A DNA stretch of 64,000 nt, taken from positions 204,387 through 268,386 of the forward strand of contig DLHJ01000005.1 of NCBI GenBank assembly GCA_002483145.1, given 5' to 3'. The position numbers and the translations under genes are program-made. Positions 1-64,000 of the stretch are shown here, piece by piece (position 1 is the first letter of the stretch; every line of letters starts with the position of its first letter). A model generated the notes under the pieces. That model was given only the letters and a program-made list of their open reading frames with translations. It did not search any database and had not been told where the DNA came from. The DNA comes from Cellvibrio sp. UBA7671 (GTDB lineage Bacteria; Pseudomonadota; Gammaproteobacteria; Pseudomonadales; Cellvibrionaceae).

Positions 1-407
1 TCGACCATACGGTCATGTAATAGCGCGGTAATTGCAGCGCGATCGGCAGCTGAAATCGCTCCCGTTACATAATAAGCAACGCCGCGCTCAATGCGGCGCA
101 CAGGCTCAAGGCCAGTATTTTTGGCGATGTCAGTCGCTTTGGATGCCCAGGGAGAAATAGTCCCAAGGCGCGGCACTACCAAAAAGAGTTCACCTTCATG
201 GCTCACTTCGCCCTCGACTTTGGGGCCATAGGTAAGCAGTTGCTGCAATACTTGCTGCTGCTCAGCACTTAAAGGGGCGGCAACATTAGCAAAATGTACA
301 AACTCGGAACTAACACCGGTCACAGTAGGAACGCGCAGTTGCAGGTTGGCCAGAAGTTTTTGGGTACGGAAACTGGAAAGAGCGGGAGCGCCACGCAGGA
401 TTAACAT
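1..407 (-). CDS. purL: Phosphoribosylformylglycinamidine synthase, N-terminal part
   Basis: The first 135 residues of PurL, the large glutamine-dependent FGAM synthase of de novo purine synthesis; the rest lies beyond the left edge. The N-terminus reads [14 protein letters not shown] and is followed by [36 protein letters not shown] and ERGVAYYV, all hallmarks of the PurS-like N-terminal domain of the long (about 1300-residue) gammaproteobacterial PurL. The start is the ATG at 405-407. In many gammaproteobacteria the gene divergent from purL is mltF; here mltF lies about 17 kb away with a foreign-looking cluster in between. Confidence 0.96.
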
Positions 408-534
408 AGTGGGAAGAGCCTCGGCATGGGGTAATGACAAAAAGAAAGGCGCGCATTGTACTGGATTTACGCCCTCCCCGAGAGGTTTTTTGCGCCTTCG
501 ACAGTAAATAGCTTCTCGCTATTTCCCTGACCGC

Positions 535-1077
535 CTACTCAGGTGGACGATCCATCAAAAAACCCACACGCCTGCGAATCCTGCTTAGTGCCACAGGAGT
601 AATACCAAGATACCGCGCTATATCATTTTGCGATAAACGCCCGAGCAACCCTGCCTCGCGCTCACAAAATAACAAATAGCGCTCTTCTGGCGACATGCAC
701 AAGAGCTCGTACTCACGCCGTTCTTTTTTCATTGCCAACTTGAGCAGCATGGAATTTAAAACATCAGTTAAGCCTGGATTATCAGTAACCAAATTCAATA
801 CTGCTTGTTTAGGTATATCAATTACCACCGAATCTTCGAGACTCAACACAGTAAATGAATTCGGATTCCCCGCAACTGTGGCTTGCATACTGGCAATAAA
901 CTCACCGCCTGTAACGAATGACTTTATAAATTCCTTTCCATCGAGCGTTTCATAATAGGCTTTCACCAATCCACTCTGAATAAAAAATAAATTGCCACCA
1001 CTATCGCCCTGCCTGAACAAAAATGCTCCTTTAGGGAAATGGCGAACATTACCTAATTTTTTCAATTGCTCGTTCAA
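535..1077 (-). CDS. Crp/Fnr-family transcriptional regulator
   Basis: A 180-residue regulator with an N-terminal cyclic-nucleotide-binding-type beta roll (about residues 10-110, with FLFRQGDSGGNLFFIQSG) and a C-terminal Crp-type winged helix (about 130-175, with LSQNDIARYLGITPVALSRIRRR). It lacks an obvious Fnr cysteine cluster, and the cAMP-contacting residues of Crp are not evident, so the ligand is unknown. The helix-turn-helix resembles the small Crp-like regulators common in Bacteroidetes and marine gammaproteobacteria. It is transcribed divergently from the SDR gene at 1301, which makes it a candidate local regulator of the cluster to its right. Confidence 0.85.
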   Translation of the reverse strand: MNEQLKKLGNVRHFPKGAFLFRQGDSGGNLFFIQSGLVKAYYETLDGKEFIKSFVTGGEFIASMQATVAGNPNSFTVLSLEDSVVIDIPKQAVLNLVTDNPGLTDVLNSMLLKLAMKKERREYELLCMSPEERYLLFCEREAGLLGRLSQNDIARYLGITPVALSRIRRRVGFLMDRPPE

Positions 1078-1164
1078 AAATAACTCCCACCAAAAATACG
1101 GACTTTACGTCAAGTCTCTTTTATTAAAGAACCACACCTTAATTGGCATTTTAATTATTGTCAA

Positions 1165-1188
1165 AATTTGAGACGACAATTTCAAATT
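1165..1188. promoter_or_regulatory. Inverted repeat between crp-like gene and SDR gene
   Basis: In the divergent intergenic region the sequence AATTTGA, 10 bases, TCAAATT forms a perfect 7-bp inverted repeat. Its place between a Crp/Fnr-type regulator and the first gene of the cluster fits an operator, although the 10-base spacing differs from the Crp/Fnr norm of 4-6 between half-sites. Binding is inference only. Confidence 0.3.
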
Positions 1189-1300
1189 GGAACATTGGCG
1201 TCATTTCTAACAATTAAGTTAACCGGAGTTAATGATTAATAATTTTTTGCAACCATACAATTCGCCACCCTTAAGTCTTTATACAGGATTGCATGGAAAT

Positions 1301-2038
1301 ATGAATTTACAGGACAAAACATTACTCATAACGGGTGGCACCTCAGGCATCGGATACGCACTGGTAAAGCAGTTATCGTCTACCAGTAAAAGCATTGTTG
1401 TTATTGCCCGCAACCCCGTGCATCTTGAAAAACTAAAGAACGAATTCCCCAATGTGCACATTTACAAATGTGCCCTTGCAAACAAAATAGATCTGGAAAA
1501 AACATTCAGTGAAATCATTAACAACCACCCTGATATTTCTGTGGTCATTAATAATGCTGGAATTCAAGCAACGCCAACATTCCTGGATAAAGATTTTAAT
1601 TTTGACAGCATCGAGAATGAAATCAGTGTAAACCTTATGGCCCCCATCAGGATCTGTGCACTCATGCTGGGCCCTTTACTTAACTTGAAAGCACCAGCCG
1701 CCATAGTCAACATCACATCAGGCTTGGGGCTTTACCCCAAAAAAAATTCCGCTGTGTACTGCGCCACTAAAGCGGGCCTGCGCAATTTCACCCAAAGCTT
1801 TCGCTACCAACTGGAAGAAACTCCCATAAAAGTCTTTGAGGCGATAATGCCATTAGTTGATACACCTATGACTCATGGAAGAGGTAAGGGAAAAATATCA
1901 CCCGACAGCGCAGCCGAAGCCATTATCAAAGGCATTGAAAATGACGATGAAGAAATTTTTGTAGGGAAAGCAAAACTAATTCCATTGGTGGCGCGAATTA
2001 GCCCCACCCTAATGGCAGCCATTATGAAAGCCGGATAA
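1301..2038 (+). CDS. Short-chain dehydrogenase/reductase (DltE-like)
   Basis: An NAD(P)-dependent classical SDR of about 245 residues. From the ATG at 1301 it shows the dinucleotide motif TGGTSGIG (residues 11-18), the structural NNAG motif, and the catalytic set Ser140, Tyr153 and Lys157 (YCATK). The sequence resembles the COG3967/DltE group of uncharacterised SDRs. An in-frame ATG at 1232 would add 23 residues, but its GGAG lies only 3 bases upstream and the extra segment is not SDR-like, so 1301 is preferred. The gene is followed after 11 bases by the membrane-protein gene at 2050. In the cluster it is a candidate ketoreductase for an amino-ketone intermediate; that role is inferred. Confidence 0.85.
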   Translation: MNLQDKTLLITGGTSGIGYALVKQLSSTSKSIVVIARNPVHLEKLKNEFPNVHIYKCALANKIDLEKTFSEIINNHPDISVVINNAGIQATPTFLDKDFNFDSIENEISVNLMAPIRICALMLGPLLNLKAPAAIVNITSGLGLYPKKNSAVYCATKAGLRNFTQSFRYQLEETPIKVFEAIMPLVDTPMTHGRGKGKISPDSAAEAIIKGIENDDEEIFVGKAKLIPLVARISPTLMAAIMKAG

Positions 2039-2049
2039 CGGAGCCAACT

Positions 2050-2718
2050 ATGAAACAACTGATAACAATCGCGCTTATATTAGCAGCCATATTTGCGTCC
2101 ACATTTATTGTGATAAAAGCCACTGGCATCTTAACCATCGAGGACGTTAGAACATGGCTGACGATGGCTTCAGAAATAAATCCCGTATATGTGGCAATAG
2201 CCGTAATTATTTTATTGTTCTCCGATCTTTTTATTGCAGTCCCCAACTTAACAATTTGTATCTTGTCAGGATATTTTCTGGGATGGTTAGGGGGTGGTCT
2301 TGCATCAATGACCGGAATGATGCTGGCAGGTATAGTCGGGTATTGGATTTGCTGGGCGATCGGCCCGAAAATCCTCATAAAAATTTACAAAGACGAAAAT
2401 AAACTTGCGGAAATGCAACATATTTTTTCCGAGCACAGCGCCAGCATAATATTAATGTGTCGCGCGCTGCCAATTTTACCGGAAGTTGTCGCTTGCTTAG
2501 CAGGTGCAAACAAAATGTCATTTTTCCGCTTTATGGTGTACTACAGCATATCAACCGTCCCTTATTCGTTTATCGCCGCCTATGCCGGCTCGAAAAGTTC
2601 GCTAGCCAACCCGACACCGGCCATTCTCGCAGCGATAGGCATTTCTTTAACCTTATGGTTTTCATGGTTTATATTTTTGCGCCGAAATTATCCTAAATCA
2701 GATCAAAAACCAATTTGA
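2050..2718 (+). CDS. VTT-domain (DedA/TVP38-like) membrane protein
   Basis: A 222-residue integral membrane protein with an N-terminal signal-anchor (MKQLITIALILAAIFAST) and a VTT/SNARE-associated core: a Gly-rich re-entrant segment (FLGWLGGGLASMTGMMLAG), the motif CRALPILPEVVACLAGANKM, then FRFMVYYSISTVPYSFIAAYAG. VTT/DedA-superfamily proteins are implicated in lipid scrambling and membrane lipid homeostasis. It lies 11 bases after the SDR gene and upstream of the acyltransferase-fusion gene, so it is probably part of the same transcription unit. Transport of the cluster's product is a reasonable but untested idea. Confidence 0.82.
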   Translation: MKQLITIALILAAIFASTFIVIKATGILTIEDVRTWLTMASEINPVYVAIAVIILLFSDLFIAVPNLTICILSGYFLGWLGGGLASMTGMMLAGIVGYWICWAIGPKILIKIYKDENKLAEMQHIFSEHSASIILMCRALPILPEVVACLAGANKMSFFRFMVYYSISTVPYSFIAAYAGSKSSLANPTPAILAAIGISLTLWFSWFIFLRRNYPKSDQKPI

Positions 2719-2801
2719 AAAAAATCAATTTTTACAAAAAAGGAAGTTAATTAACGCCAACTGCTCTTGAATAAAATTTTTGACCATATGAGGTATACAT
2801 A

Positions 2802-5201
2802 ATGGACGTTATTGATTCGGTTACCACCAAAACCAGTTGCACCCGCTTCGACACCATTCTTGATATCCCCGAACACCAATGGGATGCAGTAGTACCGCGA
2901 GCCACAGGCCTAAAGCACAACGTACTGCAAACGTTTGAGTTGTCGGGCGTGAATAACTTAAATTGTCACTACCTGACATTTGAGCAAGGCAACCACTACA
3001 TCGGCAAAGCTAATCTTTACGAAGTATCAATGGATTTTGCATCCCTCGATAAAAACCTCTCCCCCCACGCACGCCGCCTGATAAAAAGTTGGATACCGGA
3101 TTATCTGTATTTATCCATGGCGGAGTGCGGTTTATTTGCCATGAATGGCGATGGAATAGCGGTAAAAGATGTACATCATCTAGCGCAAGTAATTCCATTG
3201 ATTCACAACGAATTACAAACTATTGCCACCGAGAAAAATTTGGACTTGCTGGTATTTCGCGATGTACCGCTGGAACAGTACAGCATTTACGAAAAAATCC
3301 TGGTGCCCCTGGGGTATGCCCCCTCTGCTGGATTCACCAATGCCGTTATCGACATTCGCTGGGATTCAATAGAAAGCTATTTGGAAAGTTTAAACAGTAA
3401 AGACAGATACAAACTCAAAACCGCATTAAAGATAGAAGAAGATTTTGGTATACGCGTTGAAATAACGTCTGACTACAAACATCTGGCCAAGCAAATGGCA
3501 GACCTATGGCGCAATGTGAATGCATCTTCAGACGATTACAACCGTGAGCAGCTGGATGAAGAATTTTTTTACGAAGCGGGCTTGCGCCTGGAAAATAACA
3601 GTGAAGTTATTTTATTTTATGCAGGAGAAAAACTCGTGGCTTTTATGTGGAGCCTGATTGGGACTGAAGACTACCACATGGCAGATTGGGGGGTGGATTA
3701 CGATTATCCACAATACCGTGAGGCCAATTTTTATCGCGCTGCATCGATGATTTCATTAAAGCGTGCAATTGCGCTTGGTAAGCAACGCATGCAATTAGGA
3801 ATGACCAATTATACGCCTAAAAAATTATTAGGCGCACAAATGCAACCATTGGTGTACTTCATCAAACATCAAAAAAATTCGCACTTCACCACTGTTGTAA
3901 ATCGCATGATTACCGATGCTATTGAGCAGCCGCCTGAACTAAATTATTACGCTGCTGGTAGCTGGCCGTTGGACACTATGACCGCCGATGAATACAAATC
4001 GATATTCACACAAAAACTGGTTGACTACACCACCAATGATGCCTTTGCCAAAGTAGAAGTTAATTACGATATAGATATTCTTAAGTTGGGAGGACTATAT
4101 GGATTTTATCCTGATACGGAAACCGTAAACTTCCCGCTGAGCAGTGGCATTTTTGTTAACTACAGTCAGCACCCCGACGTTATCAACGCAGCGAATAACG
4201 CTTGGCTACGCACCAAAGCAACCTATAACGGAGCACCTTTTTTTAGTGGTGAATCTGATGTTACACGCGCATTGCAATTTAAAATTTCCCAAGCGGTGCA
4301 ACAACAAGCAGTACAACTACTACCAAATGGAAATTTAATTCACCAGACAGCACTCGCGCCACTGCTCGATTCATCTTGCCTGGTATTGCTGGATGAACAA
4401 ACCAGTCCCGGCATATGGGAAGCGGTTGGTCCTGCCGGCTGTGAAATAAAAACCTTCGCGCATCAAGACCTTTCAAATCTGGAAGCAATCCTTACCGAAA
4501 ATACAGGCCGGAAAATCCTGATCATTGCTGAAACTGCATTTCCATTGTTCGGTGACCAAACTGATATAGCAGCTCTGGTGCAACTAAAACAGCAATACGG
4601 TGCGCGGCTTTATATCGATGAATCACTCACCCTTGGTTTATGCGGAAAACATTCACCTAACGCGCACTATCGTTTAGGCCTAAGCGCCCAACAGGGTGTT
4701 AGCGACCAGATTGATGTGATTGTTGCTTCTACGTTATCCGGTGTTGGTATCGATGCAGGGTTTGTTGCTGCATCAACCAAAGTGATCGAACACATCCGCC
4801 ATCAGGCGACCAGCTTATTATTTGCGGGCAGTTTATCGGCGGCGCAACTTGCAGCCTTATCCACCGCACTGGATCTGACCGCAAACCGCCTGTCGGCTGG
4901 TTCCGAACTATTTGCCAAAGCTGAATTTTTTACTGGAAAGTTAATTGAGCAAGGATTTAATGCTGCGCTTTATCAGAGTCCGGTCATCAATCTTATTTTC
5001 ACAGATTTTATGATCAGTCTGGCCGTTCAGAAAAAATTGCTGCAACTCGGTGTTGCTGTGGCGGCAATTGGCCAACCACTGTTGCCACCAGAAATGTCGG
5101 TAATTCATCTGAATTTATATGAAGACATCACCTGGGAAGACCTCGAAAAGTTAGTAGATATTTTTGCCAGCATTGCAATCAGTATTCAAATCACTGCTTA
5201 A
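2802..5201 (+). CDS. FemAB/GNAT-like acyltransferase fused to a degenerate alpha-oxoamine-synthase domain
   Basis: A 799-residue two-domain protein. Residues about 1-400 look like a FemAB/BioF2-like acyltransferase (GNAT-type fold), with RYKLKTALKIEEDFGI, LVAFMWSLIG and LGMTNYTPKKLLGAQMQP. Residues about 440-799 match a fold-type I PLP enzyme of the KBL/BioF/SPT family: the NYSQHPDVINAANNAW entry, a pyridine-nitrogen Asp606 in YIDES, and the TLS segment before the Schiff-base site. The catalytic lysine is absent: TLSK of the neighbouring synthase is TLSG here (Gly647), and the DEAHS histidine is replaced. The second domain is therefore probably non-catalytic, perhaps scaffolding or acyl-ACP docking. 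GAGG 8 bases before the ATG supports the start. Bacterial ceramide synthase is also a GNAT-like enzyme, hence the N-acylation hypothesis. Confidence 0.78.
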   Translation: MDVIDSVTTKTSCTRFDTILDIPEHQWDAVVPRATGLKHNVLQTFELSGVNNLNCHYLTFEQGNHYIGKANLYEVSMDFASLDKNLSPHARRLIKSWIPDYLYLSMAECGLFAMNGDGIAVKDVHHLAQVIPLIHNELQTIATEKNLDLLVFRDVPLEQYSIYEKILVPLGYAPSAGFTNAVIDIRWDSIESYLESLNSKDRYKLKTALKIEEDFGIRVEITSDYKHLAKQMADLWRNVNASSDDYNREQLDEEFFYEAGLRLENNSEVILFYAGEKLVAFMWSLIGTEDYHMADWGVDYDYPQYREANFYRAASMISLKRAIALGKQRMQLGMTNYTPKKLLGAQMQPLVYFIKHQKNSHFTTVVNRMITDAIEQPPELNYYAAGSWPLDTMTADEYKSIFTQKLVDYTTNDAFAKVEVNYDIDILKLGGLYGFYPDTETVNFPLSSGIFVNYSQHPDVINAANNAWLRTKATYNGAPFFSGESDVTRALQFKISQAVQQQAVQLLPNGNLIHQTALAPLLDSSCLVLLDEQTSPGIWEAVGPAGCEIKTFAHQDLSNLEAILTENTGRKILIIAETAFPLFGDQTDIAALVQLKQQYGARLYIDESLTLGLCGKHSPNAHYRLGLSAQQGVSDQIDVIVASTLSGVGIDAGFVAASTKVIEHIRHQATSLLFAGSLSAAQLAALSTALDLTANRLSAGSELFAKAEFFTGKLIEQGFNAALYQSPVINLIFTDFMISLAVQKKLLQLGVAVAAIGQPLLPPEMSVIHLNLYEDITWEDLEKLVDIFASIAISIQITA

Positions 5202-5245
5202 ACATCGCATCGGGAAATGACTGCGCCTTAATAGGAGAAGTAATA

Positions 5246-8200
5246 ATGACGCACAAAAATAGTCCATCACTCGCCATTGTCGGAATTGGTTGTCGCTATC
5301 CAGGCGGCATTAGTTCAGCCGATACATTCTGGGACGTCATCAGCAAGGGGACAGATGCAATCGTTGACGTCCCATCTAACCGCTGGGATTACCGCAAATT
5401 TTTTGATGCCAATGATAAACGCCCGGGTAAATCGCGCGTTAAACAAGGCGGATACTTACACCAATCACTGGATCAATTTGATCCGTTATTTTTTGGCATT
5501 TCCCCACGCGAAGCCGCTTATACAGATCCACAGCAGCGCCTGCTGCTGGAAGTGACCTGGGAAGCATTCGAAGATGCCGGTATCACCGAAGAGCGTTTAC
5601 GCGGCTCTGATACCGGTGTGTTTATCGGCGCATTTAACCTGGATAACTTATTGCTCCAATTGGGTCGCGATAATGTGGAAACCATCAGCGCTTCCACCGC
5701 GGCCAGCGTAACCATGACCATGCTGTCCAATCGTTTGTCTTATACATTCGATTTAACAGGCCCGAGCGTCACTATGGATACCGCCTGCTCTTCATCCATG
5801 GTGGCAATGCATTACGCGTGTCAAAGCATTATCAATGGTGATTGCTCTGTCGCTATCGCGGGGGGAGTCAACGTTATCTCACGCCCTGAATATATGGTTT
5901 CCATGAGCAAGGGCGGCTTCCTTTCTGCCCATGGCCGCTGTAAATCCTTTGATAAAGACGCGGCCGGTTATGTGCGCGGTGAGGGAGCGGGCATCATCAT
6001 TATCAAAACATTAGAGCAGGCGATTGCCGACAAGGATGAAATTTATGCCGTGATTCGCAACACCGGCGTGAACCAAGATGGCCATACCCAGAACGGTATT
6101 TCTTTCCCGAGCGCAGAAGCACAGCAGCGCCTGATCGAAAAACTGTACCGCGAAGCGGCGATCAATCCGCTGGATGTTGGGTATATCGAGGCCCATGGCA
6201 CCGGAACTCAGGCGGGAGACCCCATTGAAATTTCATCGCTCGCCGCTGTGTTTACTCCGGGTCGCGCGGTGGAAACTCCCTGTTTTGTCGGCTCCGTAAA
6301 ATCCAATTTCGGCCACACAGAATCGGCCGCAGGCGTGGCCGGGATCATCAAGGCATCACTCTCCATTAAAAACGGGGCAATCCTGCCCAACCTGCATTTC
6401 AATAATCCTAATCCCAATATTGATTTTGCCGGTGGACGCATTGCGGTCCCCACCAGCCAACGTATCTGGAATGAGGGCGAACGCACCCGCCTGGCTTCGG
6501 TTAACTCCTTCGGTTATGGCGGAACTAATGGCCACGTTATCCTGGAGGAATTTAAATCACCCATTTCTGCTCAGCCGACGCTCGATCAGGCAGGACATTA
6601 TTTGCTGCCATTGAGTGCAAAAAACCGCAAAGCATTGAACGCACGCTGCAGCAAGTTACTCGACTATTTGCAAAGCCCTCAAGGGCAAAACGTTTCGTTG
6701 AACGATTTGAATTACAGCTTGGCCTATCGCCAATCTGGCCTTGAAGAGCGCTTGAGTCTGGTCGTTAAAAACAAAACGGATCTTGAGGAAAAACTGCGCA
6801 GCCTCGTACAGGGCGATCACCCTGAAGGTAGCGTACAAGCCGCCGTTGATGTATCGGGCAATCGCCGCCTCGCCTTTGTATTTACCGGCATGGGTCCGCA
6901 ATGGTGGGCGATGGGCCGCGAACTTTATGCGCGCGAACCCGTCTTCCAGCAAGTCATTGACCAATGCGATGAGCTGTTCAGCAAAGTAGCAGGCTGGTCA
7001 ATCAAAGCAGAACTGCTTGCACCGGAAGCGGATTCCAAAATGGCTAAAACAGCCATTGCCCAACCCGCGAATTTCTTGATACAGGCGGGTTTACTCGCAC
7101 TTTATCGCTCTTGGGGAGTTACCCCGGCAGCGGTAGTTGGCCATAGTGTGGGTGAAGTAGCCTCCGCCTATGCATGCGGTGCATTAACTCTGGAAGATGC
7201 AATCACCGTCAGTTATCAACGCAGCCGTTTACAACAAACCCTGGCTGGCGGTGGCGGCATGCTCGCCATTGGCATGGGCGGCGATGCTGCATTTGAATTG
7301 ACCGGCTTATATGACCAGGTGTCTGTTGCTGCCGTTAACAGTGCTACCAGCGTAACCCTTGCAGGTAATCAGGAGCAGTTGGAAGAGATCTCCCAATTGC
7401 TGGAAGCACAAGGCATTTTCAACCGCATGCTGCAAGTGGAGGTGGCTTATCACAGCTACCAAATGGATCCGATCAAAGACGAGATCCACCGTGTGCTGGC
7501 GGACATCCACCCCCATCCGGAAAGTATTCCGGTGTATTCGACAGCCTTGGGAAGTCGAAGTAGTGGCAGCGCGTTCACTGCCGATTACTGGTGGCAAAAC
7601 GTTCGCCAACCAGTGAGCTTTGAGCGCGCTATTACCCAAATGATTGAAGATGGCTACACCCATTTTATTGAAGTGGGCCCGCATCCGGTAACCCGCAACT
7701 TCCTCAATGAATGCCTTGCCGACAAACAGATCCAGGGGCGTGTTATCGCCAGCCTGGTACGTAAAAAAGATGAATCTGTCGCCTTTCTCGAATCCCTTGG
7801 CCAATTGTTCAACGCCGGATACCACTTGCGCTGGCCTGAGGCCATCCAGCAAGCCAACTTCATCCGCCTGCCGACTTATCCCTGGCAGCGCGAACGCTAC
7901 TGGAACGAGTCCAACCTATCGCGCAACTACTTGTTAGGTAGCGGTGAAGAACATCCCTTTTTCTTTGAAAAGCTGATGACCCCAGAACCCACATGGCAGG
8001 TGGAGCTAAACGAAAACTATTTCCCCTTCCTGCCAGATCACCGCATTTCCGGGCGCGTCGTCTTTCCTGGAGCGGGTTATGTAGAAGCGGGATTGGCGTT
8101 GCAGCATTACCAAAAAGAACGCCGCGGTGCGGTTAGCCTGGAACAACTCAAGTTCCACCGCATGCTGATGGTAGATGCAGATAAAACCCAGCAGTTGCGC

Positions 8201-11200
8201 ATTGTTGAAGATAAAAGCCAAAACAGGTTTGCGGTCTACTCCAGCGAGGTCAACAACAATAACTGGACGTTACACGCGACTGGCAAGTTGGTAGGAGCCG
8301 TTTTGCGCCGCACACCAGCCAAAATCGACCTCGATCAGCTGAAGAAAAAATGCGCGACCGCCCTGAATATACCAACGCTCTATCGCAGTTTTGATGAGCG
8401 CGGCCTTGGCTACGGCGCGCAATTCCAGACGATTGAGCAGCTCTTTACCGGTAAGCGCGCCTTGCTAGCGAGAATTTCTGCCCCGTTAATGGCCGAAGAT
8501 GCTCATTCAAAGAGTTATTTAAGCTACCCCAGCTTATTGGATGGCGCCTTCCAAAGCCTGATTGCCCTCAGTGACAGCCAGCAGACAGCCCCCATGGTTC
8601 CAGTCGAAGTAGGCGAAGTTACCGTCTATCAAAACATCCCGAGCCATTTTTGGTGCTATGGCGAAATACTGGAGCAAACCGCAACAGGCATTCTGTGCGA
8701 TTTGAAATTGCTTGATGACCAAGGCAATACCTTGGCGGAGTTACGCTCACTGGAATGCACACTGCTAGCGGGTGAAACCGATGAGGCCGCAGTCAATACA
8801 CTGGATGACGCGTTTTATCATTACCAATGGACTCCAAGACAACTGGCCCTTTCAGATAGAGAAGTCACTGGATCTGATGCCTGGTTAATTCTTGCCTCCG
8901 AACAGACCCTGCCATCAATCAAGCCCTTTGTTGCCCACCTCGAAGGTCGCGGGATCAGCCCGAAATTGCTGACAACTAGCAATGTGCCCGACGACGAAAA
9001 AGCAATAACGGCATTTAAACAGGCGCTGGAAGAAAATCTGGCTGCCGGGACTAATCACTTGATCTACTTTGCCGGAGATCTGGAAGGCGAACAGCAGCTG
9101 CCTGAATTCACCGATGTCATTAACCCTTGCTTACCCTTGATTGCGTTGGCACAAAGCCTGGATAACCCAGCCCTTGCAACCCTCAAGGCATGGATAAAGG
9201 AACCGGAGTTCCAGCTCAACCTGAACATAGTCACTCGCGGCGCCCATACTATTGGCGGCAAACCGACCAATCCGGCATTACAACCTGCCGCATCACTGGC
9301 ACATTTGTTGGCCAACGAGCTTAGCGCTATCACACCGCGCCATATAGATCTCGCGCTGGGCTCGGCGGCTGTCACTGATGCTGAGTTGCAAATGCTGGTC
9401 AATGAGCTGTTGGATGGTCAGGAAGAGGATATCGCCCTCCAGGGTGAAATGCGTTTTATTCGGGAATTGACCACCACCAATATTGATGCCGGCGAACAGC
9501 GTGTTGTGCATCAGATACCAGCCAATGATCCGCTCAATCCGGTGCAATTGCGCAAGTCTGCCGAGGGTAGCCTGGAGTTCCAACGTATCGCACCTGCGAC
9601 CTTACGTCCCGATGAAGTGCAGATACAGATCGAGCGCTTACTTATCGACAAACCGGATATTGACGCCTTGTTACAAGGCCGTCGCAAAACCCATCAGCTC
9701 CCCCGCTTGGCCCTGGGCTGGATTGTGGCAACTGGTGCGGATTGCGACGAGTTTGCGCTGGGTGATGAAGTATTAGTACTGGTGAAAGATTCGGCGATCA
9801 CCAACCAGTACACCCTGAACCATCGCCTCTGCCTCAAACGCCCTGCCGGCTTGCCGGAAAATCTTTATCCAGACCTCGCGTTTTACGCGGCAGCACTTTA
9901 TATGCTGGATGATGTTGCCGGTGGTACCAGCGGTAAAGTCTTTATCCAAAACGCCGCATCTCCGCTGGGTCTTGCCCTGGGTCAGTTAGCGCTGGCCCGC
10001 AAACTCACGGTCTTTGCCACCATCAGCCAGGAGGCGCAACGCCAACCACTGCAAGCAATGGGTGTTCACAGGATCCTGAACAATAAGGATCTTACCTACA
10101 CCACTGACCTGGTAGACCTGCTGGGGGAAAGCCGCCTGGATTTGGTCGTAAATGATTTGGGTAATGAGCACGCCACGCAGCTGTTCAAACTACTCGCTCC
10201 TGGCAAACACTTTATCCAACTCCCCGCAGTGGATGGGCAGGAACTGGCAGCAACGCCCGCCCTGACAAATTACCGCTATGCCTACCTCGATATCTTCCAG
10301 AGCTTTACCAGTCAACCAGGGCTGTTCGCCCAGTGGATCGAGCGAGCAAAAGAGACAGTGATTAGCGATGGTTTACCGCCATTGCCGAAAGGAGTAGCTA
10401 ACGCTTGCAACACCACAGAGCTGTTGAATTATTTTGTGCTCAGCGATGAAACAGGCCAGGCGGTCATCGAGTTTACCGATGCCAGCGTTACAGTAAGCGA
10501 GACCCTTGCAGTGCCGTCAATTGATCGCAGTGGAAGCTATCTGATCACCGGCGGAACCAGCGGCCTTGGATTGCAAATCGCCAAGTGGCTGTTAGCGCAG
10601 GGAGTTGACTCTATTGCATTGGTTAGCCGAAATGGCAGCAACCGCCCGGAGGCGCGCGAATTTGTTCAATCGGCTCAGGGTAAACAAGTGCGCTTGTTTG
10701 ACGTAGACATCACCGATCTGAAAGCCACCCAAAGCTTGGTCCAGAACATCAATAGGGAAATGCGCCCACTTGCCGGGATCATCCATTGCGCAATGGTGCT
10801 GGACGATGATCTCGCCGTTCGCATGACGCCGGAGCGGATGAAGAAGGTAATGCAACCCAAAGTGCAGGGCACTATTAACCTGCATAAAGCGACACTCGAT
10901 TTATCTCTGCGCCAATTTATCTGCATCTCCTCGATTTCCTCCCTGATTGGCAACGTCGGCCAAGCCAACTACGTGGCTGCCAATGCCTTCCTCGACGGGT
11001 TTGCCCATTACCGCCAGGCTGCGGGTTTAACTGCCACCACGATTAACCTGGGCGTACTGCAGGAGATAGGTGTGGTTGCACGCGATGAAAACCTTGCCAT
11101 GGTACTGGATGCAAAAGGCATTCAAGGCCTGCTCACAGCCGATGTGCTCCGGGCGCTGGGTTACATCATGAACAACGAACCAGCCCAGATAGGTTTATTC

Positions 11201-11596
11201 AATGTGGATTGGGCGGTGTGGGCGCAGCAATCACCCAAAAGTGCAGCATCTAGCCGCTTTAGCAGCCTGGTGCAAAAAGCCCGCGCACGGCAAGACATAC
11301 CGCCGGCACTGGCTGCGTTGCTCAGTGAGCTGGAGCATCAGGAACAATATTTTGCGCGCTTACTGGAAATCCTGTCGGGCGAATTAGCGCAGATCGTCAA
11401 AGTCCCGCTTAGTGAAATCAAACAGGATCGAAGCATTAGTGATTTGGGCATCGATTCGATTATGAGCGTCGAACTCTCACGCGGCCTTCGCAGCAAATAT
11501 GGGCTTGAAGTGACTTCCATGGAGCTACTCAGTGGACCGTCGTTGGATCAGTTGACCGAGCAATTGGTCAATCAGCTCACTGAAAAAACCTGCTAG
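5246..11596 (+). CDS. Reducing type I polyketide synthase (KS-AT-DH-psiKR-ER-KR-ACP)
   Basis: A single-module 2116-residue PKS. KS (about 10-430) has active-site Cys181 in DTACSSS, with HGTGT and GHTESAAG. AT (about 560-870) has Ser634 in GHSVG; the specificity motif is VAYHS, which does not clearly say malonyl or methylmalonyl. DH (about 900-1170) has His932 in HRISGRVVFP. Residues about 1180-1420 resemble the structural half of a ketoreductase. A divergent ER (about 1430-1720) has NAASPLG in place of the usual AAGGVG. KR (1760-1960) has TGGTSGLG at 1768-1775, an LDD motif (B-type) and Tyr1909. ACP has Ser2071 in GIDSIMS. There is no thioesterase or methyltransferase, consistent with release by the adjacent alpha-oxoamine synthase. 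GGAG 9 bases upstream supports the ATG. Confidence 0.95.
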   Translation: MTHKNSPSLAIVGIGCRYPGGISSADTFWDVISKGTDAIVDVPSNRWDYRKFFDANDKRPGKSRVKQGGYLHQSLDQFDPLFFGISPREAAYTDPQQRLLLEVTWEAFEDAGITEERLRGSDTGVFIGAFNLDNLLLQLGRDNVETISASTAASVTMTMLSNRLSYTFDLTGPSVTMDTACSSSMVAMHYACQSIINGDCSVAIAGGVNVISRPEYMVSMSKGGFLSAHGRCKSFDKDAAGYVRGEGAGIIIIKTLEQAIADKDEIYAVIRNTGVNQDGHTQNGISFPSAEAQQRLIEKLYREAAINPLDVGYIEAHGTGTQAGDPIEISSLAAVFTPGRAVETPCFVGSVKSNFGHTESAAGVAGIIKASLSIKNGAILPNLHFNNPNPNIDFAGGRIAVPTSQRIWNEGERTRLASVNSFGYGGTNGHVILEEFKSPISAQPTLDQAGHYLLPLSAKNRKALNARCSKLLDYLQSPQGQNVSLNDLNYSLAYRQSGLEERLSLVVKNKTDLEEKLRSLVQGDHPEGSVQAAVDVSGNRRLAFVFTGMGPQWWAMGRELYAREPVFQQVIDQCDELFSKVAGWSIKAELLAPEADSKMAKTAIAQPANFLIQAGLLALYRSWGVTPAAVVGHSVGEVASAYACGALTLEDAITVSYQRSRLQQTLAGGGGMLAIGMGGDAAFELTGLYDQVSVAAVNSATSVTLAGNQEQLEEISQLLEAQGIFNRMLQVEVAYHSYQMDPIKDEIHRVLADIHPHPESIPVYSTALGSRSSGSAFTADYWWQNVRQPVSFERAITQMIEDGYTHFIEVGPHPVTRNFLNECLADKQIQGRVIASLVRKKDESVAFLESLGQLFNAGYHLRWPEAIQQANFIRLPTYPWQRERYWNESNLSRNYLLGSGEEHPFFFEKLMTPEPTWQVELNENYFPFLPDHRISGRVVFPGAGYVEAGLALQHYQKERRGAVSLEQLKFHRMLMVDADKTQQLRIVEDKSQNRFAVYSSEVNNNNWTLHATGKLVGAVLRRTPAKIDLDQLKKKCATALNIPTLYRSFDERGLGYGAQFQTIEQLFTGKRALLARISAPLMAEDAHSKSYLSYPSLLDGAFQSLIALSDSQQTAPMVPVEVGEVTVYQNIPSHFWCYGEILEQTATGILCDLKLLDDQGNTLAELRSLECTLLAGETDEAAVNTLDDAFYHYQWTPRQLALSDREVTGSDAWLILASEQTLPSIKPFVAHLEGRGISPKLLTTSNVPDDEKAITAFKQALEENLAAGTNHLIYFAGDLEGEQQLPEFTDVINPCLPLIALAQSLDNPALATLKAWIKEPEFQLNLNIVTRGAHTIGGKPTNPALQPAASLAHLLANELSAITPRHIDLALGSAAVTDAELQMLVNELLDGQEEDIALQGEMRFIRELTTTNIDAGEQRVVHQIPANDPLNPVQLRKSAEGSLEFQRIAPATLRPDEVQIQIERLLIDKPDIDALLQGRRKTHQLPRLALGWIVATGADCDEFALGDEVLVLVKDSAITNQYTLNHRLCLKRPAGLPENLYPDLAFYAAALYMLDDVAGGTSGKVFIQNAASPLGLALGQLALARKLTVFATISQEAQRQPLQAMGVHRILNNKDLTYTTDLVDLLGESRLDLVVNDLGNEHATQLFKLLAPGKHFIQLPAVDGQELAATPALTNYRYAYLDIFQSFTSQPGLFAQWIERAKETVISDGLPPLPKGVANACNTTELLNYFVLSDETGQAVIEFTDASVTVSETLAVPSIDRSGSYLITGGTSGLGLQIAKWLLAQGVDSIALVSRNGSNRPEAREFVQSAQGKQVRLFDVDITDLKATQSLVQNINREMRPLAGIIHCAMVLDDDLAVRMTPERMKKVMQPKVQGTINLHKATLDLSLRQFICISSISSLIGNVGQANYVAANAFLDGFAHYRQAAGLTATTINLGVLQEIGVVARDENLAMVLDAKGIQGLLTADVLRALGYIMNNEPAQIGLFNVDWAVWAQQSPKSAASSRFSSLVQKARARQDIPPALAALLSELEHQEQYFARLLEILSGELAQIVKVPLSEIKQDRSISDLGIDSIMSVELSRGLRSKYGLEVTSMELLSGPSLDQLTEQLVNQLTEKTC

Positions 11597-11635
11597 GCCT
11601 TATCCATCAACAAGGACATTTGAAGAGAATTGACT

Positions 11636-12958
11636 ATGCAAAGCACCAACATTAAAACCAGCGAACAGCGTCGCCACGACGCTATGGCACTGTTAGCCCG
11701 GCAGTCGGGCGCTGCCAAACCTGCGGGCAGCAAAGCCATCCAACGCCCGCCCTTTAAACTGGAGTTCGATATACGCGATTTCTCCACTTATCCGGAGATT
11801 CGCGCTTTTGACCAGCACAAGTCCATCATTGCGCGCGCCGGTGTGGAAAACCCTTACTTTCGCAGCAATGAAGGTACTACCGGCCGCCATACCCGCATTA
11901 ATGGGAAGGAGCTGATCAGTTTCTCAGGTTACAACTACCTGGGGTTTTCTGGTCATCCCCATGTCAATGAACAGGCCAAAACCGCCATCGACCAATACGG
12001 CACCTCACCATCCGCGAGCCGTTTGGTCACTGGCGAAAAACCTGTCCATCGCGAACTGGAAGCAGCCTTGGCGGGATTCCTGGGGACTGAATCGGCGCTG
12101 GTATTTCCCAGCGGTCACGCCACCAACGTGACTGTCATCGGACATTTCTTTAACAGCGAAGACTTGATTCTCTATGACGAGCTAAGCCACAACAGCCTCG
12201 TGGAAGGGTGCCTCTTGTCTGGTGCCCGACGCATCGCGTTCAAGCACAACAATGTCGAACACTGTGAGCGATTAATCGCCGAAAACCTGCACAAGTATCA
12301 GAAAGTTCTGGTGGCAGTAGAGGGGGCCTACAGCATGGATGGCGATCTGGCGCCCTTGCGGGACTTTGTCCGTTTGCGCCAGCAGTATCCGGTGCTCCTG
12401 TTTGTCGATGAGGCTCATTCCCTGGGTACCGTAGGCTCAACCGGCCGCGGTATCAGCGAATATGCTGGTGTATCCCCCAACGATGTGGATTTTTGGATGG
12501 GAACACTGAGCAAAGCACTTGCGAGCAATGGTGGTTACATTGCCGGAAAGAAAGCCCTGATTGACTACCTGAAATACACCACACCCGGTTTTGTCTATTC
12601 CGCAGGCATCACTCCGGCCAATGCTGCAGCAGCACTGGCCAGTCTGGAATTACTCGTTCAAAGCAACCAACCGGTATTACGTCTGCAAAACAATGCCGAT
12701 TACTTCCGCCAACTGGCATTGGATCGCAAGCTCAACATCGGCCCCAGCCTTGATACACCCATAGTGCCCATCATCCTCGGCGACAGCGAGAAAACCATCC
12801 GGGTTGCCGATCAGCTATTCCGGGCGGGCATCAACGTACACCCCATGTTTTACCCTTCGGTCCCACAAGGAGAGGCGCGGCTGCGCTTTTTTATTAGCAG
12901 CGAACACCGGAAGGAAGACATGGTTTACACCCTGGATACCTTGGCATCTGCTCTCTGA
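11636..12958 (+). CDS. PLP-dependent alpha-oxoamine synthase (BioF/KBL/SPT family)
   Basis: A 440-residue fold-type I aminotransferase-like enzyme that condenses an acyl thioester with an amino acid, losing CO2, to give a 2-amino ketone. It shows SPSASRLVTG, the cofactor-binding DEAHSLGTVG and the Schiff-base Lys293 in GTLSKALASNGGY. It lies 39 bases after a thioesterase-less PKS, so it probably takes the chain from the PKS ACP. Whether the amino acid is serine, glycine, alanine or another cannot be read from the sequence. A TTG two codons upstream (11630) is in frame, but the ATG at 11636 sits behind GAAGAGA and is preferred. The N-terminal 65 residues precede the usual catalytic core. Confidence 0.92.
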   Translation: MQSTNIKTSEQRRHDAMALLARQSGAAKPAGSKAIQRPPFKLEFDIRDFSTYPEIRAFDQHKSIIARAGVENPYFRSNEGTTGRHTRINGKELISFSGYNYLGFSGHPHVNEQAKTAIDQYGTSPSASRLVTGEKPVHRELEAALAGFLGTESALVFPSGHATNVTVIGHFFNSEDLILYDELSHNSLVEGCLLSGARRIAFKHNNVEHCERLIAENLHKYQKVLVAVEGAYSMDGDLAPLRDFVRLRQQYPVLLFVDEAHSLGTVGSTGRGISEYAGVSPNDVDFWMGTLSKALASNGGYIAGKKALIDYLKYTTPGFVYSAGITPANAAAALASLELLVQSNQPVLRLQNNADYFRQLALDRKLNIGPSLDTPIVPIILGDSEKTIRVADQLFRAGINVHPMFYPSVPQGEARLRFFISSEHRKEDMVYTLDTLASAL

Positions 12959-13042
12959 TTCCAGTTACCACACACTATTAGCGCCACCGGTCCACAACGC
13001 TGGTAAGGCGCGGCATACCGTGAACAGCCATAAGGAATAATC

Positions 13043-13453
13043 ATGAGTTTCACTGAACAACAATACCTTGTTATCAAAACGCTGGCCGATGGGGTATGCC
13101 CCGGACTCGGCTCTATTCCACCTTCATCAACCCTGCCGGTTGCAGACATGTTTGTCGGTATTGCGGAGACCTGGGCTCCAGCGGTGCTTCAGGCTACCGC
13201 CAACGCCTTGGATATTATCAACAGCATCGCACTTTCTATTTTTGGTCAGCCGATCCAAAACCTTGACCAGTCAGGCATCGCTACCGTTACCGAAATAGTG
13301 GCTAGCAACACTGACCTCAAACCTTTTTGGGAGCCATTCCGCATTTTAATCGCACTCAATTATTACGCATTGCCGCCGGTATACAGCGCTATAGGCCTGC
13401 CCGGCCCAACCATTGATGCTGGTGGATTAACTGCTGAAGGCTATCCGGTCTAG
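13043..13453 (+). CDS. Gluconate 2-dehydrogenase subunit 3-like small protein
   Basis: A 136-residue protein whose second half (FWEPFRILIALNYYALPPV, then GLPGPTID and a terminal EGYPV) recalls the small subunit 3 family that accompanies membrane-bound GMC dehydrogenases. Its position 11 bases before a GMC oxidoreductase gene supports the match. It has no Tat or Sec signal, whereas subunit 3 proteins usually carry a Tat signal, and no cytochrome subunit is encoded nearby. It may act as a cytoplasmic chaperone-like partner of the flavoprotein. AAGGA before the ATG supports the start. Family assignment is by resemblance and synteny. Confidence 0.6.
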   Translation: MSFTEQQYLVIKTLADGVCPGLGSIPPSSTLPVADMFVGIAETWAPAVLQATANALDIINSIALSIFGQPIQNLDQSGIATVTEIVASNTDLKPFWEPFRILIALNYYALPPVYSAIGLPGPTIDAGGLTAEGYPV

Positions 13454-13464
13454 GAGAACAGAAA

Positions 13465-15072
13465 ATGACTGCTATGGAAAATTTCGACGCTATTGTTGTA
13501 GGCGCTGGTGCAACCGGAGCCGTTTATGCCCATGAACTTACCAGGGCCGGACTGAATGTACTCTGCATTGAAAAGGGTAGATTCTTTCAAAACCACCGCA
13601 CCGATTTTGTTGAAAACGAATTGGAAACTTTCCGCCTGGTGTGGGATTACAGTGACTATGAAATCACCGGTAACGCTTTTGATGGCGGCCCCAACTTGGG
13701 CGCCAACGTCGGCGGAGGAACGCTCGCCTGGACTGCAACCGCATTACGAATGTTTGAACACGATTTCCGTTTCCGCTCAACGTTCGGCGCTGTGCAGGGT
13801 GCCAACCTTGCCGATTGGCCTATCAGCAAAAAAATGCTCCAGCCCTACTACACCCTGGCCGAACAACAAATGGGCGTTTCAGGTAGCGCAACCTGGTGGG
13901 ATGAATTAGCCACACCGCTTCCGCCAAATCCCCCTATTCCGCTCTATCCTGCATCGCGCGCCATACAACGTGGGTTTGATCAACTAGGGTTGCGTTCCAG
14001 CCCCGGTCGGTTGGCGACTAATTCTCAAACCTATCAGGGACGTTCGGCGTGCCTTAACTGTGGGTATTGCCGCTCCGGTTGTAGAGTCGATGCCAAATAT
14101 CAAGCCGATGAAGTGTTGATCAAACCTGCCCTGGCTACTGGTCGCCTGGAGCTGGCCACCCGCTCCGTGGTGACCCGCATCGATACCGACAGAAGCGGAA
14201 CCGAAGCCCGCTCGGTTAGCTACACCAACCTGGATACCGGTAGAGAAAGCTCTGCGCGGGCTCGTTTTATCATCCTGTGCAATAACCCCTTTGAAATTCC
14301 GCGTTTACTGCTGGCCTCAACCAGCCGTCGTCACCCCAATGGTATCGGCAATCACTACGACCAAATCGGACGCAACTTCTATTCACATGCGACCTGTTTG
14401 GGTATGGGCATATCCAACGACGACCATCGCACTTACGTTGGTCATAACATGTGTAACGTCATGTCACTGGACACTTGCGTGAACCGCGAGCGCGATGACT
14501 ACGTGGGAGGTTTTTCCATGCTCTCGCTGAACGGCGCTGGTGCGGGTTCACTCGCGGCATTTCCATTGCACAAATTGCACGGCATCGATCTGCAACAACG
14601 CATGACGCAATACAACAACAGCATGGTGTTAATTACCTTTATCGATGGCATGCCGGTTTACGATAATCGCGTTGGTATTAATCGTAAAAAGACCGATGCA
14701 TTGGGTATGCCGGTACCTACGATTCATTACAACTGGCACGAGAATGACCGCCGTGCATTTGCTCACGCACGCGAAAAAATTGCGCAGGTATTTGAAGCTG
14801 CTGGTGCTTACGAAAGTTTTACCTCCGACATTTTCGAAAGCCATCCAATGGGTACCATGCGCATGGGCAATAACCCTAAAACCTCGGCAACAGATCGCTT
14901 CTGCCGCGTGCACGGCGTTCATAACTTGTTTGTCGCAGGCGGCTGCCTATATCCCACTGGCAGTTCCGTCAATCCAACTTTAACGATGCATGCGCTGGCA
15001 TTGAGATCGGCACGTAAAATTATTAAACAATGTCGCAATCCTCTCTTGAGTTCACTGGCGGAGGTTGAATAA
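13465..15072 (+). CDS. GMC-family FAD oxidoreductase
   Basis: A 535-residue flavoprotein of the glucose-methanol-choline family. The FAD-binding Rossmann motif VVGAGATGAVYA is at residues about 10-22, the second GMC motif NVGGGTLAWTATALRM follows, and the C-terminus has HPMGTMRMG and GGCLYPTGSSVNPTLT, bearing the active-site His/Asn region. A cysteine-rich stretch CLNCGYCRSGC (C-x2-C-x2-C-x3-C) matches the type seen in electron-transferring GMC dehydrogenases and suggests an Fe-S cluster or structural site. There is no signal peptide. GGAG 8 bases before the ATG supports the start; the stop overlaps the next start (TAATG). It probably oxidises an alcohol of the cluster product. Confidence 0.92.
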   Translation: MTAMENFDAIVVGAGATGAVYAHELTRAGLNVLCIEKGRFFQNHRTDFVENELETFRLVWDYSDYEITGNAFDGGPNLGANVGGGTLAWTATALRMFEHDFRFRSTFGAVQGANLADWPISKKMLQPYYTLAEQQMGVSGSATWWDELATPLPPNPPIPLYPASRAIQRGFDQLGLRSSPGRLATNSQTYQGRSACLNCGYCRSGCRVDAKYQADEVLIKPALATGRLELATRSVVTRIDTDRSGTEARSVSYTNLDTGRESSARARFIILCNNPFEIPRLLLASTSRRHPNGIGNHYDQIGRNFYSHATCLGMGISNDDHRTYVGHNMCNVMSLDTCVNRERDDYVGGFSMLSLNGAGAGSLAAFPLHKLHGIDLQQRMTQYNNSMVLITFIDGMPVYDNRVGINRKKTDALGMPVPTIHYNWHENDRRAFAHAREKIAQVFEAAGAYESFTSDIFESHPMGTMRMGNNPKTSATDRFCRVHGVHNLFVAGGCLYPTGSSVNPTLTMHALALRSARKIIKQCRNPLLSSLAEVE

Positions 15073-16433
15073 TGGAGGAACTTCCATCAAAAAAAGCCAT
15101 TGTGATCGGAGCCGGCCTCGCCGGCCTGGTGAGCGCACTAAGCCTGCAAAAAGCAGGAATAACGGTCACCTTAATCGATCAGCGCAAACAGGTAGGCGGA
15201 CTGTGCGGCACGTTCAGACTGGACAACCGTGAGTTTGTTATCGCGTGCAATGATTTCGGCAAAGGGCTGGTGAAATTGTTGCGCGAGCTTGGCGTAAATT
15301 TTCCATTTAATAACAAAAAATCGTCAGTGTTTTATCGCGGCCAATGGTTCAACGCTGCACCAGATTTAAAAATGTTGTGGCAATTACGCAGTGAGTGGCG
15401 CAATGTTTTTTCGTTGCTGGGGGGAATTATTGCCCAACAATTCCCTCACCGCACACCTCAATCTATTGAAAAGTTTGCCAATCGCCTAACCAGTGCTGGC
15501 GCGGTTAATGATCTCAGCAAATTAATCTCCTATTTTATGGGTGTGCACCCAAGCGATATCCAAACCTCTTTCTTTGGACTGGATGGAAAGTACAATTATG
15601 GTTACACGACTATGGCTTGCCCAATAGGTGGACCACAAGCTATGGCCGATGCTATTGCCGATGTGTTCTTACAACAGGGTGGCAAGCTATTGCTCAATAC
15701 TCGCTACACGAAACACAACAAACAAGGGAATCATTTTTACGCAGAAATCAACGATGGTGAATCGCGCATTGTGGAAGCCGATTATATTGTTGACACGCGT
15801 GAACAACGCTCGCTATATCCCGCTGACAGCAAACGTGGGTTACCGCTTTCCATGTTATGTTTGGCGGTAAAAAATGAGTTTCCTTATCCGGAAAACACCC
15901 ATACGCTCACCTACTTTGAGCCCGATGTTTCACACTGGTTTGGGAAATTAGACCAAGGGATTCAACCTGAACATTTTGGTTTTCATGTATTCAAGAGCGA
16001 TCTGGTTCCAAATACGGATAACACTTACACGCTTAACCTCTATTTCTATCTACCACGCGGTGTTAACCAACTCGAAGACGGTAAACGCACTATCTACAGC
16101 GAATACTTACTTAATCGTCTGGAAAAACTGTTGCCCGGCATCAATAACCATTTGGCATACAGACGCCTGCTCACACCAGATGATTTTGTTGCGTTGCATG
16201 GTTTATCCAGCCGGGTAATGCCATTTATTGTATCCCGCGAAAAACCGCACAACTCAAGCAGTGAAGCAGGCTACTTTTATGCAGGCCACAGTGTATATCC
16301 GCCTGGAGAGCATGCGGGGGCAGCAGCATTGTCCGGTGCGCTGGTAGCACAAAAAATCATTTCCGAAAAAACTTTATTCAATACTGAAACTTCAGTTGGA
16401 GGTCATCATGAAAATGCACATCAACAGGCGTAA
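15072..16433 (+). CDS. FAD-dependent phytoene desaturase/amine oxidase-like protein
   Basis: A 453-residue flavoprotein with an N-terminal dinucleotide-binding motif VIGAGLAGLVSALSLQKAG (about residues 10-28), an acidic ribose-binding end (TLIDQRKQVGG) and a C-terminal HSVYPPGEHAGAAALSGALVA motif that closes the FAD site. This pattern is that of the phytoene desaturase/amine oxidase superfamily, including carotenoid desaturases, isomerases and saturases. The start codon overlaps the stop of the GMC gene, so the two are translationally coupled and probably act on the same molecule. The substrate is unknown. Confidence 0.85.
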   Translation: MEELPSKKAIVIGAGLAGLVSALSLQKAGITVTLIDQRKQVGGLCGTFRLDNREFVIACNDFGKGLVKLLRELGVNFPFNNKKSSVFYRGQWFNAAPDLKMLWQLRSEWRNVFSLLGGIIAQQFPHRTPQSIEKFANRLTSAGAVNDLSKLISYFMGVHPSDIQTSFFGLDGKYNYGYTTMACPIGGPQAMADAIADVFLQQGGKLLLNTRYTKHNKQGNHFYAEINDGESRIVEADYIVDTREQRSLYPADSKRGLPLSMLCLAVKNEFPYPENTHTLTYFEPDVSHWFGKLDQGIQPEHFGFHVFKSDLVPNTDNTYTLNLYFYLPRGVNQLEDGKRTIYSEYLLNRLEKLLPGINNHLAYRRLLTPDDFVALHGLSSRVMPFIVSREKPHNSSSEAGYFYAGHSVYPPGEHAGAAALSGALVAQKIISEKTLFNTETSVGGHHENAHQQA

Positions 16434-16605
16434 TTTTTTACTTGGTACATTAAGCACTACGGCGCTCACTGTAGCTCCATTCAAAGTGACAGCGAATACA
16501 GACATCAATCAACAACTCAAAAAAAACTACATCCAGTGTGGAAAAATAAATTCAACTGATTTGCGTCATTTTTATTACGCAGGAACAAATACTAGGGATA
16601 ACTAA
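16408..16605 (+). CDS. Short Tat-signal peptide protein
   Basis: A 65-residue product made of a twin-arginine signal (NRRNFLLGTLSTTALTVAP) plus about 35 residues without a recognised domain. It overlaps the end of the preceding flavoprotein gene by 26 bases. GGAGG with 5-base spacing stands before the ATG at 16408, a strong ribosome site that argues for real translation. It could be a very short exported accessory of the redox enzymes, such as a Tat hitch-hiker partner for the signal-less GMC pair, or the stub of a truncated gene. No downstream continuation is visible. Confidence 0.6.
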   Translation: MKMHINRRNFLLGTLSTTALTVAPFKVTANTDINQQLKKNYIQCGKINSTDLRHFYYAGTNTRDN

Positions 16606-16672
16606 GGCGTTATTCCTATCATCATTCGCATTGAGGAAATCAATCAAATTTAAAATACAAATGGAAAGAGCG

Positions 16673-17116
16673 ATGAAATATTGTTTATACGCGTTGTTAC
16701 TTATTCAATCTATGGCCGCAGCGATGGAAGAACCCAGCACTATGAATTGGAAAACATTAACACTTCATATTACCGATATTGACCTTAAACGCCCCGGTGA
16801 AATTGTAGTTATGGTATTTCAAGAAGATGGTTTTCCCAAAGATCATCAGAAGGCCATAAAAAAATACTCGATTGACCCGTTAGAATCCCATCACCAACTC
16901 AGCATTCAAGTTCCGGATGGAAAATTTGCATTAAAAATTCACCATGATGAAGATAAAAGTGGAACCATGACAAAAAACTGGACAGGTATTATTCCTGCTG
17001 AAGGAGTTGGATTTTCTTCAGGTGCAAAAGTGAAATTTGGTCCCCCATCTTTCAAAGCTGCACAAATGGAATTACCAGAATCAGGTGAAACAAATATTTC
17101 CATTATTTATCCCTGA
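16673..17116 (+). CDS. Exported DUF2141 protein
   Basis: A 147-residue protein with a Sec signal peptide (MKYCLYALLLIQSMAAAM) and one DUF2141 domain: the LTLHITDI strand, GEIVVMVFQEDGFP, then FALKIHHDEDKSGTMTKNWTGIIPAEGVGFS. DUF2141 proteins are small beta-rich exported proteins of unknown function. The start is chosen at the ATG behind GGAAAG; a TTG at 16631 would add 14 residues that do not look like part of a signal peptide. It is the last gene of the cluster and is followed by an intrinsic terminator. Confidence 0.85.
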   Translation: MKYCLYALLLIQSMAAAMEEPSTMNWKTLTLHITDIDLKRPGEIVVMVFQEDGFPKDHQKAIKKYSIDPLESHHQLSIQVPDGKFALKIHHDEDKSGTMTKNWTGIIPAEGVGFSSGAKVKFGPPSFKAAQMELPESGETNISIIYP

Positions 17117-17142
17117 TCCAGTAATTAATTTATTCCCAATGC

Positions 17143-17182
17143 AAAGCTCCCTACTGAGTTTTCAGTGTGTGGAGCTTTTTTT
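17143..17182 (+). terminator. Rho-independent terminator after DUF2141 gene
   Basis: The stem AAAGCTCC / GGAGCTTT is separated by a 20-base loop and followed by a run of T. It sits 27 bases after the stop codon and closes the biosynthetic transcription unit. Confidence 0.75.
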
Positions 17183-17617
17183 AAATATTCGAAACCCCGA
17201 ATAGCTCCACTCCCAATTTGCTGCTTATAACTAAAAAGTCTCAATTTTGGCGTATTTTTGTGCAGAGTTTTAACAAAAACTTACGTTTTCCCACGCATTT
17301 GCGCCCTGATTTGGGACGCCCAAGGCGTCAAATGTCACATTTTTCAGCATTTTTTTGACCGTTTGTCGGCTTTTTTTGAGCGCCTGAAAATCGCCGTATC
17401 CCTTGTGGCTCGGGGGATACAAGCAAAAATGGTCAAATAATCACCAAATGGCTAGCCCATGTGTGCTCAAAAAACAAGCTAGGCACACAAAAAAAGTGCC
17501 TATACCATGGCGATGTATTTGCACGGGTCATTAATGGATTTGGATTCGGCATGAATGCGCACACACGAAGAGAACAGCCTTTCGGGCGTTGCAGTTCAGC
17601 AACCGGAGTAACCCCTT
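17183..17617. other. Intergenic region upstream of mltF
   Basis: About 430 bases without a convincing gene. It holds a small perfect hairpin (GACGCC CAA GGCGTC, 17315-17329), several T-rich runs and an inverted repeat AGGCAC / GTGCCT near 17480-17500. The mltF promoter should lie in the right half. I could not match the conserved cores of known riboswitches here. Confidence 0.5.
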
Positions 17618-19138
17618 ATGGAAATTCGCAAACCATCAGTGTTAGTGATTAAGTCCATCCTGACGAGCCTCATTATCAGTTCGTTACTTGTTGCCAGCAG
17701 CGTGCTGCTGGTCCGTAGCACTCCTCCGACTCAGTTGGAACAGGTGCTTGAAGCAGGCGAATTGCGGGTTCTATCCAGCAATGGCCCTACTACCTACTAC
17801 GAAGGCTCCAATGGCCTGACGGGTTTTGAATATAGCTTGGTGAAAGGCTTTGCGGATTCGCTTGGCCTGAAATTGGTCATTGAAGATGAGTCTGACCTCG
17901 ACAAAATGCTTAACAGCGTTGCCGGGCGGCAAGTCCATTTTGCCGCCGCAGGCTTAACAGCGCTGGAAAGCCGCGCCAACAAAGTCACCTTTGCCGCACC
18001 ATTTATGCAAGTTACGCAGCAGTTGGTTTACAACAGCCGCCTGCCCCAACCTGCCAGCGTTGCGGACTTGAACGGCAAAGAAGTGCTGGTGGTTGCCAAC
18101 TCTTCCCATGCGGAGCGATTCAAAGCGCTGCAAGCCGAATTCCCGGAACTGCAGTGGCGTGCCGTAATCAACGCCGAAATGATCGACCTGCTTGAAATGA
18201 TCAACAAAGGCGAAGCAGATTACGCCGTTATCGACTCCAGCGCCTACGATCTGAACCGCTATTCCTATCCCAAAGCCCAGTTAGCATTTGATGTCAGTGA
18301 TCCACAACCCTTGGCATGGGCATTCCCTACCCAACGCGATACCAGCCTGTTTGATGCCGCACAACAATATCTGAACAGCATTAAAGCAGATGGCACACTT
18401 GCGAAAGTGACTGAAGAATTTTTTGACCGCCATATAGAAGAAGTAACTACTGGCGAAGCTATGGCGTTTACCTATCGCCTCGAGCAGCGTTTGCCACAAT
18501 GGATTGATGATATGAAAGCGGCAGCAGCAGAGTTTGGCCTGGATTGGCAAATGCTGGCGGCGATTAGTTATCAGGAATCCCACTGGAAAGCCGATGCGCG
18601 GTCCCACACCGGCGTACGCGGTTTGATGATGCTGACCAAAAATACCGCCAAGGCGATGGGCATTCAGGATCGTGAAGATCCAAAACAAAGCATTCGCGGC
18701 GGCGCCAAGTACCTGAGCATAGTATTGGAGCGGTTACCCAAACGCATTCAGGGTGAAGACAGGCTAAATATGGCACTGGCCGCATACAACCAGGGACTTG
18801 GCCATGTAGAAGATGCGCGAGTACTGACCGAGCGCATGGGCGGTGACCCAACCAAGTGGGAAGATGTGCGCAAGTACATGCCGCTGCTAGCCAAGCAGCA
18901 ATATTACAGCCGCGCCAAGCACGGTTATATGCGCGGTTGGGAGCCAGTAGGGTTTGTTGATAACGTGCGCAACTATCACAAGATTATTGCCTGGCATCAA
19001 CAGCAAGAAGAATTTCGGATCGCCACTACCAATACCGGCAATCGTTTGTCAGCCAATACCCGTCAGGCTGATAGTGAGCAAGCCAACACCGACAGCGAAA
19101 AGCTTGAACACGCGTCAGGTGCAGTATCGGTACTTTGA
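17618..19138 (+). CDS. mltF: Membrane-bound lytic murein transglycosylase F
   Basis: A 506-residue periplasmic enzyme that cleaves peptidoglycan glycan strands with formation of anhydromuramic ends. There is an N-terminal membrane anchor (about residues 10-32), a solute-binding-protein-like domain (about 40-270, beginning LEAGELRVLSSNGP) and a C-terminal SLT/GEWL domain. The catalytic Glu320 is in the motif SYQESHW, followed by GVRGLMMLT and LAAYNQGLGHVEDA. Length and order match MltF. The C-terminal tail of about 40 residues is low-complexity. In other gammaproteobacteria mltF lies back to back with purL. Confidence 0.96.
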   Translation: MEIRKPSVLVIKSILTSLIISSLLVASSVLLVRSTPPTQLEQVLEAGELRVLSSNGPTTYYEGSNGLTGFEYSLVKGFADSLGLKLVIEDESDLDKMLNSVAGRQVHFAAAGLTALESRANKVTFAAPFMQVTQQLVYNSRLPQPASVADLNGKEVLVVANSSHAERFKALQAEFPELQWRAVINAEMIDLLEMINKGEADYAVIDSSAYDLNRYSYPKAQLAFDVSDPQPLAWAFPTQRDTSLFDAAQQYLNSIKADGTLAKVTEEFFDRHIEEVTTGEAMAFTYRLEQRLPQWIDDMKAAAAEFGLDWQMLAAISYQESHWKADARSHTGVRGLMMLTKNTAKAMGIQDREDPKQSIRGGAKYLSIVLERLPKRIQGEDRLNMALAAYNQGLGHVEDARVLTERMGGDPTKWEDVRKYMPLLAKQQYYSRAKHGYMRGWEPVGFVDNVRNYHKIIAWHQQQEEFRIATTNTGNRLSANTRQADSEQANTDSEKLEHASGAVSVL

Positions 19139-19175
19139 ATCAACGTTGTGTTTATAAGCGAATTATCGCCCCCCC

Positions 19176-19206
19176 AAACTGCCGCTTTTGCGGCAGTTTT
19201 TGTTTG
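19176..19206 (+). terminator. Rho-independent terminator of mltF
   Basis: A perfect 10-bp stem AAACTGCCGC / GCGGCAGTTT with a TTTT loop is followed by a T-rich tail. Confidence 0.9.
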
Positions 19207-19228
19207 TAGGCATAAAAATAGCGCGCAT

Positions 19229-19256
19229 AAAAAACCCCCGATTTTGCAATCAGGGG
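19229..19256 (-). terminator. Rho-independent terminator of the TonB receptor gene
   Basis: On the - strand, CCCCTGATT GCAA AATCGGGG (one bulged base) is followed by six T. It lies about 40 bases past the receptor stop codon. Confidence 0.85.
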
Positions 19257-19293
19257 TGAACACAAGATCCAATGAGGAGATAAGCCTAACTAC

Positions 19294-22185
19294 TTAAAAG
19301 CTGCCGCGAATACCCAAGGTCGCGGTGTAACCGGGATCGTAGAAAGTAAATGTTGCATTGTCGTACTGATAGGTTGTACGTAGTGGTTCACCGGTCAGGT
19401 TGCTGATATTCAAGGTCAGCATTGGTTCGGTGACAACACCCTCAAATTGGTAACTGGCCGACAAATCCCACTGACCGCGCTCATCTGCTTTTAACTGCGC
19501 AAACGAGATGCCGTTCTGGTTCGGGCCAGAAATAACTTGTGCGTCATACCAGGTGTAAGACAAACGTAACGATGCGCCGTAGTTTTCCCAATAACCGGTG
19601 AAATTATACGTCTGTGGTGATACACCAATCGCCTGCGCAGGAGCACCTTGGCCCTCGCCTTTCTGGTCGATCTTGGTGAAGTTGGCGTTAAAGCCCAGGC
19701 CTTCGACGATCATATCCAACGGTTGTACCCAGGTAATTTCCTGACCGCGCAATTCAAGATTGCCCGGCGCGTTGACTTGCTGTTGCACCGTCACAGTTGC
19801 CACATTTGGGCCACCACGGCTGTCGATTGCACCGCGCTGCAAATCCGTCAGCGTATCGTAGGGGACGCCCAACTGCAGGAAAGGAATCGTGTTAGTACCC
19901 AACACGGTAAAGCCTGTGACTTGCTTATTAAAGAAGGTCACACCCACATAACCTTCATCACCGGTATACCACTCGCCACCGATATCAAAGTTGGTGGACA
20001 AATACGGGCTCAGATTCGGATTGCCCTGAGTCGCTTGCTGGGCCGATGGATCGCTGAACTGAGTCGCTGGCAACATTGCACTGGGATTGGCACGGGTGAG
20101 CGTACGCGATGCCGACAGGCGCAGCTTCACATCATCCATCACATCCAGAGTGGAGTTAAATGATGGCAGGAAGGCGTCATAGCTTGTATCCAGATTTTGA
20201 TACTCGCGCACGCCACCGATAGTAACCGGACCAGAAATTAACTGGTCAGTGGTGATATAGCGTGTGCCCATGTTGAACGTAAGGGGGCGGGCTGCAACCT
20301 CGGTTGCACCATTAATTTCAAGGTAAGCACCGAGGGTTTCTTCATCCACGCCACCCGTGCTTGCGCCCGTGGGTGAACTGTTGTTTTCCGGCGCATTCTT
20401 GCTCAGCTCGTGATAGTTGGTGTCCGCCATAAAGCGATCAAAATCAACGGTGATAAATCCGTAGGGGCCGGGCTTGAGATAAGACGCCAACTCTGATTGC
20501 GGAATCCCGGAATTGGGGTTCAACCCATTACAAGGCAAACGCCCCGTTGCCGGGCTATTGCCATCGGCATCCAAACCATTGCGACACACCACATCCTCCC
20601 ATCGCGCGCTGTTATCGCGGGCGGAAATACTGCGTGAAATTTCATCGTATGCCAGACCAAAACGGATATTTTGCACGTCGTCGCCGAAGCGATAATCCAC
20701 ATGTGCGCCGTCTGTTTCCGTGATACGTTTTTCGTTGGCAATATTCAAACGGCCGCCGGCAAACACCCAACCGGCATTAGGGTCATTGAGATCGACATTG
20801 GTCGTCACTTGCGGATAATCACCGCCCGTATTCTCATAATTTACTACTGTGCCTTGCCCCATCGGCGTATTGATCAATACGGTAGGCGACTCGCGGAAAA
20901 ACTCGCTGCGACTGGAATTGATTTGCACATCCAGCTGATGCTCACTACCAAACTCAAAATGGGCGCCCGGATTGACGTTATAAAAATCCACATCCTCCGA
21001 ATAGGGGCGAGCTTCCAGGAAGAACTGGGCGTTAGCAAACGTCCCCTTGGTGACGACATTGTTTTCATCCACTTCCATATTCAGCGGAATCAACGAACCA
21101 AAACGACCAATCCAGTTCACATCCAAACGATCAAACTCGCGTGATGCATCTGCCCACATCGCATCGAAATAGAATTGGGTTTCATCGGACGGGCGATATT
21201 CGAGTGATAGCAAACCGGATACCCGGTCACGGGTGCCATCAATATAGGAAGGACGACTCAGGCGCGGCAGCAAACCATCACCGATTTGTTGCAAAGTCAC
21301 ATTTGGGTTATTTGCCTGCAGAAAAGCGGCATCCACCACCGTACCGGCAACTAAACCCGCACCAGCACCAGCAGGAACCGTTGCTGGTACGTTGATGTTG
21401 TTGCCGCCAATCGTATCGCAGGGCGCCGCCGTCGCTGTACCACATTGGGCGGCCGACAAATTCATATTGGACCAACCAATAGTTTCATAACCTTCAGTAG
21501 TCGATTTGCTATTCACTCCAGCAAGACCAAACAACACACCGAAATTCTCATTGCGCCAACTGGTAGTGAACGCCGCACGCGGGCTGGTTTCTTCATTGAT
21601 CTCGGTGTAAGCCAATTGCCCTTGATAGGTGCTGTGAAAACCTTCATCTTTGCTATCGAACGGTCGCGCGCTGCGCATATTCACCACACCCGCGAGACCA
21701 CCTTCCAGTGTACTGGCCACTGGTGTTTTGGACACATCGATGCGAGTAAACAACTCGGTGGGAAACAGGTTGAGGTCAACTTCGCGGTTTTGGTTTTGCG
21801 AATCAACACTGCCACCCGATGCCACCGCAATCTGCGAACCATTGAGCAGCACCTTGGTAAAATTGGTACCCAGGCCGCGGATGGCGATTTGCAAACCATC
21901 GCCATTGATATCGCGGGTCAGTTGAATACCAGGAATACGGCCAATCGATTCAGCGACGTTCAAATCGGGGAATTTACCGATATCTTCCGCAAAAACGGAT
22001 TCAACCAAACTGGTAGAGGCGCGTTTGGCATTGGTTGCGCTTTGCAAACTCGCCTTATAACCCGTGACAACTATCTCTTCGACTTCTTCTTTCTGAGCGG
22101 GTTGTTGCGCATGGGCAACACTGGATGCAATCGCCAAACTGAGCAGGCTTAGGGCAAATAATGGACGTGTGTGTGTCGTTCTCAT
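19294..22185 (-). CDS. TonB-dependent outer-membrane receptor
   Basis: A receptor of about 963 residues for active uptake across the outer membrane. From the ATG at 22185 it has a Sec signal (MRTTHTRPLFALSLLSLAIA ... AHA), a TonB box region EEIVVTGYKASLQSA, a plug domain (SIGRIPGIQLTRDINGDGLQIAIRGLG) and a long beta-barrel ending in an aromatic residue (LGIRGSF). The wording of the TonB box and plug fits the TonB-Xanth-Caul type, often used for oligosaccharides in Cellvibrio-like bacteria. An in-frame ATG 17 codons upstream lacks signal-peptide character, and GGGAA sits before the chosen start. The substrate cannot be read. Confidence 0.93.
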   Translation of the reverse strand: MRTTHTRPLFALSLLSLAIASSVAHAQQPAQKEEVEEIVVTGYKASLQSATNAKRASTSLVESVFAEDIGKFPDLNVAESIGRIPGIQLTRDINGDGLQIAIRGLGTNFTKVLLNGSQIAVASGGSVDSQNQNREVDLNLFPTELFTRIDVSKTPVASTLEGGLAGVVNMRSARPFDSKDEGFHSTYQGQLAYTEINEETSPRAAFTTSWRNENFGVLFGLAGVNSKSTTEGYETIGWSNMNLSAAQCGTATAAPCDTIGGNNINVPATVPAGAGAGLVAGTVVDAAFLQANNPNVTLQQIGDGLLPRLSRPSYIDGTRDRVSGLLSLEYRPSDETQFYFDAMWADASREFDRLDVNWIGRFGSLIPLNMEVDENNVVTKGTFANAQFFLEARPYSEDVDFYNVNPGAHFEFGSEHQLDVQINSSRSEFFRESPTVLINTPMGQGTVVNYENTGGDYPQVTTNVDLNDPNAGWVFAGGRLNIANEKRITETDGAHVDYRFGDDVQNIRFGLAYDEISRSISARDNSARWEDVVCRNGLDADGNSPATGRLPCNGLNPNSGIPQSELASYLKPGPYGFITVDFDRFMADTNYHELSKNAPENNSSPTGASTGGVDEETLGAYLEINGATEVAARPLTFNMGTRYITTDQLISGPVTIGGVREYQNLDTSYDAFLPSFNSTLDVMDDVKLRLSASRTLTRANPSAMLPATQFSDPSAQQATQGNPNLSPYLSTNFDIGGEWYTGDEGYVGVTFFNKQVTGFTVLGTNTIPFLQLGVPYDTLTDLQRGAIDSRGGPNVATVTVQQQVNAPGNLELRGQEITWVQPLDMIVEGLGFNANFTKIDQKGEGQGAPAQAIGVSPQTYNFTGYWENYGASLRLSYTWYDAQVISGPNQNGISFAQLKADERGQWDLSASYQFEGVVTEPMLTLNISNLTGEPLRTTYQYDNATFTFYDPGYTATLGIRGSF

Positions 22186-22246
22186 AATCGATTCCCATAG
22201 GTTTATTGTTAGATGTCTACTTGTATACATGTGCACAAACGGAGCG

Positions 22247-22275
22247 ATGCTAGTACTTGTACACTAGTGTGTCAA
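22247..22275 (-). promoter_or_regulatory. Sigma70-type promoter of the TonB receptor with embedded operator
   Basis: On the - strand a -35 TTGACA, a 17-base spacer and a -10 TAGCAT lie about 60-90 bases before the receptor start. The spacer holds CACTAGTGTACAAG, part of an imperfect palindrome CTAGT...ACTAG at 22250-22267. A second TTGTATACATGTGCAC element follows at 22221-22236. Spacer and hexamers are nearly repeated at 28425-28453, next to a GntR-type regulator gene. Confidence 0.6.
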
Positions 22276-22444
22276 TATTCACAAAAAACTGGACTAGCGA
22301 CGGGATCAACGGCGGGTAATGCGGTAACGAAAAAGATCACTAATGGATCTCAGCGCGTATAAGGATTACACCCAAGATCAGGACATTGGATGGGCAAGGG
22401 AGTAGAATGCCGCCCCATGAATAGCTGCTGATTTGTGATACCCC

Positions 22445-25400
22445 ATGATTCCACGCATAGACCAAACCTCCTCTGTCCAAGCCCTGTACCTGAACTTTAT
22501 CAACGCCTTGCGCGAACAGGGTTTTAGCGGTGATCTGAACCCGGACTACGCCAACCGCACGGTATTGGCGACGGATAACTCCATTTACCAAGTGCTGCCG
22601 CAAGGTGTGCTCTACCCGCGCGACACTGCTGATCTGGTAAAAATTGCGCGCCTTAGCCAAGAGCCCAAATTCCAATCGGTTGTGCTCAGCCCGCGCGGTG
22701 GCGGTACGGGCACCAACGGCCAATCGCTCACCGATGGTTTGGTGGTAGACACATCCAAGTACATGAACCAGATTTTGGAGATCAACGTCGAAGAGCGTTG
22801 GGTGCGCGTGCAATGTGGCGTGGTCAAAGACCAACTCAATGCCGCGATCAAACCGCACGGATTATTTTTTGCGCCGGAACTCTCTACCAGTAACCGCGCC
22901 ACCATCGGCGGCATGATCAATACCGATGCCTCTGGCCAAGGCTCATGCCGCTATGGCAAAACCCGCGATCACATATTGGAATTAAAAACTGTACTGCTTG
23001 ATGGCACCGAGTGGACCTCTGCGCCGATCGATGAAAGCGAACTGGAAAATTTATGGAAGCGCGATGACCGCGTCGGCGAAGTGCATCGCGTCATCGATGC
23101 TATCCAACGCGAGCATCACGCGCTGATCGACGCAAAGTTTCCCAAATTAAACCGCTGCCTCACCGGTTATGATTTGGCGCATATTCGCGATGAACAAGGT
23201 CGCTTTAACCTCAACAATATTTTGTGTGGCAGTGAAGGTACGCTCGGTTTTATCACCGAAGCTAAAATTAATTTATTGCCTATCCCCAAATTCAGCGCGC
23301 TGATTAACGTCAACTATCGCGATTTCAACGTCGCCCTGCGCGATGCAACGCAACTGATGACGGCCGAGCCGACCTCCATTGAAACCGTCGATTCAAAAGT
23401 ATTGAATCTGGCGATGAACGATATCGTATGGCATAGCGTGGCGGAGTTTTTTCCTGCACCGGAAAGCGGTGAAAAAATCCAGGGCATTAATCTGGTTGAA
23501 TACACGGCAAATTCTGAAGATGAATTAAAAGCGGATGTAAAAAAACTGACTGACTTGCTCGACAGCGCAGCGCAGGATTCCAACACCGGTCGCATCAGCT
23601 ATTCCATTGCTTGGGGCAACGACGCCGTCAATAAAATTTGGGGTATGCGCAAGAAAGCCGTAGGCTTGCTCGGCAACGTGGAGGGCGAAATTCGCCCGGT
23701 TCCCTTTGTCGAAGACACTGCAGTTCCGCCAGAAAATCTTGCCGATTTTATTTTTGAATTCCGCGCAGTGCTCGACGAGTACAAGTTGACTTACGGTATG
23801 TTCGGCCATGTCGACGCAGGGGTGTTGCATGTGCGCCCCGCGCTGGACATGAAAGATCCTGCGCAAGAAAAAATGGTGCGCATCATCACCGACCGCGTTG
23901 TCGCACTCACACAGAAATACAATGGCCTTTTGTGGGGTGAACACGGTAAAGGGGTTCGCTCTGAATATGCACCGGCTTTTTTTGGTGAGCTGTATCCGCA
24001 GATCCAACGCATTAAAGCGGCGTTTGATCCGCGCAACCAATTAAACCCAGGCAAAATCGCAACGCCCGCTGCCGATATCAAATTATTAAAAATCGATGAA
24101 GTGGCTACGCGTGGCCAGCAAGATAGAAAAATTCCTGTGCAGGTTTGGGAAGGTTATAGCGAAGGCATGCACTGCAATGGCAACGGTCTCTGTTACAACT
24201 GGAATCCTAACGATGCCATGTGCCCCAGCTGGAAAGGCACGCGCGAGCGTAAACACTCGCCTAAAGGCCGTGCATCATTAATGCGCGAATGGCTCAAACA
24301 AATGAGCGAACGCGGTGTTAATGCGATTGACGAAAGCAAAAAATTAAAACGTGCGAGCTTCTTGTTCAATTTACCTGGCCGCCTCATCAACACCCTGGGC
24401 AAACGCAACGGCGAATATGATTTCTCCCATGAAGTGCATGAATCCATGGTTGGCTGCCTCGCGTGTAAATCCTGCGTGGGTCAATGCCCGATTAAAGTCG
24501 ATGTGCCTGAATTCCGCGCGAAATTTTTAGAACTGTATTACAGCCGCTATCTGCGTCCACTCAAGGATTATTTTATCGGCGGCTTGGAATTTATGATTCC
24601 AACACTCGCTAAAATGCCGTGGGCCTACAACCTGATGATGAAGCCGCAGTTTATGCAGAAATTTATGGCGCGCTTTATCGGCATGGTTGATAGCCCACTG
24701 CTCACCGGCATAAGTCTGCACAAAGCGGCTGAAAAACTCGGCGTCAATTATGCGACTCTGGAAAATATTGCGCAGCTAACACCCGCCGAAAAAACCAAGG
24801 CTGTGATTTTGGTGCAAGATGCCTTCACCAGTTATTTCGAAACACCGCTGGTAATCGACACCCTCAAACTGCTGCAAAAACTCGGCTTTGTACCAATGCT
24901 CGCCCCGTTCAAACCCAATGGCAAACCGCTGCAGGTTCACGGCTTTCTCAAAGCCTTTGCCAAAGCAGCTGATACCAACGCAACCCAGCTGAATGGCCTT
25001 GCCTCATCCGGCATTCCGTTAATGGGTATTGAACCAGCAATGACACTCGCCTATCGCGCAGAATACAAAAAAGTGCTGGGCGATAACGCACCAAAAGTAC
25101 AATTAATTCAGGAGTGGCTCGCGCAACAGAGCGAGCAACTTGCGGGCAAGACGCGCGAGTTCAAAGCAGCGGAATTTTCACTGCTCGCGCATTGCACCGA
25201 AAAAACTAACGCAGTGAGTTCGGTCAAAGATTGGCAAACTGTTTTTGCTAAACTCGGCCAACAACTAAAAGTGATCGAAACCGGCTGTTGCGGTATGGCC
25301 GGAACCTACGGCCATGAGAGCAGCAATGTAGAAACCTCTAAAAAAATCTACTCGCTCTCCTGGTCACAAGTTGTTAACAATCCAACTAATGCAGGCAAGT

Positions 25401-25498
25401 TAACGGCCACCGGCTATTCCTGCCGCAGCCAGACTAAACGGATCGACAATGTAAAACTGCCGCACCCGGTACAAATTTTATTGCAACAATTGATTTAA
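22445..25498 (+). CDS. ydiJ: FAD- and Fe-S-binding D-2-hydroxyacid dehydrogenase YdiJ
   Basis: A 1017-residue flavoprotein that closely follows E. coli YdiJ, an FAD/Fe-S D-2-hydroxyglutarate dehydrogenase-type enzyme. Order: a VAO-type FAD-binding domain (about 50-280; SPRGGGTGTNGQSL and APELSTSNRATIGGMIN), the FAD-oxidase C-terminal domain (about 290-560; MFGHVDAGVLHVRP), then a ferredoxin-like segment with VGCLACKSCVGQCP (about 670), and a C-terminal CCG-type domain with ETGCCGMAGTYGHE. The enzyme passes electrons from hydroxyacid oxidation to a quinone or other acceptor. No strong ribosome site is visible, but the N-terminus MIPRIDQ aligns with YdiJ. Confidence 0.95.
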   Translation: MIPRIDQTSSVQALYLNFINALREQGFSGDLNPDYANRTVLATDNSIYQVLPQGVLYPRDTADLVKIARLSQEPKFQSVVLSPRGGGTGTNGQSLTDGLVVDTSKYMNQILEINVEERWVRVQCGVVKDQLNAAIKPHGLFFAPELSTSNRATIGGMINTDASGQGSCRYGKTRDHILELKTVLLDGTEWTSAPIDESELENLWKRDDRVGEVHRVIDAIQREHHALIDAKFPKLNRCLTGYDLAHIRDEQGRFNLNNILCGSEGTLGFITEAKINLLPIPKFSALINVNYRDFNVALRDATQLMTAEPTSIETVDSKVLNLAMNDIVWHSVAEFFPAPESGEKIQGINLVEYTANSEDELKADVKKLTDLLDSAAQDSNTGRISYSIAWGNDAVNKIWGMRKKAVGLLGNVEGEIRPVPFVEDTAVPPENLADFIFEFRAVLDEYKLTYGMFGHVDAGVLHVRPALDMKDPAQEKMVRIITDRVVALTQKYNGLLWGEHGKGVRSEYAPAFFGELYPQIQRIKAAFDPRNQLNPGKIATPAADIKLLKIDEVATRGQQDRKIPVQVWEGYSEGMHCNGNGLCYNWNPNDAMCPSWKGTRERKHSPKGRASLMREWLKQMSERGVNAIDESKKLKRASFLFNLPGRLINTLGKRNGEYDFSHEVHESMVGCLACKSCVGQCPIKVDVPEFRAKFLELYYSRYLRPLKDYFIGGLEFMIPTLAKMPWAYNLMMKPQFMQKFMARFIGMVDSPLLTGISLHKAAEKLGVNYATLENIAQLTPAEKTKAVILVQDAFTSYFETPLVIDTLKLLQKLGFVPMLAPFKPNGKPLQVHGFLKAFAKAADTNATQLNGLASSGIPLMGIEPAMTLAYRAEYKKVLGDNAPKVQLIQEWLAQQSEQLAGKTREFKAAEFSLLAHCTEKTNAVSSVKDWQTVFAKLGQQLKVIETGCCGMAGTYGHESSNVETSKKIYSLSWSQVVNNPTNAGKLTATGYSCRSQTKRIDNVKLPHPVQILLQQLI

Positions 25499-25535
25499 CA
25501 AACCCACTACCCTCACTGACTGACGAGCCACGACT

Positions 25536-28103
25536 ATGAAACTTTTACGCAAATTGTTTGGTGCCAAACCTAAAGTTGAACCCACCAAAGTAGTACCCAT
25601 ACCGGTCGCTGAAATAAAGCCGCCAAAACCGGTTATTACGCTGGATATCGTTGAACAAACCAACGATGAGGGCGAGCTGTTAAAACTCGCCAGCGATGGT
25701 GCGACCAGCCAATTGCGACAGGCTGCTGCGGAAAAGATTCACAGCCGTGAAATTCTGGAACAACTTGCTAAAGCAGTGAAAACCAAAGACAAAAACGTAT
25801 TCAAAATTGTCAAAACGAAGTTGGATTTGTTCAAGGCAGAAGATGCAAAACTGGCAGAGCTGGAAGCCAGTGCCTTGCGTATTTGCGAAAAATTGGAGCG
25901 CCACTCCCATTTTGAAGCAGATTCACTCTTCAAAGCAAAACTGACCGTGTTACAAAACGAATGGGATGCGCTGGGACAAGTATCCATTATGGCTCAGTCA
26001 CGCTACCAAAGTGCTCTCGCCGCCTGCGAAGCTAAAATCAACGCGCGCGCACAAGCCATCGCCGATGAAGAAGAAAAACTCTCGCTTGACCAACAGGCAT
26101 TGCAGTTGGCTGAAGAAGCCTATGCAAGCCTCAAACAACTCGCTGGCGAGGTGTACCGCGCAAGCCATGTCGATGAACTGGTCAATGCAAACTACGAATT
26201 AAAAATTCAGGAGCTAGCAAATGCAGTGCGTTTGGCGGCGAATCGCCAGTTGCCGCTGGATAAGCTCACCAAAGAATTCGAACACCGTAAACAACAAACC
26301 TTGAATTTAATCGACCAAATCAAAACCTCCGGCACCGTCAAACAATTAGCAGAAAAACTTGATCAAGTTGAAGATTCAGATGCGGTTAAAAACGCACAGC
26401 AAAAACTGCAACAACTCATTAAGTCCGCAAAAGAATTCGGCGATGAGCTGCCGGAAACCCTAAGTGAGGCCAAAGCAAAACTGGATGCAATCTGGGCCCA
26501 GCGCCACCAGACCGAGCAGGCAGCTAAAAATGCTCTGCGCGATTTCAGTGAACTCGCACGCAAAGGCCTGTGGGCAGCAGAGCAAGGTTTTGTGCGCAAA
26601 GCCCGCGCTATCCAAAAAGAATTGCAGGAAAAACGTGCGCAATTGAGCGAAATTCCTAAAGGTATACAAGCCAAACTCGATGACTTTGAAGCACAGCTAG
26701 CGAAGCTTGGTGATTGGCATGAGTTTGCAGTGACTCCAAAAAAAGAAGCATTGATTAGCCAGATGCAAGCGCTTGCGACCAGTAACATCAACCCTGAAAA
26801 CCTCGCCACCAAAATCCACGAACTGCAAGACAGCTGGAAAGAAGTGAGCAAAGGCGTTCAACAACAAGACGATGAACTCTGGCAACAATTCCAACAAGCT
26901 TCCGCTGTGGCCTACGCCCCTTGTAAAGAATTTTTTGAAGCGCAGGCAGCAGAGCGCGAAAACAACCTCAACAAGCGCCGCGAATTAGTCAGTCAATTGC
27001 AACAATATCTGCAAGGTTACGATTTTGCTAATGCCGTATGGAAAGATGTTGAGCAAACCTTAAAAACCGCGCGTGCCGAATGGCAAACCTACTGGCCAGT
27101 GCCACGTAAAGCGGGCAATGAACTGCAAAAACAATTTGAAAATCTGATGGAGCAGTTATTTGGCAAAATCACCAGTGAATATGAGAGCAACAAAACGGCC
27201 AAGCAAAGCTTGATCGAACAAGCGCAAGCTTTGGTCAGTGCGGTTGATACGCGCGCAGCCACTGAAACCATCAAGCAATTGCAAGCGCAGTGGAAATTGA
27301 TAGGCAAAAGCTGGCACAAAGAAGACCAACAACTCTGGCAAGAATTCCGCAAACACTGCGATGCGGTATTTGCCTTGCGCAATCAGGCATTTGAAGCGGC
27401 AAAAGAACAGCGTCAGGCGATTACAGCACAAGCCGAGCGATTGATCGAACAGCTTAATCAATTCGCCGCTCAATCACTTGAACAACTCAACGCGGCAAAG
27501 GCAGAAATCGAATCACTAAAAACAGAATTTTCCGCACTGGACTTACCCAAAGAAGCGAGCAAGGCATTGCAGAATAAGTTCAATGCCAGCATTGCCGCTA
27601 TCGCTAACAAACGCGACAGTGCGCGGAGTCAGGCAGAAGAGCAGAGCTGGACAGATTTGTTTAATGCACTCAATGCGCTGCGCGAATACGAATTGGCAGT
27701 CATCGCGCAGACAGCCAGTGAAACCCTGGCTACTCAAAAAAACAATCTGGAAACACTTATTGCCAATACACCGCGCTGGCCTACCGGCACATTGAGCTTG
27801 GTGCAACAGCGCTTGGCTAAAGCTGATGCTATCACCAGTGCCAATCAAGCTGCCAACACCGAGCTGTTGCACACACTGGCGATTCGCGCCGAAATTTTGG
27901 CGGGGAAAGAAAGCCCGGCAGAGGACAAACAAGCGCGTATGGCCTATCAAGTCAAACAGATGCAACAGGCCTTTGGGCAACGCGATAGCAGTTTTGAATC
28001 ATTAGTCTTGGAATGGGTTGCATTGGGCGGAGTTGCGACACAAGCCTACACATCATTATTGACACGTTTTAATAGCAGCCGAGCGCAGGGAATAAAAAGC
28101 TAA
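25536..28103 (+). CDS. DUF349 repeat protein
   Basis: An 855-residue, lysine- and glutamine-rich, predominantly alpha-helical protein with several DUF349 repeats. Units carry motifs such as LQNEWDALGQV, LQDSWKEVSKG with WQQFQQA, and LQAQWKLIGKSWHKEDQQLWQEFRKHCDAVF. It has no signal or membrane segment, so it is cytoplasmic. DUF349 proteins are poorly characterised. It follows ydiJ by 37 bases and may share its transcript. A clear terminator follows. Confidence 0.88.
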   Translation: MKLLRKLFGAKPKVEPTKVVPIPVAEIKPPKPVITLDIVEQTNDEGELLKLASDGATSQLRQAAAEKIHSREILEQLAKAVKTKDKNVFKIVKTKLDLFKAEDAKLAELEASALRICEKLERHSHFEADSLFKAKLTVLQNEWDALGQVSIMAQSRYQSALAACEAKINARAQAIADEEEKLSLDQQALQLAEEAYASLKQLAGEVYRASHVDELVNANYELKIQELANAVRLAANRQLPLDKLTKEFEHRKQQTLNLIDQIKTSGTVKQLAEKLDQVEDSDAVKNAQQKLQQLIKSAKEFGDELPETLSEAKAKLDAIWAQRHQTEQAAKNALRDFSELARKGLWAAEQGFVRKARAIQKELQEKRAQLSEIPKGIQAKLDDFEAQLAKLGDWHEFAVTPKKEALISQMQALATSNINPENLATKIHELQDSWKEVSKGVQQQDDELWQQFQQASAVAYAPCKEFFEAQAAERENNLNKRRELVSQLQQYLQGYDFANAVWKDVEQTLKTARAEWQTYWPVPRKAGNELQKQFENLMEQLFGKITSEYESNKTAKQSLIEQAQALVSAVDTRAATETIKQLQAQWKLIGKSWHKEDQQLWQEFRKHCDAVFALRNQAFEAAKEQRQAITAQAERLIEQLNQFAAQSLEQLNAAKAEIESLKTEFSALDLPKEASKALQNKFNASIAAIANKRDSARSQAEEQSWTDLFNALNALREYELAVIAQTASETLATQKNNLETLIANTPRWPTGTLSLVQQRLAKADAITSANQAANTELLHTLAIRAEILAGKESPAEDKQARMAYQVKQMQQAFGQRDSSFESLVLEWVALGGVATQAYTSLLTRFNSSRAQGIKS

Positions 28104-28130
28104 ACACACATCAAGAATAGCCATTATACA

Positions 28131-28165
28131 AAGCGAGCCGGGATAACACCCTGCTCGCTTTTTTA
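28131..28165 (+). terminator. Rho-independent terminator after DUF349 gene
   Basis: The stem AAGCGAG / CTCGCTT with a 16-base loop is followed by a T run on the + strand. Confidence 0.8.
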
Positions 28166-28202
28166 TTGCCAACTGAAATAATTCATACAAATAACTGACA
28201 AT

Positions 28203-28284
28203 AAAAAAGCAGCCGCTGGTATCCAGTGGCTGCTGTAAGGGAGAGGTCAAACAACTATACAAAGGAGAACTTTACAAAGAACTA
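28203..28284 (-). ncRNA. Candidate small RNA 2 (leftward)
   Basis: On the - strand, a possible promoter TTGCGA-17-TGTTAT (28291-28319) precedes an about 82-base stretch without an ORF. The stretch ends in a strong terminator hairpin (GCAGCCACTGG ATA CCAGCGGCTGC, one mismatch) and six T (28203-28233). The body contains pyrimidine-rich TTCTCCTT and CTCTCCCTT runs that could pair with ribosome sites, and the decamer TGTTTGACCT shared with the adjacent candidate RNA. The promoter is weak (4/6 in each box), so the 5' end is uncertain. Confidence 0.35.
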
Positions 28285-28335
28285 CTCTGAATAACAGCTC
28301 GATGTAAAGGCGTTCGCAATACCAACGATAAGCTT

Positions 28336-28418
28336 AAAAAAACTGGCGGAAAAAATCCGCCAGAAGAAGGTCAAACACAACCCCTGTCCACTACCCTGTC
28401 GAAAGTGCAGTGGACATT
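28336..28418 (-). ncRNA. Candidate small RNA 1 (leftward)
   Basis: On the - strand, a promoter TTGACC-17-TAGGAT (28425-28453) is followed by about 83 bases. These have a 5' hairpin GTCCACT...AGTGGAC (28386-28415), a single-stranded middle with TGTTTGACCT, and an intrinsic terminator CTGGCGGA TTTTT TCCGCCAG with seven T (28336-28363). The stretch contains no plausible ORF. The promoter is nearly a copy of the TonB receptor promoter, which suggests co-regulation. There are no expression data, so this is a structural prediction. Confidence 0.5.
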
Positions 28419-28424
28419 GACTGA

Positions 28425-28453
28425 ATCCTACCCCTTGCATACTAGTGGGTCAA
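28425..28453 (-). promoter_or_regulatory. Leftward promoter with operator shared with TonB receptor
   Basis: The -35 TTGACC, 17-base spacer and -10 TAGGAT match the TonB receptor promoter at 22 of 29 positions, including CACTAGT and CAAG within the spacer where they are not needed by RNA polymerase. It faces away from the GntR/FCD gene that starts at 28678. The likely meaning is one operator recognised by one regulator at both promoters. Confidence 0.55.
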
Positions 28454-28677
28454 GCTTTTTGTCAAAATGACTTTATGATACCAAAAACCCATTCCATCAA
28501 TGGATTTTTTTTCACCAATAACTAATCCTGCCCTACAATTGGCACAAAAATCCTTTTGCCGGACACAGAAGGCGCGCGTAAACTGATATGGCATAGCGGC
28601 GCATAACAAGGCACAATCCATCTTTACGCCCGCACTTGCCGCTTACAGTGGGGTGAATTTTCCAGAGGAGATAGAGA

Positions 28678-29397
28678 GTGGCGAAACAGCCTTTGATTAG
28701 TATGCGCCCGGAAGCAAGAGGACTGTCATATGACCGCCCAGCGGCCAGCCAGATATTTGGTTTTATTCGCGATGCCATTATTAGTATGGAACTCTTACCC
28801 GGCCAAATGATTTCAGAAACAGCACTGGCACAGCAATTTGGCGTCAGCCGTACACCGGTGCGCGAGGCGCTGATTCAATTATCCAATATTGGTTTTGTCG
28901 AAGTTCTGCCCCAGCGCGGGACTTATGTGTCCAAATTCAGTTTGGAGAAAATACTGGAAGCACGTTTTATCCGCGAAGCATTGGAAGTTGCGGTGGTCAC
29001 CCAGCTCGCCACTAATTCAGATGAAGCTATTCGCCTGGAGGCCGTCGAGGCCTGTGAAAAAATTATTGCCGACCAAAAAGCAGCAGCAGCTGAAGATGAT
29101 GCACTTACCTTTCAAAATCTTGATGACCACTTTCACCAAACTCTGGCCAGTTTTACCCAATACCCGCGCGTTGCTTCATTCATTGAAGCAGAAAAAGCCC
29201 ACATGGACCGCGTGCGCAACTTGAGCTTACATGTCAGTGGCCAATACAAGCGTGTACTTAACCAACATGCAGCGATTATTAAGGCAATTAAAGCGGGCTC
29301 TGCAGATAAATCAGCAGCGGCTATGAGTGTGCACCTAAAAGATGTTTACAATATTTTGGAAGTGATCCCGCAGGAACATCCAGAATATTTTGTTTAG
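28678..29397 (+). CDS. GntR-family (FCD domain) transcriptional regulator
   Basis: A 239-residue regulator with an N-terminal winged helix-turn-helix (about 20-85; IFGFIRDAIISMELLPGQMI, VSRTPVREALIQL, PQRGTYVS) and a C-terminal all-helical FCD ligand-binding domain (about 90-225) with the metal-site pattern DDHFHQTLA. FCD regulators respond to small organic acids or sugar acids. The start is a GTG with AGGAG 9 bases upstream. It is the nearest candidate for binding the element shared by the promoters at 22247 and 28425; that link is inferred. Confidence 0.93.
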   Translation: MAKQPLISMRPEARGLSYDRPAASQIFGFIRDAIISMELLPGQMISETALAQQFGVSRTPVREALIQLSNIGFVEVLPQRGTYVSKFSLEKILEARFIREALEVAVVTQLATNSDEAIRLEAVEACEKIIADQKAAAAEDDALTFQNLDDHFHQTLASFTQYPRVASFIEAEKAHMDRVRNLSLHVSGQYKRVLNQHAAIIKAIKAGSADKSAAAMSVHLKDVYNILEVIPQEHPEYFV

Positions 29398-29590
29398 CTA
29401 AAAAACCCTCATCGATAAAAGAACCGAGCCGTCTTACCCGGGCGGCTCTGTTTAGCAAGCCTTCTAAGCAATTGAATTTAAAGACGCATTTTTCAAAACA
29501 CTGGCTATACTCCAAAGCATGCTGCCGACAACCATTACGCAAACATGCCTCATAACCAATTCCCAACACCACATCTACTGGAGCTGACTC

Positions 29591-30307
29591 GTGCTCCGGC
29601 CTGAACGCAGTTACTTCCGCACAAACATGCCAGGGAAAGTCAAAGTGTGCTTACGCACAGCTGTTTTGCGAAAATCTGTGTTAATGGTATTTCTGTTTTC
29701 GTTCTTTGTATCGGCTGATATAGATCCGCATAAAATGCAACAAGTTATGCAGACACGCTACGGTAACGATGGCCTTGTGTTACTGGAATCATGGAGGCGC
29801 ATGTTGAATAGCGCCAACAATGCAACTCCTGAAACAAAAATCATCGAGGTAAATCAGTTTTTTAATCGTAATGTTCGTTACACAGAGGACATTATGTTGT
29901 GGAAAAAAAGCGATTACTGGGCGACTCCCCTGGAAGTGATGGGTGCACGCGCAGGTGATTGCGAAGACTACACCATCGCAAAATATCTCAGCTTGTTACA
30001 GTTAGGCGTTGCCAATGAGCAGTTGCGCCTGATCTACGTTAAAGCACAAATTGGCGGCCCGCAGAGTAAAATATTCCAAGCCCATATGGTGCTGGGATAT
30101 TACCCTACACCCAATGCGATCCCACTGATTCTCGACAGTTTGCTCGACACCATTGAACCCGCCAACAAACGCCCGGATTTGCGCCCGGTATTTAGTTTCA
30201 ACAGCGAAGGTCTATGGGTAGGCAACCAATCAACAACAGCTGACCCCACCGCGCGTTTATCGCGCTGGCGCGACCTGTTGGCACGTGTGAATGAAGAGGG
30301 ATTTTAA
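29591..30307 (+). CDS. lapG: LapG-type periplasmic cysteine protease
   Basis: A 238-residue transglutaminase-like cysteine protease (bacterial BTLCP family) that releases the cell-surface adhesin when c-di-GMP is low. The expected catalytic triad is visible: Cys124 in AGDCEDYT, His165 in AHMVLGYY and Asp182 in LILDSL. An N-terminal hydrophobic segment (SVLMVFLFSFFVSA) exports it to the periplasm. The start is the GTG with GGAG 7 bases upstream; an internal ATG at 29627 lacks a ribosome site. It is followed by lapD, and its substrate is most likely the giant adhesin encoded at 32803-41196, which carries a TAAG site. Confidence 0.94.
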   Translation: MLRPERSYFRTNMPGKVKVCLRTAVLRKSVLMVFLFSFFVSADIDPHKMQQVMQTRYGNDGLVLLESWRRMLNSANNATPETKIIEVNQFFNRNVRYTEDIMLWKKSDYWATPLEVMGARAGDCEDYTIAKYLSLLQLGVANEQLRLIYVKAQIGGPQSKIFQAHMVLGYYPTPNAIPLILDSLLDTIEPANKRPDLRPVFSFNSEGLWVGNQSTTADPTARLSRWRDLLARVNEEGF

Positions 30308-30366
30308 TAATGGATACCAAATGTTTTCTAACAACACCAAAACAATGAATGCGAAAGGCCATAACA

Positions 30367-32280
30367 ATGTCACTAATTAAACAATTATGGATTGGAATTA
30401 TTGTGCTCTTGCTGCTGGTCCTCGCTGGCAATTTTGTGATCAGCACTATTACTGCCAAAACCTATTTGCAAGAGCAGCTGCGTTTAAAAAATATTGATAA
30501 TGCCAACTCCTTGGCGCTATCGATATCACAAATGCCGGATAAGGATCCGGTTACCTTGGAGCTATTAATCACTGCACAATTTGATGCAGGCCATTACGAA
30601 TATATTATTTTCCAAGATGCCGATGAAAAACCCATAGTCGCGCGCAATTTTGATGACACAAAACCGGAGAATAATGCTGTACCTAAATGGTTCGCCGAGC
30701 GCGTGAAATTCAACGTAGCACCCGGCATTGCACAAGTACAAGACGGTTGGCAGCAAGCGGGAACTTTGGTGGTAAAAAGCCACTCGCGCTATGCACTGGA
30801 AGCGCTCTGGCAAAATACCCGTGATTTATTGGACTGGTTTATCTGCGCAACCCTGCTGAGCGGTTTAATCGGCAGTTTTATTTTGAAATACATATCGCGC
30901 CCGCTGGACTTAGTGGTAAATCAAGCAGAAGCCATCGGTGAGCGCCGTTTTATTATATCGGAAGAACCCAAAACCAAAGAGTTTCAACGCTTGGTGCGCG
31001 CGATGAATACGCTTTCACAAGGCGTTAAACAAATGCTGGATAAAGAAGCTCGTCAGCTTGAGCTGCTGCGCCGCGAATCACAAACCGACTCACTCACCGG
31101 GCTTGCCAATCGTACGCATTTTTTAAATTTACTCGACACCCAGCTCACACGTGAAGATGCTCAGGAGCGCGGCATTATTGTGTTAGCACGCGCAATGAAT
31201 TTGAATGAACTTAACAATCAATTAGGTCATCAACAAGTCGACCAGTTATTGCGCGCGATTGCCGGTGTATTCAGTGATCTTCAGGATAAATATCCCAATA
31301 GTTATGCTGGCCGCTTGAACGGCAGTGATTTTACCTTGCTGATTCCCACTGACACCCCCATCGATATTCTCAGTGCCGATGTATCACAGAAATTGAATTT
31401 CCAATTAATTGCTGGCGGTTTCGACAAAATCGCCCTGCCATTGGCACTATGCAGCTTTAACAGCAGCGACAAACGCAATGAGCTGTTGCACAAACTTGAT
31501 GGCGCATTAGCACAAGCAGAGTTAAAAGGTAACCGCGCCGTTATCGCACTTGCTGATGATCAATTGGATTATGTACAACATAATTTGACGGAGTGGCGCA
31601 ATGCTATTACCGAGTCATTAAGCACACAGGGCATTGCCTTGGCAAAATTCCCCGTACGCAATACCAATGGGGATTTACTCCACAACGAGACGGCAGTGCG
31701 CCTGGAATTGGATGGTGAACTCAAACCAGCTGGTTATTTTATGCCTTGGGCAGTGCGCTTGGGGTTGATGCCGGATGTCGATCTGGCGGTGCTGAAATTA
31801 GCGCTGACGCAACTTGGCCGTTCACCCGGCCCACTGGCAATCAATATCTCCGCTGCCGCGCTTTGTAGCGCTAACTTTCGCGAACAAGTTCTCGCTCTCT
31901 TGCTGAATGAATCGCAGCAGGCTAAACACTTATGGATCGAATTTCCTGAAATTTGTATGCTGCGCCATCTGGAAGAACTGCGTGCATTTTCCACGCGGCT
32001 GCGCAGTTTGGGTTGCCGGGTTGGCTTGGAACATGTCGGATTGGAGTTCACCCAGTTTGGCAATTTGCAGTCGATGGGTTTGGGGTATTTAAAAATAGAC
32101 AGCGCCATTATTCGCGATATCCATAACAACCTCAGCAGCCAGACCTTTGTGCAAAGCCTTTGCACGCTGGGGCATTCGCTAGGAATTGTGATGATTGCGG
32201 AAGGTGTGCTTAGTGATGCGGAACAACAAACATTGATGAAAATTGGTGTGGATGGTCTTACCGGCCCAAACATCACCTAA
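30367..32280 (+). CDS. lapD: LapD-type c-di-GMP receptor (degenerate GGDEF/EAL)
   Basis: A 637-residue inner-membrane protein that binds c-di-GMP with its EAL-like domain and sequesters LapG through its periplasmic domain. Order: TM helix (about 8-28), LapD/MoxY-type periplasmic domain (30-150), second TM (about 158-178), HAMP (to 235), GGDEF-like and EAL-like domains. Both catalytic motifs are decayed: GGDEF is NGSDF (318-322) and EALxR is ETAVR (441-445), with DDFG replaced by EHVG. This is the pattern of a receptor rather than an enzyme. The internal ATG at 30367 (MSLIKQLW) aligns with known LapD starts and is preferred to the ATG at 30349. Confidence 0.94.
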   Translation: MSLIKQLWIGIIVLLLLVLAGNFVISTITAKTYLQEQLRLKNIDNANSLALSISQMPDKDPVTLELLITAQFDAGHYEYIIFQDADEKPIVARNFDDTKPENNAVPKWFAERVKFNVAPGIAQVQDGWQQAGTLVVKSHSRYALEALWQNTRDLLDWFICATLLSGLIGSFILKYISRPLDLVVNQAEAIGERRFIISEEPKTKEFQRLVRAMNTLSQGVKQMLDKEARQLELLRRESQTDSLTGLANRTHFLNLLDTQLTREDAQERGIIVLARAMNLNELNNQLGHQQVDQLLRAIAGVFSDLQDKYPNSYAGRLNGSDFTLLIPTDTPIDILSADVSQKLNFQLIAGGFDKIALPLALCSFNSSDKRNELLHKLDGALAQAELKGNRAVIALADDQLDYVQHNLTEWRNAITESLSTQGIALAKFPVRNTNGDLLHNETAVRLELDGELKPAGYFMPWAVRLGLMPDVDLAVLKLALTQLGRSPGPLAINISAAALCSANFREQVLALLLNESQQAKHLWIEFPEICMLRHLEELRAFSTRLRSLGCRVGLEHVGLEFTQFGNLQSMGLGYLKIDSAIIRDIHNNLSSQTFVQSLCTLGHSLGIVMIAEGVLSDAEQQTLMKIGVDGLTGPNIT

Positions 32281-32292
32281 ACCCGGGCCCAT

Positions 32293-32326
32293 AAAAAACG
32301 GCGCAGATTAAGCTGCACCGTTTTTT
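32293..32326. terminator. Bidirectional terminator between lapD and the convergent small gene
   Basis: AAAAAACGGCGCAG...CTGCACCGTTTTTT forms an 8-bp stem with one mismatch, flanked by A and T runs. It can stop transcription from both sides of the convergent genes. Confidence 0.8.
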
Positions 32327-32375
32327 CAGTAAGATCACGTAGCAAGCAAACCACTCGCAACAATCTGCACACGAA

Positions 32376-32705
32376 TTACAAATGCAAATTGTCGCCATCA
32401 TCCAACAAATAAATCCCCTGGCGTTTACCGCGCAATTCACGCCGGTTGAGCAACTTGTGTTGCGCTGCATCGGGCAAATCGGTAAAGCGAATCACACCCT
32501 GCTCCACCAACAAATTCACCACATCTTCGAGTACCCGCGCCATGGTTTGGTCGGTCTGCTCCAGCGCCAACTGTTCGGCAGTTTTTTCCTGTTGGATAAA
32601 CGCCAACAATTCCTGTGCATCATCAGCAACGGCTTCAACAAAATCACTCCCGGCAATTTTACTGATAGCAATTAATTCGCCTGCCTCATTGCGTTTGATG
32701 TACAT
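32376..32705 (-). CDS. Conserved small protein of adhesin loci
   Basis: A 109-residue acidic cytoplasmic protein. It has the pattern MYIKRNEAGELIAIS at the N-terminus and RVLEDVVNLLVEQGVIRFTD then LPDAAQHKLLNRRELR near the C-terminus. Similar short proteins, often mislabelled as tryptophan synthase beta-like, occur next to lapD-type genes in marine and soil gammaproteobacteria. The function is unknown. A strong GGGGGGAG precedes the ATG. It lies downstream of the adhesin gene on the same strand, separated by a terminator. Confidence 0.75.
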   Translation of the reverse strand: MYIKRNEAGELIAISKIAGSDFVEAVADDAQELLAFIQQEKTAEQLALEQTDQTMARVLEDVVNLLVEQGVIRFTDLPDAAQHKLLNRRELRGKRQGIYLLDDGDNLHL

Positions 32706-32741
32706 GCTCTCCCCCCCTCACAAAAAATCGATATGCCAAGG

Positions 32742-32780
32742 AAAAAATCCCGCACCTGAACCACAGACCAAGCGCGGGAA
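32742..32780 (-). terminator. Rho-independent terminator of the adhesin gene
   Basis: On the - strand, ATTCCCGC...GCGGGA is followed by a run of T just past the adhesin stop codon. Confidence 0.75.
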
Positions 32781-32802
32781 TTTTACCTTTAACAACAATG
32801 TA

Positions 32803-35800
32803 TTAATCGGTAATTAATTTATTGTTGTTGAGCAGCTGCGTAATAATTTGTTGGTCTGTTGTTGCGCCGCTGTAAAGGCTTTGCAGATTGACTCCCGTCA
32901 ACGTAATTTTTTGTGTCTCTGCCGAGCCAGTATAGCCTGCACCTACAGTGTGGGTATCTCCGCTGAAGCCTCCGGTGTGGCTAATGTGGACAATGGTATT
33001 CGCACCAGAAATCTCAAAGTGCAGATAATCAGCCAGATTGCCAGCACCATTACTTGCGCCAACATGCTCACCCTGGAGCAAATCGCGCAGATCGAGTACA
33101 TCGCCACCATTGGTATTACCGCCCGCCGCGGTGGTTACAAAATTGTTGATGGTGTCTTCTGCCGGAGCACCTGCCGCACCTTGGTCACCCAAGCCCCAGA
33201 CGAACACATCCACAAAGTTATCCGCAAAACCGCTCATGGTATCGTTGCCAGCACCACCACTGATACGGTCAGTGCCAACGCCGCTACTTATGGTGTCGTT
33301 ACCACTTCCACCAAAAATGACGTCATTGCCTGAACCAGAGGTAATAGTGTCATTGCCATCACCACCAGAAACCACATTATTGCCGTTGGCAGCACTGATC
33401 GTATTATTGCCACTACCACCCTGAATATATTCATTAGCGGAATTACCGGTGTAATTGCCACTTTCAGTCGTTGTAATGTCTACGGTTGTGTAGTCCGCCC
33501 TTAACGCCACAGTAGTAGAAGTAGATGCTGTAAACCCGCCAGTGGATTCAGTAGCAGTGACTTGTACCGTCAGGCTAGTGTTCGTTGTGGTGTAGCTGCC
33601 AGGAAGATTCAAGGTGAGATTAGGCAAATCGGCGGTGGTAAATTGCCACACCCCGCCACCCAGATTGGTTCCACTATTAAAACTAAGACCTGTTGGAACA
33701 CCACTGATTTTTATGGACAAGGTTTCAGAGCCATCGGTATCCACCAGGGAAGTCATGATCGGAAACTTCACGCTGGTGCCGCCCGTACCATGCGCCAAGG
33801 CCACTACGGATTTCAATACCGCAACCGAAGGTGCTGAGGCGGCCCCGACATTGACTGTTACCGAACCGTTGCTGCTGTTGCCCAAAGGATCGCGGACAGT
33901 GTAGGTAAAGCTGGCAGGTCCCTCATAGTTGGCTGTTGGAGTAAAGACAACATTATTACCAGAGACTGCCACAGTTCCATTGACAGCGCCTTGTACACTG
34001 ACAAAGCTGATAACTTCACCCTCTGGATCGCTGTCATTGGACAACAACGTAGCTATAGGGATACTCAAGCTGCCATTACTAGCGGCAACGCCGGAATCGG
34101 CCAAGGTTGTAGGAGCATCATTCACTGGCGCCACCACCAGATTCACCGTTGCTGTATCGGTTCCGCCTTTGCCATCACTGATCGTGTAGGTGAAACTCGC
34201 CGGGCCACTATAATTCGCGGCCGGAGTAAACACGATGCTGCCAGCCACCAGGTTAACCGACCCATTTACTGCACCTTGTACGCTCTGGATAACCAAGGTA
34301 TCACCATCAGCATCGGTATCATTGCCCAGCAAGGAACTGGCTGGGATGGCAAGTGCAGTGTCTTCAACCGCCGAGAAAATGACATTTTTATAAGTGGGAA
34401 TAGACGAGAGGAGGTCATAACTTGTCCCGGCATCATCACTCAATTCCAGTTTCAGACGCGCTGAAATCCCCTGGTCCCAATAGATAACTTCAACAGTATG
34501 CAAACCGCTAGTAGTTAACGTAAATAGATTGTGGATGGTCGTTTTGACCGTCTGATTCTGGTTAACCTCTGCCACCACTACCCCATCAACCCGGATTTGG
34601 TAACCGTCATCAGCGGTGACTTTGAAATTGTAGGTGCCTGCACCCAGCTCAACAAAACCACGCATACGGATAATTGCATCGGTTGTGGTGGCGGGGTCAG
34701 CACTCAGGCTGGCTGCATCACTGCCCAGAAATGACTGCAGGTTAGTACCATTACCCAGACCGTTATTAAATGCAGTATTTCCATAGTCGAACGTTTTGGC
34801 TACAAAAGTCGCATCAGGTGTACGACCATTGATGAACGTATTGATCTGTTGGAGATTCGTGAGGTTTGAACCGTTGGCCGGATCGCTGTAACCGAAGTAT
34901 TCCGACACCAAACCAATATTGCCCGAGCCAGCAGATGCTGCCGCATCGTCATTTGCATCAGGCGCGGTATTGGGTTTCACTACGGTGATATCCACGCTGG
35001 CAGTAGAGCTTCCACCTTTGCCGTCACTAATGGTGTAAGTGAAAGACGCCGGACCGGAATACCCAGCAGTAGGGACAAACACCACGTTGCCAGCGACGAG
35101 TGAAACATTACCATTCACCGCACCTTGCACTGAATCAATCGTCAGGATATCGCCGTCAGGATCAGTATCGTTGCCCAGTAAATCGGCTGGTGCAAAGGTC
35201 AAGGCTGTATTGCGCAGGGTTGTACCGCTATCCGCAACCGCCGTTGGGCCATCGTTAGTGCCTGCGACAGTAATCACTACTGAGCTGGTGGTGCCGTCAA
35301 TACTCTTGACGGTAAACGTCTCGGTTTTGATCTCGCCCTCTTTAAGTTGTTGGACGTTTGTCTTGCTGTTGTCGATGTTATAGGTCCAGTTACCGGTGCT
35401 GGTAATGGAGAAACTGCCATAGGTTCCTGCGGTATTGGTCTGCACCTCAAAGCCTGCCTCACCTGCATCCGGATCTGTGATGGAGAGGGTTCCTGCGGCA
35501 GTGGATTGGGCTGGAGTATCCTCTTTTACTGTGCCAGCACCGCTGCCTACTACGGCGACATCTGCTACTGGATTGACGCTAATGTTCACCGTGGCTGGGG
35601 TCGAATCGTCCAGGCCCTTGTCATCGCGCGCAGCGTAGTTGAACTGACTGGCACCATTCCAGTCGGCATCGGGTTTGAAGTAGACAGGCCCGCTGACCAG
35701 ATCATCAACCGCAATCAGGGTGGTCATAGCGGCATCGCTGTATAGCAGACCATTCGTTGGCAGGGACTTAATGACATAGCCTGCGACCGAACCATCGCTA

Positions 35801-38800
35801 TCACTGCCAGCCAGATTGATGGTAATCAGAGTGTCCTCATCGCCGGAGACATTGAGCACGTTGGTTTCTGGCGCTTGGTTAGGCGCGGCCACCACGTTGA
35901 TATTGACCCTGCCTGAGTCAACTCCACCTTTATCATCCGTCACTATGTAGGTAAAACTGGCAACGCCTGAGAAACCGGGGGTAGGCGTAAACACCAGGTT
36001 TCCACCAACGACCTGGAGAGTGCCATTGGATTCAGAGGTCACGGTGGTAACCCGCAACGTATCGTTGTCCACATCTGTGTCATTGGCGACCAGAATCGAC
36101 AAGGGCAGGGGCAGCGACAGCGTGGTATTCGTGGTAATCGTAAATGTGTCGTCTACCGCTACGGGCGCATCATTCACTGGGGTGAGCGTGACATTCAGGT
36201 CTGCGCTCGCACCAGTGTCGGTGGTGTAGGTCACCGTCGGCACGGCACCATTAAAGTTATTGTCGATAGGCTCAAAGGTATAGTCGCCATTTGCGAGCAA
36301 GGTAAATTGGCCCACTCCCGGCAAGGTCACACTGTCATTGGCATTGTAGGTAGTGCCATTGATCACGAAGCTGGCGACCTGCGGGTTAGAATCCGGATCA
36401 ACATCATTGGTCAACACATTTCCGGTTGCGTTGCTGCCTTCGGCGACGGTTTTAAAGTCATCAATCGCCTGTGTTGGATCATTAACCGCCACCACGTTGA
36501 TAAACACAGTGCCTTTATCCACTCCACCCTTGTCGTCGGTGATGCGGTAATCAAAGCTCGCTGTGCCGCTGAACTCAGCGTTTGGCGTGAATACCAGATT
36601 TCCTGAAACAACGCTCAATGTGCCATTAACGGCATTCTCCAAGATAACCACCCTTACTGAATCGCCATCCGGATCAGAGTCATTGGTGACCAAACCAGAA
36701 ACCGGTAGAGGCATACTCCAAGCTTCGTCTTCATTGATGGTATAGAAATCGTCCACAGCAACGGGAGCATCATTCACTGGCGTAACGGTGATATCCAGGG
36801 TACTGGAGAAACCCGTATTTGTTGTGTAGTTAACTTGGGGGACGGCGCCATTCCAATCGGCCACCGGATCAAAGACGTAGGAACCGTCGGTATTCACCAC
36901 CAGACTTCCGACACCGGCGATAAGCGCCGTCTGGCCAGAGGTGAAGCTACCCAGTCCTGAAATCTGGAAGCTCGCGACTGTCAGGGTGTTATCTGAGTCA
37001 GTGTCGTTGGTGAGCACATTACCGGTGACATCGTTATCTTCAGGGGCGGAATCAAGGTCTTGCACAAGCACGCTCGGGGCATTGGCTTTGACCACAACAT
37101 TGACTGTGGCGGTGGCGGTCACACCTGATGGGTCTTGAACGGTATAAGTGAAGCTGTCGTTGCCTGAAAAACCGGTGTTCGGGGTATAAACCGGATTTCC
37201 GGTAACCGCATCGATAACAACCGAGCCATTGGCGCCTTGGCTGACAGATGCCACAGTCAGAACACCGCCCTCGGGATCGGAATCGTTAGTACGCACCGCC
37301 ACCATGACCGAGCTACCTTCGTCAACATTGGCTGTGTCGTTTACGGCTATCGGGGCATCATTGACCGGGGTAATCGCGATTTGTACCGTAACGATATTGC
37401 CATTGTTGGTGCCATCGTTAGCGCGGTAGGTAAAGCTGTCGCTGGTGGTTTCACTGCCGTTGTGGGTGTAGCTAAAGGTACCGTTCGCGTTCAGCGTCAG
37501 CGTGCCGTGCGCGGGTCCGGAAACCAGAATCGCCGACAGCGGGCTGTTTTCAGCATCCGAATCGTTAGCTAATACACTGGTGGCACCCGACTCTAGCAGC
37601 GTCGCAGTGCCGCCTTCATTGACAGTGATACTGTCAGCAACGGTGATTGGCGTGTCGTTGACTGGTGTGACGTTGATATTGACGGTGACCGCATTTCCGT
37701 CTTCGGTTCCATCGTTAACCTTGTAGGTGAAGCTATCGGTAGTCGTCTCAGAGCCGTCGTGCAGATAACTGAAGGTACCATCGGCATTCAATGTAAGAGT
37801 GCCATTGGCCGGACCAGTGACCAAGACTGCGGTAAGCGCATCCAGATCAGCATCGGTATCGTTGGCCAACACGCTGGTTGCTCCGCCTACCAGAGTGGTG
37901 GCAACACCACCCTCCGCCACATTAATGCTATCGGCATTGGCAACAGGCACATCATTAACCGGGTTGACGCCGATGGTCACCTTGCTGGTAGTGGAGCCAC
38001 CATTGCCATCACTGACGGTGACCACAAAGCTATCGCTGCCGTTGTAGCCCGCATTGGGCGTGTAAGTAAAAGTGCCGGTCACAGGATTCAGCACAACCGT
38101 ACCCTGCGCCGGGTTTCCGGTAACCGTGTAGGCCAGCGCATCGCCATCAGGATCATTAGCACTGATAGCCCCGTTCACTGGTGCATTTTCATCGGTTGTC
38201 AGGTTCAGATCGGCCGCCGTGGGCGCGTCGTTATCCGGGGTAACGACAATCACGACGTTACTGGTCGTGGTGCCTCCATTGCCATCGCTGATGGTAACTA
38301 CAAAGCTGTCACTGCCGTTGTAATTGGCATTGGGCGTATAAACAAATGTACCGGTTGCGGGATTCAGCACCACAGTACCGTTGGCAGGATTACCCGTCAC
38401 GCTGTATGACAGGGGATCACTCTCAGGGTCAGTGGCACTGATGGCACCGTTGACAGCGGTATCCTCCGCCGTTGTCAGGTTCAGGTCGCTGGCTACCGGG
38501 TCGTCATTGAGTGAGTTAACGCCAATAGTGACCGTGCTGGTCGCCACGCCGCCTTTACCATCGCTCACGCTCACCACAAAGCTGTCGCTGCCGCCGTATC
38601 CGGCGTTGGGCGTGTAGGTAAAGGCGCCAGTTGCAGGGTTCAACACCACAGTGCCACTGGCTGGGTTACCCGTGACGGTGTAAGACAAGGTATCGCCATC
38701 GGGATCATTCGCACTAATGGCGCCGTTGACGGGCACGTCCTCATCGGTGGTCAGATTCAGATTACCTGCAGTAGGCACGTCGTTTACCGGTGTTACACCG

Positions 38801-41196
38801 ATATTCACACGGCTGGTGGTGGTACCACCATTGCCATCGCTAATAGTGACAACAAAACTATCGCTGCCGTTGTAACCCGCATTGGGGGTATAGACAAAAC
38901 TGCCGGTCGCAGAATTCAGGGTGACCGAACCGTTTGCCGGTGAGCCGGAAATAAGGTAGCCCAGTGCGCCACCATCGATATCAGAAGCACTGATTTGGCC
39001 ATTGATGGGAGTATCTTCCGGGGTGCTGAGGTTTTGATTGTTCGATACAGGGGCATCATTTACGGGTGTTACACCGATATTGATGCGGCTGGTAGTAGCT
39101 CCCCCTTTGCCGTCACTGATAGTGACGATAAAGCTGTCGCTGCCGTTGTAGTTGGCATTCGGTGTGTACACAAAACTGCCGGTGGCAGGATTGAGGGAGA
39201 CACTGCCATTGGTAGGCTGACCGGATACCGCATAGCCAAGCGTATCGCCCTCGATATCGCTGGCAACGACTTGGCCAGACAATGACGTATCCTCCAGTGT
39301 AGTCAGGTTCTGGTCGCTGGAAACTGGCGCATCGTTGATCGGCGTTACACCGATATTAATGAGACTGGTAGTCGTACCGCCATTGCCATCGCTGATGGTG
39401 ACGACAAAGCTGTCACTGCCGTTGTAGTTGTTGCCGGGAGTGTAGACAAAACTGCCCGTCACAGGATCAAGCGCAACTGTGCCATTGGCTGGCTGGCCAG
39501 ATACCACATAGGCCAGCGTATCCCCTTCGATATCGGTCGCCACCACTTGACCAGGCAAAGGGGTATCTTCTGGCGTAGTCAGATTTTGATCATTGCTTAC
39601 CGGCGCATCGTTGACCGGTGTTACACCGAGATTGATGCGGCTCGTAGTAGTTCCACCATTGCCATCGCTGATGGTGACCACAAAGCTGTCGCTGCCGTTG
39701 TAGTTGGCATTCGGGGTATACACAAAACCGCCAGTCGCTGGATTAAGCGTAACTGTGCCGTTAGTTGGCTGGCCGGATACCGCGTAACCCAGCGTATCGC
39801 CATCGATATCGGTGGCGGTAACTTGGCCACTAATCGGCGTGTCTTCCGGCGTACTCAGATTTTGGTCGCTGCTGACTGGTGCATCGTTAACCGGGTTGAC
39901 TCCAATCGTAATGGTACTGGTGGTTGTACCGCCCTTCCCGTCGCTGATGGTGACGACAAAATTATCCCCGCCGTTGTAGTTAGCGTTGGGTGTATAGACA
40001 AAACTGCCAGTCACAGGATTGAGCACCACCGTGCCATTGGTAGGGACACCGGACACTGTATAGCCAAGGGTATCACCATCGATATCGCTGGCGACTACCT
40101 GGCCGCTAACCGGCACGTCTTCATCTGTCACCAGGCTTTGGTCATTGCTCACCGGGGTATCGTTAACGGGGTTAACACCAATGGTGACAGTGCTGGTGGT
40201 GGTACCACCATTCCCATCACTAACCGTTACGACAAAACTGTCGCTGCCGTTGTAATTGGCATTCGGGGTATAAACAAAAGTACCTGTGGCCGGATCAAGA
40301 ACCACTGTACCGTTAACAGGCTGACCAGATACAACATAGCTAAGCGTGTCATTCTCGATATCCTGCGCAACTACCTGACCATTGACCGGCACATCTTCAT
40401 CGGTCGTGAGGTTGATATCGCTAGTGGTTGGTGCATCGTTAACCGGTGCGATATTGAGTGTAATGCTGGTGTTCGTGGAGTTGCCGCGGCTATCGGTCAC
40501 GGTCACGACAAAACCGTCTGTGCCGTTGTAATTCGCATTGGGGGTAAAAGTAAATTGGCCGGTGACAGGGTCAATTACCAACACACCATTAACGGGAGGA
40601 GTAGCGACGGTGAAGCTCAGGGCATCATCTTCAATATCGTCGGCAATGATTTGGCCAGTGACGGCTTCGTCTTCATTGGACACGATGACCTGATCGGTAA
40701 CCAAAGGTGCGCGATTAATGTAGTTTGCGTCGTTCTCGAACGCTATCTGGCCAGATTGAGAGGCCGAGGTATAGTCAAATGCTTGTGAATCTGTACTTTC
40801 AATGACTCGGGTGAGCTGCACAAAATTGTGCCCTTCACTGCTGCCACCACCACCGGCATCACCCGCAGCAGTTTCCTCCAACTCTTCCAAAAGGTCGCCG
40901 CCCTGTTCCAACACTGTCAGCGCTTCTTGCACGCTGGCGTCACTCAGTAAGGCTTCATCAGGGCCAGTTGCTGTATCGGCGAGAAAGTCGCGGCTCATGC
41001 CGACTTCCGCACCACCATTGACAACTAGCGGTTCTCCAGTACCCACATCCAACTCAACGCGGGCGCCCTCTGCGGTTACCAAAATTTCATCGTCATTGAG
41101 CGTACTGCCCACTGTCAGGGCACGCAGTGTACCATCCGGGGCTTTCGCCCAAGCTTGACCTTGAAGAAACGAAACTTTGGCAACGGCATTACTCAT
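32803..41196 (-). CDS. LapA-type giant RTX adhesin
   Basis: A 2797-residue repetitive surface adhesin secreted by the neighbouring type I system. Order: an N-terminal retention module (about 1-125) with the LapG cleavage motif TAAG at 109-112, ten near-identical 92-residue cadherin/Ig-like repeats, further diverged repeats of the VCBS/Ig type, a PA14-like lectin domain (about 2092-2269; starts GLVSEYFG, has ADDGYQIRVDG), two more Ig-like repeats, about five RTX nonapeptides (GGSGNDTIS type) and a C-terminal T1SS signal. The start at 41196 (MSNAVAKVSFLQG) has GTGGAG upstream and matches the retention-module start; an upstream in-frame ATG adds 13 unrelated residues. With LapG and LapD it forms a c-di-GMP-controlled attachment system. 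Confidence 0.95.
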   Translation of the reverse strand: MSNAVAKVSFLQGQAWAKAPDGTLRALTVGSTLNDDEILVTAEGARVELDVGTGEPLVVNGGAEVGMSRDFLADTATGPDEALLSDASVQEALTVLEQGGDLLEELEETAAGDAGGGGSSEGHNFVQLTRVIESTDSQAFDYTSASQSGQIAFENDANYINRAPLVTDQVIVSNEDEAVTGQIIADDIEDDALSFTVATPPVNGVLVIDPVTGQFTFTPNANYNGTDGFVVTVTDSRGNSTNTSITLNIAPVNDAPTTSDINLTTDEDVPVNGQVVAQDIENDTLSYVVSGQPVNGTVVLDPATGTFVYTPNANYNGSDSFVVTVSDGNGGTTTSTVTIGVNPVNDTPVSNDQSLVTDEDVPVSGQVVASDIDGDTLGYTVSGVPTNGTVVLNPVTGSFVYTPNANYNGGDNFVVTISDGKGGTTTSTITIGVNPVNDAPVSSDQNLSTPEDTPISGQVTATDIDGDTLGYAVSGQPTNGTVTLNPATGGFVYTPNANYNGSDSFVVTISDGNGGTTTSRINLGVTPVNDAPVSNDQNLTTPEDTPLPGQVVATDIEGDTLAYVVSGQPANGTVALDPVTGSFVYTPGNNYNGSDSFVVTISDGNGGTTTSLINIGVTPINDAPVSSDQNLTTLEDTSLSGQVVASDIEGDTLGYAVSGQPTNGSVSLNPATGSFVYTPNANYNGSDSFIVTISDGKGGATTSRINIGVTPVNDAPVSNNQNLSTPEDTPINGQISASDIDGGALGYLISGSPANGSVTLNSATGSFVYTPNAGYNGSDSFVVTISDGNGGTTTSRVNIGVTPVNDVPTAGNLNLTTDEDVPVNGAISANDPDGDTLSYTVTGNPASGTVVLNPATGAFTYTPNAGYGGSDSFVVSVSDGKGGVATSTVTIGVNSLNDDPVASDLNLTTAEDTAVNGAISATDPESDPLSYSVTGNPANGTVVLNPATGTFVYTPNANYNGSDSFVVTISDGNGGTTTSNVVIVVTPDNDAPTAADLNLTTDENAPVNGAISANDPDGDALAYTVTGNPAQGTVVLNPVTGTFTYTPNAGYNGSDSFVVTVSDGNGGSTTSKVTIGVNPVNDVPVANADSINVAEGGVATTLVGGATSVLANDTDADLDALTAVLVTGPANGTLTLNADGTFSYLHDGSETTTDSFTYKVNDGTEDGNAVTVNINVTPVNDTPITVADSITVNEGGTATLLESGATSVLANDSDAENSPLSAILVSGPAHGTLTLNANGTFSYTHNGSETTSDSFTYRANDGTNNGNIVTVQIAITPVNDAPIAVNDTANVDEGSSVMVAVRTNDSDPEGGVLTVASVSQGANGSVVIDAVTGNPVYTPNTGFSGNDSFTYTVQDPSGVTATATVNVVVKANAPSVLVQDLDSAPEDNDVTGNVLTNDTDSDNTLTVASFQISGLGSFTSGQTALIAGVGSLVVNTDGSYVFDPVADWNGAVPQVNYTTNTGFSSTLDITVTPVNDAPVAVDDFYTINEDEAWSMPLPVSGLVTNDSDPDGDSVRVVILENAVNGTLSVVSGNLVFTPNAEFSGTASFDYRITDDKGGVDKGTVFINVVAVNDPTQAIDDFKTVAEGSNATGNVLTNDVDPDSNPQVASFVINGTTYNANDSVTLPGVGQFTLLANGDYTFEPIDNNFNGAVPTVTYTTDTGASADLNVTLTPVNDAPVAVDDTFTITTNTTLSLPLPLSILVANDTDVDNDTLRVTTVTSESNGTLQVVGGNLVFTPTPGFSGVASFTYIVTDDKGGVDSGRVNINVVAAPNQAPETNVLNVSGDEDTLITINLAGSDSDGSVAGYVIKSLPTNGLLYSDAAMTTLIAVDDLVSGPVYFKPDADWNGASQFNYAARDDKGLDDSTPATVNISVNPVADVAVVGSGAGTVKEDTPAQSTAAGTLSITDPDAGEAGFEVQTNTAGTYGSFSITSTGNWTYNIDNSKTNVQQLKEGEIKTETFTVKSIDGTTSSVVITVAGTNDGPTAVADSGTTLRNTALTFAPADLLGNDTDPDGDILTIDSVQGAVNGNVSLVAGNVVFVPTAGYSGPASFTYTISDGKGGSSTASVDITVVKPNTAPDANDDAAASAGSGNIGLVSEYFGYSDPANGSNLTNLQQINTFINGRTPDATFVAKTFDYGNTAFNNGLGNGTNLQSFLGSDAASLSADPATTTDAIIRMRGFVELGAGTYNFKVTADDGYQIRVDGVVVAEVNQNQTVKTTIHNLFTLTTSGLHTVEVIYWDQGISARLKLELSDDAGTSYDLLSSIPTYKNVIFSAVEDTALAIPASSLLGNDTDADGDTLVIQSVQGAVNGSVNLVAGSIVFTPAANYSGPASFTYTISDGKGGTDTATVNLVVAPVNDAPTTLADSGVAASNGSLSIPIATLLSNDSDPEGEVISFVSVQGAVNGTVAVSGNNVVFTPTANYEGPASFTYTVRDPLGNSSNGSVTVNVGAASAPSVAVLKSVVALAHGTGGTSVKFPIMTSLVDTDGSETLSIKISGVPTGLSFNSGTNLGGGVWQFTTADLPNLTLNLPGSYTTTNTSLTVQVTATESTGGFTASTSTTVALRADYTTVDITTTESGNYTGNSANEYIQGGSGNNTISAANGNNVVSGGDGNDTITSGSGNDVIFGGSGNDTISSGVGTDRISGGAGNDTMSGFADNFVDVFVWGLGDQGAAGAPAEDTINNFVTTAAGGNTNGGDVLDLRDLLQGEHVGASNGAGNLADYLHFEISGANTIVHISHTGGFSGDTHTVGAGYTGSAETQKITLTGVNLQSLYSGATTDQQIITQLLNNNKLITD
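33225..33425 (-). repeat. RTX nonapeptide repeats
   Basis: Tandem Ca-binding nonapeptides such as GGDGNDTIT, GGSGNDTIS and GGAGNDTMS lie near the C-terminus of the adhesin, before the VC_A0849-type secretion-target region (DVFVWGLGDQG). They should fold outside the cell on binding calcium. Confidence 0.85.
37950..40710 (-). repeat. Ten 276-bp tandem repeats in the adhesin gene
   Basis: Units of 92 residues run from NDAP/NDTP through DEDxPVxGQ, GTVxLxPxTGxFVYTPN and YNGSDSFVVTISDGNGG to xVxIGVxPV. Equivalent bases recur every 276 positions (for example 39325 and 39601). Several neighbouring units differ in only a few residues, which suggests recent duplication or homogenisation. They form an extended stalk of cadherin-like beta sandwiches. 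Confidence 0.85.
40861..40872 (-). other. Predicted LapG cleavage site (TAAG) in the adhesin
   Basis: The codons encode Thr-Ala-Ala-Gly at residues 109-112, between the acidic helix LLEELEE and a Gly/Ser linker. LapG of Pseudomonas fluorescens cuts LapA at the paired alanines of a TAAG motif, so this is the expected release point. Confidence 0.85.
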
Positions 41197-41220
41197 AGAT
41201 GACTCCACGTCATTTAAAAA

Positions 41221-41236
41221 TGTGATGCAGCTCACG
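41221..41236. promoter_or_regulatory. CRP/Vfr-like site upstream of the adhesin gene
   Basis: TGTGATGCAGCTCACG matches TGTGA-N6-TCACA at nine of ten positions. Its centre lies only about 32 bases before the adhesin start codon, so it would more likely block than activate transcription unless an unseen start site lies within the leader. Confidence 0.35.
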
Positions 41237-41368
41237 GAGTGAGTGCGATGATGTGGAGTCTAGTTACTGAGGAAAATTGCGCCATTGGACTAAAGGACAA
41301 TAAGCAGAGTTTTTTTACTTCTATAAAAGAATAATGAATAGAAAGTGGGGATTTTCAACAAAAATGTT

Positions 41369-41965
41369 TTAAGCGCCAGACTTATTGGAGAACATGAGCA
41401 CCAATTGCAGGCGGTCGCGCACCTGTAGCTTTTCAAAGGCGGAGCCGAGGTGAGCTTTCACCGTGCGCTCGGTAATGTCCAGATCGCGCGCGACTTCTTT
41501 ATTGCTTTTACCGGCTGCGACTAATTCAGCAACGGCCTTTTCGCGGCTGGTAAGGAGCGACAGATCCGCCTGTGGAGCAGATGTCGCGGGAAGGATACGC
41601 GCCGTCGCCAACACCAGTTGCCGCATTAAATCCGCCCCCAACCACATACCACCGGCAGATACTACTTGTGCAACCTGCTCAAGCACCTGTGGAATCGCCA
41701 GATAATGCACATAACCACTCGCACCCGCTTCAAGCGCACGACGCGCCTCCTGCGTATTTTCAATCGCCGTCATCGCAATCACACGTGCACCCGCAGCACT
41801 CAAGCTTTGAATTTGGATAAAGCTCAGCTCATCACGCAGCAGCAACCACACAAACTCATCGGCATTAACATGCGGAACAGCATTGCTAATTCGCGCAGCA
41901 GGAAACGCCTGCTGCCAGCGCGGTGATTGTATTTCAGCGGGCGAAAAAAACAGGTGTTGGCTCAT
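41369..41965 (-). CDS. LuxR-type regulator with pseudo-receiver domain
   Basis: A 198-residue protein with a C-terminal LuxR/NarL helix-turn-helix (about 132-195; LTSREKAVAELVAAGKSNKEVA, then ITERTVKAHLGSAFEKLQV). The N-terminal domain keeps receiver features (VIAMTA, EAGASGYVHY), but the phospho-acceptor Asp is leucine (VWLLLRDE), the acidic pair of strand 1 is missing and the conserved Lys is Tyr. It is therefore unlikely to be phosphorylated. It overlaps the end of the adaptor gene by 4 bases, so it is translated with the secretion system, and it sits directly upstream of the adhesin gene, its likely target. Confidence 0.88.
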   Translation of the reverse strand: MSQHLFFSPAEIQSPRWQQAFPAARISNAVPHVNADEFVWLLLRDELSFIQIQSLSAAGARVIAMTAIENTQEARRALEAGASGYVHYLAIPQVLEQVAQVVSAGGMWLGADLMRQLVLATARILPATSAPQADLSLLTSREKAVAELVAAGKSNKEVARDLDITERTVKAHLGSAFEKLQVRDRLQLVLMFSNKSGA

Positions 41966-43380
41966 CGTTCAGTCATGGCATTTTGTTGCGCGCGCAGCAC
42001 AGGTTTTAACAAATAGGCGAGCACGGTTTTTTTGCCGGTAAGTATGTCTACCTGCGTCATCATGCCTGGCATAATGGGCAAGCTTGGATCAAATCCAGCG
42101 CGCTCGGTGCGTACACGTACAATGTAAAAAGTGCGCTCTTTTTCGTCGGTAATCGTATCGGGGCTGATGTGTTCGACTTTACCCTTTAAACCACCATAGA
42201 CGACAAAATCGTAAGCGGTGAATTTTACAATCGCTTCCTGCCCCGGATGTAAAAACGCAATATCTTTGGGCGATACTTTCGCTTCAATTAATAATTGGTC
42301 ATCGAGCGGTACCATCTCCACCACTTCATGCCCCGGCTGTACCACACCACCAACCGTATTGGTAAATACGCGCTGCACAGTACCGCGCACGGGTGATCGA
42401 ATTTCAGCGTATTTAATTTTGTCTGCAAGACCGGTGCTAGTCTCCGACAGCGATGCAATTTTGCTCAGCACTTCCGATAACTCATTGCGCCATTTATTGC
42501 TGGCGAGCAATTCAGTCTCGCGCAACTTTCCCTCTGACTCTTGCACAGCCAAAACCAAACGCGACTCTTGTGATAAGGCCTGCTCGCGCTCACCGCGCGC
42601 GTTGGACACATCGCCTTCCAAGCGCAAAATTTCCACTTCAGAAATTGCCCCGCTGGCGAGTAGAGGTTTGGTGACATTTAATTCTTGCGTTGATAATTCC
42701 AATGCGCGCGTCACCTGCGTTAATTTCGCACGCACTTCATTCAACTCTTCCGAACGCTGATCCAACTGGCTGCGCGCAATACTCAACTGTTCATCCAACT
42801 CTTTGCGATTGGATTCATACAGACTGCGTTCGTGGTTGACGATATCCGGTGCATCGGCCAGCAAATCATCGGCAAATACCAGCGCCGTATTCGATGTCAA
42901 TGCTTGCAGGCGTGCCGCACGGGCTTGCAGCGATAAATATTCGGCGCGGTTTTCGCGAAATGTAGAAATAAATCGTGTGGGATCGATACGCAGCAACAAA
43001 TCGCCTTTCCCCACTACCTGCCCTTCACGCACTAATACCTCTTGCACCACACCGCCATCAAAGGACTGGATAATTTGTAATTGCGATGAAGGAATGACTT
43101 TGCCCTCGCCGCGCGCTACTTCATCCAATGGCGCAAATGCCGCCCAGACAATGAGCAAAAAGATGATCAGGGCAATTACACGCAATAATGCGCGCGCGCG
43201 CACTGGCTCCTGCTGCAACTTCGCCCAATCAGAATCCGTAACCCAATCTTTGGGTTGCTCATGCAAAGGGTCGAGCCAGCGGGCGTAGGCTTTATCAATA
43301 TAACGGGTTGCGGGCAGGCCTAATTTATCTAACCAGCGTCCAATTCGTTCAAACCAGATTTTATCGCGCGTGGCCGTCAT
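41962..43380 (-). CDS. lapC: Type I secretion membrane-fusion protein (LapC/HlyD family)
   Basis: A 472-residue periplasmic adaptor that bridges the inner-membrane ABC exporter and the outer-membrane channel. A short cytoplasmic N-terminus is followed by one TM helix (about 64-84; VIALIIFLLIVWAAFAPLDEVARG), the first half of the lipoyl domain (EGKVIPSSQLQIIQSFDGG), a long coiled-coil hairpin (about 150-300) and the C-terminal HlyD signature region (EIRSPVRGTVQRV ... PGMMTQVDI). It overlaps lapB by one base upstream and the regulator gene by 4 bases downstream. Confidence 0.93.
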   Translation of the reverse strand: MTATRDKIWFERIGRWLDKLGLPATRYIDKAYARWLDPLHEQPKDWVTDSDWAKLQQEPVRARALLRVIALIIFLLIVWAAFAPLDEVARGEGKVIPSSQLQIIQSFDGGVVQEVLVREGQVVGKGDLLLRIDPTRFISTFRENRAEYLSLQARAARLQALTSNTALVFADDLLADAPDIVNHERSLYESNRKELDEQLSIARSQLDQRSEELNEVRAKLTQVTRALELSTQELNVTKPLLASGAISEVEILRLEGDVSNARGEREQALSQESRLVLAVQESEGKLRETELLASNKWRNELSEVLSKIASLSETSTGLADKIKYAEIRSPVRGTVQRVFTNTVGGVVQPGHEVVEMVPLDDQLLIEAKVSPKDIAFLHPGQEAIVKFTAYDFVVYGGLKGKVEHISPDTITDEKERTFYIVRVRTERAGFDPSLPIMPGMMTQVDILTGKKTVLAYLLKPVLRAQQNAMTER

Positions 43381-45551
43381 TAGGATGCCCTCCCAATCCG
43401 GCCTTGGCGCAGCGCTTCAACAACCTGTTCTTTCGGTCCATCAGCAACAATTTTTCCACCGTCGATCACAATAATGCGATTGACTAATTCAAGCAGCGAT
43501 GTGCGATGGGTAATTACCAATAAGGTTTTGCGCGCAGCAAATTGCACCAGATTGCGTTTGAACTCTTCTTCGCTGGTGTGATCCATTGCGCCGGTTGGTT
43601 CATCCATTAATAAAATCGGCGGATCACTCAAGAGCGCACGCGCAATACTGACCGATTGGCGCTGCCCACCGGAAAGTAATTGCCCCTGCTCGCCCACTGG
43701 CATCGCCAAGCCCATCGGATGCTGGTTTACAAAATCAGTGAGTCCACTCAAGCGCACAGCTTCAAGAATTGCATCATCACTCGCATGGGGTGCGCCCATG
43801 GCAATATTGTCGCGCAGTGAACCAAAAAATAAATTCACATCTTGTGATACATAACCCATATTACGGCGCAATTCAGCGGGGTCGAGCTGGCGGATATCAA
43901 TACCATCGAGCAAAACTGTGCCCGCCGTCGGTTCATATAAACCGGCGATTAATTTTTCAATAGTGGTTTTGCCCGAACCATTGCGCCCGAGGATTGCTAC
44001 ACGCTCACCGGGATTAATTTTAAATGCAACATCGCGTAATACTTCACGTTCATCTTGCGGATATTTAAATGCTACTTTTTTAAATTCAATTCCACCTTGC
44101 AAGTGCGGACGGCTAATCCAATTTGCATCGAGTGGCCGCTCAACTGGTTTTTGCATAATCGCATCCAATGCCGTCAATGCGGTGGCGGCACTGTGGTATT
44201 GCATCAACAAACCCGCAGTTTGTCCCACCGGTGCCATAATGCGGGACGACAACATATACGCAGCGATTAACCCGCCCTGGCTTAAATTACCCTCAATAAT
44301 TTGGTAAACACCAACGATGATAATAACGACTGATACCGCCTGCTGAATCCACATGGTAGTAGTGCCAACCGAGCCAGACAGCAAACGCATTTTTACACCC
44401 ACACGCGATACCAGTAGCGTAGTTTTTTCCCACACTGCTTGCATGCGTCCTTCCGCACCGAGGGTTTTTACAGTTTCCAATGCGCTCAGGCTTTCAACCA
44501 AGGTGGCATTGCGTTGCGCCGATGCCTGCATGGAATTTTCTGATAACAAATGCATTTTGTGTTGTACCGCTGCGGTGTAAATCATCACCAATGCAACCCC
44601 CACTAAAATCGGGAATACCAGCGGCCAGGAAATTAATAACACGACAATTAAAAACAACAATACGAAGGGTAAATCTACCAGCGCCAAAATAGTCGCAGAA
44701 GAGATAAAACTGCGGATAGCTTCAAAGGATTGCAAACCGGAGGTAAATGATCCAACTGATGCAGGCCGCTCGGACAATTTCATTCCCAGCACCCGCTCCA
44801 TGATGCTTGCAGAGAGAGTGACATCCACTCTACTTGCCGCGAGATCAACAAACCAGGCACGCATCATGCGAAGCACAAAATCGGCGCTAATGGCAATCAA
44901 CATTCCAATCGACAAAACCCAGAGTGTGTCAGTGGCGTGATTAGGTACTACGCGGTCATACACATTCATCACAAACAGCGGCGATACCAGTGCAAAAAAA
45001 TTAATCAACAGTGCAGTAAGCAATACATCGCGATATAAATATTTGTGGTCGGCAATAACACCCCAAAACCAATGCGCAGCGCGATTTTTTGCATTGGTTG
45101 TTTTACCAATTTCAGCCGTGCGCGCATCAAAACGTTCCTGCGGACGCACGTAGATCGCACGACCTGTGTAATGGTTTGTCAGCTCAGCGAGAGGGACGTT
45201 TACGACTGCATCGCCAAGCTCTGGATAAAGTACTTGCGCAATATCGGTTTTCACAGCCAACAAAACGCACGCTTGATTATTATTCAATAAGAGTACTGCA
45301 GGAAAAAGAGCACTATTTAGCTCGGGCAAATCACGTTGCACGATCTTGCTAGTGAGGCCAGCGCGTTTGGCGGCGCGGGTAAATAAAGAGGGTGTAAGTT
45401 GCTGTGCGTCCAATGGCAACCCTGCCAACAGTGTTTCGCGAGTACTCGTGATCTGGTGCGCACGCGCAATGAGCAATAAGCACTCAAGCAGTGGCCCGCC
45501 GGCACTGGCAGCCAAGGAAACATCCGTGGAAAGTTGAACATCAAGGGTCAT
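43380..45551 (-). CDS. lapB: Type I secretion ABC transporter (LapB family)
   Basis: A 723-residue fused permease/ATPase that exports the RTX adhesin. Order: an N-terminal C39-like domain without the catalytic cysteine (the aligned position in GGPLLECLLLIARAH is Pro), a six-helix transmembrane domain (about 165-440), and an ATPase with Walker A GRNGSGKTT near residue 520, the signature LSGGQRQ and Walker B ILLMDEPTGAMD. The inactive C39-like domain is normal for exporters of substrates lacking a GG leader, as in HlyB. It is followed by lapC in the same operon. Confidence 0.94.
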   Translation of the reverse strand: MTLDVQLSTDVSLAASAGGPLLECLLLIARAHQITSTRETLLAGLPLDAQQLTPSLFTRAAKRAGLTSKIVQRDLPELNSALFPAVLLLNNNQACVLLAVKTDIAQVLYPELGDAVVNVPLAELTNHYTGRAIYVRPQERFDARTAEIGKTTNAKNRAAHWFWGVIADHKYLYRDVLLTALLINFFALVSPLFVMNVYDRVVPNHATDTLWVLSIGMLIAISADFVLRMMRAWFVDLAASRVDVTLSASIMERVLGMKLSERPASVGSFTSGLQSFEAIRSFISSATILALVDLPFVLLFLIVVLLISWPLVFPILVGVALVMIYTAAVQHKMHLLSENSMQASAQRNATLVESLSALETVKTLGAEGRMQAVWEKTTLLVSRVGVKMRLLSGSVGTTTMWIQQAVSVVIIIVGVYQIIEGNLSQGGLIAAYMLSSRIMAPVGQTAGLLMQYHSAATALTALDAIMQKPVERPLDANWISRPHLQGGIEFKKVAFKYPQDEREVLRDVAFKINPGERVAILGRNGSGKTTIEKLIAGLYEPTAGTVLLDGIDIRQLDPAELRRNMGYVSQDVNLFFGSLRDNIAMGAPHASDDAILEAVRLSGLTDFVNQHPMGLAMPVGEQGQLLSGGQRQSVSIARALLSDPPILLMDEPTGAMDHTSEEEFKRNLVQFAARKTLLVITHRTSLLELVNRIIVIDGGKIVADGPKEQVVEALRQGRIGRAS

Positions 45552-45687
45552 TGTGGCTCCGGGAGCGGCAAGCGGGCAAAACCCACCAATAGCAAAATGT
45601 ATCGCTAGTCAGATCAAAAGCCTCTGTAATATAGATGGCCATTGCAGCACACGCAATTTGATTGCAAAACATCTGCGGTGCGCGCAT

Positions 45688-45723
45688 AAAAAAACGCATC
45701 AAATTACCGGAATTTGATGCGTT
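45688..45723 (-). terminator. Rho-independent terminator after the TolC-OmpA gene
   Basis: On the - strand, CGCATCAAATT CCGGT AATTTGATGCG forms a perfect 11-bp stem followed by seven T. It separates the channel gene from lapBC. Confidence 0.92.
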
Positions 45724-45750
45724 CTTGGCAGCGCTAAAACAAGTACCTGA

Positions 45751-47559
45751 CTATTCGCTACGCGTCACTGTGACATCAACACGGCGATTAGCGGCTTTAC
45801 CAACAACGCTGGTATTGTCGGCCACCGGGCGAGTTGCGCCAAAACCGTCAACGGTCATAGGAATTGTCTCCAATCCATTCAATACGAAATAATCACGTAC
45901 ACGCTGCGCACGCGCTTTTGATAGTGGAATATTGAGCGCATCAGTACCAGTATTATCGGTGTGGCCTTCAATACTGATTTGCACAACCTTGGCGGTCGCT
46001 TTGATATCAGCAATCAGTTGATCCAGTTTTTGTGCTGCACCCGCTTTTAATTGCGAACTGCCCACATCAAATAATGCATCACCTGCGAGTGGCGTTAACT
46101 CGCTGATCAAATCGTCACGCCCCAGCGCTTCAGGCGCAACATCCGGACAAGCAGATTCAGAAATATTCAGCGAATCATTAACCTTGGTTTCATGCAGAAT
46201 GCCCAGACCATCACGCACTATACCCAATGCTGGCAACAAGCTTCCCATCGCGGCCAATGAACGTGCGTAAGCAATTTCCAAATCACCGTTAGCGATAATC
46301 AACGCGCGGCTCGCTTGGAAATATTCATTTTCGGCATCAAGCAAATCAAGCAAAGTACGCTGACCAATATTGAATTGCTCGGAGTAGGCAGCACGCACTT
46401 TATCGCTAGAAATTCGGTGTTGTTGCAATGAGGTGAGTTGCTCACGAATACGCTGGGCGTCGTTGTAGGCAATTTGGGTGTTCTGGCGTAAATCAACACA
46501 GGCTTGATCGCGCAAATCTTTTGCCTGATTTACTTGCTCCAATGAACGACGCACTGCAGCGCGGTTGGCGCCGCCGCTGTACAGATTATAAGTAAGGGCC
46601 AATTCGACTGCACTTTCATCACCATAGCTATCGGGATCGGTGCGATTATCGAAACCGTTTTGGTTGCGGCTGGTCACTTGGCGCGCGCGCAATTCTGCTT
46701 TGGGATAATAGCCAGCGCGCTCAACTTTTACGGCGGCCTGCGCAGCGCTGATATTTTTAATCGCCGCATGGAAACCGGGGTTACCTTGATAGGCGAGCGT
46801 TAATGCCGAGCGAATATTTTCCGGCAATTTTTTCTGGGTCAAATCAACTTCCGCCAGATCTTCCGCAGGCAATTGCCCAACTACACGCAAATAGCGCGCA
46901 GTGACATCGTGCAAATTGGACGCTTCGGTTAACAAATTGGATTCCGCTAATGCCAGGCGACCCGCAACTTGCTCCAGATCGACCCGACGACCAACACCGG
47001 ACGTTGCGCGCTCTTCGATTTGGCCAAACACCTCTTGATGTTTCACATAATTGTTACGCGCCAAATTAACCAACTCGCGATTACGTTTCACATCCTCATA
47101 AGCGCGTACAGCCTCAAGTGCAGTGGTTTCTATGGTATTCAGTAATTCGTAGTAACGTACCAAACGCGCGCTGTCAAAACGATCGACTTCACCCGAAGTG
47201 CGGAATCCATCAAACAGCATTTGGCTGAGCGTGACTTGGGCCTGATTATTGGTATAGCTAGCTCGGCCGTCGTAATCGCGATTAGTTTTTCCTGTCGATA
47301 CACCTATATCGACGCTAGGCAGATAGCCAGCGCGCGCAACGCGCACATCATGTGTAGACGCACTAAATTCATGCCAGCTCGCTTGTACATCGGGGTTGGA
47401 TTCTATCGCTTGCAGGGCGGCATCTTTTACATTGTTTGCGGCGGTGCTTTGTGCAGCCGCCTGGCCAGTGAACGCAAATACCGACATTAATACTAATGAA
47501 TGGGAAATCAGTGATATGCGTTTTAAAAGCGCGATGCGATCAAAAAGAGAAAGTGCCAT
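45751..47559 (-). CDS. lapE: TolC-family outer-membrane channel fused to an OmpA domain
   Basis: A protein of about 602 residues. After a signal peptide ending in GQAAAQS comes a TolC-type channel (about 40-450; begins DAALQAIESNPDVQASWHEF, contains YNLYSGGANRAAVRRS and EQFNIGQRTLLDLLDAENEY). The last about 130 residues are an OmpA-like peptidoglycan-binding domain (DVGSSQLKAG, ISIEGHTDNTGTD, LSKARAQRVRDYF, VDGFGATRPVADN). The fusion would tie the exit channel to the cell wall. The start is placed at the ATG at 47559 behind GGAAA; longer in-frame starts lack a ribosome site and signal character. The gene has its own promoter region and terminator. Confidence 0.9.
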   Translation of the reverse strand: MALSLFDRIALLKRISLISHSLVLMSVFAFTGQAAAQSTAANNVKDAALQAIESNPDVQASWHEFSASTHDVRVARAGYLPSVDIGVSTGKTNRDYDGRASYTNNQAQVTLSQMLFDGFRTSGEVDRFDSARLVRYYELLNTIETTALEAVRAYEDVKRNRELVNLARNNYVKHQEVFGQIEERATSGVGRRVDLEQVAGRLALAESNLLTEASNLHDVTARYLRVVGQLPAEDLAEVDLTQKKLPENIRSALTLAYQGNPGFHAAIKNISAAQAAVKVERAGYYPKAELRARQVTSRNQNGFDNRTDPDSYGDESAVELALTYNLYSGGANRAAVRRSLEQVNQAKDLRDQACVDLRQNTQIAYNDAQRIREQLTSLQQHRISSDKVRAAYSEQFNIGQRTLLDLLDAENEYFQASRALIIANGDLEIAYARSLAAMGSLLPALGIVRDGLGILHETKVNDSLNISESACPDVAPEALGRDDLISELTPLAGDALFDVGSSQLKAGAAQKLDQLIADIKATAKVVQISIEGHTDNTGTDALNIPLSKARAQRVRDYFVLNGLETIPMTVDGFGATRPVADNTSVVGKAANRRVDVTVTRSE

Positions 47560-47953
47560 TAGAATTTTCCACATGGGTTGCACGTAACAGTTATCAACAA
47601 ATAATAAGTAGGTATCAGACTGACAAATAGCTTGGGCGAATCGTTTCGCACAGGATGCGAGTTCATTAACTGAACTCAGGGAGGCAAGAAAATCCCTATT
47701 GCAGAAGCCAAACCACCGCATCCGGACAACAAAATCCAGGAACTTTGGTATAACTTTATAGTAGATAGCGTTGGGAATAAAAACAGGGTTTTTAGATCAG
47801 CCACCGCGTTTGTGGCACAAAAAACATCCAAACCAACGTTTTCATCATAACTCATCGATGCTTTATGCCACAACAGTATTTGCATTTGTGACTCAAATCA
47901 CATTTTTTTAATTACCTCACGCACGTTAGACCCTTGGGAAAATAGAAAAATGA
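47560..47953. other. Promoter region upstream of the TolC-OmpA gene
   Basis: A gap of about 390 bases between rlmA and the channel gene. It contains a perfect CRP-type palindrome (listed separately) and no convincing gene. Confidence 0.5.
47887..47902. promoter_or_regulatory. CRP/Vfr-type binding site upstream of lapE
   Basis: TGTGACTCAAATCACA is a perfect match to the CRP consensus half-sites with N6 spacing, flanked by T-rich sequence. On the - strand a -10-like CATAAA lies about 30 bases downstream, which would place the site near -40 (class II activation). It lies about 330 bases before the channel start codon. Confidence 0.6.
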
Positions 47954-48757
47954 TCAATTTTTGCTATATACATTGATCGTAAAGTCCAAAGTATCCCGCA
48001 ACTCACTGGCGAGTATCGAATCCCGCAGCTCCGGTGCTAACCGCCAGGCAAATGGAGTCATGGCTAAAAGTGCTGCGCAGATGTCCGGCTCGTTCACGCG
48101 CAAATTGCTCCCCAAACGATGATGCTCTACTACTGCGAAACCTTCGGGTGTCATTGGCTGAGGATGCGGGCGCACCTCCTTGTATATTCGCGCGCGTAAA
48201 CCCAGCAGATGATTTTCGCCGGGCGCCACTATAACTAACTTGCCGCCCGGTTTTATTACACGACATAACTCGGCGTCTTTGCTGGGGGCATAAATTCGGG
48301 TGACCACATCCATAGAGTTATCGGCCAGAGGCAAATCAAAACTCGATGCCACGCAGTATGTCAGCCCGGTTTTATCCTTCGCCGTTTTTGCCGCGAGCCG
48401 CACACCCGCTTTGGCGATATCAATTCCATAGATCTGCGCTTGGGGTAAGGCATCAGAAAATCCCGCCGTGAAATAACCTTCACCACAACCTATATCAAGC
48501 AAAGTTGACGTTGTTGCTGGCAATAACTCTTGCAGCCGCATTTTGAGTGGATCAAAAAATCCCGCCTGCAAAAATTGGCGGCGCGCCTGCAACTGTTCTT
48601 TGGCATCGCCAGGTTCACGCGAATGTTTATTTTGTACGGGCAATAAATTGAAGTAACCCTCTTTCGCGCGATCAAATTGATGGCGATTTGCACAAGCCAA
48701 GCCTTGGGTATTTTGTAGCAGAGGTTGACAGCAAAGCGGGCAGCGCAAATCTTTCAT
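47954..48757 (-). CDS. rlmA: 23S rRNA (guanine-N1)-methyltransferase RlmA
   Basis: A 267-residue SAM-dependent methyltransferase that modifies a guanine of helix 35 in 23S rRNA. The N-terminal zinc finger is visible (Cys6, Cys9, Cys22, His26 in CPLC and CANRH), followed by QFDRAKEGYFNLLP, typical of RlmA, and the SAM motif LLDIGCGEGYFTAG. Length and order match the E. coli protein. It appears monocistronic. Confidence 0.93.
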   Translation of the reverse strand: MKDLRCPLCCQPLLQNTQGLACANRHQFDRAKEGYFNLLPVQNKHSREPGDAKEQLQARRQFLQAGFFDPLKMRLQELLPATTSTLLDIGCGEGYFTAGFSDALPQAQIYGIDIAKAGVRLAAKTAKDKTGLTYCVASSFDLPLADNSMDVVTRIYAPSKDAELCRVIKPGGKLVIVAPGENHLLGLRARIYKEVRPHPQPMTPEGFAVVEHHRLGSNLRVNEPDICAALLAMTPFAWRLAPELRDSILASELRDTLDFTINVYSKN

Positions 48758-48852
48758 AATAATTATCAGAAAAAGTGACGATCACGAAAAGGAAAAAGCG
48801 CGCAGGATGACGACTCACTGATCATTTAGCAAGTCAAATAGAGATGACAAGC

Positions 48853-48885
48853 GCACGCAACTAATTACGATAGTTAGTTGCGTGC
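48853..48885. terminator. Perfect 12-bp hairpin downstream of phoH
   Basis: GCACGCAACTAA and TTAGTTGCGTGC flank a 9-base loop, 12 bases past the phoH stop codon. There is no T run on the phoH strand, so it may be a weak terminator or an mRNA-stabilising structure. Confidence 0.45.
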
Positions 48886-48896
48886 CTTGAGGTTGA

Positions 48897-49703
48897 TTAA
48901 TCTTCGTCAGTCACTTCGTAACGGTCGATAATATCGCGCACCAAACCACTGCGCACTATATCTTCGCGTTCAAACTCATGAATATAGACGTTAGACAAAC
49001 CGTCCAACAAATTGACTGCATCCTCCAAGCCGTTGGGGCCGCGAATATCACTCTGTTTAATATCGCCGTTGATGACGACCTTGCAATCTTCGCCTATCCT
49101 GGTCAGAAACATTTTCATCTGCGCCGGGCTAGCGTTTTGCGCTTCATCGAAAATCACAAAGGTTTTGCTATTAAAGGTTTTACCACGCATAAAGGCGAGC
49201 GGGGCTGCAACTATACGGCCATGACGCAAACAATATTCCACAGTTCCAGCGCCGAGGCGTTCGTTTAAAATATCGCGGAAGGCATCAATATACACAGAAA
49301 ATTTTTCGTCGAGATCGCCCGGTAAAAAACCGAGATTCTCACCAGACTCCACCGCTGGGCGCGTGAGGATTATGCGCTCAATACGCCCCGATTCCAGCGC
49401 CTCTGCTGCCAAGGCACCAGCACAATAACTTTTACCGGTACCGGCAGGGCCGATACCAAAAGTCAGCATGTGGCTGTTGATAGCATTAATGTACTGCTGC
49501 TGGGATTTTGTTTTAGCGCGAAGTGGTTGGGGGGAGCGAGGGGGAGAGTAAGCTGTTTCGACTTGCTGCGAGCGGGATTTTATTTCGACAATGTTGTCAT
49601 CACTGCGTTGATTCTTTCGCGATTTATGTCGCGACGCTGGGTAGCTGGTATCATCGTATGAGTGATGGTTTGCACTACGTCTGGCATGCGTTTTTCTTGC
49701 CAT
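48897..49703 (-). CDS. phoH: PhoH-family ATPase
   Basis: A 268-residue P-loop ATPase of the PhoH type. After a basic, low-complexity N-terminus (about 1-60) comes the PhoH core with Walker A GPAGTGKS (85-92), ILTRPAVESGENLGFLPGD, AFMRGKTFN, Walker B VIFDEAQNASPAQMKMFLTR, and INGDIKQSDI. PhoH proteins are linked to RNA metabolism and phosphate stress, but the exact activity is unclear. No PIN domain is present, so this is the E. coli-like short form. Confidence 0.93.
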   Translation of the reverse strand: MARKTHARRSANHHSYDDTSYPASRHKSRKNQRSDDNIVEIKSRSQQVETAYSPPRSPQPLRAKTKSQQQYINAINSHMLTFGIGPAGTGKSYCAGALAAEALESGRIERIILTRPAVESGENLGFLPGDLDEKFSVYIDAFRDILNERLGAGTVEYCLRHGRIVAAPLAFMRGKTFNSKTFVIFDEAQNASPAQMKMFLTRIGEDCKVVINGDIKQSDIRGPNGLEDAVNLLDGLSNVYIHEFEREDIVRSGLVRDIIDRYEVTDED

Positions 49704-50155
49704 AAAGAATAATCCCCTTCAGGTCTGAAAATAATACGGGCGATGTTGCAAAAGCCCAATATCGTGAAGTTACCCGAGAACGCAATTTTCTATGGAATGA
49801 TGTCTGTGTCATTTACCCCCTTCTATTACTCATTGATCAGTTGATAATTCAAAATTCAACGCTGATTAAAAAACAATAAAACATATCGAGTAAAGCACTT
49901 GCAGTAAAACACATCTACTAAAACAAAAGTCTGTGACAGATAGATTACGCTGGCACTAGCCAGAAATCTACTTTGGGAACGCACATGAAGCTGTTATCAC
50001 TCGACGACAAACTTCACATACTGATGAGGCGGCTACTGGTTAATTTCACCACCTTTGACTTGATACTAGGCTTATTTTAAAAAGCGGTCAATCACTTAAT
50101 TGAAATAAAATTGACATGACTATAACGCATAAGCAGGGGCGCAAGCGCGACCCCC
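49704..50155. other. Intergenic region between srmB and phoH
   Basis: About 450 bases, AT-rich, between two leftward genes. Apart from one possible 31-codon ORF (listed separately) no gene or clear hairpin is visible. The phoH promoter should lie at the left end. Confidence 0.4.
49985..50080 (+). CDS. Possible 31-residue small ORF
   Basis: An ATG with GGGAA 6 bases upstream opens a 31-codon frame (MKLLSLDDKLHILMRRLL, then VNFTTFDLILGLF) ending in TAA. The product would be a short amphipathic, partly hydrophobic peptide. There is no homology that I recognise and no terminator, so it may be chance. Confidence 0.2.
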   Translation: MKLLSLDDKLHILMRRLLVNFTTFDLILGLF

Positions 50156-51532
50156 TTACTCGTCATTATCATCAATCTGTTTGGTGATTTTCTTTTTCGG
50201 TGGAGCGAAACCATCAACTGCAGCAACCACCTTCAGTGCAGTAGGTACACGGCGATTACCGATATTTTTCTTGTCGCGCTCACGCACCTTCACTTTAGGG
50301 GCTTTGGTATCGTCTTTTTTATCTTTTGCTGTTGTTTTCTTTTTCGTACCAACCGACTTGCCAGACGATTTGGTTTTATCCGGGCCTTGATATTTGCCCT
50401 TCAAACCCGGCATAGTAATTAGCTCGAAGGTTGCGCCCAGATAACGTTCGATTCCTTTGGTGAGATTCCACTCTTTCGCATCCACCAAAGACACCGCCCT
50501 GCCCTCGTTATCGGCGCGACCAGTCCGGCCGATGCGATGTAAATATTCATCGCCCGAATACGCCATATCCATATTCACTACCAGTTCAACGCCGGGGATA
50601 TCCAAACCGCGCGCTGCCACATCGGTTGCGACCAAAACCGTCGTTCTGCCCTGACGAAAATGATCGAGCGTAATCTTGCGCTGGTCTTGCGTTATATCAC
50701 CGTGCAAAGTGCCGACGCGAAATTTGTTATAACGCAGTAAATTATCCAGCTGCGAGGCTTTGAGCTTGGTATTGGTAAAAATAATGACTTTTTCAAACGT
50801 CGATTTTTGCAGTAGTGCAACCAACAATTTTTCTTTGTGCTTGTAATCATCGGCCAATAGCATTTGCTGGGTGATAGCGTTGGGCTTTTCGTCGATATAA
50901 ATTTCTTCGGCTGCACCCAAAATCACTTGTTTAATCAAATGGCGTAGACCTTTTTGCTCCATAGTGGCAGAGAACAGAAACGTCTGGCGCTCGGGGCGGC
51001 AGGTGTTGGTGATTTTCAGCACGTCATCGCTCAACCCCATATCGAGCATGCGATCCGCTTCATCTAATACCAAAAATTCCAAACCGGAAAAATCTGTGGA
51101 TTTATGAGAGATATGCTCACCTAATCGCCCGGGCGTGCCCACTACGATTTCCGGGTTTTTACGCAACATGGCCTTTTGATACTTTAATTCCTCACCGCCG
51201 CATACCATTCCCACTTTCAAGCTAGTGAACTTGAGAAGCTGTTCCGCGTTTTTCACAATTTGGCGAGCGAGTTCACGTGTAGGAGTAAGGATGAGAATGC
51301 GGGTTGAGCTCGGGTTCACCGGAGGCCTGGCCAAAATCGCCTGAATCGCAGGTAGCAAAAATGCTGCTGTTTTGCCGCTGCCAGTCTTGGAACTGACAAT
51401 AAGATTCTCGCCTGCCACTGCCGCCGGAATCGCTTTGAGCTGAACCGGTGTGGGCTGTTCGTAACCCAATACATCAATCGCTTTGCGCAATTGGCTATCG
51501 CTAATCAGGTCGTGAAAAACAGGCTGAGTCAT
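50156..51532 (-). CDS. srmB: DEAD-box RNA helicase, SrmB-like
   Basis: A 458-residue ATP-dependent RNA helicase. Motifs in order: Q motif (YEQPTPVQ), I (SSKTGSGKT), Ia (PTRELA), Ib (TPGR), II (DEAD), III (SAT), IV-VI including ATDVAARGLDIPGV and HRIGRTGRA. The basic tail ends with VRERDKKNIGNRR, which resembles the RDTKNIGKRR tail of E. coli SrmB and supports a role in 50S ribosomal subunit assembly. The DEAD family is large, so the paralogue assignment is less sure than the family. Confidence 0.85.
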   Translation of the reverse strand: MTQPVFHDLISDSQLRKAIDVLGYEQPTPVQLKAIPAAVAGENLIVSSKTGSGKTAAFLLPAIQAILARPPVNPSSTRILILTPTRELARQIVKNAEQLLKFTSLKVGMVCGGEELKYQKAMLRKNPEIVVGTPGRLGEHISHKSTDFSGLEFLVLDEADRMLDMGLSDDVLKITNTCRPERQTFLFSATMEQKGLRHLIKQVILGAAEEIYIDEKPNAITQQMLLADDYKHKEKLLVALLQKSTFEKVIIFTNTKLKASQLDNLLRYNKFRVGTLHGDITQDQRKITLDHFRQGRTTVLVATDVAARGLDIPGVELVVNMDMAYSGDEYLHRIGRTGRADNEGRAVSLVDAKEWNLTKGIERYLGATFELITMPGLKGKYQGPDKTKSSGKSVGTKKKTTAKDKKDDTKAPKVKVRERDKKNIGNRRVPTALKVVAAVDGFAPPKKKITKQIDDNDE

Positions 51533-51662
51533 TAAGAACCTCGATATTCAGTAAAAAAGATGGGTTTTACCCGCAAAAGGCCGCGCAATCTACGCAGGGT
51601 TGAACAAATTATCAACCAAAACCGGCTAAAATGCTGGCCTTTGAATGAACCAGAGCAAGTCT

Positions 51663-52622
51663 ATGCGCATTATGTTGGCCCCGATGGAGGGCGTTGTTGA
51701 ACATCATGTACGCGACATACTATCGCGGATTGGTGGATTGGATGGCTGTGTGACCGAGTTTATCCGCGTTACTGACCAAAAACTGCCTTACAAAGTCTTT
51801 TATAAGTACGCGCAAGAGCTCGAAAGCGAATGCAAAACGCCAAACGGTACGCCAGTGCGTGTGCAATTGCTCGGCAGCAAACCTGAACCAATGGCAATCA
51901 ATGCATTAGAACTTGTCCGCTATGGCGCCAAGGCAATCGATTTGAACTTTGGCTGCCCCGCTAAAACAGTCAACGCCCATGAGGGCGGCGCGTGTCTGCT
52001 GCGGACACCTGACCGCGTTTACTCCATTATTAAAGCCGTACGCGATGCCGTGCCGCGCAACATCCCTGTCACCGCCAAAATTCGCTTGGGTTACGAAGAT
52101 CGCAGCAGCTATCTGGATAACGCCCGCGCCGTAGAAGCCGCTGGCGCCGACGAACTAACAGTGCACGCCCGCTCCAAAGTGGATGGCTACAAACCGCCCG
52201 CCTATTGGAGTTATATCGCCGATATCCGCGCTGAATTGAAAATTCCCGTTATCGCGAATGGAGAAATTTGGTCAGTAGAGGATTACCTGCGCTGCCGTGA
52301 ACAATCGAACGGTGCTGATGTGATGCTCGGGCGTGGTTTGCTTGCCTGCCCGGATCTCGCACGCCAGATCAAAGCGCATATTAAAGGTGAAGATTACACG
52401 CCACTGACCTGGAACCAGATCTGCAACATGCTTTACGAATACTACAAACTCACCACGCCGCTTTATTGCGAGCGCAATTGCGGCAACCGCGTTAAGCAGT
52501 GGTTGATGTATTTGAGCCGCGAATACCCGCAAGCGACAGTTTTTTTTGACGCGATCAAGCGCAAAACAACGCCACAAGAAATTGATGAATGTTTTGCTGA
52601 TGCGTTACAAGCCTGCCACTAA
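51663..52622 (+). CDS. dusC: tRNA-dihydrouridine synthase C
   Basis: An FMN enzyme of about 319 residues that reduces uridine to dihydrouridine in tRNA (U16 for DusC). It shows MLAPMEGV at the N-terminus, TEFIRV, VRVQLLGS, the active-site cysteine in NFGCPAKTVN, GGACLL, VTAKIRLG, ELTVHAR and VIANGEIWS. The VTEFIRVTDQKLP stretch and overall layout follow DusC rather than DusA or DusB. The start aligned with E. coli DusC is the ATG at 51663; an in-frame ATG at 51645 would add six residues. Confidence 0.92.
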   Translation: MRIMLAPMEGVVEHHVRDILSRIGGLDGCVTEFIRVTDQKLPYKVFYKYAQELESECKTPNGTPVRVQLLGSKPEPMAINALELVRYGAKAIDLNFGCPAKTVNAHEGGACLLRTPDRVYSIIKAVRDAVPRNIPVTAKIRLGYEDRSSYLDNARAVEAAGADELTVHARSKVDGYKPPAYWSYIADIRAELKIPVIANGEIWSVEDYLRCREQSNGADVMLGRGLLACPDLARQIKAHIKGEDYTPLTWNQICNMLYEYYKLTTPLYCERNCGNRVKQWLMYLSREYPQATVFFDAIKRKTTPQEIDECFADALQACH

Positions 52623-52653
52623 TTTATCTCAGCAAAAATAATTTATCGCCCAT

Positions 52654-52678
52654 AAAAAAGCCCGTGATCAACACGGGC
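52654..52678 (-). terminator. Rho-independent terminator of the HDOD gene
   Basis: On the - strand, GCCCGTG TTGAT CACGGGC is followed by six T. It lies between the convergent dusC and HDOD genes. Confidence 0.88.
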
Positions 52679-52713
52679 CTTGCTCTCTCACCGTCGATTA
52701 TTGTCTTTAACAT

Positions 52714-53550
52714 TTAATGCAATAATTCATCGAATCCGCCAATCAAGTCTTTGGTTTCGTCAATTCGTTCTATTAATTTCACCAGATTAATACCCAGTTT
52801 GATCGCTACATCATTGGGAAAGTTCTCCACCAAGGTTGCACCGCCATCTTTCTCGTTCTCGTGGACTATATAGTCCGCAAGATTGATTAGCGCCGCAAAC
52901 CGTGAGAATTCCGGCGCATCCAATGGGTTTAGCTGATGGCGAATACCCTCAACTATCGCATCAGGAAACTTCCAGCGATTCGCCAACTCAGCACCCGCTT
53001 CAGGGAAATTAAAACCCAGCACATTCTTTTCGATATCTGAATTGCGCGCGCCGCGATCGACAATTTTTTGGATCTCTTTGCACTCGTCCGGCAGAATGAT
53101 ATGGATAAGCAATTCACCGATATTGTGGATCATGCCGCAGGTGAAGGCGGTCTCCACATCATCTTTGGAAAACTTCGCTAACCATTTACAGGTACTTGCG
53201 ACCGCAAAACTGTTATGCCAAAACGCGGGCAAATCAAAGCCATCCGGCGCCTTAAAAGCACCCGTCATGCCGGACGCAAGAACCAACGTACGAACTGCAT
53301 TAAATCCCAAAATAAATACAGCATCACTCACTGAGCCTACTTTGCGGTTGCCGCCATAGTGGGCTGAGTTAGCGGCACGCAAGACTTTAGCAGTCAGTAC
53401 CTGGTCAGCACTGATTTTTTTTGCGATAGCCTCATTATTAATATTTTCATCGCCAAAACTCTCTATTAACTCTTGGACCACTTTGGGAATATTTGGCAAC
53501 TTCTGTGCGTTATCGATTAAGTTTTTTAAATCCACAATACCCTCTCTCAT
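52714..53550 (-). CDS. HDOD-domain signalling protein
   Basis: A 278-residue protein consisting mostly of one HDOD domain (about 10-215), with LPNIPKVVQELIESF, ISADQVLTAKVLRAANSA, VSDAVFILGFNAVRTLV, CGMIHNIGELLIH and EAGAELANRWKFPDAI. HDOD is a non-catalytic relative of HD phosphohydrolases used in regulatory signalling. No other output domain is present, and the partner cannot be inferred from the neighbours. Confidence 0.88.
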   Translation of the reverse strand: MREGIVDLKNLIDNAQKLPNIPKVVQELIESFGDENINNEAIAKKISADQVLTAKVLRAANSAHYGGNRKVGSVSDAVFILGFNAVRTLVLASGMTGAFKAPDGFDLPAFWHNSFAVASTCKWLAKFSKDDVETAFTCGMIHNIGELLIHIILPDECKEIQKIVDRGARNSDIEKNVLGFNFPEAGAELANRWKFPDAIVEGIRHQLNPLDAPEFSRFAALINLADYIVHENEKDGGATLVENFPNDVAIKLGINLVKLIERIDETKDLIGGFDELLH

Positions 53551-53621
53551 ATAGAAATCTTATAGACGTTAGTAAATGCCAGCGAAAACGCTTTACCTGA
53601 ATTGGGTATAGCAAAGGATGA

Positions 53622-53690
53622 ATGGATAGCAACAGCCAAAATAAAGATTTGGAATTTAATGACGAAGATTTAACACAGGAGGAAGTCTAA
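53622..53690 (+). CDS. Possible 22-residue acidic small ORF
   Basis: An ATG opens a 22-codon frame (MDSNSQNKDLEFNDEDLTQE, then EV) that ends six bases before a strong terminator. AAAGGA stands just upstream, although the 3-base spacing is short. The tight stop-terminator arrangement is what one expects of a real small gene, but no homologue is recognised. Confidence 0.3.
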   Translation: MDSNSQNKDLEFNDEDLTQEEV

Positions 53691-53695
53691 AAACG

Positions 53696-53726
53696 AAAAA
53701 GCCCGTCATTTCTGACGGGCTTTTTT
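53696..53726 (+). terminator. Rho-independent terminator
   Basis: GCCCGTCA TTTC TGACGGGC is flanked by AAAAA and TTTTTT. It can work in both directions and also lies just downstream of the leftward tRNA-Arg. Confidence 0.92.
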
Positions 53727-53729
53727 ATA

Positions 53730-53806
53730 TGGTGCACTCAGGAGGATTCGAACCTCCGACCGCTCGGTTCGTAGCCGAGTACTCTATCCAGCTGAGCTAT
53801 GAGTGC
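53730..53806 (-). tRNA. tRNA-Arg (anticodon ACG)
   Basis: A 77-base cloverleaf with acceptor stem GCACTCA/TGAGTGC, anticodon stem-loop CTCGG CTACGAA CCGAG, T arm GGAGG TTCGAAT CCTCC and encoded CCA. Anticodon ACG (read ICG) serves CGU/CGC/CGA codons. Confidence 0.97.
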
Positions 53807-53990
53807 GTTGTTGAGGCGCGCATTTTATTGATCGGGGTTCAGTGAGTCAAGCGTTTATTTGATTTTCTTTTCTAAGACTCTCAAATTAATGCTTTATAAA
53901 TCAATGAAATACAATTTTCGATCAACCTGTACAACGAGCGAACTAACTGCTGTTATGCACGCAACTGTACAGTAAAACTTTATTCAAAAA

Positions 53991-54078
53991 TGGCGGTGAG
54001 AGAGGGAGTCGAACCCTCGATACCTTGCGGTATACACACTTTCCAGGCGTGCTCCTTCGGCCACTCGGACATCTCACC
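53991..54078 (-). tRNA. tRNA-Ser (anticodon GGA)
   Basis: An 88-base tRNA with a long variable arm (TATACC GCAA GGTAT), acceptor stem GGTGAGA/TCTCACC, anticodon loop CTGGAAA and encoded CCA. The long variable arm fits a class II serine tRNA. Confidence 0.97.
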
Positions 54079-54182
54079 GTTTTTACCGCACTAATTTACC
54101 TGCGGGCTCCGCCGAAAACACCATCCAAAGTACCCCCTGCGAAGGCGCGCTAATGTACACAAGCAAGCTTGCAAACGCAATC

Positions 54183-54746
54183 TTATTCCTGCGGCCATGC
54201 GCTAAAAAAGTCAGCGGGATTTTGTTCGCGCGGTGCGTGTGGTGGGACCGTGGGTGTGCCCATATAAATGAAGCCAATAATTTCTTCACCTTCGATCAAC
54301 CCCAGCCCCTCTTTCACTGCCGGGTCATAAGCCATATCGCCCGTGCGCCACACCGCGCCGACATTCGTTGCAAAGGCAGCGTTGAGAAGATTTTGGGTGG
54401 CGGCGCCAGCGGCGATGATTTGTTCGATCTGCGGCACTTTGGGATTGGGCCGGCACTTGGCGATGGAGATGATAATCATAGGCGCACGCTGCGTCATAGC
54501 GTGGCAGCGATCCAACTCTGACTGCGTGACCTCTGGATTCCTGGCGGTAGCAACTTTGGCAAACAATTCACCAAGCCTGACTAAACCCTCCCCCTCCACA
54601 ATTAAAAATCGCCATGGATGCATGTTGCCGTGATCGGCTGCCCGCAGTGCCGCTTTGAACAATACGGTTAATTGCTGCGGTGTGGGTGCCGGCGCCGTGA
54701 GCCGCGGGGTCGATACTCGCTGGTGTAGTGCTGTTATTGCATCCAT
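54183..54746 (-). CDS. Nitroreductase-family protein (YdjA-like)
   Basis: A 187-residue FMN-dependent nitroreductase-fold protein. The N-terminal HQRVSTPRL takes the place of the usual RRS FMN-phosphate motif, followed by AALRAADHGNMHPWRFLIV, IIAAGAATQNLLNAAFATNVGAVWRTG and IIGFIYMGTPTVPP. Length and the HGNMHPWRF motif point to the short YdjA branch. The substrate is unknown. Confidence 0.88.
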   Translation of the reverse strand: MDAITALHQRVSTPRLTAPAPTPQQLTVLFKAALRAADHGNMHPWRFLIVEGEGLVRLGELFAKVATARNPEVTQSELDRCHAMTQRAPMIIISIAKCRPNPKVPQIEQIIAAGAATQNLLNAAFATNVGAVWRTGDMAYDPAVKEGLGLIEGEEIIGFIYMGTPTVPPHAPREQNPADFFSAWPQE

Positions 54747-54939
54747 AAAACCACAAACCTCATTTATAAATCATTAAATACGCAGGCCAGATTGACGTCT
54801 AAAGTATAGACAAGTCGAATATTGGCTGAATCTGTACCATACTTTCAGGCAGATATGCTAGTCAGCGATTATAGAGTCGATTGCGGCAATAAGGTTGCTG
54901 TGTATCTGTTCATTATCAATCCTTGCGGCCGACAATAAT

Positions 54940-56211
54940 ATGCAAGTCCCAACCCTTGTGCTCGCAGTAGCCTTAGAGATTTATCTGCTGTTACTTATTG
55001 CAACCGCAGTACTGATTTTTTATGCACTAAAACAAAAGAAGCTCATTCGCCGGCAACAAGACAAATTGCGCGAATTAATTGAGACAATTAAAACTGAAAG
55101 CCCCACTCCTGCTCCTGCCGGGAAATCCTACAAGCAACTCATCTATGAGCAACTGGAACTAACCCAGGAGCGTTTTGCCCTGATTGCCCCGCGCAGTGAT
55201 ATTAGCGAAGCGCAACCGGCCGACTTGCCTATTAATCAACGCATAGTCGCATTGCGCTACGCTTTCCTGCGCGCCGAGGAATTGGGCACTACCGAAGTAC
55301 CCGGCAGTGAAGGTTATTGGAATGTCTTTCGCCAGACTTTAGAACCACTCCTGCATTCGACAACCGATACCGCCCTTGATTTACCCCCGGATACATCACT
55401 CGATACCGCCAGTAATGAAGAGTTGGAGATGTATAAAAAGCGGGTCGAGAATCTGGAAAAATTCAAAAAGCTGTTTTTTGATTTGGAGAAGCGCTGGAAC
55501 GAAGCACAAGCCAATGCCCAAGGTTACTACAATGAACTCTATGCGATGGCCAATGGTGTCGAGGATCGCGAAAGATACGAAATGCTATTAGGGCAATATG
55601 GCAACAGTTACAACGAAATAACCCACTACATGCATTCGACTAACGCCGCAATTACAGGGCAGCCAGTTGAAAACAAGACCATTAATATCATCCGCCAGGA
55701 TCCGCGCGCTGCAGAAGAAATTATGAAACTGCGCAATGTGGCCGCAGACCAATATCGGGTCATCAGCAATCTACAGCGTAAACTGGAAGAAGCGGTGACC
55801 GCCGAAGAGAAGGATTTGGTTATTAAAGAATTAGAACAACAGTTGCAACGGCAAGTGCGCTTTGTGCAAGAGTCCGACACCTGCGTCCAATTACTGGAAG
55901 AGGAGCTCAACAAGGCTAACGAGAAAATTGCTGAGCAGGAAGGCATTATTGAACACGAACACGAGCTCGAAGAAGAAAATCAACGCATTAAGGAAACACT
56001 GCACAACTTTACCCATGAGAGCAAAGAGCTGCTAGGCAACCTGGAAGATCTGGAACGCGAAAATGATCAGCTCAAAAATAGCCTCGAGCACAGCGTTTCA
56101 GAGCCAGATGTAAGCCCGGCAAATCTGCAACAAATCCAGTCTGAATTTGCTGAATTGCGTAAGCAATATACCGAATTGGAAGAAAAATACCTGGAATTGA
56201 AGTTTAAATAA
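54940..56211 (+). CDS. Membrane-anchored coiled-coil protein, function unknown
   Basis: A protein of about 423 residues with one N-terminal TM helix (about 5-27; LVLAVALEIYLLLLIATAVL) followed by a basic RRQQDKL stretch and long coiled coils, especially about 300-420 (ELEQQLQRQVRFVQESD, LEEELNKANEKIAEQEG, ELEEKYLELKFK). The topology suggests a cytoplasmic coiled-coil rod tethered to the inner membrane. A TTG 15 codons upstream also opens the frame; the ATG is chosen because the TM segment then begins near the N-terminus. It precedes the adenylate cyclase gene. Confidence 0.75.
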   Translation: MQVPTLVLAVALEIYLLLLIATAVLIFYALKQKKLIRRQQDKLRELIETIKTESPTPAPAGKSYKQLIYEQLELTQERFALIAPRSDISEAQPADLPINQRIVALRYAFLRAEELGTTEVPGSEGYWNVFRQTLEPLLHSTTDTALDLPPDTSLDTASNEELEMYKKRVENLEKFKKLFFDLEKRWNEAQANAQGYYNELYAMANGVEDRERYEMLLGQYGNSYNEITHYMHSTNAAITGQPVENKTINIIRQDPRAAEEIMKLRNVAADQYRVISNLQRKLEEAVTAEEKDLVIKELEQQLQRQVRFVQESDTCVQLLEEELNKANEKIAEQEGIIEHEHELEEENQRIKETLHNFTHESKELLGNLEDLERENDQLKNSLEHSVSEPDVSPANLQQIQSEFAELRKQYTELEEKYLELKFK

Positions 56212-56355
56212 TAAGCAACCAGAAAAGTCGCTTAGGTTTCCACCAACAAGTAGACATTTCCAACAAAAACCCGTTTAATTCACTCGCTTGGGCAAGCGGC
56301 ACCACATTTTATAGGGATTGACTTACTGACCAAATAACAACAAGGTTTTCGTCCA

Positions 56356-57738
56356 ATGAACAGTAAGACCGACAGTCAACAGCTGCAAACTGAATCCCCA
56401 ATACAGCAGTACTATTTCCGTGCTCTTATCTGCTTTGCCGCTTCTGGTACGCTGGCCTCCTTTATTGATTGGAATCATCCCAGCCTCGCCCACATGGGTG
56501 TTATTGTATTTTTACTGATCTACGCTTACGCCACTTACCATTTCACCCGCAAACAAATTCCCGAACAAATGAGCCGCATTAATCGCTGGTTATCCCATGT
56601 GGATGCTGCGCTTATCGGTGTTGTACTGAGTCTGACGGACTTTAGCATCCTGCCCTGTGTAATGTTTCTGACCATGATTCAATTTAACGCGCTGATTAGC
56701 GGCGGCGTACGTAAATTGATGGAAGACAATAGCGCATTTGGAGTCGGCGTGATCTTGAGCCTTATTATCCACAAGCCGCAGCTGGTACTGTCCAGCAGTA
56801 TCGAAATCAGTGCCGCCAGTTTGATTGGTGTAGCCACCTATTTTTTAGTCTACGCCATTTATATGCACCAACGTTTTCACAAATTAATGATCAGTCAAAA
56901 GCAGCTGGAAAACGAACAAAAATGGCACAAAATCCGCGCTTATAAATTATCCCGCTACCTACCACCAACCGTATGGCAAGCGATTAATCGCGGCGATGAT
57001 AAAAACCTGCAAGCAGAACGCAAACGCATCAGCGTGTTTTTTTCGGACATCAAAGATTTCAGTCAGCTGTCAGAAGAGATTGAAGCAGAAGCCTTGACCG
57101 AATTGCTCAACCACTACCTCACTGAAATGTCCAAAATTGTTGCCCACTACGGCGGCACTATCGATAAATTTATGGGCGACGGCATTATGGTGCTGTTTGG
57201 CGATAGCAATAGCAAAGGCGTAAAAGATGATGCCACCCGTTGCGTTGCCATGGCCATTGCAATGAAAAAGCGCATCAAGTCAATGCAAGTAGAATGGTTT
57301 AACCAAGGCATTAAAAAGCCACTGCAGGTACGCATGGGCATCAATACCGGCTATTGCACAGTAGGTACATTCGGTACATCCAATCACTTGGATTACACCG
57401 TACTAGGGACGCAAGTTAACCTCGCAAGCCGTCTTGAATCTGCTGCAGAGCCTGATGAAATTTTAATCTCGCACGAAACCTGGTCACTGGTAAAAGACAC
57501 CGTCATGTGCCGCGATAAAGGTGAGATTCAGGTCAAAGGCTTCTCATTGCCTGTGAAAGTTTATCAAGTCGCAGACTTGCGCAAAGAGATGGGTAAAAAC
57601 CAAAGCTATTTTGAAGATCGCGCGGAGGGTTTCTCCATGTATCTGGACATGGATAAAGTGCGCAACTACGATAAACAAAAAGTGATCGAATCACTTGAGA
57701 AAGCAGCAAGCCGTTTGAAAGACAAAGTCATCGTATAA
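56356..57738 (+). CDS. cyaB: Class III adenylate cyclase with MASE2-like membrane domain
   Basis: A 460-residue protein with an N-terminal multi-helix membrane sensor of MASE2 type (about 20-180) and a C-terminal class III nucleotidyl cyclase (about 220-400). The two metal-binding aspartates are visible: Asp231 in VFFSDIKDFS and Asp275 in KFMGDGIMVLFG. The layout matches Pseudomonas aeruginosa CyaB, which makes cAMP for Vfr. Cyclase specificity (cAMP rather than cGMP) is inferred from that resemblance. It could feed the CRP/Vfr-like sites at the adhesin locus. Confidence 0.9.
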   Translation: MNSKTDSQQLQTESPIQQYYFRALICFAASGTLASFIDWNHPSLAHMGVIVFLLIYAYATYHFTRKQIPEQMSRINRWLSHVDAALIGVVLSLTDFSILPCVMFLTMIQFNALISGGVRKLMEDNSAFGVGVILSLIIHKPQLVLSSSIEISAASLIGVATYFLVYAIYMHQRFHKLMISQKQLENEQKWHKIRAYKLSRYLPPTVWQAINRGDDKNLQAERKRISVFFSDIKDFSQLSEEIEAEALTELLNHYLTEMSKIVAHYGGTIDKFMGDGIMVLFGDSNSKGVKDDATRCVAMAIAMKKRIKSMQVEWFNQGIKKPLQVRMGINTGYCTVGTFGTSNHLDYTVLGTQVNLASRLESAAEPDEILISHETWSLVKDTVMCRDKGEIQVKGFSLPVKVYQVADLRKEMGKNQSYFEDRAEGFSMYLDMDKVRNYDKQKVIESLEKAASRLKDKVIV

Positions 57739-57767
57739 AATTACCAGTAGTGCTGAAGCACTACTGG
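57737..57767 (-). terminator. Hairpin at the end of queF
   Basis: CCAGTAGTGCT and AGCACTACTGG form a perfect stem overlapping the queF stop codon. On the - strand it is followed by T-rich TAATTTTAT, so it probably terminates queF and blocks read-through from the convergent cyclase gene. Confidence 0.65.
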
Positions 57768-58588
57768 CGAATCAAACGCAGCAACTCGGGTTTTGCGTTT
57801 GGGTTGCTGGAGCGAAACGGGTTGATATCCAACCCACCGCGCCGCGTATAACGTGCATACACAACCAATTCCTCAGGCTTACAAACCCGCGCAATATCAC
57901 TGAAAATTCTCTCTACGCAATGTTCGTGAAAATCCTGATGCTCACGAAATGAAATAATGTAGCGCAGCAAACTCTCCCGCTGGATTTTATTGCCCTTGTA
58001 GCGAATCACAAGACTCGCCCAATCCGGCTGGCCGGTAACAGGGCAATTGGTTTTTAGCAGGTGACTGACCAAACATTCATCTGCGATCCCCAGCTCAGTA
58101 GTAAGCAACTCGGGCGCCGGATGATAGCAATCAACAGCCACTGTCAAATCATCCAATAACTCGCCTTCCACCTCGGCAATCTCCGCCAGGTGATGTTCAG
58201 GACGCACCGACGCTGTTAACGGAATAATAGTCGCACGGACATCGGCATTGGTAATGCGCGCAAGATCTTTGGCAAGCAGCAATTCCACTTCTGCAACATT
58301 TTCAAAACGGGTTTGATTCAACGAATTCAAATAGAGTTTGAAGGATTTTGACTCCACAATAAATTCACTGGTACAGGGAATAAAAAACTCGGCAATAGCA
58401 ACAACCGGCTTCCCCAATGCATCAAGCCAGGACAATTCATACCCCGTCCATATATCCATTCCATAAAAAGGCAATGTATCGCCTATTCCCAATAGTGCAC
58501 GCGACTCGGCGCGGGGAATAGGAAATAATAAATGCGGAGCATAAACAGATACATAGTCTGTTTGGCGACCAAGTGGATTATGGTTCAT
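57761..58588 (-). CDS. queF: NADPH-dependent 7-cyano-7-deazaguanine reductase
   Basis: A 275-residue tunnel-fold enzyme that reduces preQ0 to preQ1 in queuosine synthesis. It is the long, bimodular QueF type: an N-terminal half with the ELSWLDALGKP and ESKSFKLYLNSLNQTRF motif (NADPH binding), and a C-terminal half with catalytic Cys182 in TNCPVTGQPDWAS and the FHEHCVERIF motif. It lies 36 bases after yadH on the same strand and may be co-transcribed, though the functions are unrelated. Confidence 0.95.
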   Translation of the reverse strand: MNHNPLGRQTDYVSVYAPHLLFPIPRAESRALLGIGDTLPFYGMDIWTGYELSWLDALGKPVVAIAEFFIPCTSEFIVESKSFKLYLNSLNQTRFENVAEVELLLAKDLARITNADVRATIIPLTASVRPEHHLAEIAEVEGELLDDLTVAVDCYHPAPELLTTELGIADECLVSHLLKTNCPVTGQPDWASLVIRYKGNKIQRESLLRYIISFREHQDFHEHCVERIFSDIARVCKPEELVVYARYTRRGGLDINPFRSSNPNAKPELLRLIRQ

Positions 58589-58624
58589 ACAGTTTCCAAT
58601 AATTTTAATTACACCTCATCCGCA

Positions 58625-59398
58625 TCATGCGCGCAGGCGTTTTCCGGTTTTTAATAAATGCAAAGCAATCACAAATAGTATGACCACAAACACCGTAAGC
58701 CCCACCAATGCCATACCTATATGCAAATCACTAATACCCAACATGCCGTAGCGAAATGCATTCACCATGTGCAAAATGGGATTGAGAACTGACACTTGCT
58801 GCCAAAACTCAGGCAGCAAATTGATCGAATAAAAAACTCCACCAAAATAGGTTAACGGAGTTAAAACAAAGGTGGGAATGATCGATACATCGTCAAATGT
58901 GTTAGCGTAAATTGCATTGATAAACCCGGCGATGGAAAACAGTATCGAGGTCATCAATACAATAAATAAAGTAGTAAACCAATGGTGTATATGCAGATCC
59001 GCAAAAAACAACGACATGATGGTGACAATCAAACCCACCGCAACGCCACGGGCCACACCGCCCATAACATAACCCAATAAAATAATGTAATTGGGAGTCG
59101 GTGAAACTAGCAACTCTTCAATACTGCGCTGGAATTTTGCGCTGAAAAATGAAGAAGATACATTGGCATAAGCATTGGTGATTACCGCCATCATAATCAA
59201 CCCTGGCGCCACAAACTCGATATAGCTGAAACCACCCATATCGCCAATACGGCTGCCAATTAATTTGCCAAAAATCACAAAATATAAAATCATTGTGATT
59301 GCCGGTGGCAATAAGGTTTGAATCCAGATTCGGGTAAACCGCTTTATTTCCTTATGCAAAATAGTAAGAAACGCAATCCACTGTTCTTGTAAACTCAT
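58625..59398 (-). CDS. yadH: ABC-2 type transporter permease YadH
   Basis: A 257-residue inner-membrane permease with six predicted helices and ABC-2 features (IMAVITNAYANVSSSFFSAKFQRSIEELL split around the first loops, and LTPLTYFGGVFYSINLLP). The start overlaps the stop of the ATPase gene by 4 bases. The pair matches E. coli YadGH, whose substrate is unknown. Confidence 0.92.
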   Translation of the reverse strand: MSLQEQWIAFLTILHKEIKRFTRIWIQTLLPPAITMILYFVIFGKLIGSRIGDMGGFSYIEFVAPGLIMMAVITNAYANVSSSFFSAKFQRSIEELLVSPTPNYIILLGYVMGGVARGVAVGLIVTIMSLFFADLHIHHWFTTLFIVLMTSILFSIAGFINAIYANTFDDVSIIPTFVLTPLTYFGGVFYSINLLPEFWQQVSVLNPILHMVNAFRYGMLGISDLHIGMALVGLTVFVVILFVIALHLLKTGKRLRA

Positions 59399-60348
59399 GA
59401 TCGCACCTCTTGTTGCGCAGCGCCTGCCAGATCTTTATTCGCATTAACCATAGCCACAAACAATTCTTCCAGACGGTTGGATTTATTGCGCATACTGACA
59501 ATTTCAAATCCCTGCGTAGTCAACTGGGTAAATACTGCATTGAGTGACTGCCCCTTATCCACCTCTACTTCAAATGAATGCTCATCAATTTGTGCAACGC
59601 GATGGCCATTTAAATGTGGCAGCGATTGTAAATTACCCGCCACATCAAAAATAAACGTTTCCTTATTAAGTTGCTGCAATAAACTTTTAACGCTGGTGTT
59701 TTTAACAATGACACCTTGGTCAATTATCGCCACATTACGGCACAAGCTTTCCGCCTCTTCCAAATAGTGCGTGGTGAGAATAATGGTTGTACCTGCCGCA
59801 TTAATCTCGCGCAAAAACTCCCACATGGAGCGGCGCAGTTCTATATCAACACCTGCTGTAGGCTCATCAAGGATCAGTAATTGCGGTTCATGCACTAACG
59901 CGCGTGCAATCATCAAGCGTCGTTTCATACCACCCGACAGCATCCGGGCGGGAGTATGGCGCTTATCCCATAAGCTCAATTGTTTTAAATATTTTTCGGT
60001 TTGTACTAATGCTTGCTTACGGGGCAAACCATAGTAGCCCGCTTGCTGCAGCACTATGTCCTCCACCTTTTCAAACATACTGAAATTGAATTCTTGTGGA
60101 ACTACACCCAAGTATTTTTTGGCGATAGAAAAATCGGTATCGATATTTTTGCCGAACACCTCAACTGTGCCTGCAGTTTTACGCACGAGTGAGCTGATGA
60201 TACCTATAGTGGTTGATTTTCCCGCACCATTAGGGCCGAGCATGGCGAAAAAATCACCCGGCATCACATCGAGTGAAATACCTTTTAGAGCTTCGAATTT
60301 TTCGTTGTAAACTTTACGCAGGTTTCTTAGTGAGAGTGCCGGAGTCAT
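59395..60348 (-). CDS. yadG: ABC transporter ATP-binding protein YadG
   Basis: A 317-residue ATPase with Walker A GPNGAGKST, Q-loop VPQEFNF, signature LSGGMKRR, Walker B LLILDEPTAGVD and the switch His in LTTHYLEEA. A C-terminal extension of about 80 residues follows the nucleotide-binding domain, as in E. coli YadG. It is coupled to yadH by a 4-base overlap. Confidence 0.94.
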   Translation of the reverse strand: MTPALSLRNLRKVYNEKFEALKGISLDVMPGDFFAMLGPNGAGKSTTIGIISSLVRKTAGTVEVFGKNIDTDFSIAKKYLGVVPQEFNFSMFEKVEDIVLQQAGYYGLPRKQALVQTEKYLKQLSLWDKRHTPARMLSGGMKRRLMIARALVHEPQLLILDEPTAGVDIELRRSMWEFLREINAAGTTIILTTHYLEEAESLCRNVAIIDQGVIVKNTSVKSLLQQLNKETFIFDVAGNLQSLPHLNGHRVAQIDEHSFEVEVDKGQSLNAVFTQLTTQGFEIVSMRNKSNRLEELFVAMVNANKDLAGAAQQEVRS

Positions 60349-60405
60349 AACCCCTCGCAGAAATGAATGAAAGTCAGAAAATCTACCACCAGATCAGGGC
60401 GCAGC

Positions 60406-60828
60406 ATGTCGATTTCAAGTTCGGAACCATCTATTTACGATCAAGAGTATTACACATATCACCTGGAGTTACTCGCCGCCTTTAGCGCGCAGATCCAGCA
60501 ATTACCACCATTTAACGCTGAATTCCCAAACGAGGAAGACCAGGAATTTCTCGTCGCGCTTGCACAATTGCAGCAACAACCACAAGGCGTCAGCTTCCTG
60601 GAACAAGGGCAGATATTGATGTGTCGTATTGTCGGCACTTATCCACACTTGATGCCACTGCTTTATCGCGACCTGCTGTGGTTTTTTGGTGGTGACTGCC
60701 TGCATTACATGCCGGATGATGAGATCGCCGTTTTCCAGCATTTGGATGAAAAGCGTGAGGAAGCAAAACAGCAACAGGCGCCTTTCAGCTATAAGGAAGC
60801 CCGCGCAAAATCGATGGGGATGCATTAA
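60406..60828 (+). CDS. Conserved hypothetical protein (PA2817-like)
   Basis: A protein of about 140 residues, acidic, cytoplasmic, without signal or membrane segments. Conserved-looking parts are YHLELLAAF, GVSFLEQGQILMCRIVGTYP and LLWFFGGDCLHYMPDDEIAVFQ. It resembles the uncharacterised PA2817 family of pseudomonads. The start at 60406 has AGGG upstream; an in-frame ATG at 60367 would add 13 basic residues. It is divergent from yadG. Confidence 0.65.
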   Translation: MSISSSEPSIYDQEYYTYHLELLAAFSAQIQQLPPFNAEFPNEEDQEFLVALAQLQQQPQGVSFLEQGQILMCRIVGTYPHLMPLLYRDLLWFFGGDCLHYMPDDEIAVFQHLDEKREEAKQQQAPFSYKEARAKSMGMH

Positions 60829-60929
60829 CAACAATATAACCGCAAAGGAATGCGTTATGCCCAAGAGGGCGGAAACTGTATCAGGAAGCTAATCAAGAAA
60901 TAAACACTAGGGAGTGGACTACGTAAAAC

Positions 60930-61005
<76 letters not shown>

Positions 61006-61011
61006 TAAATG

Positions 61012-61087
61012 TGGCGTCCCCTAGGGGACTCGAACCCCTGTTACCGCCGTGAAAGGGCGGTGTCCTAGGCCACTAGACGAAGGGGAC
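61012..61087 (-). tRNA. tRNA-Glu (anticodon TTC), copy 1
   Basis: A 76-base cloverleaf with acceptor stem GTCCCCT, anticodon stem-loop CCGCC CTTTCAC GGCGG and encoded CCA. It lies 6 bases upstream of tRNA-Gly copy 1 on the same strand and is probably co-transcribed. Confidence 0.97.
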
Positions 61088-61184
61088 ATTTTGAAAGTTG
61101 CCTAGGTGACAACGATAAAACGTACTTCACTAACAGATCAAAACATCAATCTTTACTGCATTAACTTCCCTTGGTAAGAGAAGT

Positions 61185-61260
<76 letters not shown>

Positions 61261-61266
61261 TAAATG

Positions 61267-61342
61267 TGGCGTCCCCTAGGGGACTCGAACCCCTGTTACC
61301 GCCGTGAAAGGGCGGTGTCCTAGGCCACTAGACGAAGGGGAC
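61267..61342 (-). tRNA. tRNA-Glu (anticodon TTC), copy 2
   Basis: Identical in sequence to the tRNA-Glu at 61012-61087; it is the first tRNA of the leftward tRNA transcription unit. Confidence 0.97.
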
Positions 61343-61583
61343 CCGGACCATCTTACGTTTAATCTGCTCTTTCAAGCCGATGTCTGCGTCAGAAGTGGGG
61401 CGCATTCTAGGGACAGGTGCCGCCTGTGTCAACACTTTTAATTCTTTTTTTATCGGAGTGGAAACAAGCACTTAGCGATTTTATACACCAGTCAAAATAC
61501 AAATTCTGGCGCCATTTTTTTCGGTGCTATACTTGAAGCATCAATGCTGCCCAGCATTTAACCGATAAGGTTCTAAAACCATC

Positions 61584-62387
61584 ATGTCTGCCTATGTTAT
61601 TGCCACAATATTTCTCCTATTAATTCTGCTGGCAGGATATTTATTTTTATCGCACTCCATTGAAAAACGGCGAGTACAACGTCAACGCTTAATTACTGCC
61701 CTGCGCGCAAGACGCAATTCCTTTCGCGATCTCGCCACCGGCTTCCCCACAGGCTTTTTATCCAACGACCTAACTGCCCTGCTCTACCGCGCACTGGTCG
61801 ATTGTTGCGATCAGTTATCGCGCCTTGAACCCAAAGATCCGACTCATGCCGAGCAATTCAACCTCTACACAAACCTGCTCGCCACCCAAAAAGACAACAA
61901 CCAACAAACGCGGGTGCGCCTGGAGAACCCACAGCAAATTAAAGAGGCGCACAGCTTATTACAAGAGCTCCATCGATTTGTCATGCAGCAATCGGCCCTA
62001 CACCTGATAAACCAAGTACAAACCGAGGCCTATATCGATCAAATTAATCGCTTGGTATTGCAAATGTCGGTTGATGGACACGTATTCAATGCACGTCAGT
62101 CCCAACAAGTAGGCAAGGTGCGCCTGGCCGTTCACTATTACACCTTGGCCCGCAAAGCATTGGCAGCTGAAAATGCAAGCCATGGTTTCGACAAACAAAT
62201 CGCGCAACTGGATGCGATGATTACAAAACTGCAAGAAAAAGCAGAGGCAACACCAGAAGGTGCAGAGCAACCAGCAGCAACATCCAACACAAAACCCGCT
62301 GCAACGACTGATGGATCATCAAGCAAAGAATGGAAAAATTTCGATGAAGAAAATGCAAAATGGAAGAAAAAGCAAATTTATGATTGA
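61584..62387 (+). CDS. Membrane-anchored protein of unknown function
   Basis: A 267-residue protein with an N-terminal TM helix (about 3-24; IATIFLLLILLAGYLFL), a basic stop-transfer stretch (KRRVQRQRL), a helical domain (about 45-215) and a low-complexity Ala/Thr/Pro linker before an acidic-basic tail (WKNFDEENAKWKKKQ). No enzymatic motif is visible. The ATG is preceded by GATAAGG. I do not recognise the family. Confidence 0.75.
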   Translation: MSAYVIATIFLLLILLAGYLFLSHSIEKRRVQRQRLITALRARRNSFRDLATGFPTGFLSNDLTALLYRALVDCCDQLSRLEPKDPTHAEQFNLYTNLLATQKDNNQQTRVRLENPQQIKEAHSLLQELHRFVMQQSALHLINQVQTEAYIDQINRLVLQMSVDGHVFNARQSQQVGKVRLAVHYYTLARKALAAENASHGFDKQIAQLDAMITKLQEKAEATPEGAEQPAATSNTKPAATTDGSSSKEWKNFDEENAKWKKKQIYD

Positions 62388-62714
62388 TGTGCGAAGCAAA
62401 AAATATTGTAGGTAGGTACGCACCAAACGTGGCTATCGGCAAGTCATACGCATTAATAAGGACAGCCTTCCAAACCAGCTTTTTTAGCAATGGGGCAACC
62501 GCTATACACTATCTACAGGGTTTGCAGTAGCGATAAATATTACAAATGCAAATATTTATCAACCCTGATCTATCAAGTATTTACATCCTCGTTACTTATC
62601 CCCAACTGCCCCCCATCGAACCTCTACCGAAAGCCTATGTGGGGCAACATACAGAAAAACATTGATAGTCGTGATTAAAATTTGGCATCTCTTCTACCCC
62701 AAAATGGTCATTCT
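62388..62714. other. Intergenic region upstream of ybhP
   Basis: About 330 AT-rich bases. A 62-codon frame at 62490-62678 has no ribosome site or recognisable product. No terminator or structured RNA is evident. Confidence 0.4.
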
Positions 62715-63548
62715 ATGAATGATGATCCTAGCCCTACAAAAACCACGACTGCCCCATCTTTTTCAGAAGAGAAACTCAACGCTATTGAGTTAACACAATC
62801 CCATCCCGCAACACATAAATTGCGCATACTCACTTTGAACATGCACAAAGGTTTCACTGTGTTTAACCGTCAATTTGTTCTACCTGAATTGCGCGAAGCC
62901 GTACGATCCCTCTCAACCGAACTGGTATTTCTACAAGAAGTGCACGGAAGCCATAAACAACATGCAAAGCGCCACAGCAATTGGCCAACCACATCCCAAT
63001 ACGAATTTTTAGCCGACACCATGTGGCCAGAATTTTCCTACGGACGAAATGCAGTGTATCCCGAGGGGGATCACGGTAATGCCATACTGTCCAAATATCC
63101 TATTATTCGTTTTCAAAACCTGGATATCTCTATTGGGCGAATCGAACAACGCGGGCTTTTACACAGCGTAGTGAAAGTTCCAGGGTATAAGGAAGTTCAC
63201 GCAATCTGCGTGCATTTAGGTCTCCGCGAAAGTCATCGCAAACGACAGCTTTTTTTATTACGCGATTTGGTTGAAAGCCTTCCATTATCAGCCCCAGTTA
63301 TCATTGCCGGTGACTTTAACGATTGGCGAAAACGTGCAGACACCATCCTTGCAACCTGCAATATGCGGGAAGCTTTTGTAAATGAATATGGCAAACCGGC
63401 AAAAAGTTTTCCGGCACGCTGGCCGATACTTTCTCTCGACAGAGTCTATGTGCGTAACGCGTCTACGCAAAACCCCCAAGTGTTATTGCAACGCCCTTGG
63501 TCCCATCTTTCAGATCATGCACCCTTAGCCGTGGAGATTTTTATATGA
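62715..63548 (+). CDS. ybhP: Endonuclease/exonuclease/phosphatase-family protein YbhP
   Basis: A protein of about 277 residues with the EEP fold: LNMHKGFTVFNRQF, the metal-binding Glu in LQEVHG, YEFLADTMWPEFSYGRNAVYPEG, GNAILSKYPI, AGDFNDWR and the terminal SDHAPLAVE. It closely follows E. coli YbhP, which is encoded with clsB and may be a phosphodiesterase linked to phospholipid metabolism; activity is unproven. A TTG 11 codons upstream is in frame; the ATG is chosen. It overlaps clsB by 4 bases. Confidence 0.9.
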   Translation: MNDDPSPTKTTTAPSFSEEKLNAIELTQSHPATHKLRILTLNMHKGFTVFNRQFVLPELREAVRSLSTELVFLQEVHGSHKQHAKRHSNWPTTSQYEFLADTMWPEFSYGRNAVYPEGDHGNAILSKYPIIRFQNLDISIGRIEQRGLLHSVVKVPGYKEVHAICVHLGLRESHRKRQLFLLRDLVESLPLSAPVIIAGDFNDWRKRADTILATCNMREAFVNEYGKPAKSFPARWPILSLDRVYVRNASTQNPQVLLQRPWSHLSDHAPLAVEIFI

Positions 63549-64000
63549 AGGACAACTGGCGAGATGGTAATGAAGTAAAGCTTCTTATTAACGGTGAAGA
63601 GTTTTTTCCTAGCGTATTCGAATGCATTCGCAATGCAAAAGAAGAAATCCTACTGGAGACATTTATCGTCTACGAAGATGAAATAGGCAATCAACTTCAA
63701 CAAGAGTTAATTGCCGCGGCGCAACGTGGTGTCAGCATTGATATCACTGTTGATGATTACGGCACATGGGATTTGAGCCAGGAGTTTACCGATGCCCTCA
63801 CCGCGGCAGGAGTGCGCCTGCATATTTTTGACCCGCAGCCCAAACTTTGGGGCGTGCGCCTGAATATATTTCGCCGCTTGCATCGTAAACTTGCTGTTAT
63901 TGATCGGCATATCGCTTTCGTAGGTGGGATTAATTTTTCCGCCGACCATCTGATTAGCTCGGGCGAAAAAGCCAAGCAAGATTATGCCGTAAAAGTGCGG
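63545..64000 (+). CDS. clsB: Cardiolipin synthase B, N-terminal part
   Basis: The first 152 residues of a phospholipase D-superfamily enzyme, cut by the right edge. The first HKD motif is present (HRKLAVID, followed by FVGGINFSADH), preceded by LLETFIVYEDEIGNQL and VDDYGTWDLS. ClsB makes cardiolipin or related phospholipids in the inner membrane. The ATG overlaps the ybhP stop, as expected for the ybhP-clsB pair. Confidence 0.93.
   Translation, partial: MKDNWRDGNEVKLLINGEEFFPSVFECIRNAKEEILLETFIVYEDEIGNQLQQELIAAAQRGVSIDITVDDYGTWDLSQEFTDALTAAGVRLHIFDPQPKLWGVRLNIFRRLHRKLAVIDRHIAFVGGINFSADHLISSGEKAKQDYAVKVR

What the first reader, a model, noticed from the sequence alone, without database searches (positions are those of the whole stretch)
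1232..17116. PKS / alpha-oxoamine synthase / FemAB cluster for a possible sphingoid-like amino-lipid
Seen: one reducing PKS without thioesterase, directly followed by an intact PLP alpha-oxoamine synthase (Lys293), with an SDR, a FemAB/GNAT-like acyltransferase fusion, a VTT/DedA-like membrane protein and two flavoproteins in the same orientation. Known: alpha-oxoamine synthases release ACP- or CoA-bound chains by decarboxylative condensation with an amino acid, as in serine palmitoyltransferase and fumonisin Fum8; bacterial ceramide synthase is GNAT-like; VTT proteins act on lipids. Inference: the PKS replaces fatty acid synthase as chain source, and the cluster makes an N-acylated amino alcohol or amino-ketone lipid. 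I do not recognise this gene combination as a described pathway.
Basis: partly seen in the sequence, partly recalled or inferred. Interest (0 to 1): 0.88.

Follow-up and report, generated by a model that had tools for sequence, protein, structure and literature searches.

The report
PKS-fed amino-lipid operon in Cellvibrio
A conserved set of bacterial genes probably builds an unusual sphingolipid-like molecule by passing a polyketide chain to an amino-acid-joining enzyme; the core chemistry is already known, but one fused protein in it carries a dead copy of that enzyme and has no described counterpart that I could find.

Summary
The genes are real: eight co-directional genes plus a divergent Crp-type regulator, kept in the same order in Marinimicrobium agarilyticum at another chromosomal place (45-72% identity). 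The inference [quoted passage not shown] is well supported. The claim that the combination is undescribed is only half right. PKS+AOS+SDR is the core of SgaABC in Pseudomonas fluorescens (shown to make sphinganines, PMC12134224) and of rkp/wcb-type capsule loci, and the window AOS falls in a clade with capsule-locus AOS.

Three things set this locus apart. (1) The 799-aa protein is a FemAB/GNAT-like domain fused to a second AOS domain that has lost Lys, both His and Arg in all three full-length copies, yet is under purifying selection (dN/dS 0.09). It resembles the dead LCB1 subunit of eukaryotic serine palmitoyltransferase. (2) The PKS enoylreductase has lost its NADPH motif, so the chain may be unsaturated. 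(3) A GMC dehydrogenase with a small subunit and a cluster-specific flavoprotein are added.

In my searches the fusion turned up in 3 of 21 genomes of the genus (one seen only to residue 319) and in Marinimicrobium. Verdict: a new variant of a known kind; product and partner contacts are untested.

The parts
535..1077 (-). Crp/Fnr-family regulator, divergent; homologue (54%, 91 of 170) in the same position in Marinimicrobium
1301..2038 (+). Short-chain dehydrogenase (TGGTSGIG, S...YCATK, by eye); candidate 3-keto reductase. ORF opens at 1232 but the conserved start is ATG 1301. 63% to Marinimicrobium
2050..2718 (+). VTT/DedA-type membrane protein (PF09335), candidate lipid flippase; 58% to Marinimicrobium
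2802..3956 (+). N-terminal FemAB_like/GNAT domain (residues 1-385) of the 799-aa fusion; candidate N-acyl or aminoacyl transferase; 63% to Marinimicrobium
4137..5201 (+). C-terminal pseudo-AOS domain (residues 446-799): Lys, His138, His213, Arg equivalents lost, Asp kept; 28% to Marinimicrobium; dN/dS 0.089 against Cellvibrio UBA8526
5246..11596 (+). Iterative-type (single-module) type I PKS, KS-AT-DH-(psi)ER-KR-ACP, no thioesterase; ER NADPH motif lost; 54% to Marinimicrobium
11630..12958 (+). Intact alpha-oxoamine synthase (Lys295/293), PKS-linked clade with Tyr/Ala at SPT positions 52/80; 65% to Marinimicrobium
13043..13453 (+). Small protein of Gluconate_2-dh3 type (its Marinimicrobium homologue, 59%, hits PF13618 at 2.4e-9; the window protein itself only at E 0.12)
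13465..15072 (+). GMC flavin dehydrogenase, nearest solved relatives by sequence FAD-glucose and fructose dehydrogenase subunits; 72% to Marinimicrobium
15072..16433 (+). Amine-oxidase/CrtI-type FAD protein; found only in copies of this cluster in the genomes searched; 60% to Marinimicrobium

Best explanation
This is a biosynthetic operon for a polyketide-derived sphingoid-type amino-lipid. The iterative PKS builds a long acyl chain from malonyl units on its own ACP; with KR and DH intact and the ER apparently dead, the chain is probably unsaturated or conjugated unless an outside enoyl reductase helps. The AOS releases it by decarboxylative condensation with an amino acid (serine most likely by analogy, not shown), giving a 2-amino-3-ketone. 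The SDR reduces the ketone. The FemAB-like half of the 799-aa protein acylates or aminoacylates the new amine; its dead AOS half serves as a docking or regulatory partner that binds the active AOS or its aminoketone product. The VTT protein moves the product across the membrane; the GMC dehydrogenase with its small subunit and the CrtI/amine-oxidase-like flavoprotein oxidise or isomerise it. Shown: gene content, order conservation, catalytic residues present or lost, AOS clade, purifying selection. Inferred: co-transcription and every chemical step.
For: Domain hits; AOS with its catalytic Lys, His, Asp, His and Arg inside a 24-row clade supported 96/99 in which 20 rows are fused to a PKS or lie near one; no thioesterase hit in the PKS; same gene order in a second genus at an unrelated place, followed by a PPTase gene there; SgaA/SgaB precedent with in vitro SPT activity and sphinganine products; ER motif lost in 4 of 15 aligned PKSs including this one, intact in 10, not alignable in 1; pseudo-AOS lost Lys/His/His/Arg in 3 of 3 full-length sequences yet dN/dS is 0.089 in the one pair compared.
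Against: No direct chemistry. The Crp-SDR pair, or the SDR alone, is at the purL-mltF site in three Cellvibrio genomes that lack the fusion gene, so the SDR may serve something else. The FemAB domain showed no tie to the E. coli ceramide N-acyltransferase candidate YghO, though with a shallow profile, and no credible solved relative. The AOS has Tyr where S. multivorum SPT has Asn52, a residue in water-mediated contact with the serine hydroxyl, so serine use is uncertain. A cyanobacterial SPT-like AOS gave no ketosphinganine when tested (PMC8895605 abstract). Four of the 24 clade rows showed no clear PKS in the stretch fetched.
Confidence: 0.6

Rival explanations
1. The lipid is a membrane anchor or carrier for a surface polysaccharide, as proposed for rkp/wcb capsule loci, and not a free secondary metabolite.
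For: Many loci of the AOS clade carry capsule-type genes (annotated; LTA-synthase-, capsule- or ABC-type matches in L094 and L098-L101); [quoted passage not shown]
Against: No capsule, ABC-exporter or glycosyltransferase gene among the clustered genes here or in Marinimicrobium; the flanks are purL and mltF or gyrB and a glucuronyl esterase. The rest of the genome was not checked for capsule genes. The rkp-type PKSs aligned keep an intact ER motif.
Confidence: 0.15
2. The product is a polyene-type aminoketone pigment or antioxidant or a diffusible signal, with the flavoproteins as desaturase/isomerase/oxidase, and the FemAB protein adds an amino acid from aminoacyl-tRNA rather than a fatty acid.
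For: Decayed ER; a CrtI/amine-oxidase-like enzyme specific to the cluster; the FemAB fold family includes aminoacyl-tRNA-dependent transferases (recalled).
Against: No direct evidence of conjugation; a trans-acting host enoyl reductase would restore a saturated chain.
Confidence: 0.2
3. The pseudo-AOS domain is only a decaying relic without function.
For: All catalytic residues but Asp lost; only 28% identity to the Marinimicrobium copy against 63% for the FemAB part.
Against: Full-length and in frame in three of three complete copies (the fourth, G009, is cut by its contig end after residue 319); dN/dS 0.089 between two Cellvibrio genomes; kept across two genera.
Confidence: 0.12

Closest known systems
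SgaA/SgaB/SgaC of Pseudomonas fluorescens MYb115 (PMC12134224)
   Same: Monomodular iterative type I PKS beside an AOS, with an SDR reductase in the cluster
   Different: No FemAB-pseudo-AOS fusion or flavoproteins are described for it in the sections read; its products are C24-C28 sphinganines, whereas the window PKS has a decayed ER. The SgaB and SgaA sequences were not obtained, so no direct alignment was made
RkpA/RkpG/RkpH (rhizobia) and WcbR/WcbT capsule-locus PKS-AOS pairs (that RkpG and WcbT are the AOS is recalled)
   Same: PKS, AOS and SDR in a row in the Shinella and Sinorhizobium plasmid loci; AOS in the same clade with the Tyr52/Ala80 signature
   Different: Capsule genes adjacent there and none here; intact ER there; no match to the window FemAB domain, VTT, GMC, FAD, small protein or Crp in 18 stretches at 1e-3. 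The Pseudomonas plasmid locus does hold an annotated GNAT-family gene of another kind
Eukaryotic SPT heterodimer LCB1/LCB2 (SPTLC1/SPTLC2)
   Same: One active and one catalytically dead AOS homologue encoded for the same pathway
   Different: Here the dead copy is bacterial and fused to a FemAB-like transferase; heterodimer formation is untested
Canonical bacterial ceramide genes (E. coli BL21 spt with ACP, epimerase, acyl-AMP ligase and yghO; Caulobacter spt/cerR/bcerS)
   Same: AOS, reductase and N-acyltransferase logic
   Different: Acyl chain loaded on a free ACP or CoA rather than built by a PKS; E. coli SPT only 33% identical to P0005; YghO not detectably related to the FemAB domain in a shallow comparison

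Membership tests
PKS-linked AOS clusters (SgaAB / RkpA-RkpG / WcbR-WcbT kind) | Monomodular type I PKS without thioesterase directly beside an AOS | tested here: met
   same in Marinimicrobium
PKS-linked AOS clusters (SgaAB / RkpA-RkpG / WcbR-WcbT kind) | AOS falls in the clade of PKS-linked AOS and keeps Lys/His/Asp/His/Arg | tested here: met
   24-row clade 96/99, bootstrap not fully settled; residues. SgaB itself not in the tree
PKS-linked AOS clusters (SgaAB / RkpA-RkpG / WcbR-WcbT kind) | SDR reductase in the cluster | tested here: met
   orthology to SgaC/RkpH not tested
PKS-linked AOS clusters (SgaAB / RkpA-RkpG / WcbR-WcbT kind) | Fully reducing PKS with intact ER | tested here: not met
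   NADPH motif lost and Pfam ADH_zinc_N below cut-off
rkp/wcb capsule loci | Adjacent capsule polysaccharide genes | tested here: not met
   neighbours are purL and mltF; gyrB and glucuronyl esterase in Marinimicrobium
Serine palmitoyltransferase (canonical) | Asn52/Gly80 serine pocket of S. multivorum SPT | tested here: not met
   Tyr and Ala in P0005, as in 22 of 24 (Tyr) and 24 of 24 (Ala) clade rows (residues from PMC10196870 passages)
Serine palmitoyltransferase (canonical) | Condenses L-serine with an acyl thioester | not testable with these tools
   needs enzyme assay
LCB1/SPTLC1-like non-catalytic AOS subunit | AOS fold without PLP lysine and His | tested here: met
   by sequence only:
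LCB1/SPTLC1-like non-catalytic AOS subunit | Forms a heterodimer with the active subunit | not testable with these tools
   only single chains can be predicted; the monomer model failed
FemAB_like/GNAT acyltransferases (PF04339) | Profile match above curated cut-off | tested here: met
   32.8 bits vs 27 (N-terminal 400 aa); Marinimicrobium 42.4
Bacterial ceramide N-acyltransferase (YghO/Aca/bCerS) | Detectable sequence relation | tested here: inconclusive
   hhalign of the three-row A3 against single YghO: probability 0.24%, E 0.25; YghO hits no Pfam family; both sides shallow
GMC dehydrogenase with gamma subunit (FAD-GDH/fructose DH type) | GMC catalytic subunit plus Gluconate_2-dh3 subunit | tested here: met
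   the window small protein alone scores 13.1 bits (cut-off 23.4), its Marinimicrobium homologue 38.1

The most novel reading that the evidence does not exclude
The 799-aa protein is a bacterial asymmetric-AOS partner: its dead AOS half pairs with the active AOS as LCB1 pairs with LCB2, setting substrate choice, and its FemAB half takes the aminoketone directly and N-acylates it, so that synthase and ceramide-synthase-like steps sit in one complex fed by a polyketide synthase making an unsaturated chain. This would be an independent bacterial invention of a two-subunit SPT.
Probability: 0.2. Interest if true: 0.82.

Novelty: new variant of a known kind. Interest (0 to 1): 0.58.

Why it matters
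PKS-derived sphingolipids in bacteria were reported in 2025 (PMC12134224, which calls it the first example to its authors' knowledge). This locus gives a named type strain (Marinimicrobium agarilyticum DSM 16975) with a compact conserved gene set that could yield a different, possibly unsaturated and N-modified, family member, and it contains a dead AOS domain fused to a transferase, which would make the question why SPT needs a non-catalytic partner testable in a bacterial system.

Tried and rejected
Structure prediction of the fusion from three sequences gave mean pLDDT 39.5 and was not used. A search of solved structures with the FemAB profile gave only two chaperonin chains at E 0.65-0.73, and none with the small protein. 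FemAB domain against YghO: no relation found, with a shallow profile. A Crp-type operator was looked for between the divergent genes in window and Marinimicrobium: no inverted repeat of 12 or more; promoter and terminator scans gave no excess over shuffles. Plasmid search with the flavoprotein: no match. The idea that the SDR is unrelated was weighed: an SDR, with or without the Crp gene, sits at purL-mltF in three Cellvibrio genomes without the fusion, but Crp and SDR are in the Marinimicrobium cluster at another place, so I keep them. DUF2141 (16631-17116) was left out as a part: 88% match in Cellvibrio G001, none in the Marinimicrobium stretch. Literature (open-licence PMC papers only): no paper of the held library contains both 'FemAB' and 'oxoamine synthase'; searches showed no description of this fusion in their listings.
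Full report
OBSERVATION. Pfam gives SDR, VTT, FemAB_like plus Aminotran_1_2 on one 799-aa protein, a PKS with KS, AT, DH, KR and ACP, an AOS, a GMC oxidoreductase, an amine-oxidase-type FAD protein and DUF2141. The SDR probably starts at ATG 1301, where its Marinimicrobium homologue starts.

THE GENE SET IS A CONSERVED UNIT. A pattern scan of the GTDB species genomes with the fusion protein (a method that finds close relatives only) gave three loci: Cellvibrio sp. UBA8526 (89%), a gammaproteobacterial MAG (85%, cut after residue 319), and Marinimicrobium agarilyticum DSM 16975 at 45% over the whole length. In Marinimicrobium the order is Crp (divergent), SDR, VTT, fusion, PKS, AOS, small protein, GMC, FAD protein, then a PPTase gene. 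Identities to the window: Crp 54%, SDR 63%, VTT 58%, PKS 54%, AOS 65%, small protein 59%, GMC 72%, FAD protein 60%. The place differs: purL and mltF flank it in the window; gyrB and a glucuronyl esterase lie on the Crp side in Marinimicrobium, and purL/mltF have no match in that stretch. DUF2141 matches in Cellvibrio G001 (88%) but not in the Marinimicrobium stretch, so I leave it out. In G001 the set lies on two contigs and its PKS piece reads in two frames; the MAG contig of G009 ends inside the fusion, and the FAD-protein search of that MAG (G425) found nothing.

DISTRIBUTION. The fusion is in 3 of 21 genomes of the genus. With the FemAB profile, 5 of 390 genomes of the order match at 1e-8: the window and one other strongly (its place is the Marinimicrobium coordinate), three weakly and in part at about 1e-10. 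In the class draw 5 of 369 matched the whole protein query at 1e-26, but the four besides the window match only the AOS half at 24-26%. In the phylum draw 1 of 398, the window itself. G001 and G009 were not hit in these three draws, nor Marinimicrobium in the last two, so the draws are thin. Of 12 purL-mltF stretches from the genus (a 13th locus, L070, is the G009 cluster contig): five have a gap of about 0.4-0.6 kb and no cluster gene (L061, L063, L066, L067, L072; in L066 mltF is placed coordinates), two carry Crp and an SDR (L064, L071) and one an SDR (L065), all about 50% identical in the SDR, one has a Crp remnant of 19 residues (L062), one has 2.8 kb without a match to any cluster gene (L060), one a weak 29-41% SDR match (L069), and one is too short (L068). 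The cluster is thus variable at this site, gained or lost.

THE AOS. P0005 keeps the canonical residues (the label of the Arg is recalled). In a tree of 39 rows it sits with its two orthologues in a 24-row clade (96/99; bootstrap not fully settled). Of the 24 rows, 20 are fused to a PKS or have one directly or one gene away; L093, L096 and L104 showed none in the stretch fetched and L103 only a weak partial match. Inside the clade 22 of 24 rows have Tyr where S. multivorum SPT has Asn52 and 24 of 24 have Ala for Gly80; among the other 13 catalytic rows Tyr occurs in 1 and Ala in 1. PMC10196870 (passages) places Asn52 and Gly80 in water-mediated contact with the serine hydroxyl. Serine use therefore cannot be read off.

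THE DEAD AOS. Residues 446-787 of the fusion match AOS profiles (bioF 8.9e-44, below that model's curated cut-off). Against the SPT positions the three full-length sequences have Ser for His138, Leu/Met for His213, Ser/Ala for Lys244 and His/Gln for the Arg; Asp210 remains. The domain is 28% identical between the genera (98 of 347) while residues 1-385 are 63% identical (242 of 385). Between the window and Cellvibrio UBA8526 (G001) dN/dS is 0.089 for it, 0.046 for the FemAB part and 0.039 for the AOS (one pair of genomes). So it evolves fast but is not free to decay. LCB1 of eukaryotic SPT likewise lacks the PLP lysine and works as partner of LCB2 (PMC3794620 passages). The likeness is an analogy; pairing was not tested, and the monomer model failed.

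THE PKS. KS, AT, DH, KR and ACP motifs are intact by alignment. The ER NADPH motif is intact in 10 of 15 aligned PKSs, lost in 4 (window, its Cellvibrio relative, Marinimicrobium, L102) and not alignable in 1. Pfam ADH_zinc_N scores 30.2 and 25.6 bits in the window and Marinimicrobium (cut-off 31.8) against 81.0 in a capsule-locus PKS, which also has ADH_N and ADH_zinc_N_2. A chain with double bonds is the plain reading; a trans-acting reductase is the alternative.

OTHER PARTS. The FemAB domain is above the PF04339 cut-off by a little. E. coli YghO, which I take as the candidate ceramide N-acyltransferase ECD_02850 of PMC9386255 (passages) by gene order, is not detectably related in a shallow comparison. 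In Caulobacter the acyltransferase bCerS acts in the cytoplasm after Spt (PMC11087976 passages). The small protein belongs with Gluconate_2-dh3 through its Marinimicrobium homologue, and the GMC protein is nearest FAD-glucose and fructose dehydrogenases among solved chains, so the pair looks like a dehydrogenase with its gamma subunit. The FAD protein matched only the window in 274 class genomes at 1e-40, no plasmid, and three of four cluster genomes asked. A single PPTase-type match lies elsewhere in the window's genome.

KNOWN OR NEW. PMC12134224 (abstract, passages, sections 8, 9, 15) shows that a two-gene PKS/AOS cluster makes sphinganines, that SgaB has SPT activity, and counts 6,101 homologous putative clusters. 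PMC3908369 and PMC3557214 (passages) describe the wcb/rkp PKS loci and the idea of a lipid carrier or anchor; that RkpG is AOS-like is recalled. The core is therefore known. The fusion, the decayed ER with this AOS, and the added dehydrogenases make it a new variant. I found no paper on the fusion (listings, and the eight papers named in this report in the parts stated).

Noticed in passing
window 11630-16433 vs L032; window 1301-5201 vs L002/L019: Between the window and Cellvibrio G001, dS is 0.28-0.38 for AOS, small protein and FAD protein but about 0.7-1.3 for SDR, VTT, the fusion and mltF, which suggests recombination of the second half of the gene set.
   Followed up: partly
L074 2730-8891 (G010): A close Cellvibrio relative without the fusion gene carries a 2054-aa open frame joining a KS-AT PKS part to a C-terminal AOS 48% identical to P0005.
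   Followed up: partly
L102 1603-11415 (G252): A PKS with no recognisable ER (2060 aa), an AOS of the same clade and an MMPL-family transporter in a row: perhaps another unsaturated amino-lipid locus.
   Followed up: partly
L086, L105-L115: In the genus of G420 (unnamed), 54 of 82 genomes carry an AOS of this kind at E 1e-85 or better.
   Followed up: no
L060 1560-4390 (G019): Between purL and mltF this Cellvibrio has 2.8 kb with no match to any gene of the cluster; content not read.
   Followed up: no
window 32803-41235: 2810-aa repetitive surface-adhesin-like ORF on the - strand with cadherin-like repeats and a C-terminal RTX-like end, by eye.
   Followed up: no
window 25536-28103: Strong AT skew (0.297 in 26001-28000) coincides with an 855-aa Lys/Gln/Glu-rich protein, DUF349-like by recollection.
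   Followed up: no
window 60930-61342: Tandem duplication of a tRNA-Gly(gcc)/tRNA-Glu(ttc) pair on the - strand.
   Followed up: no
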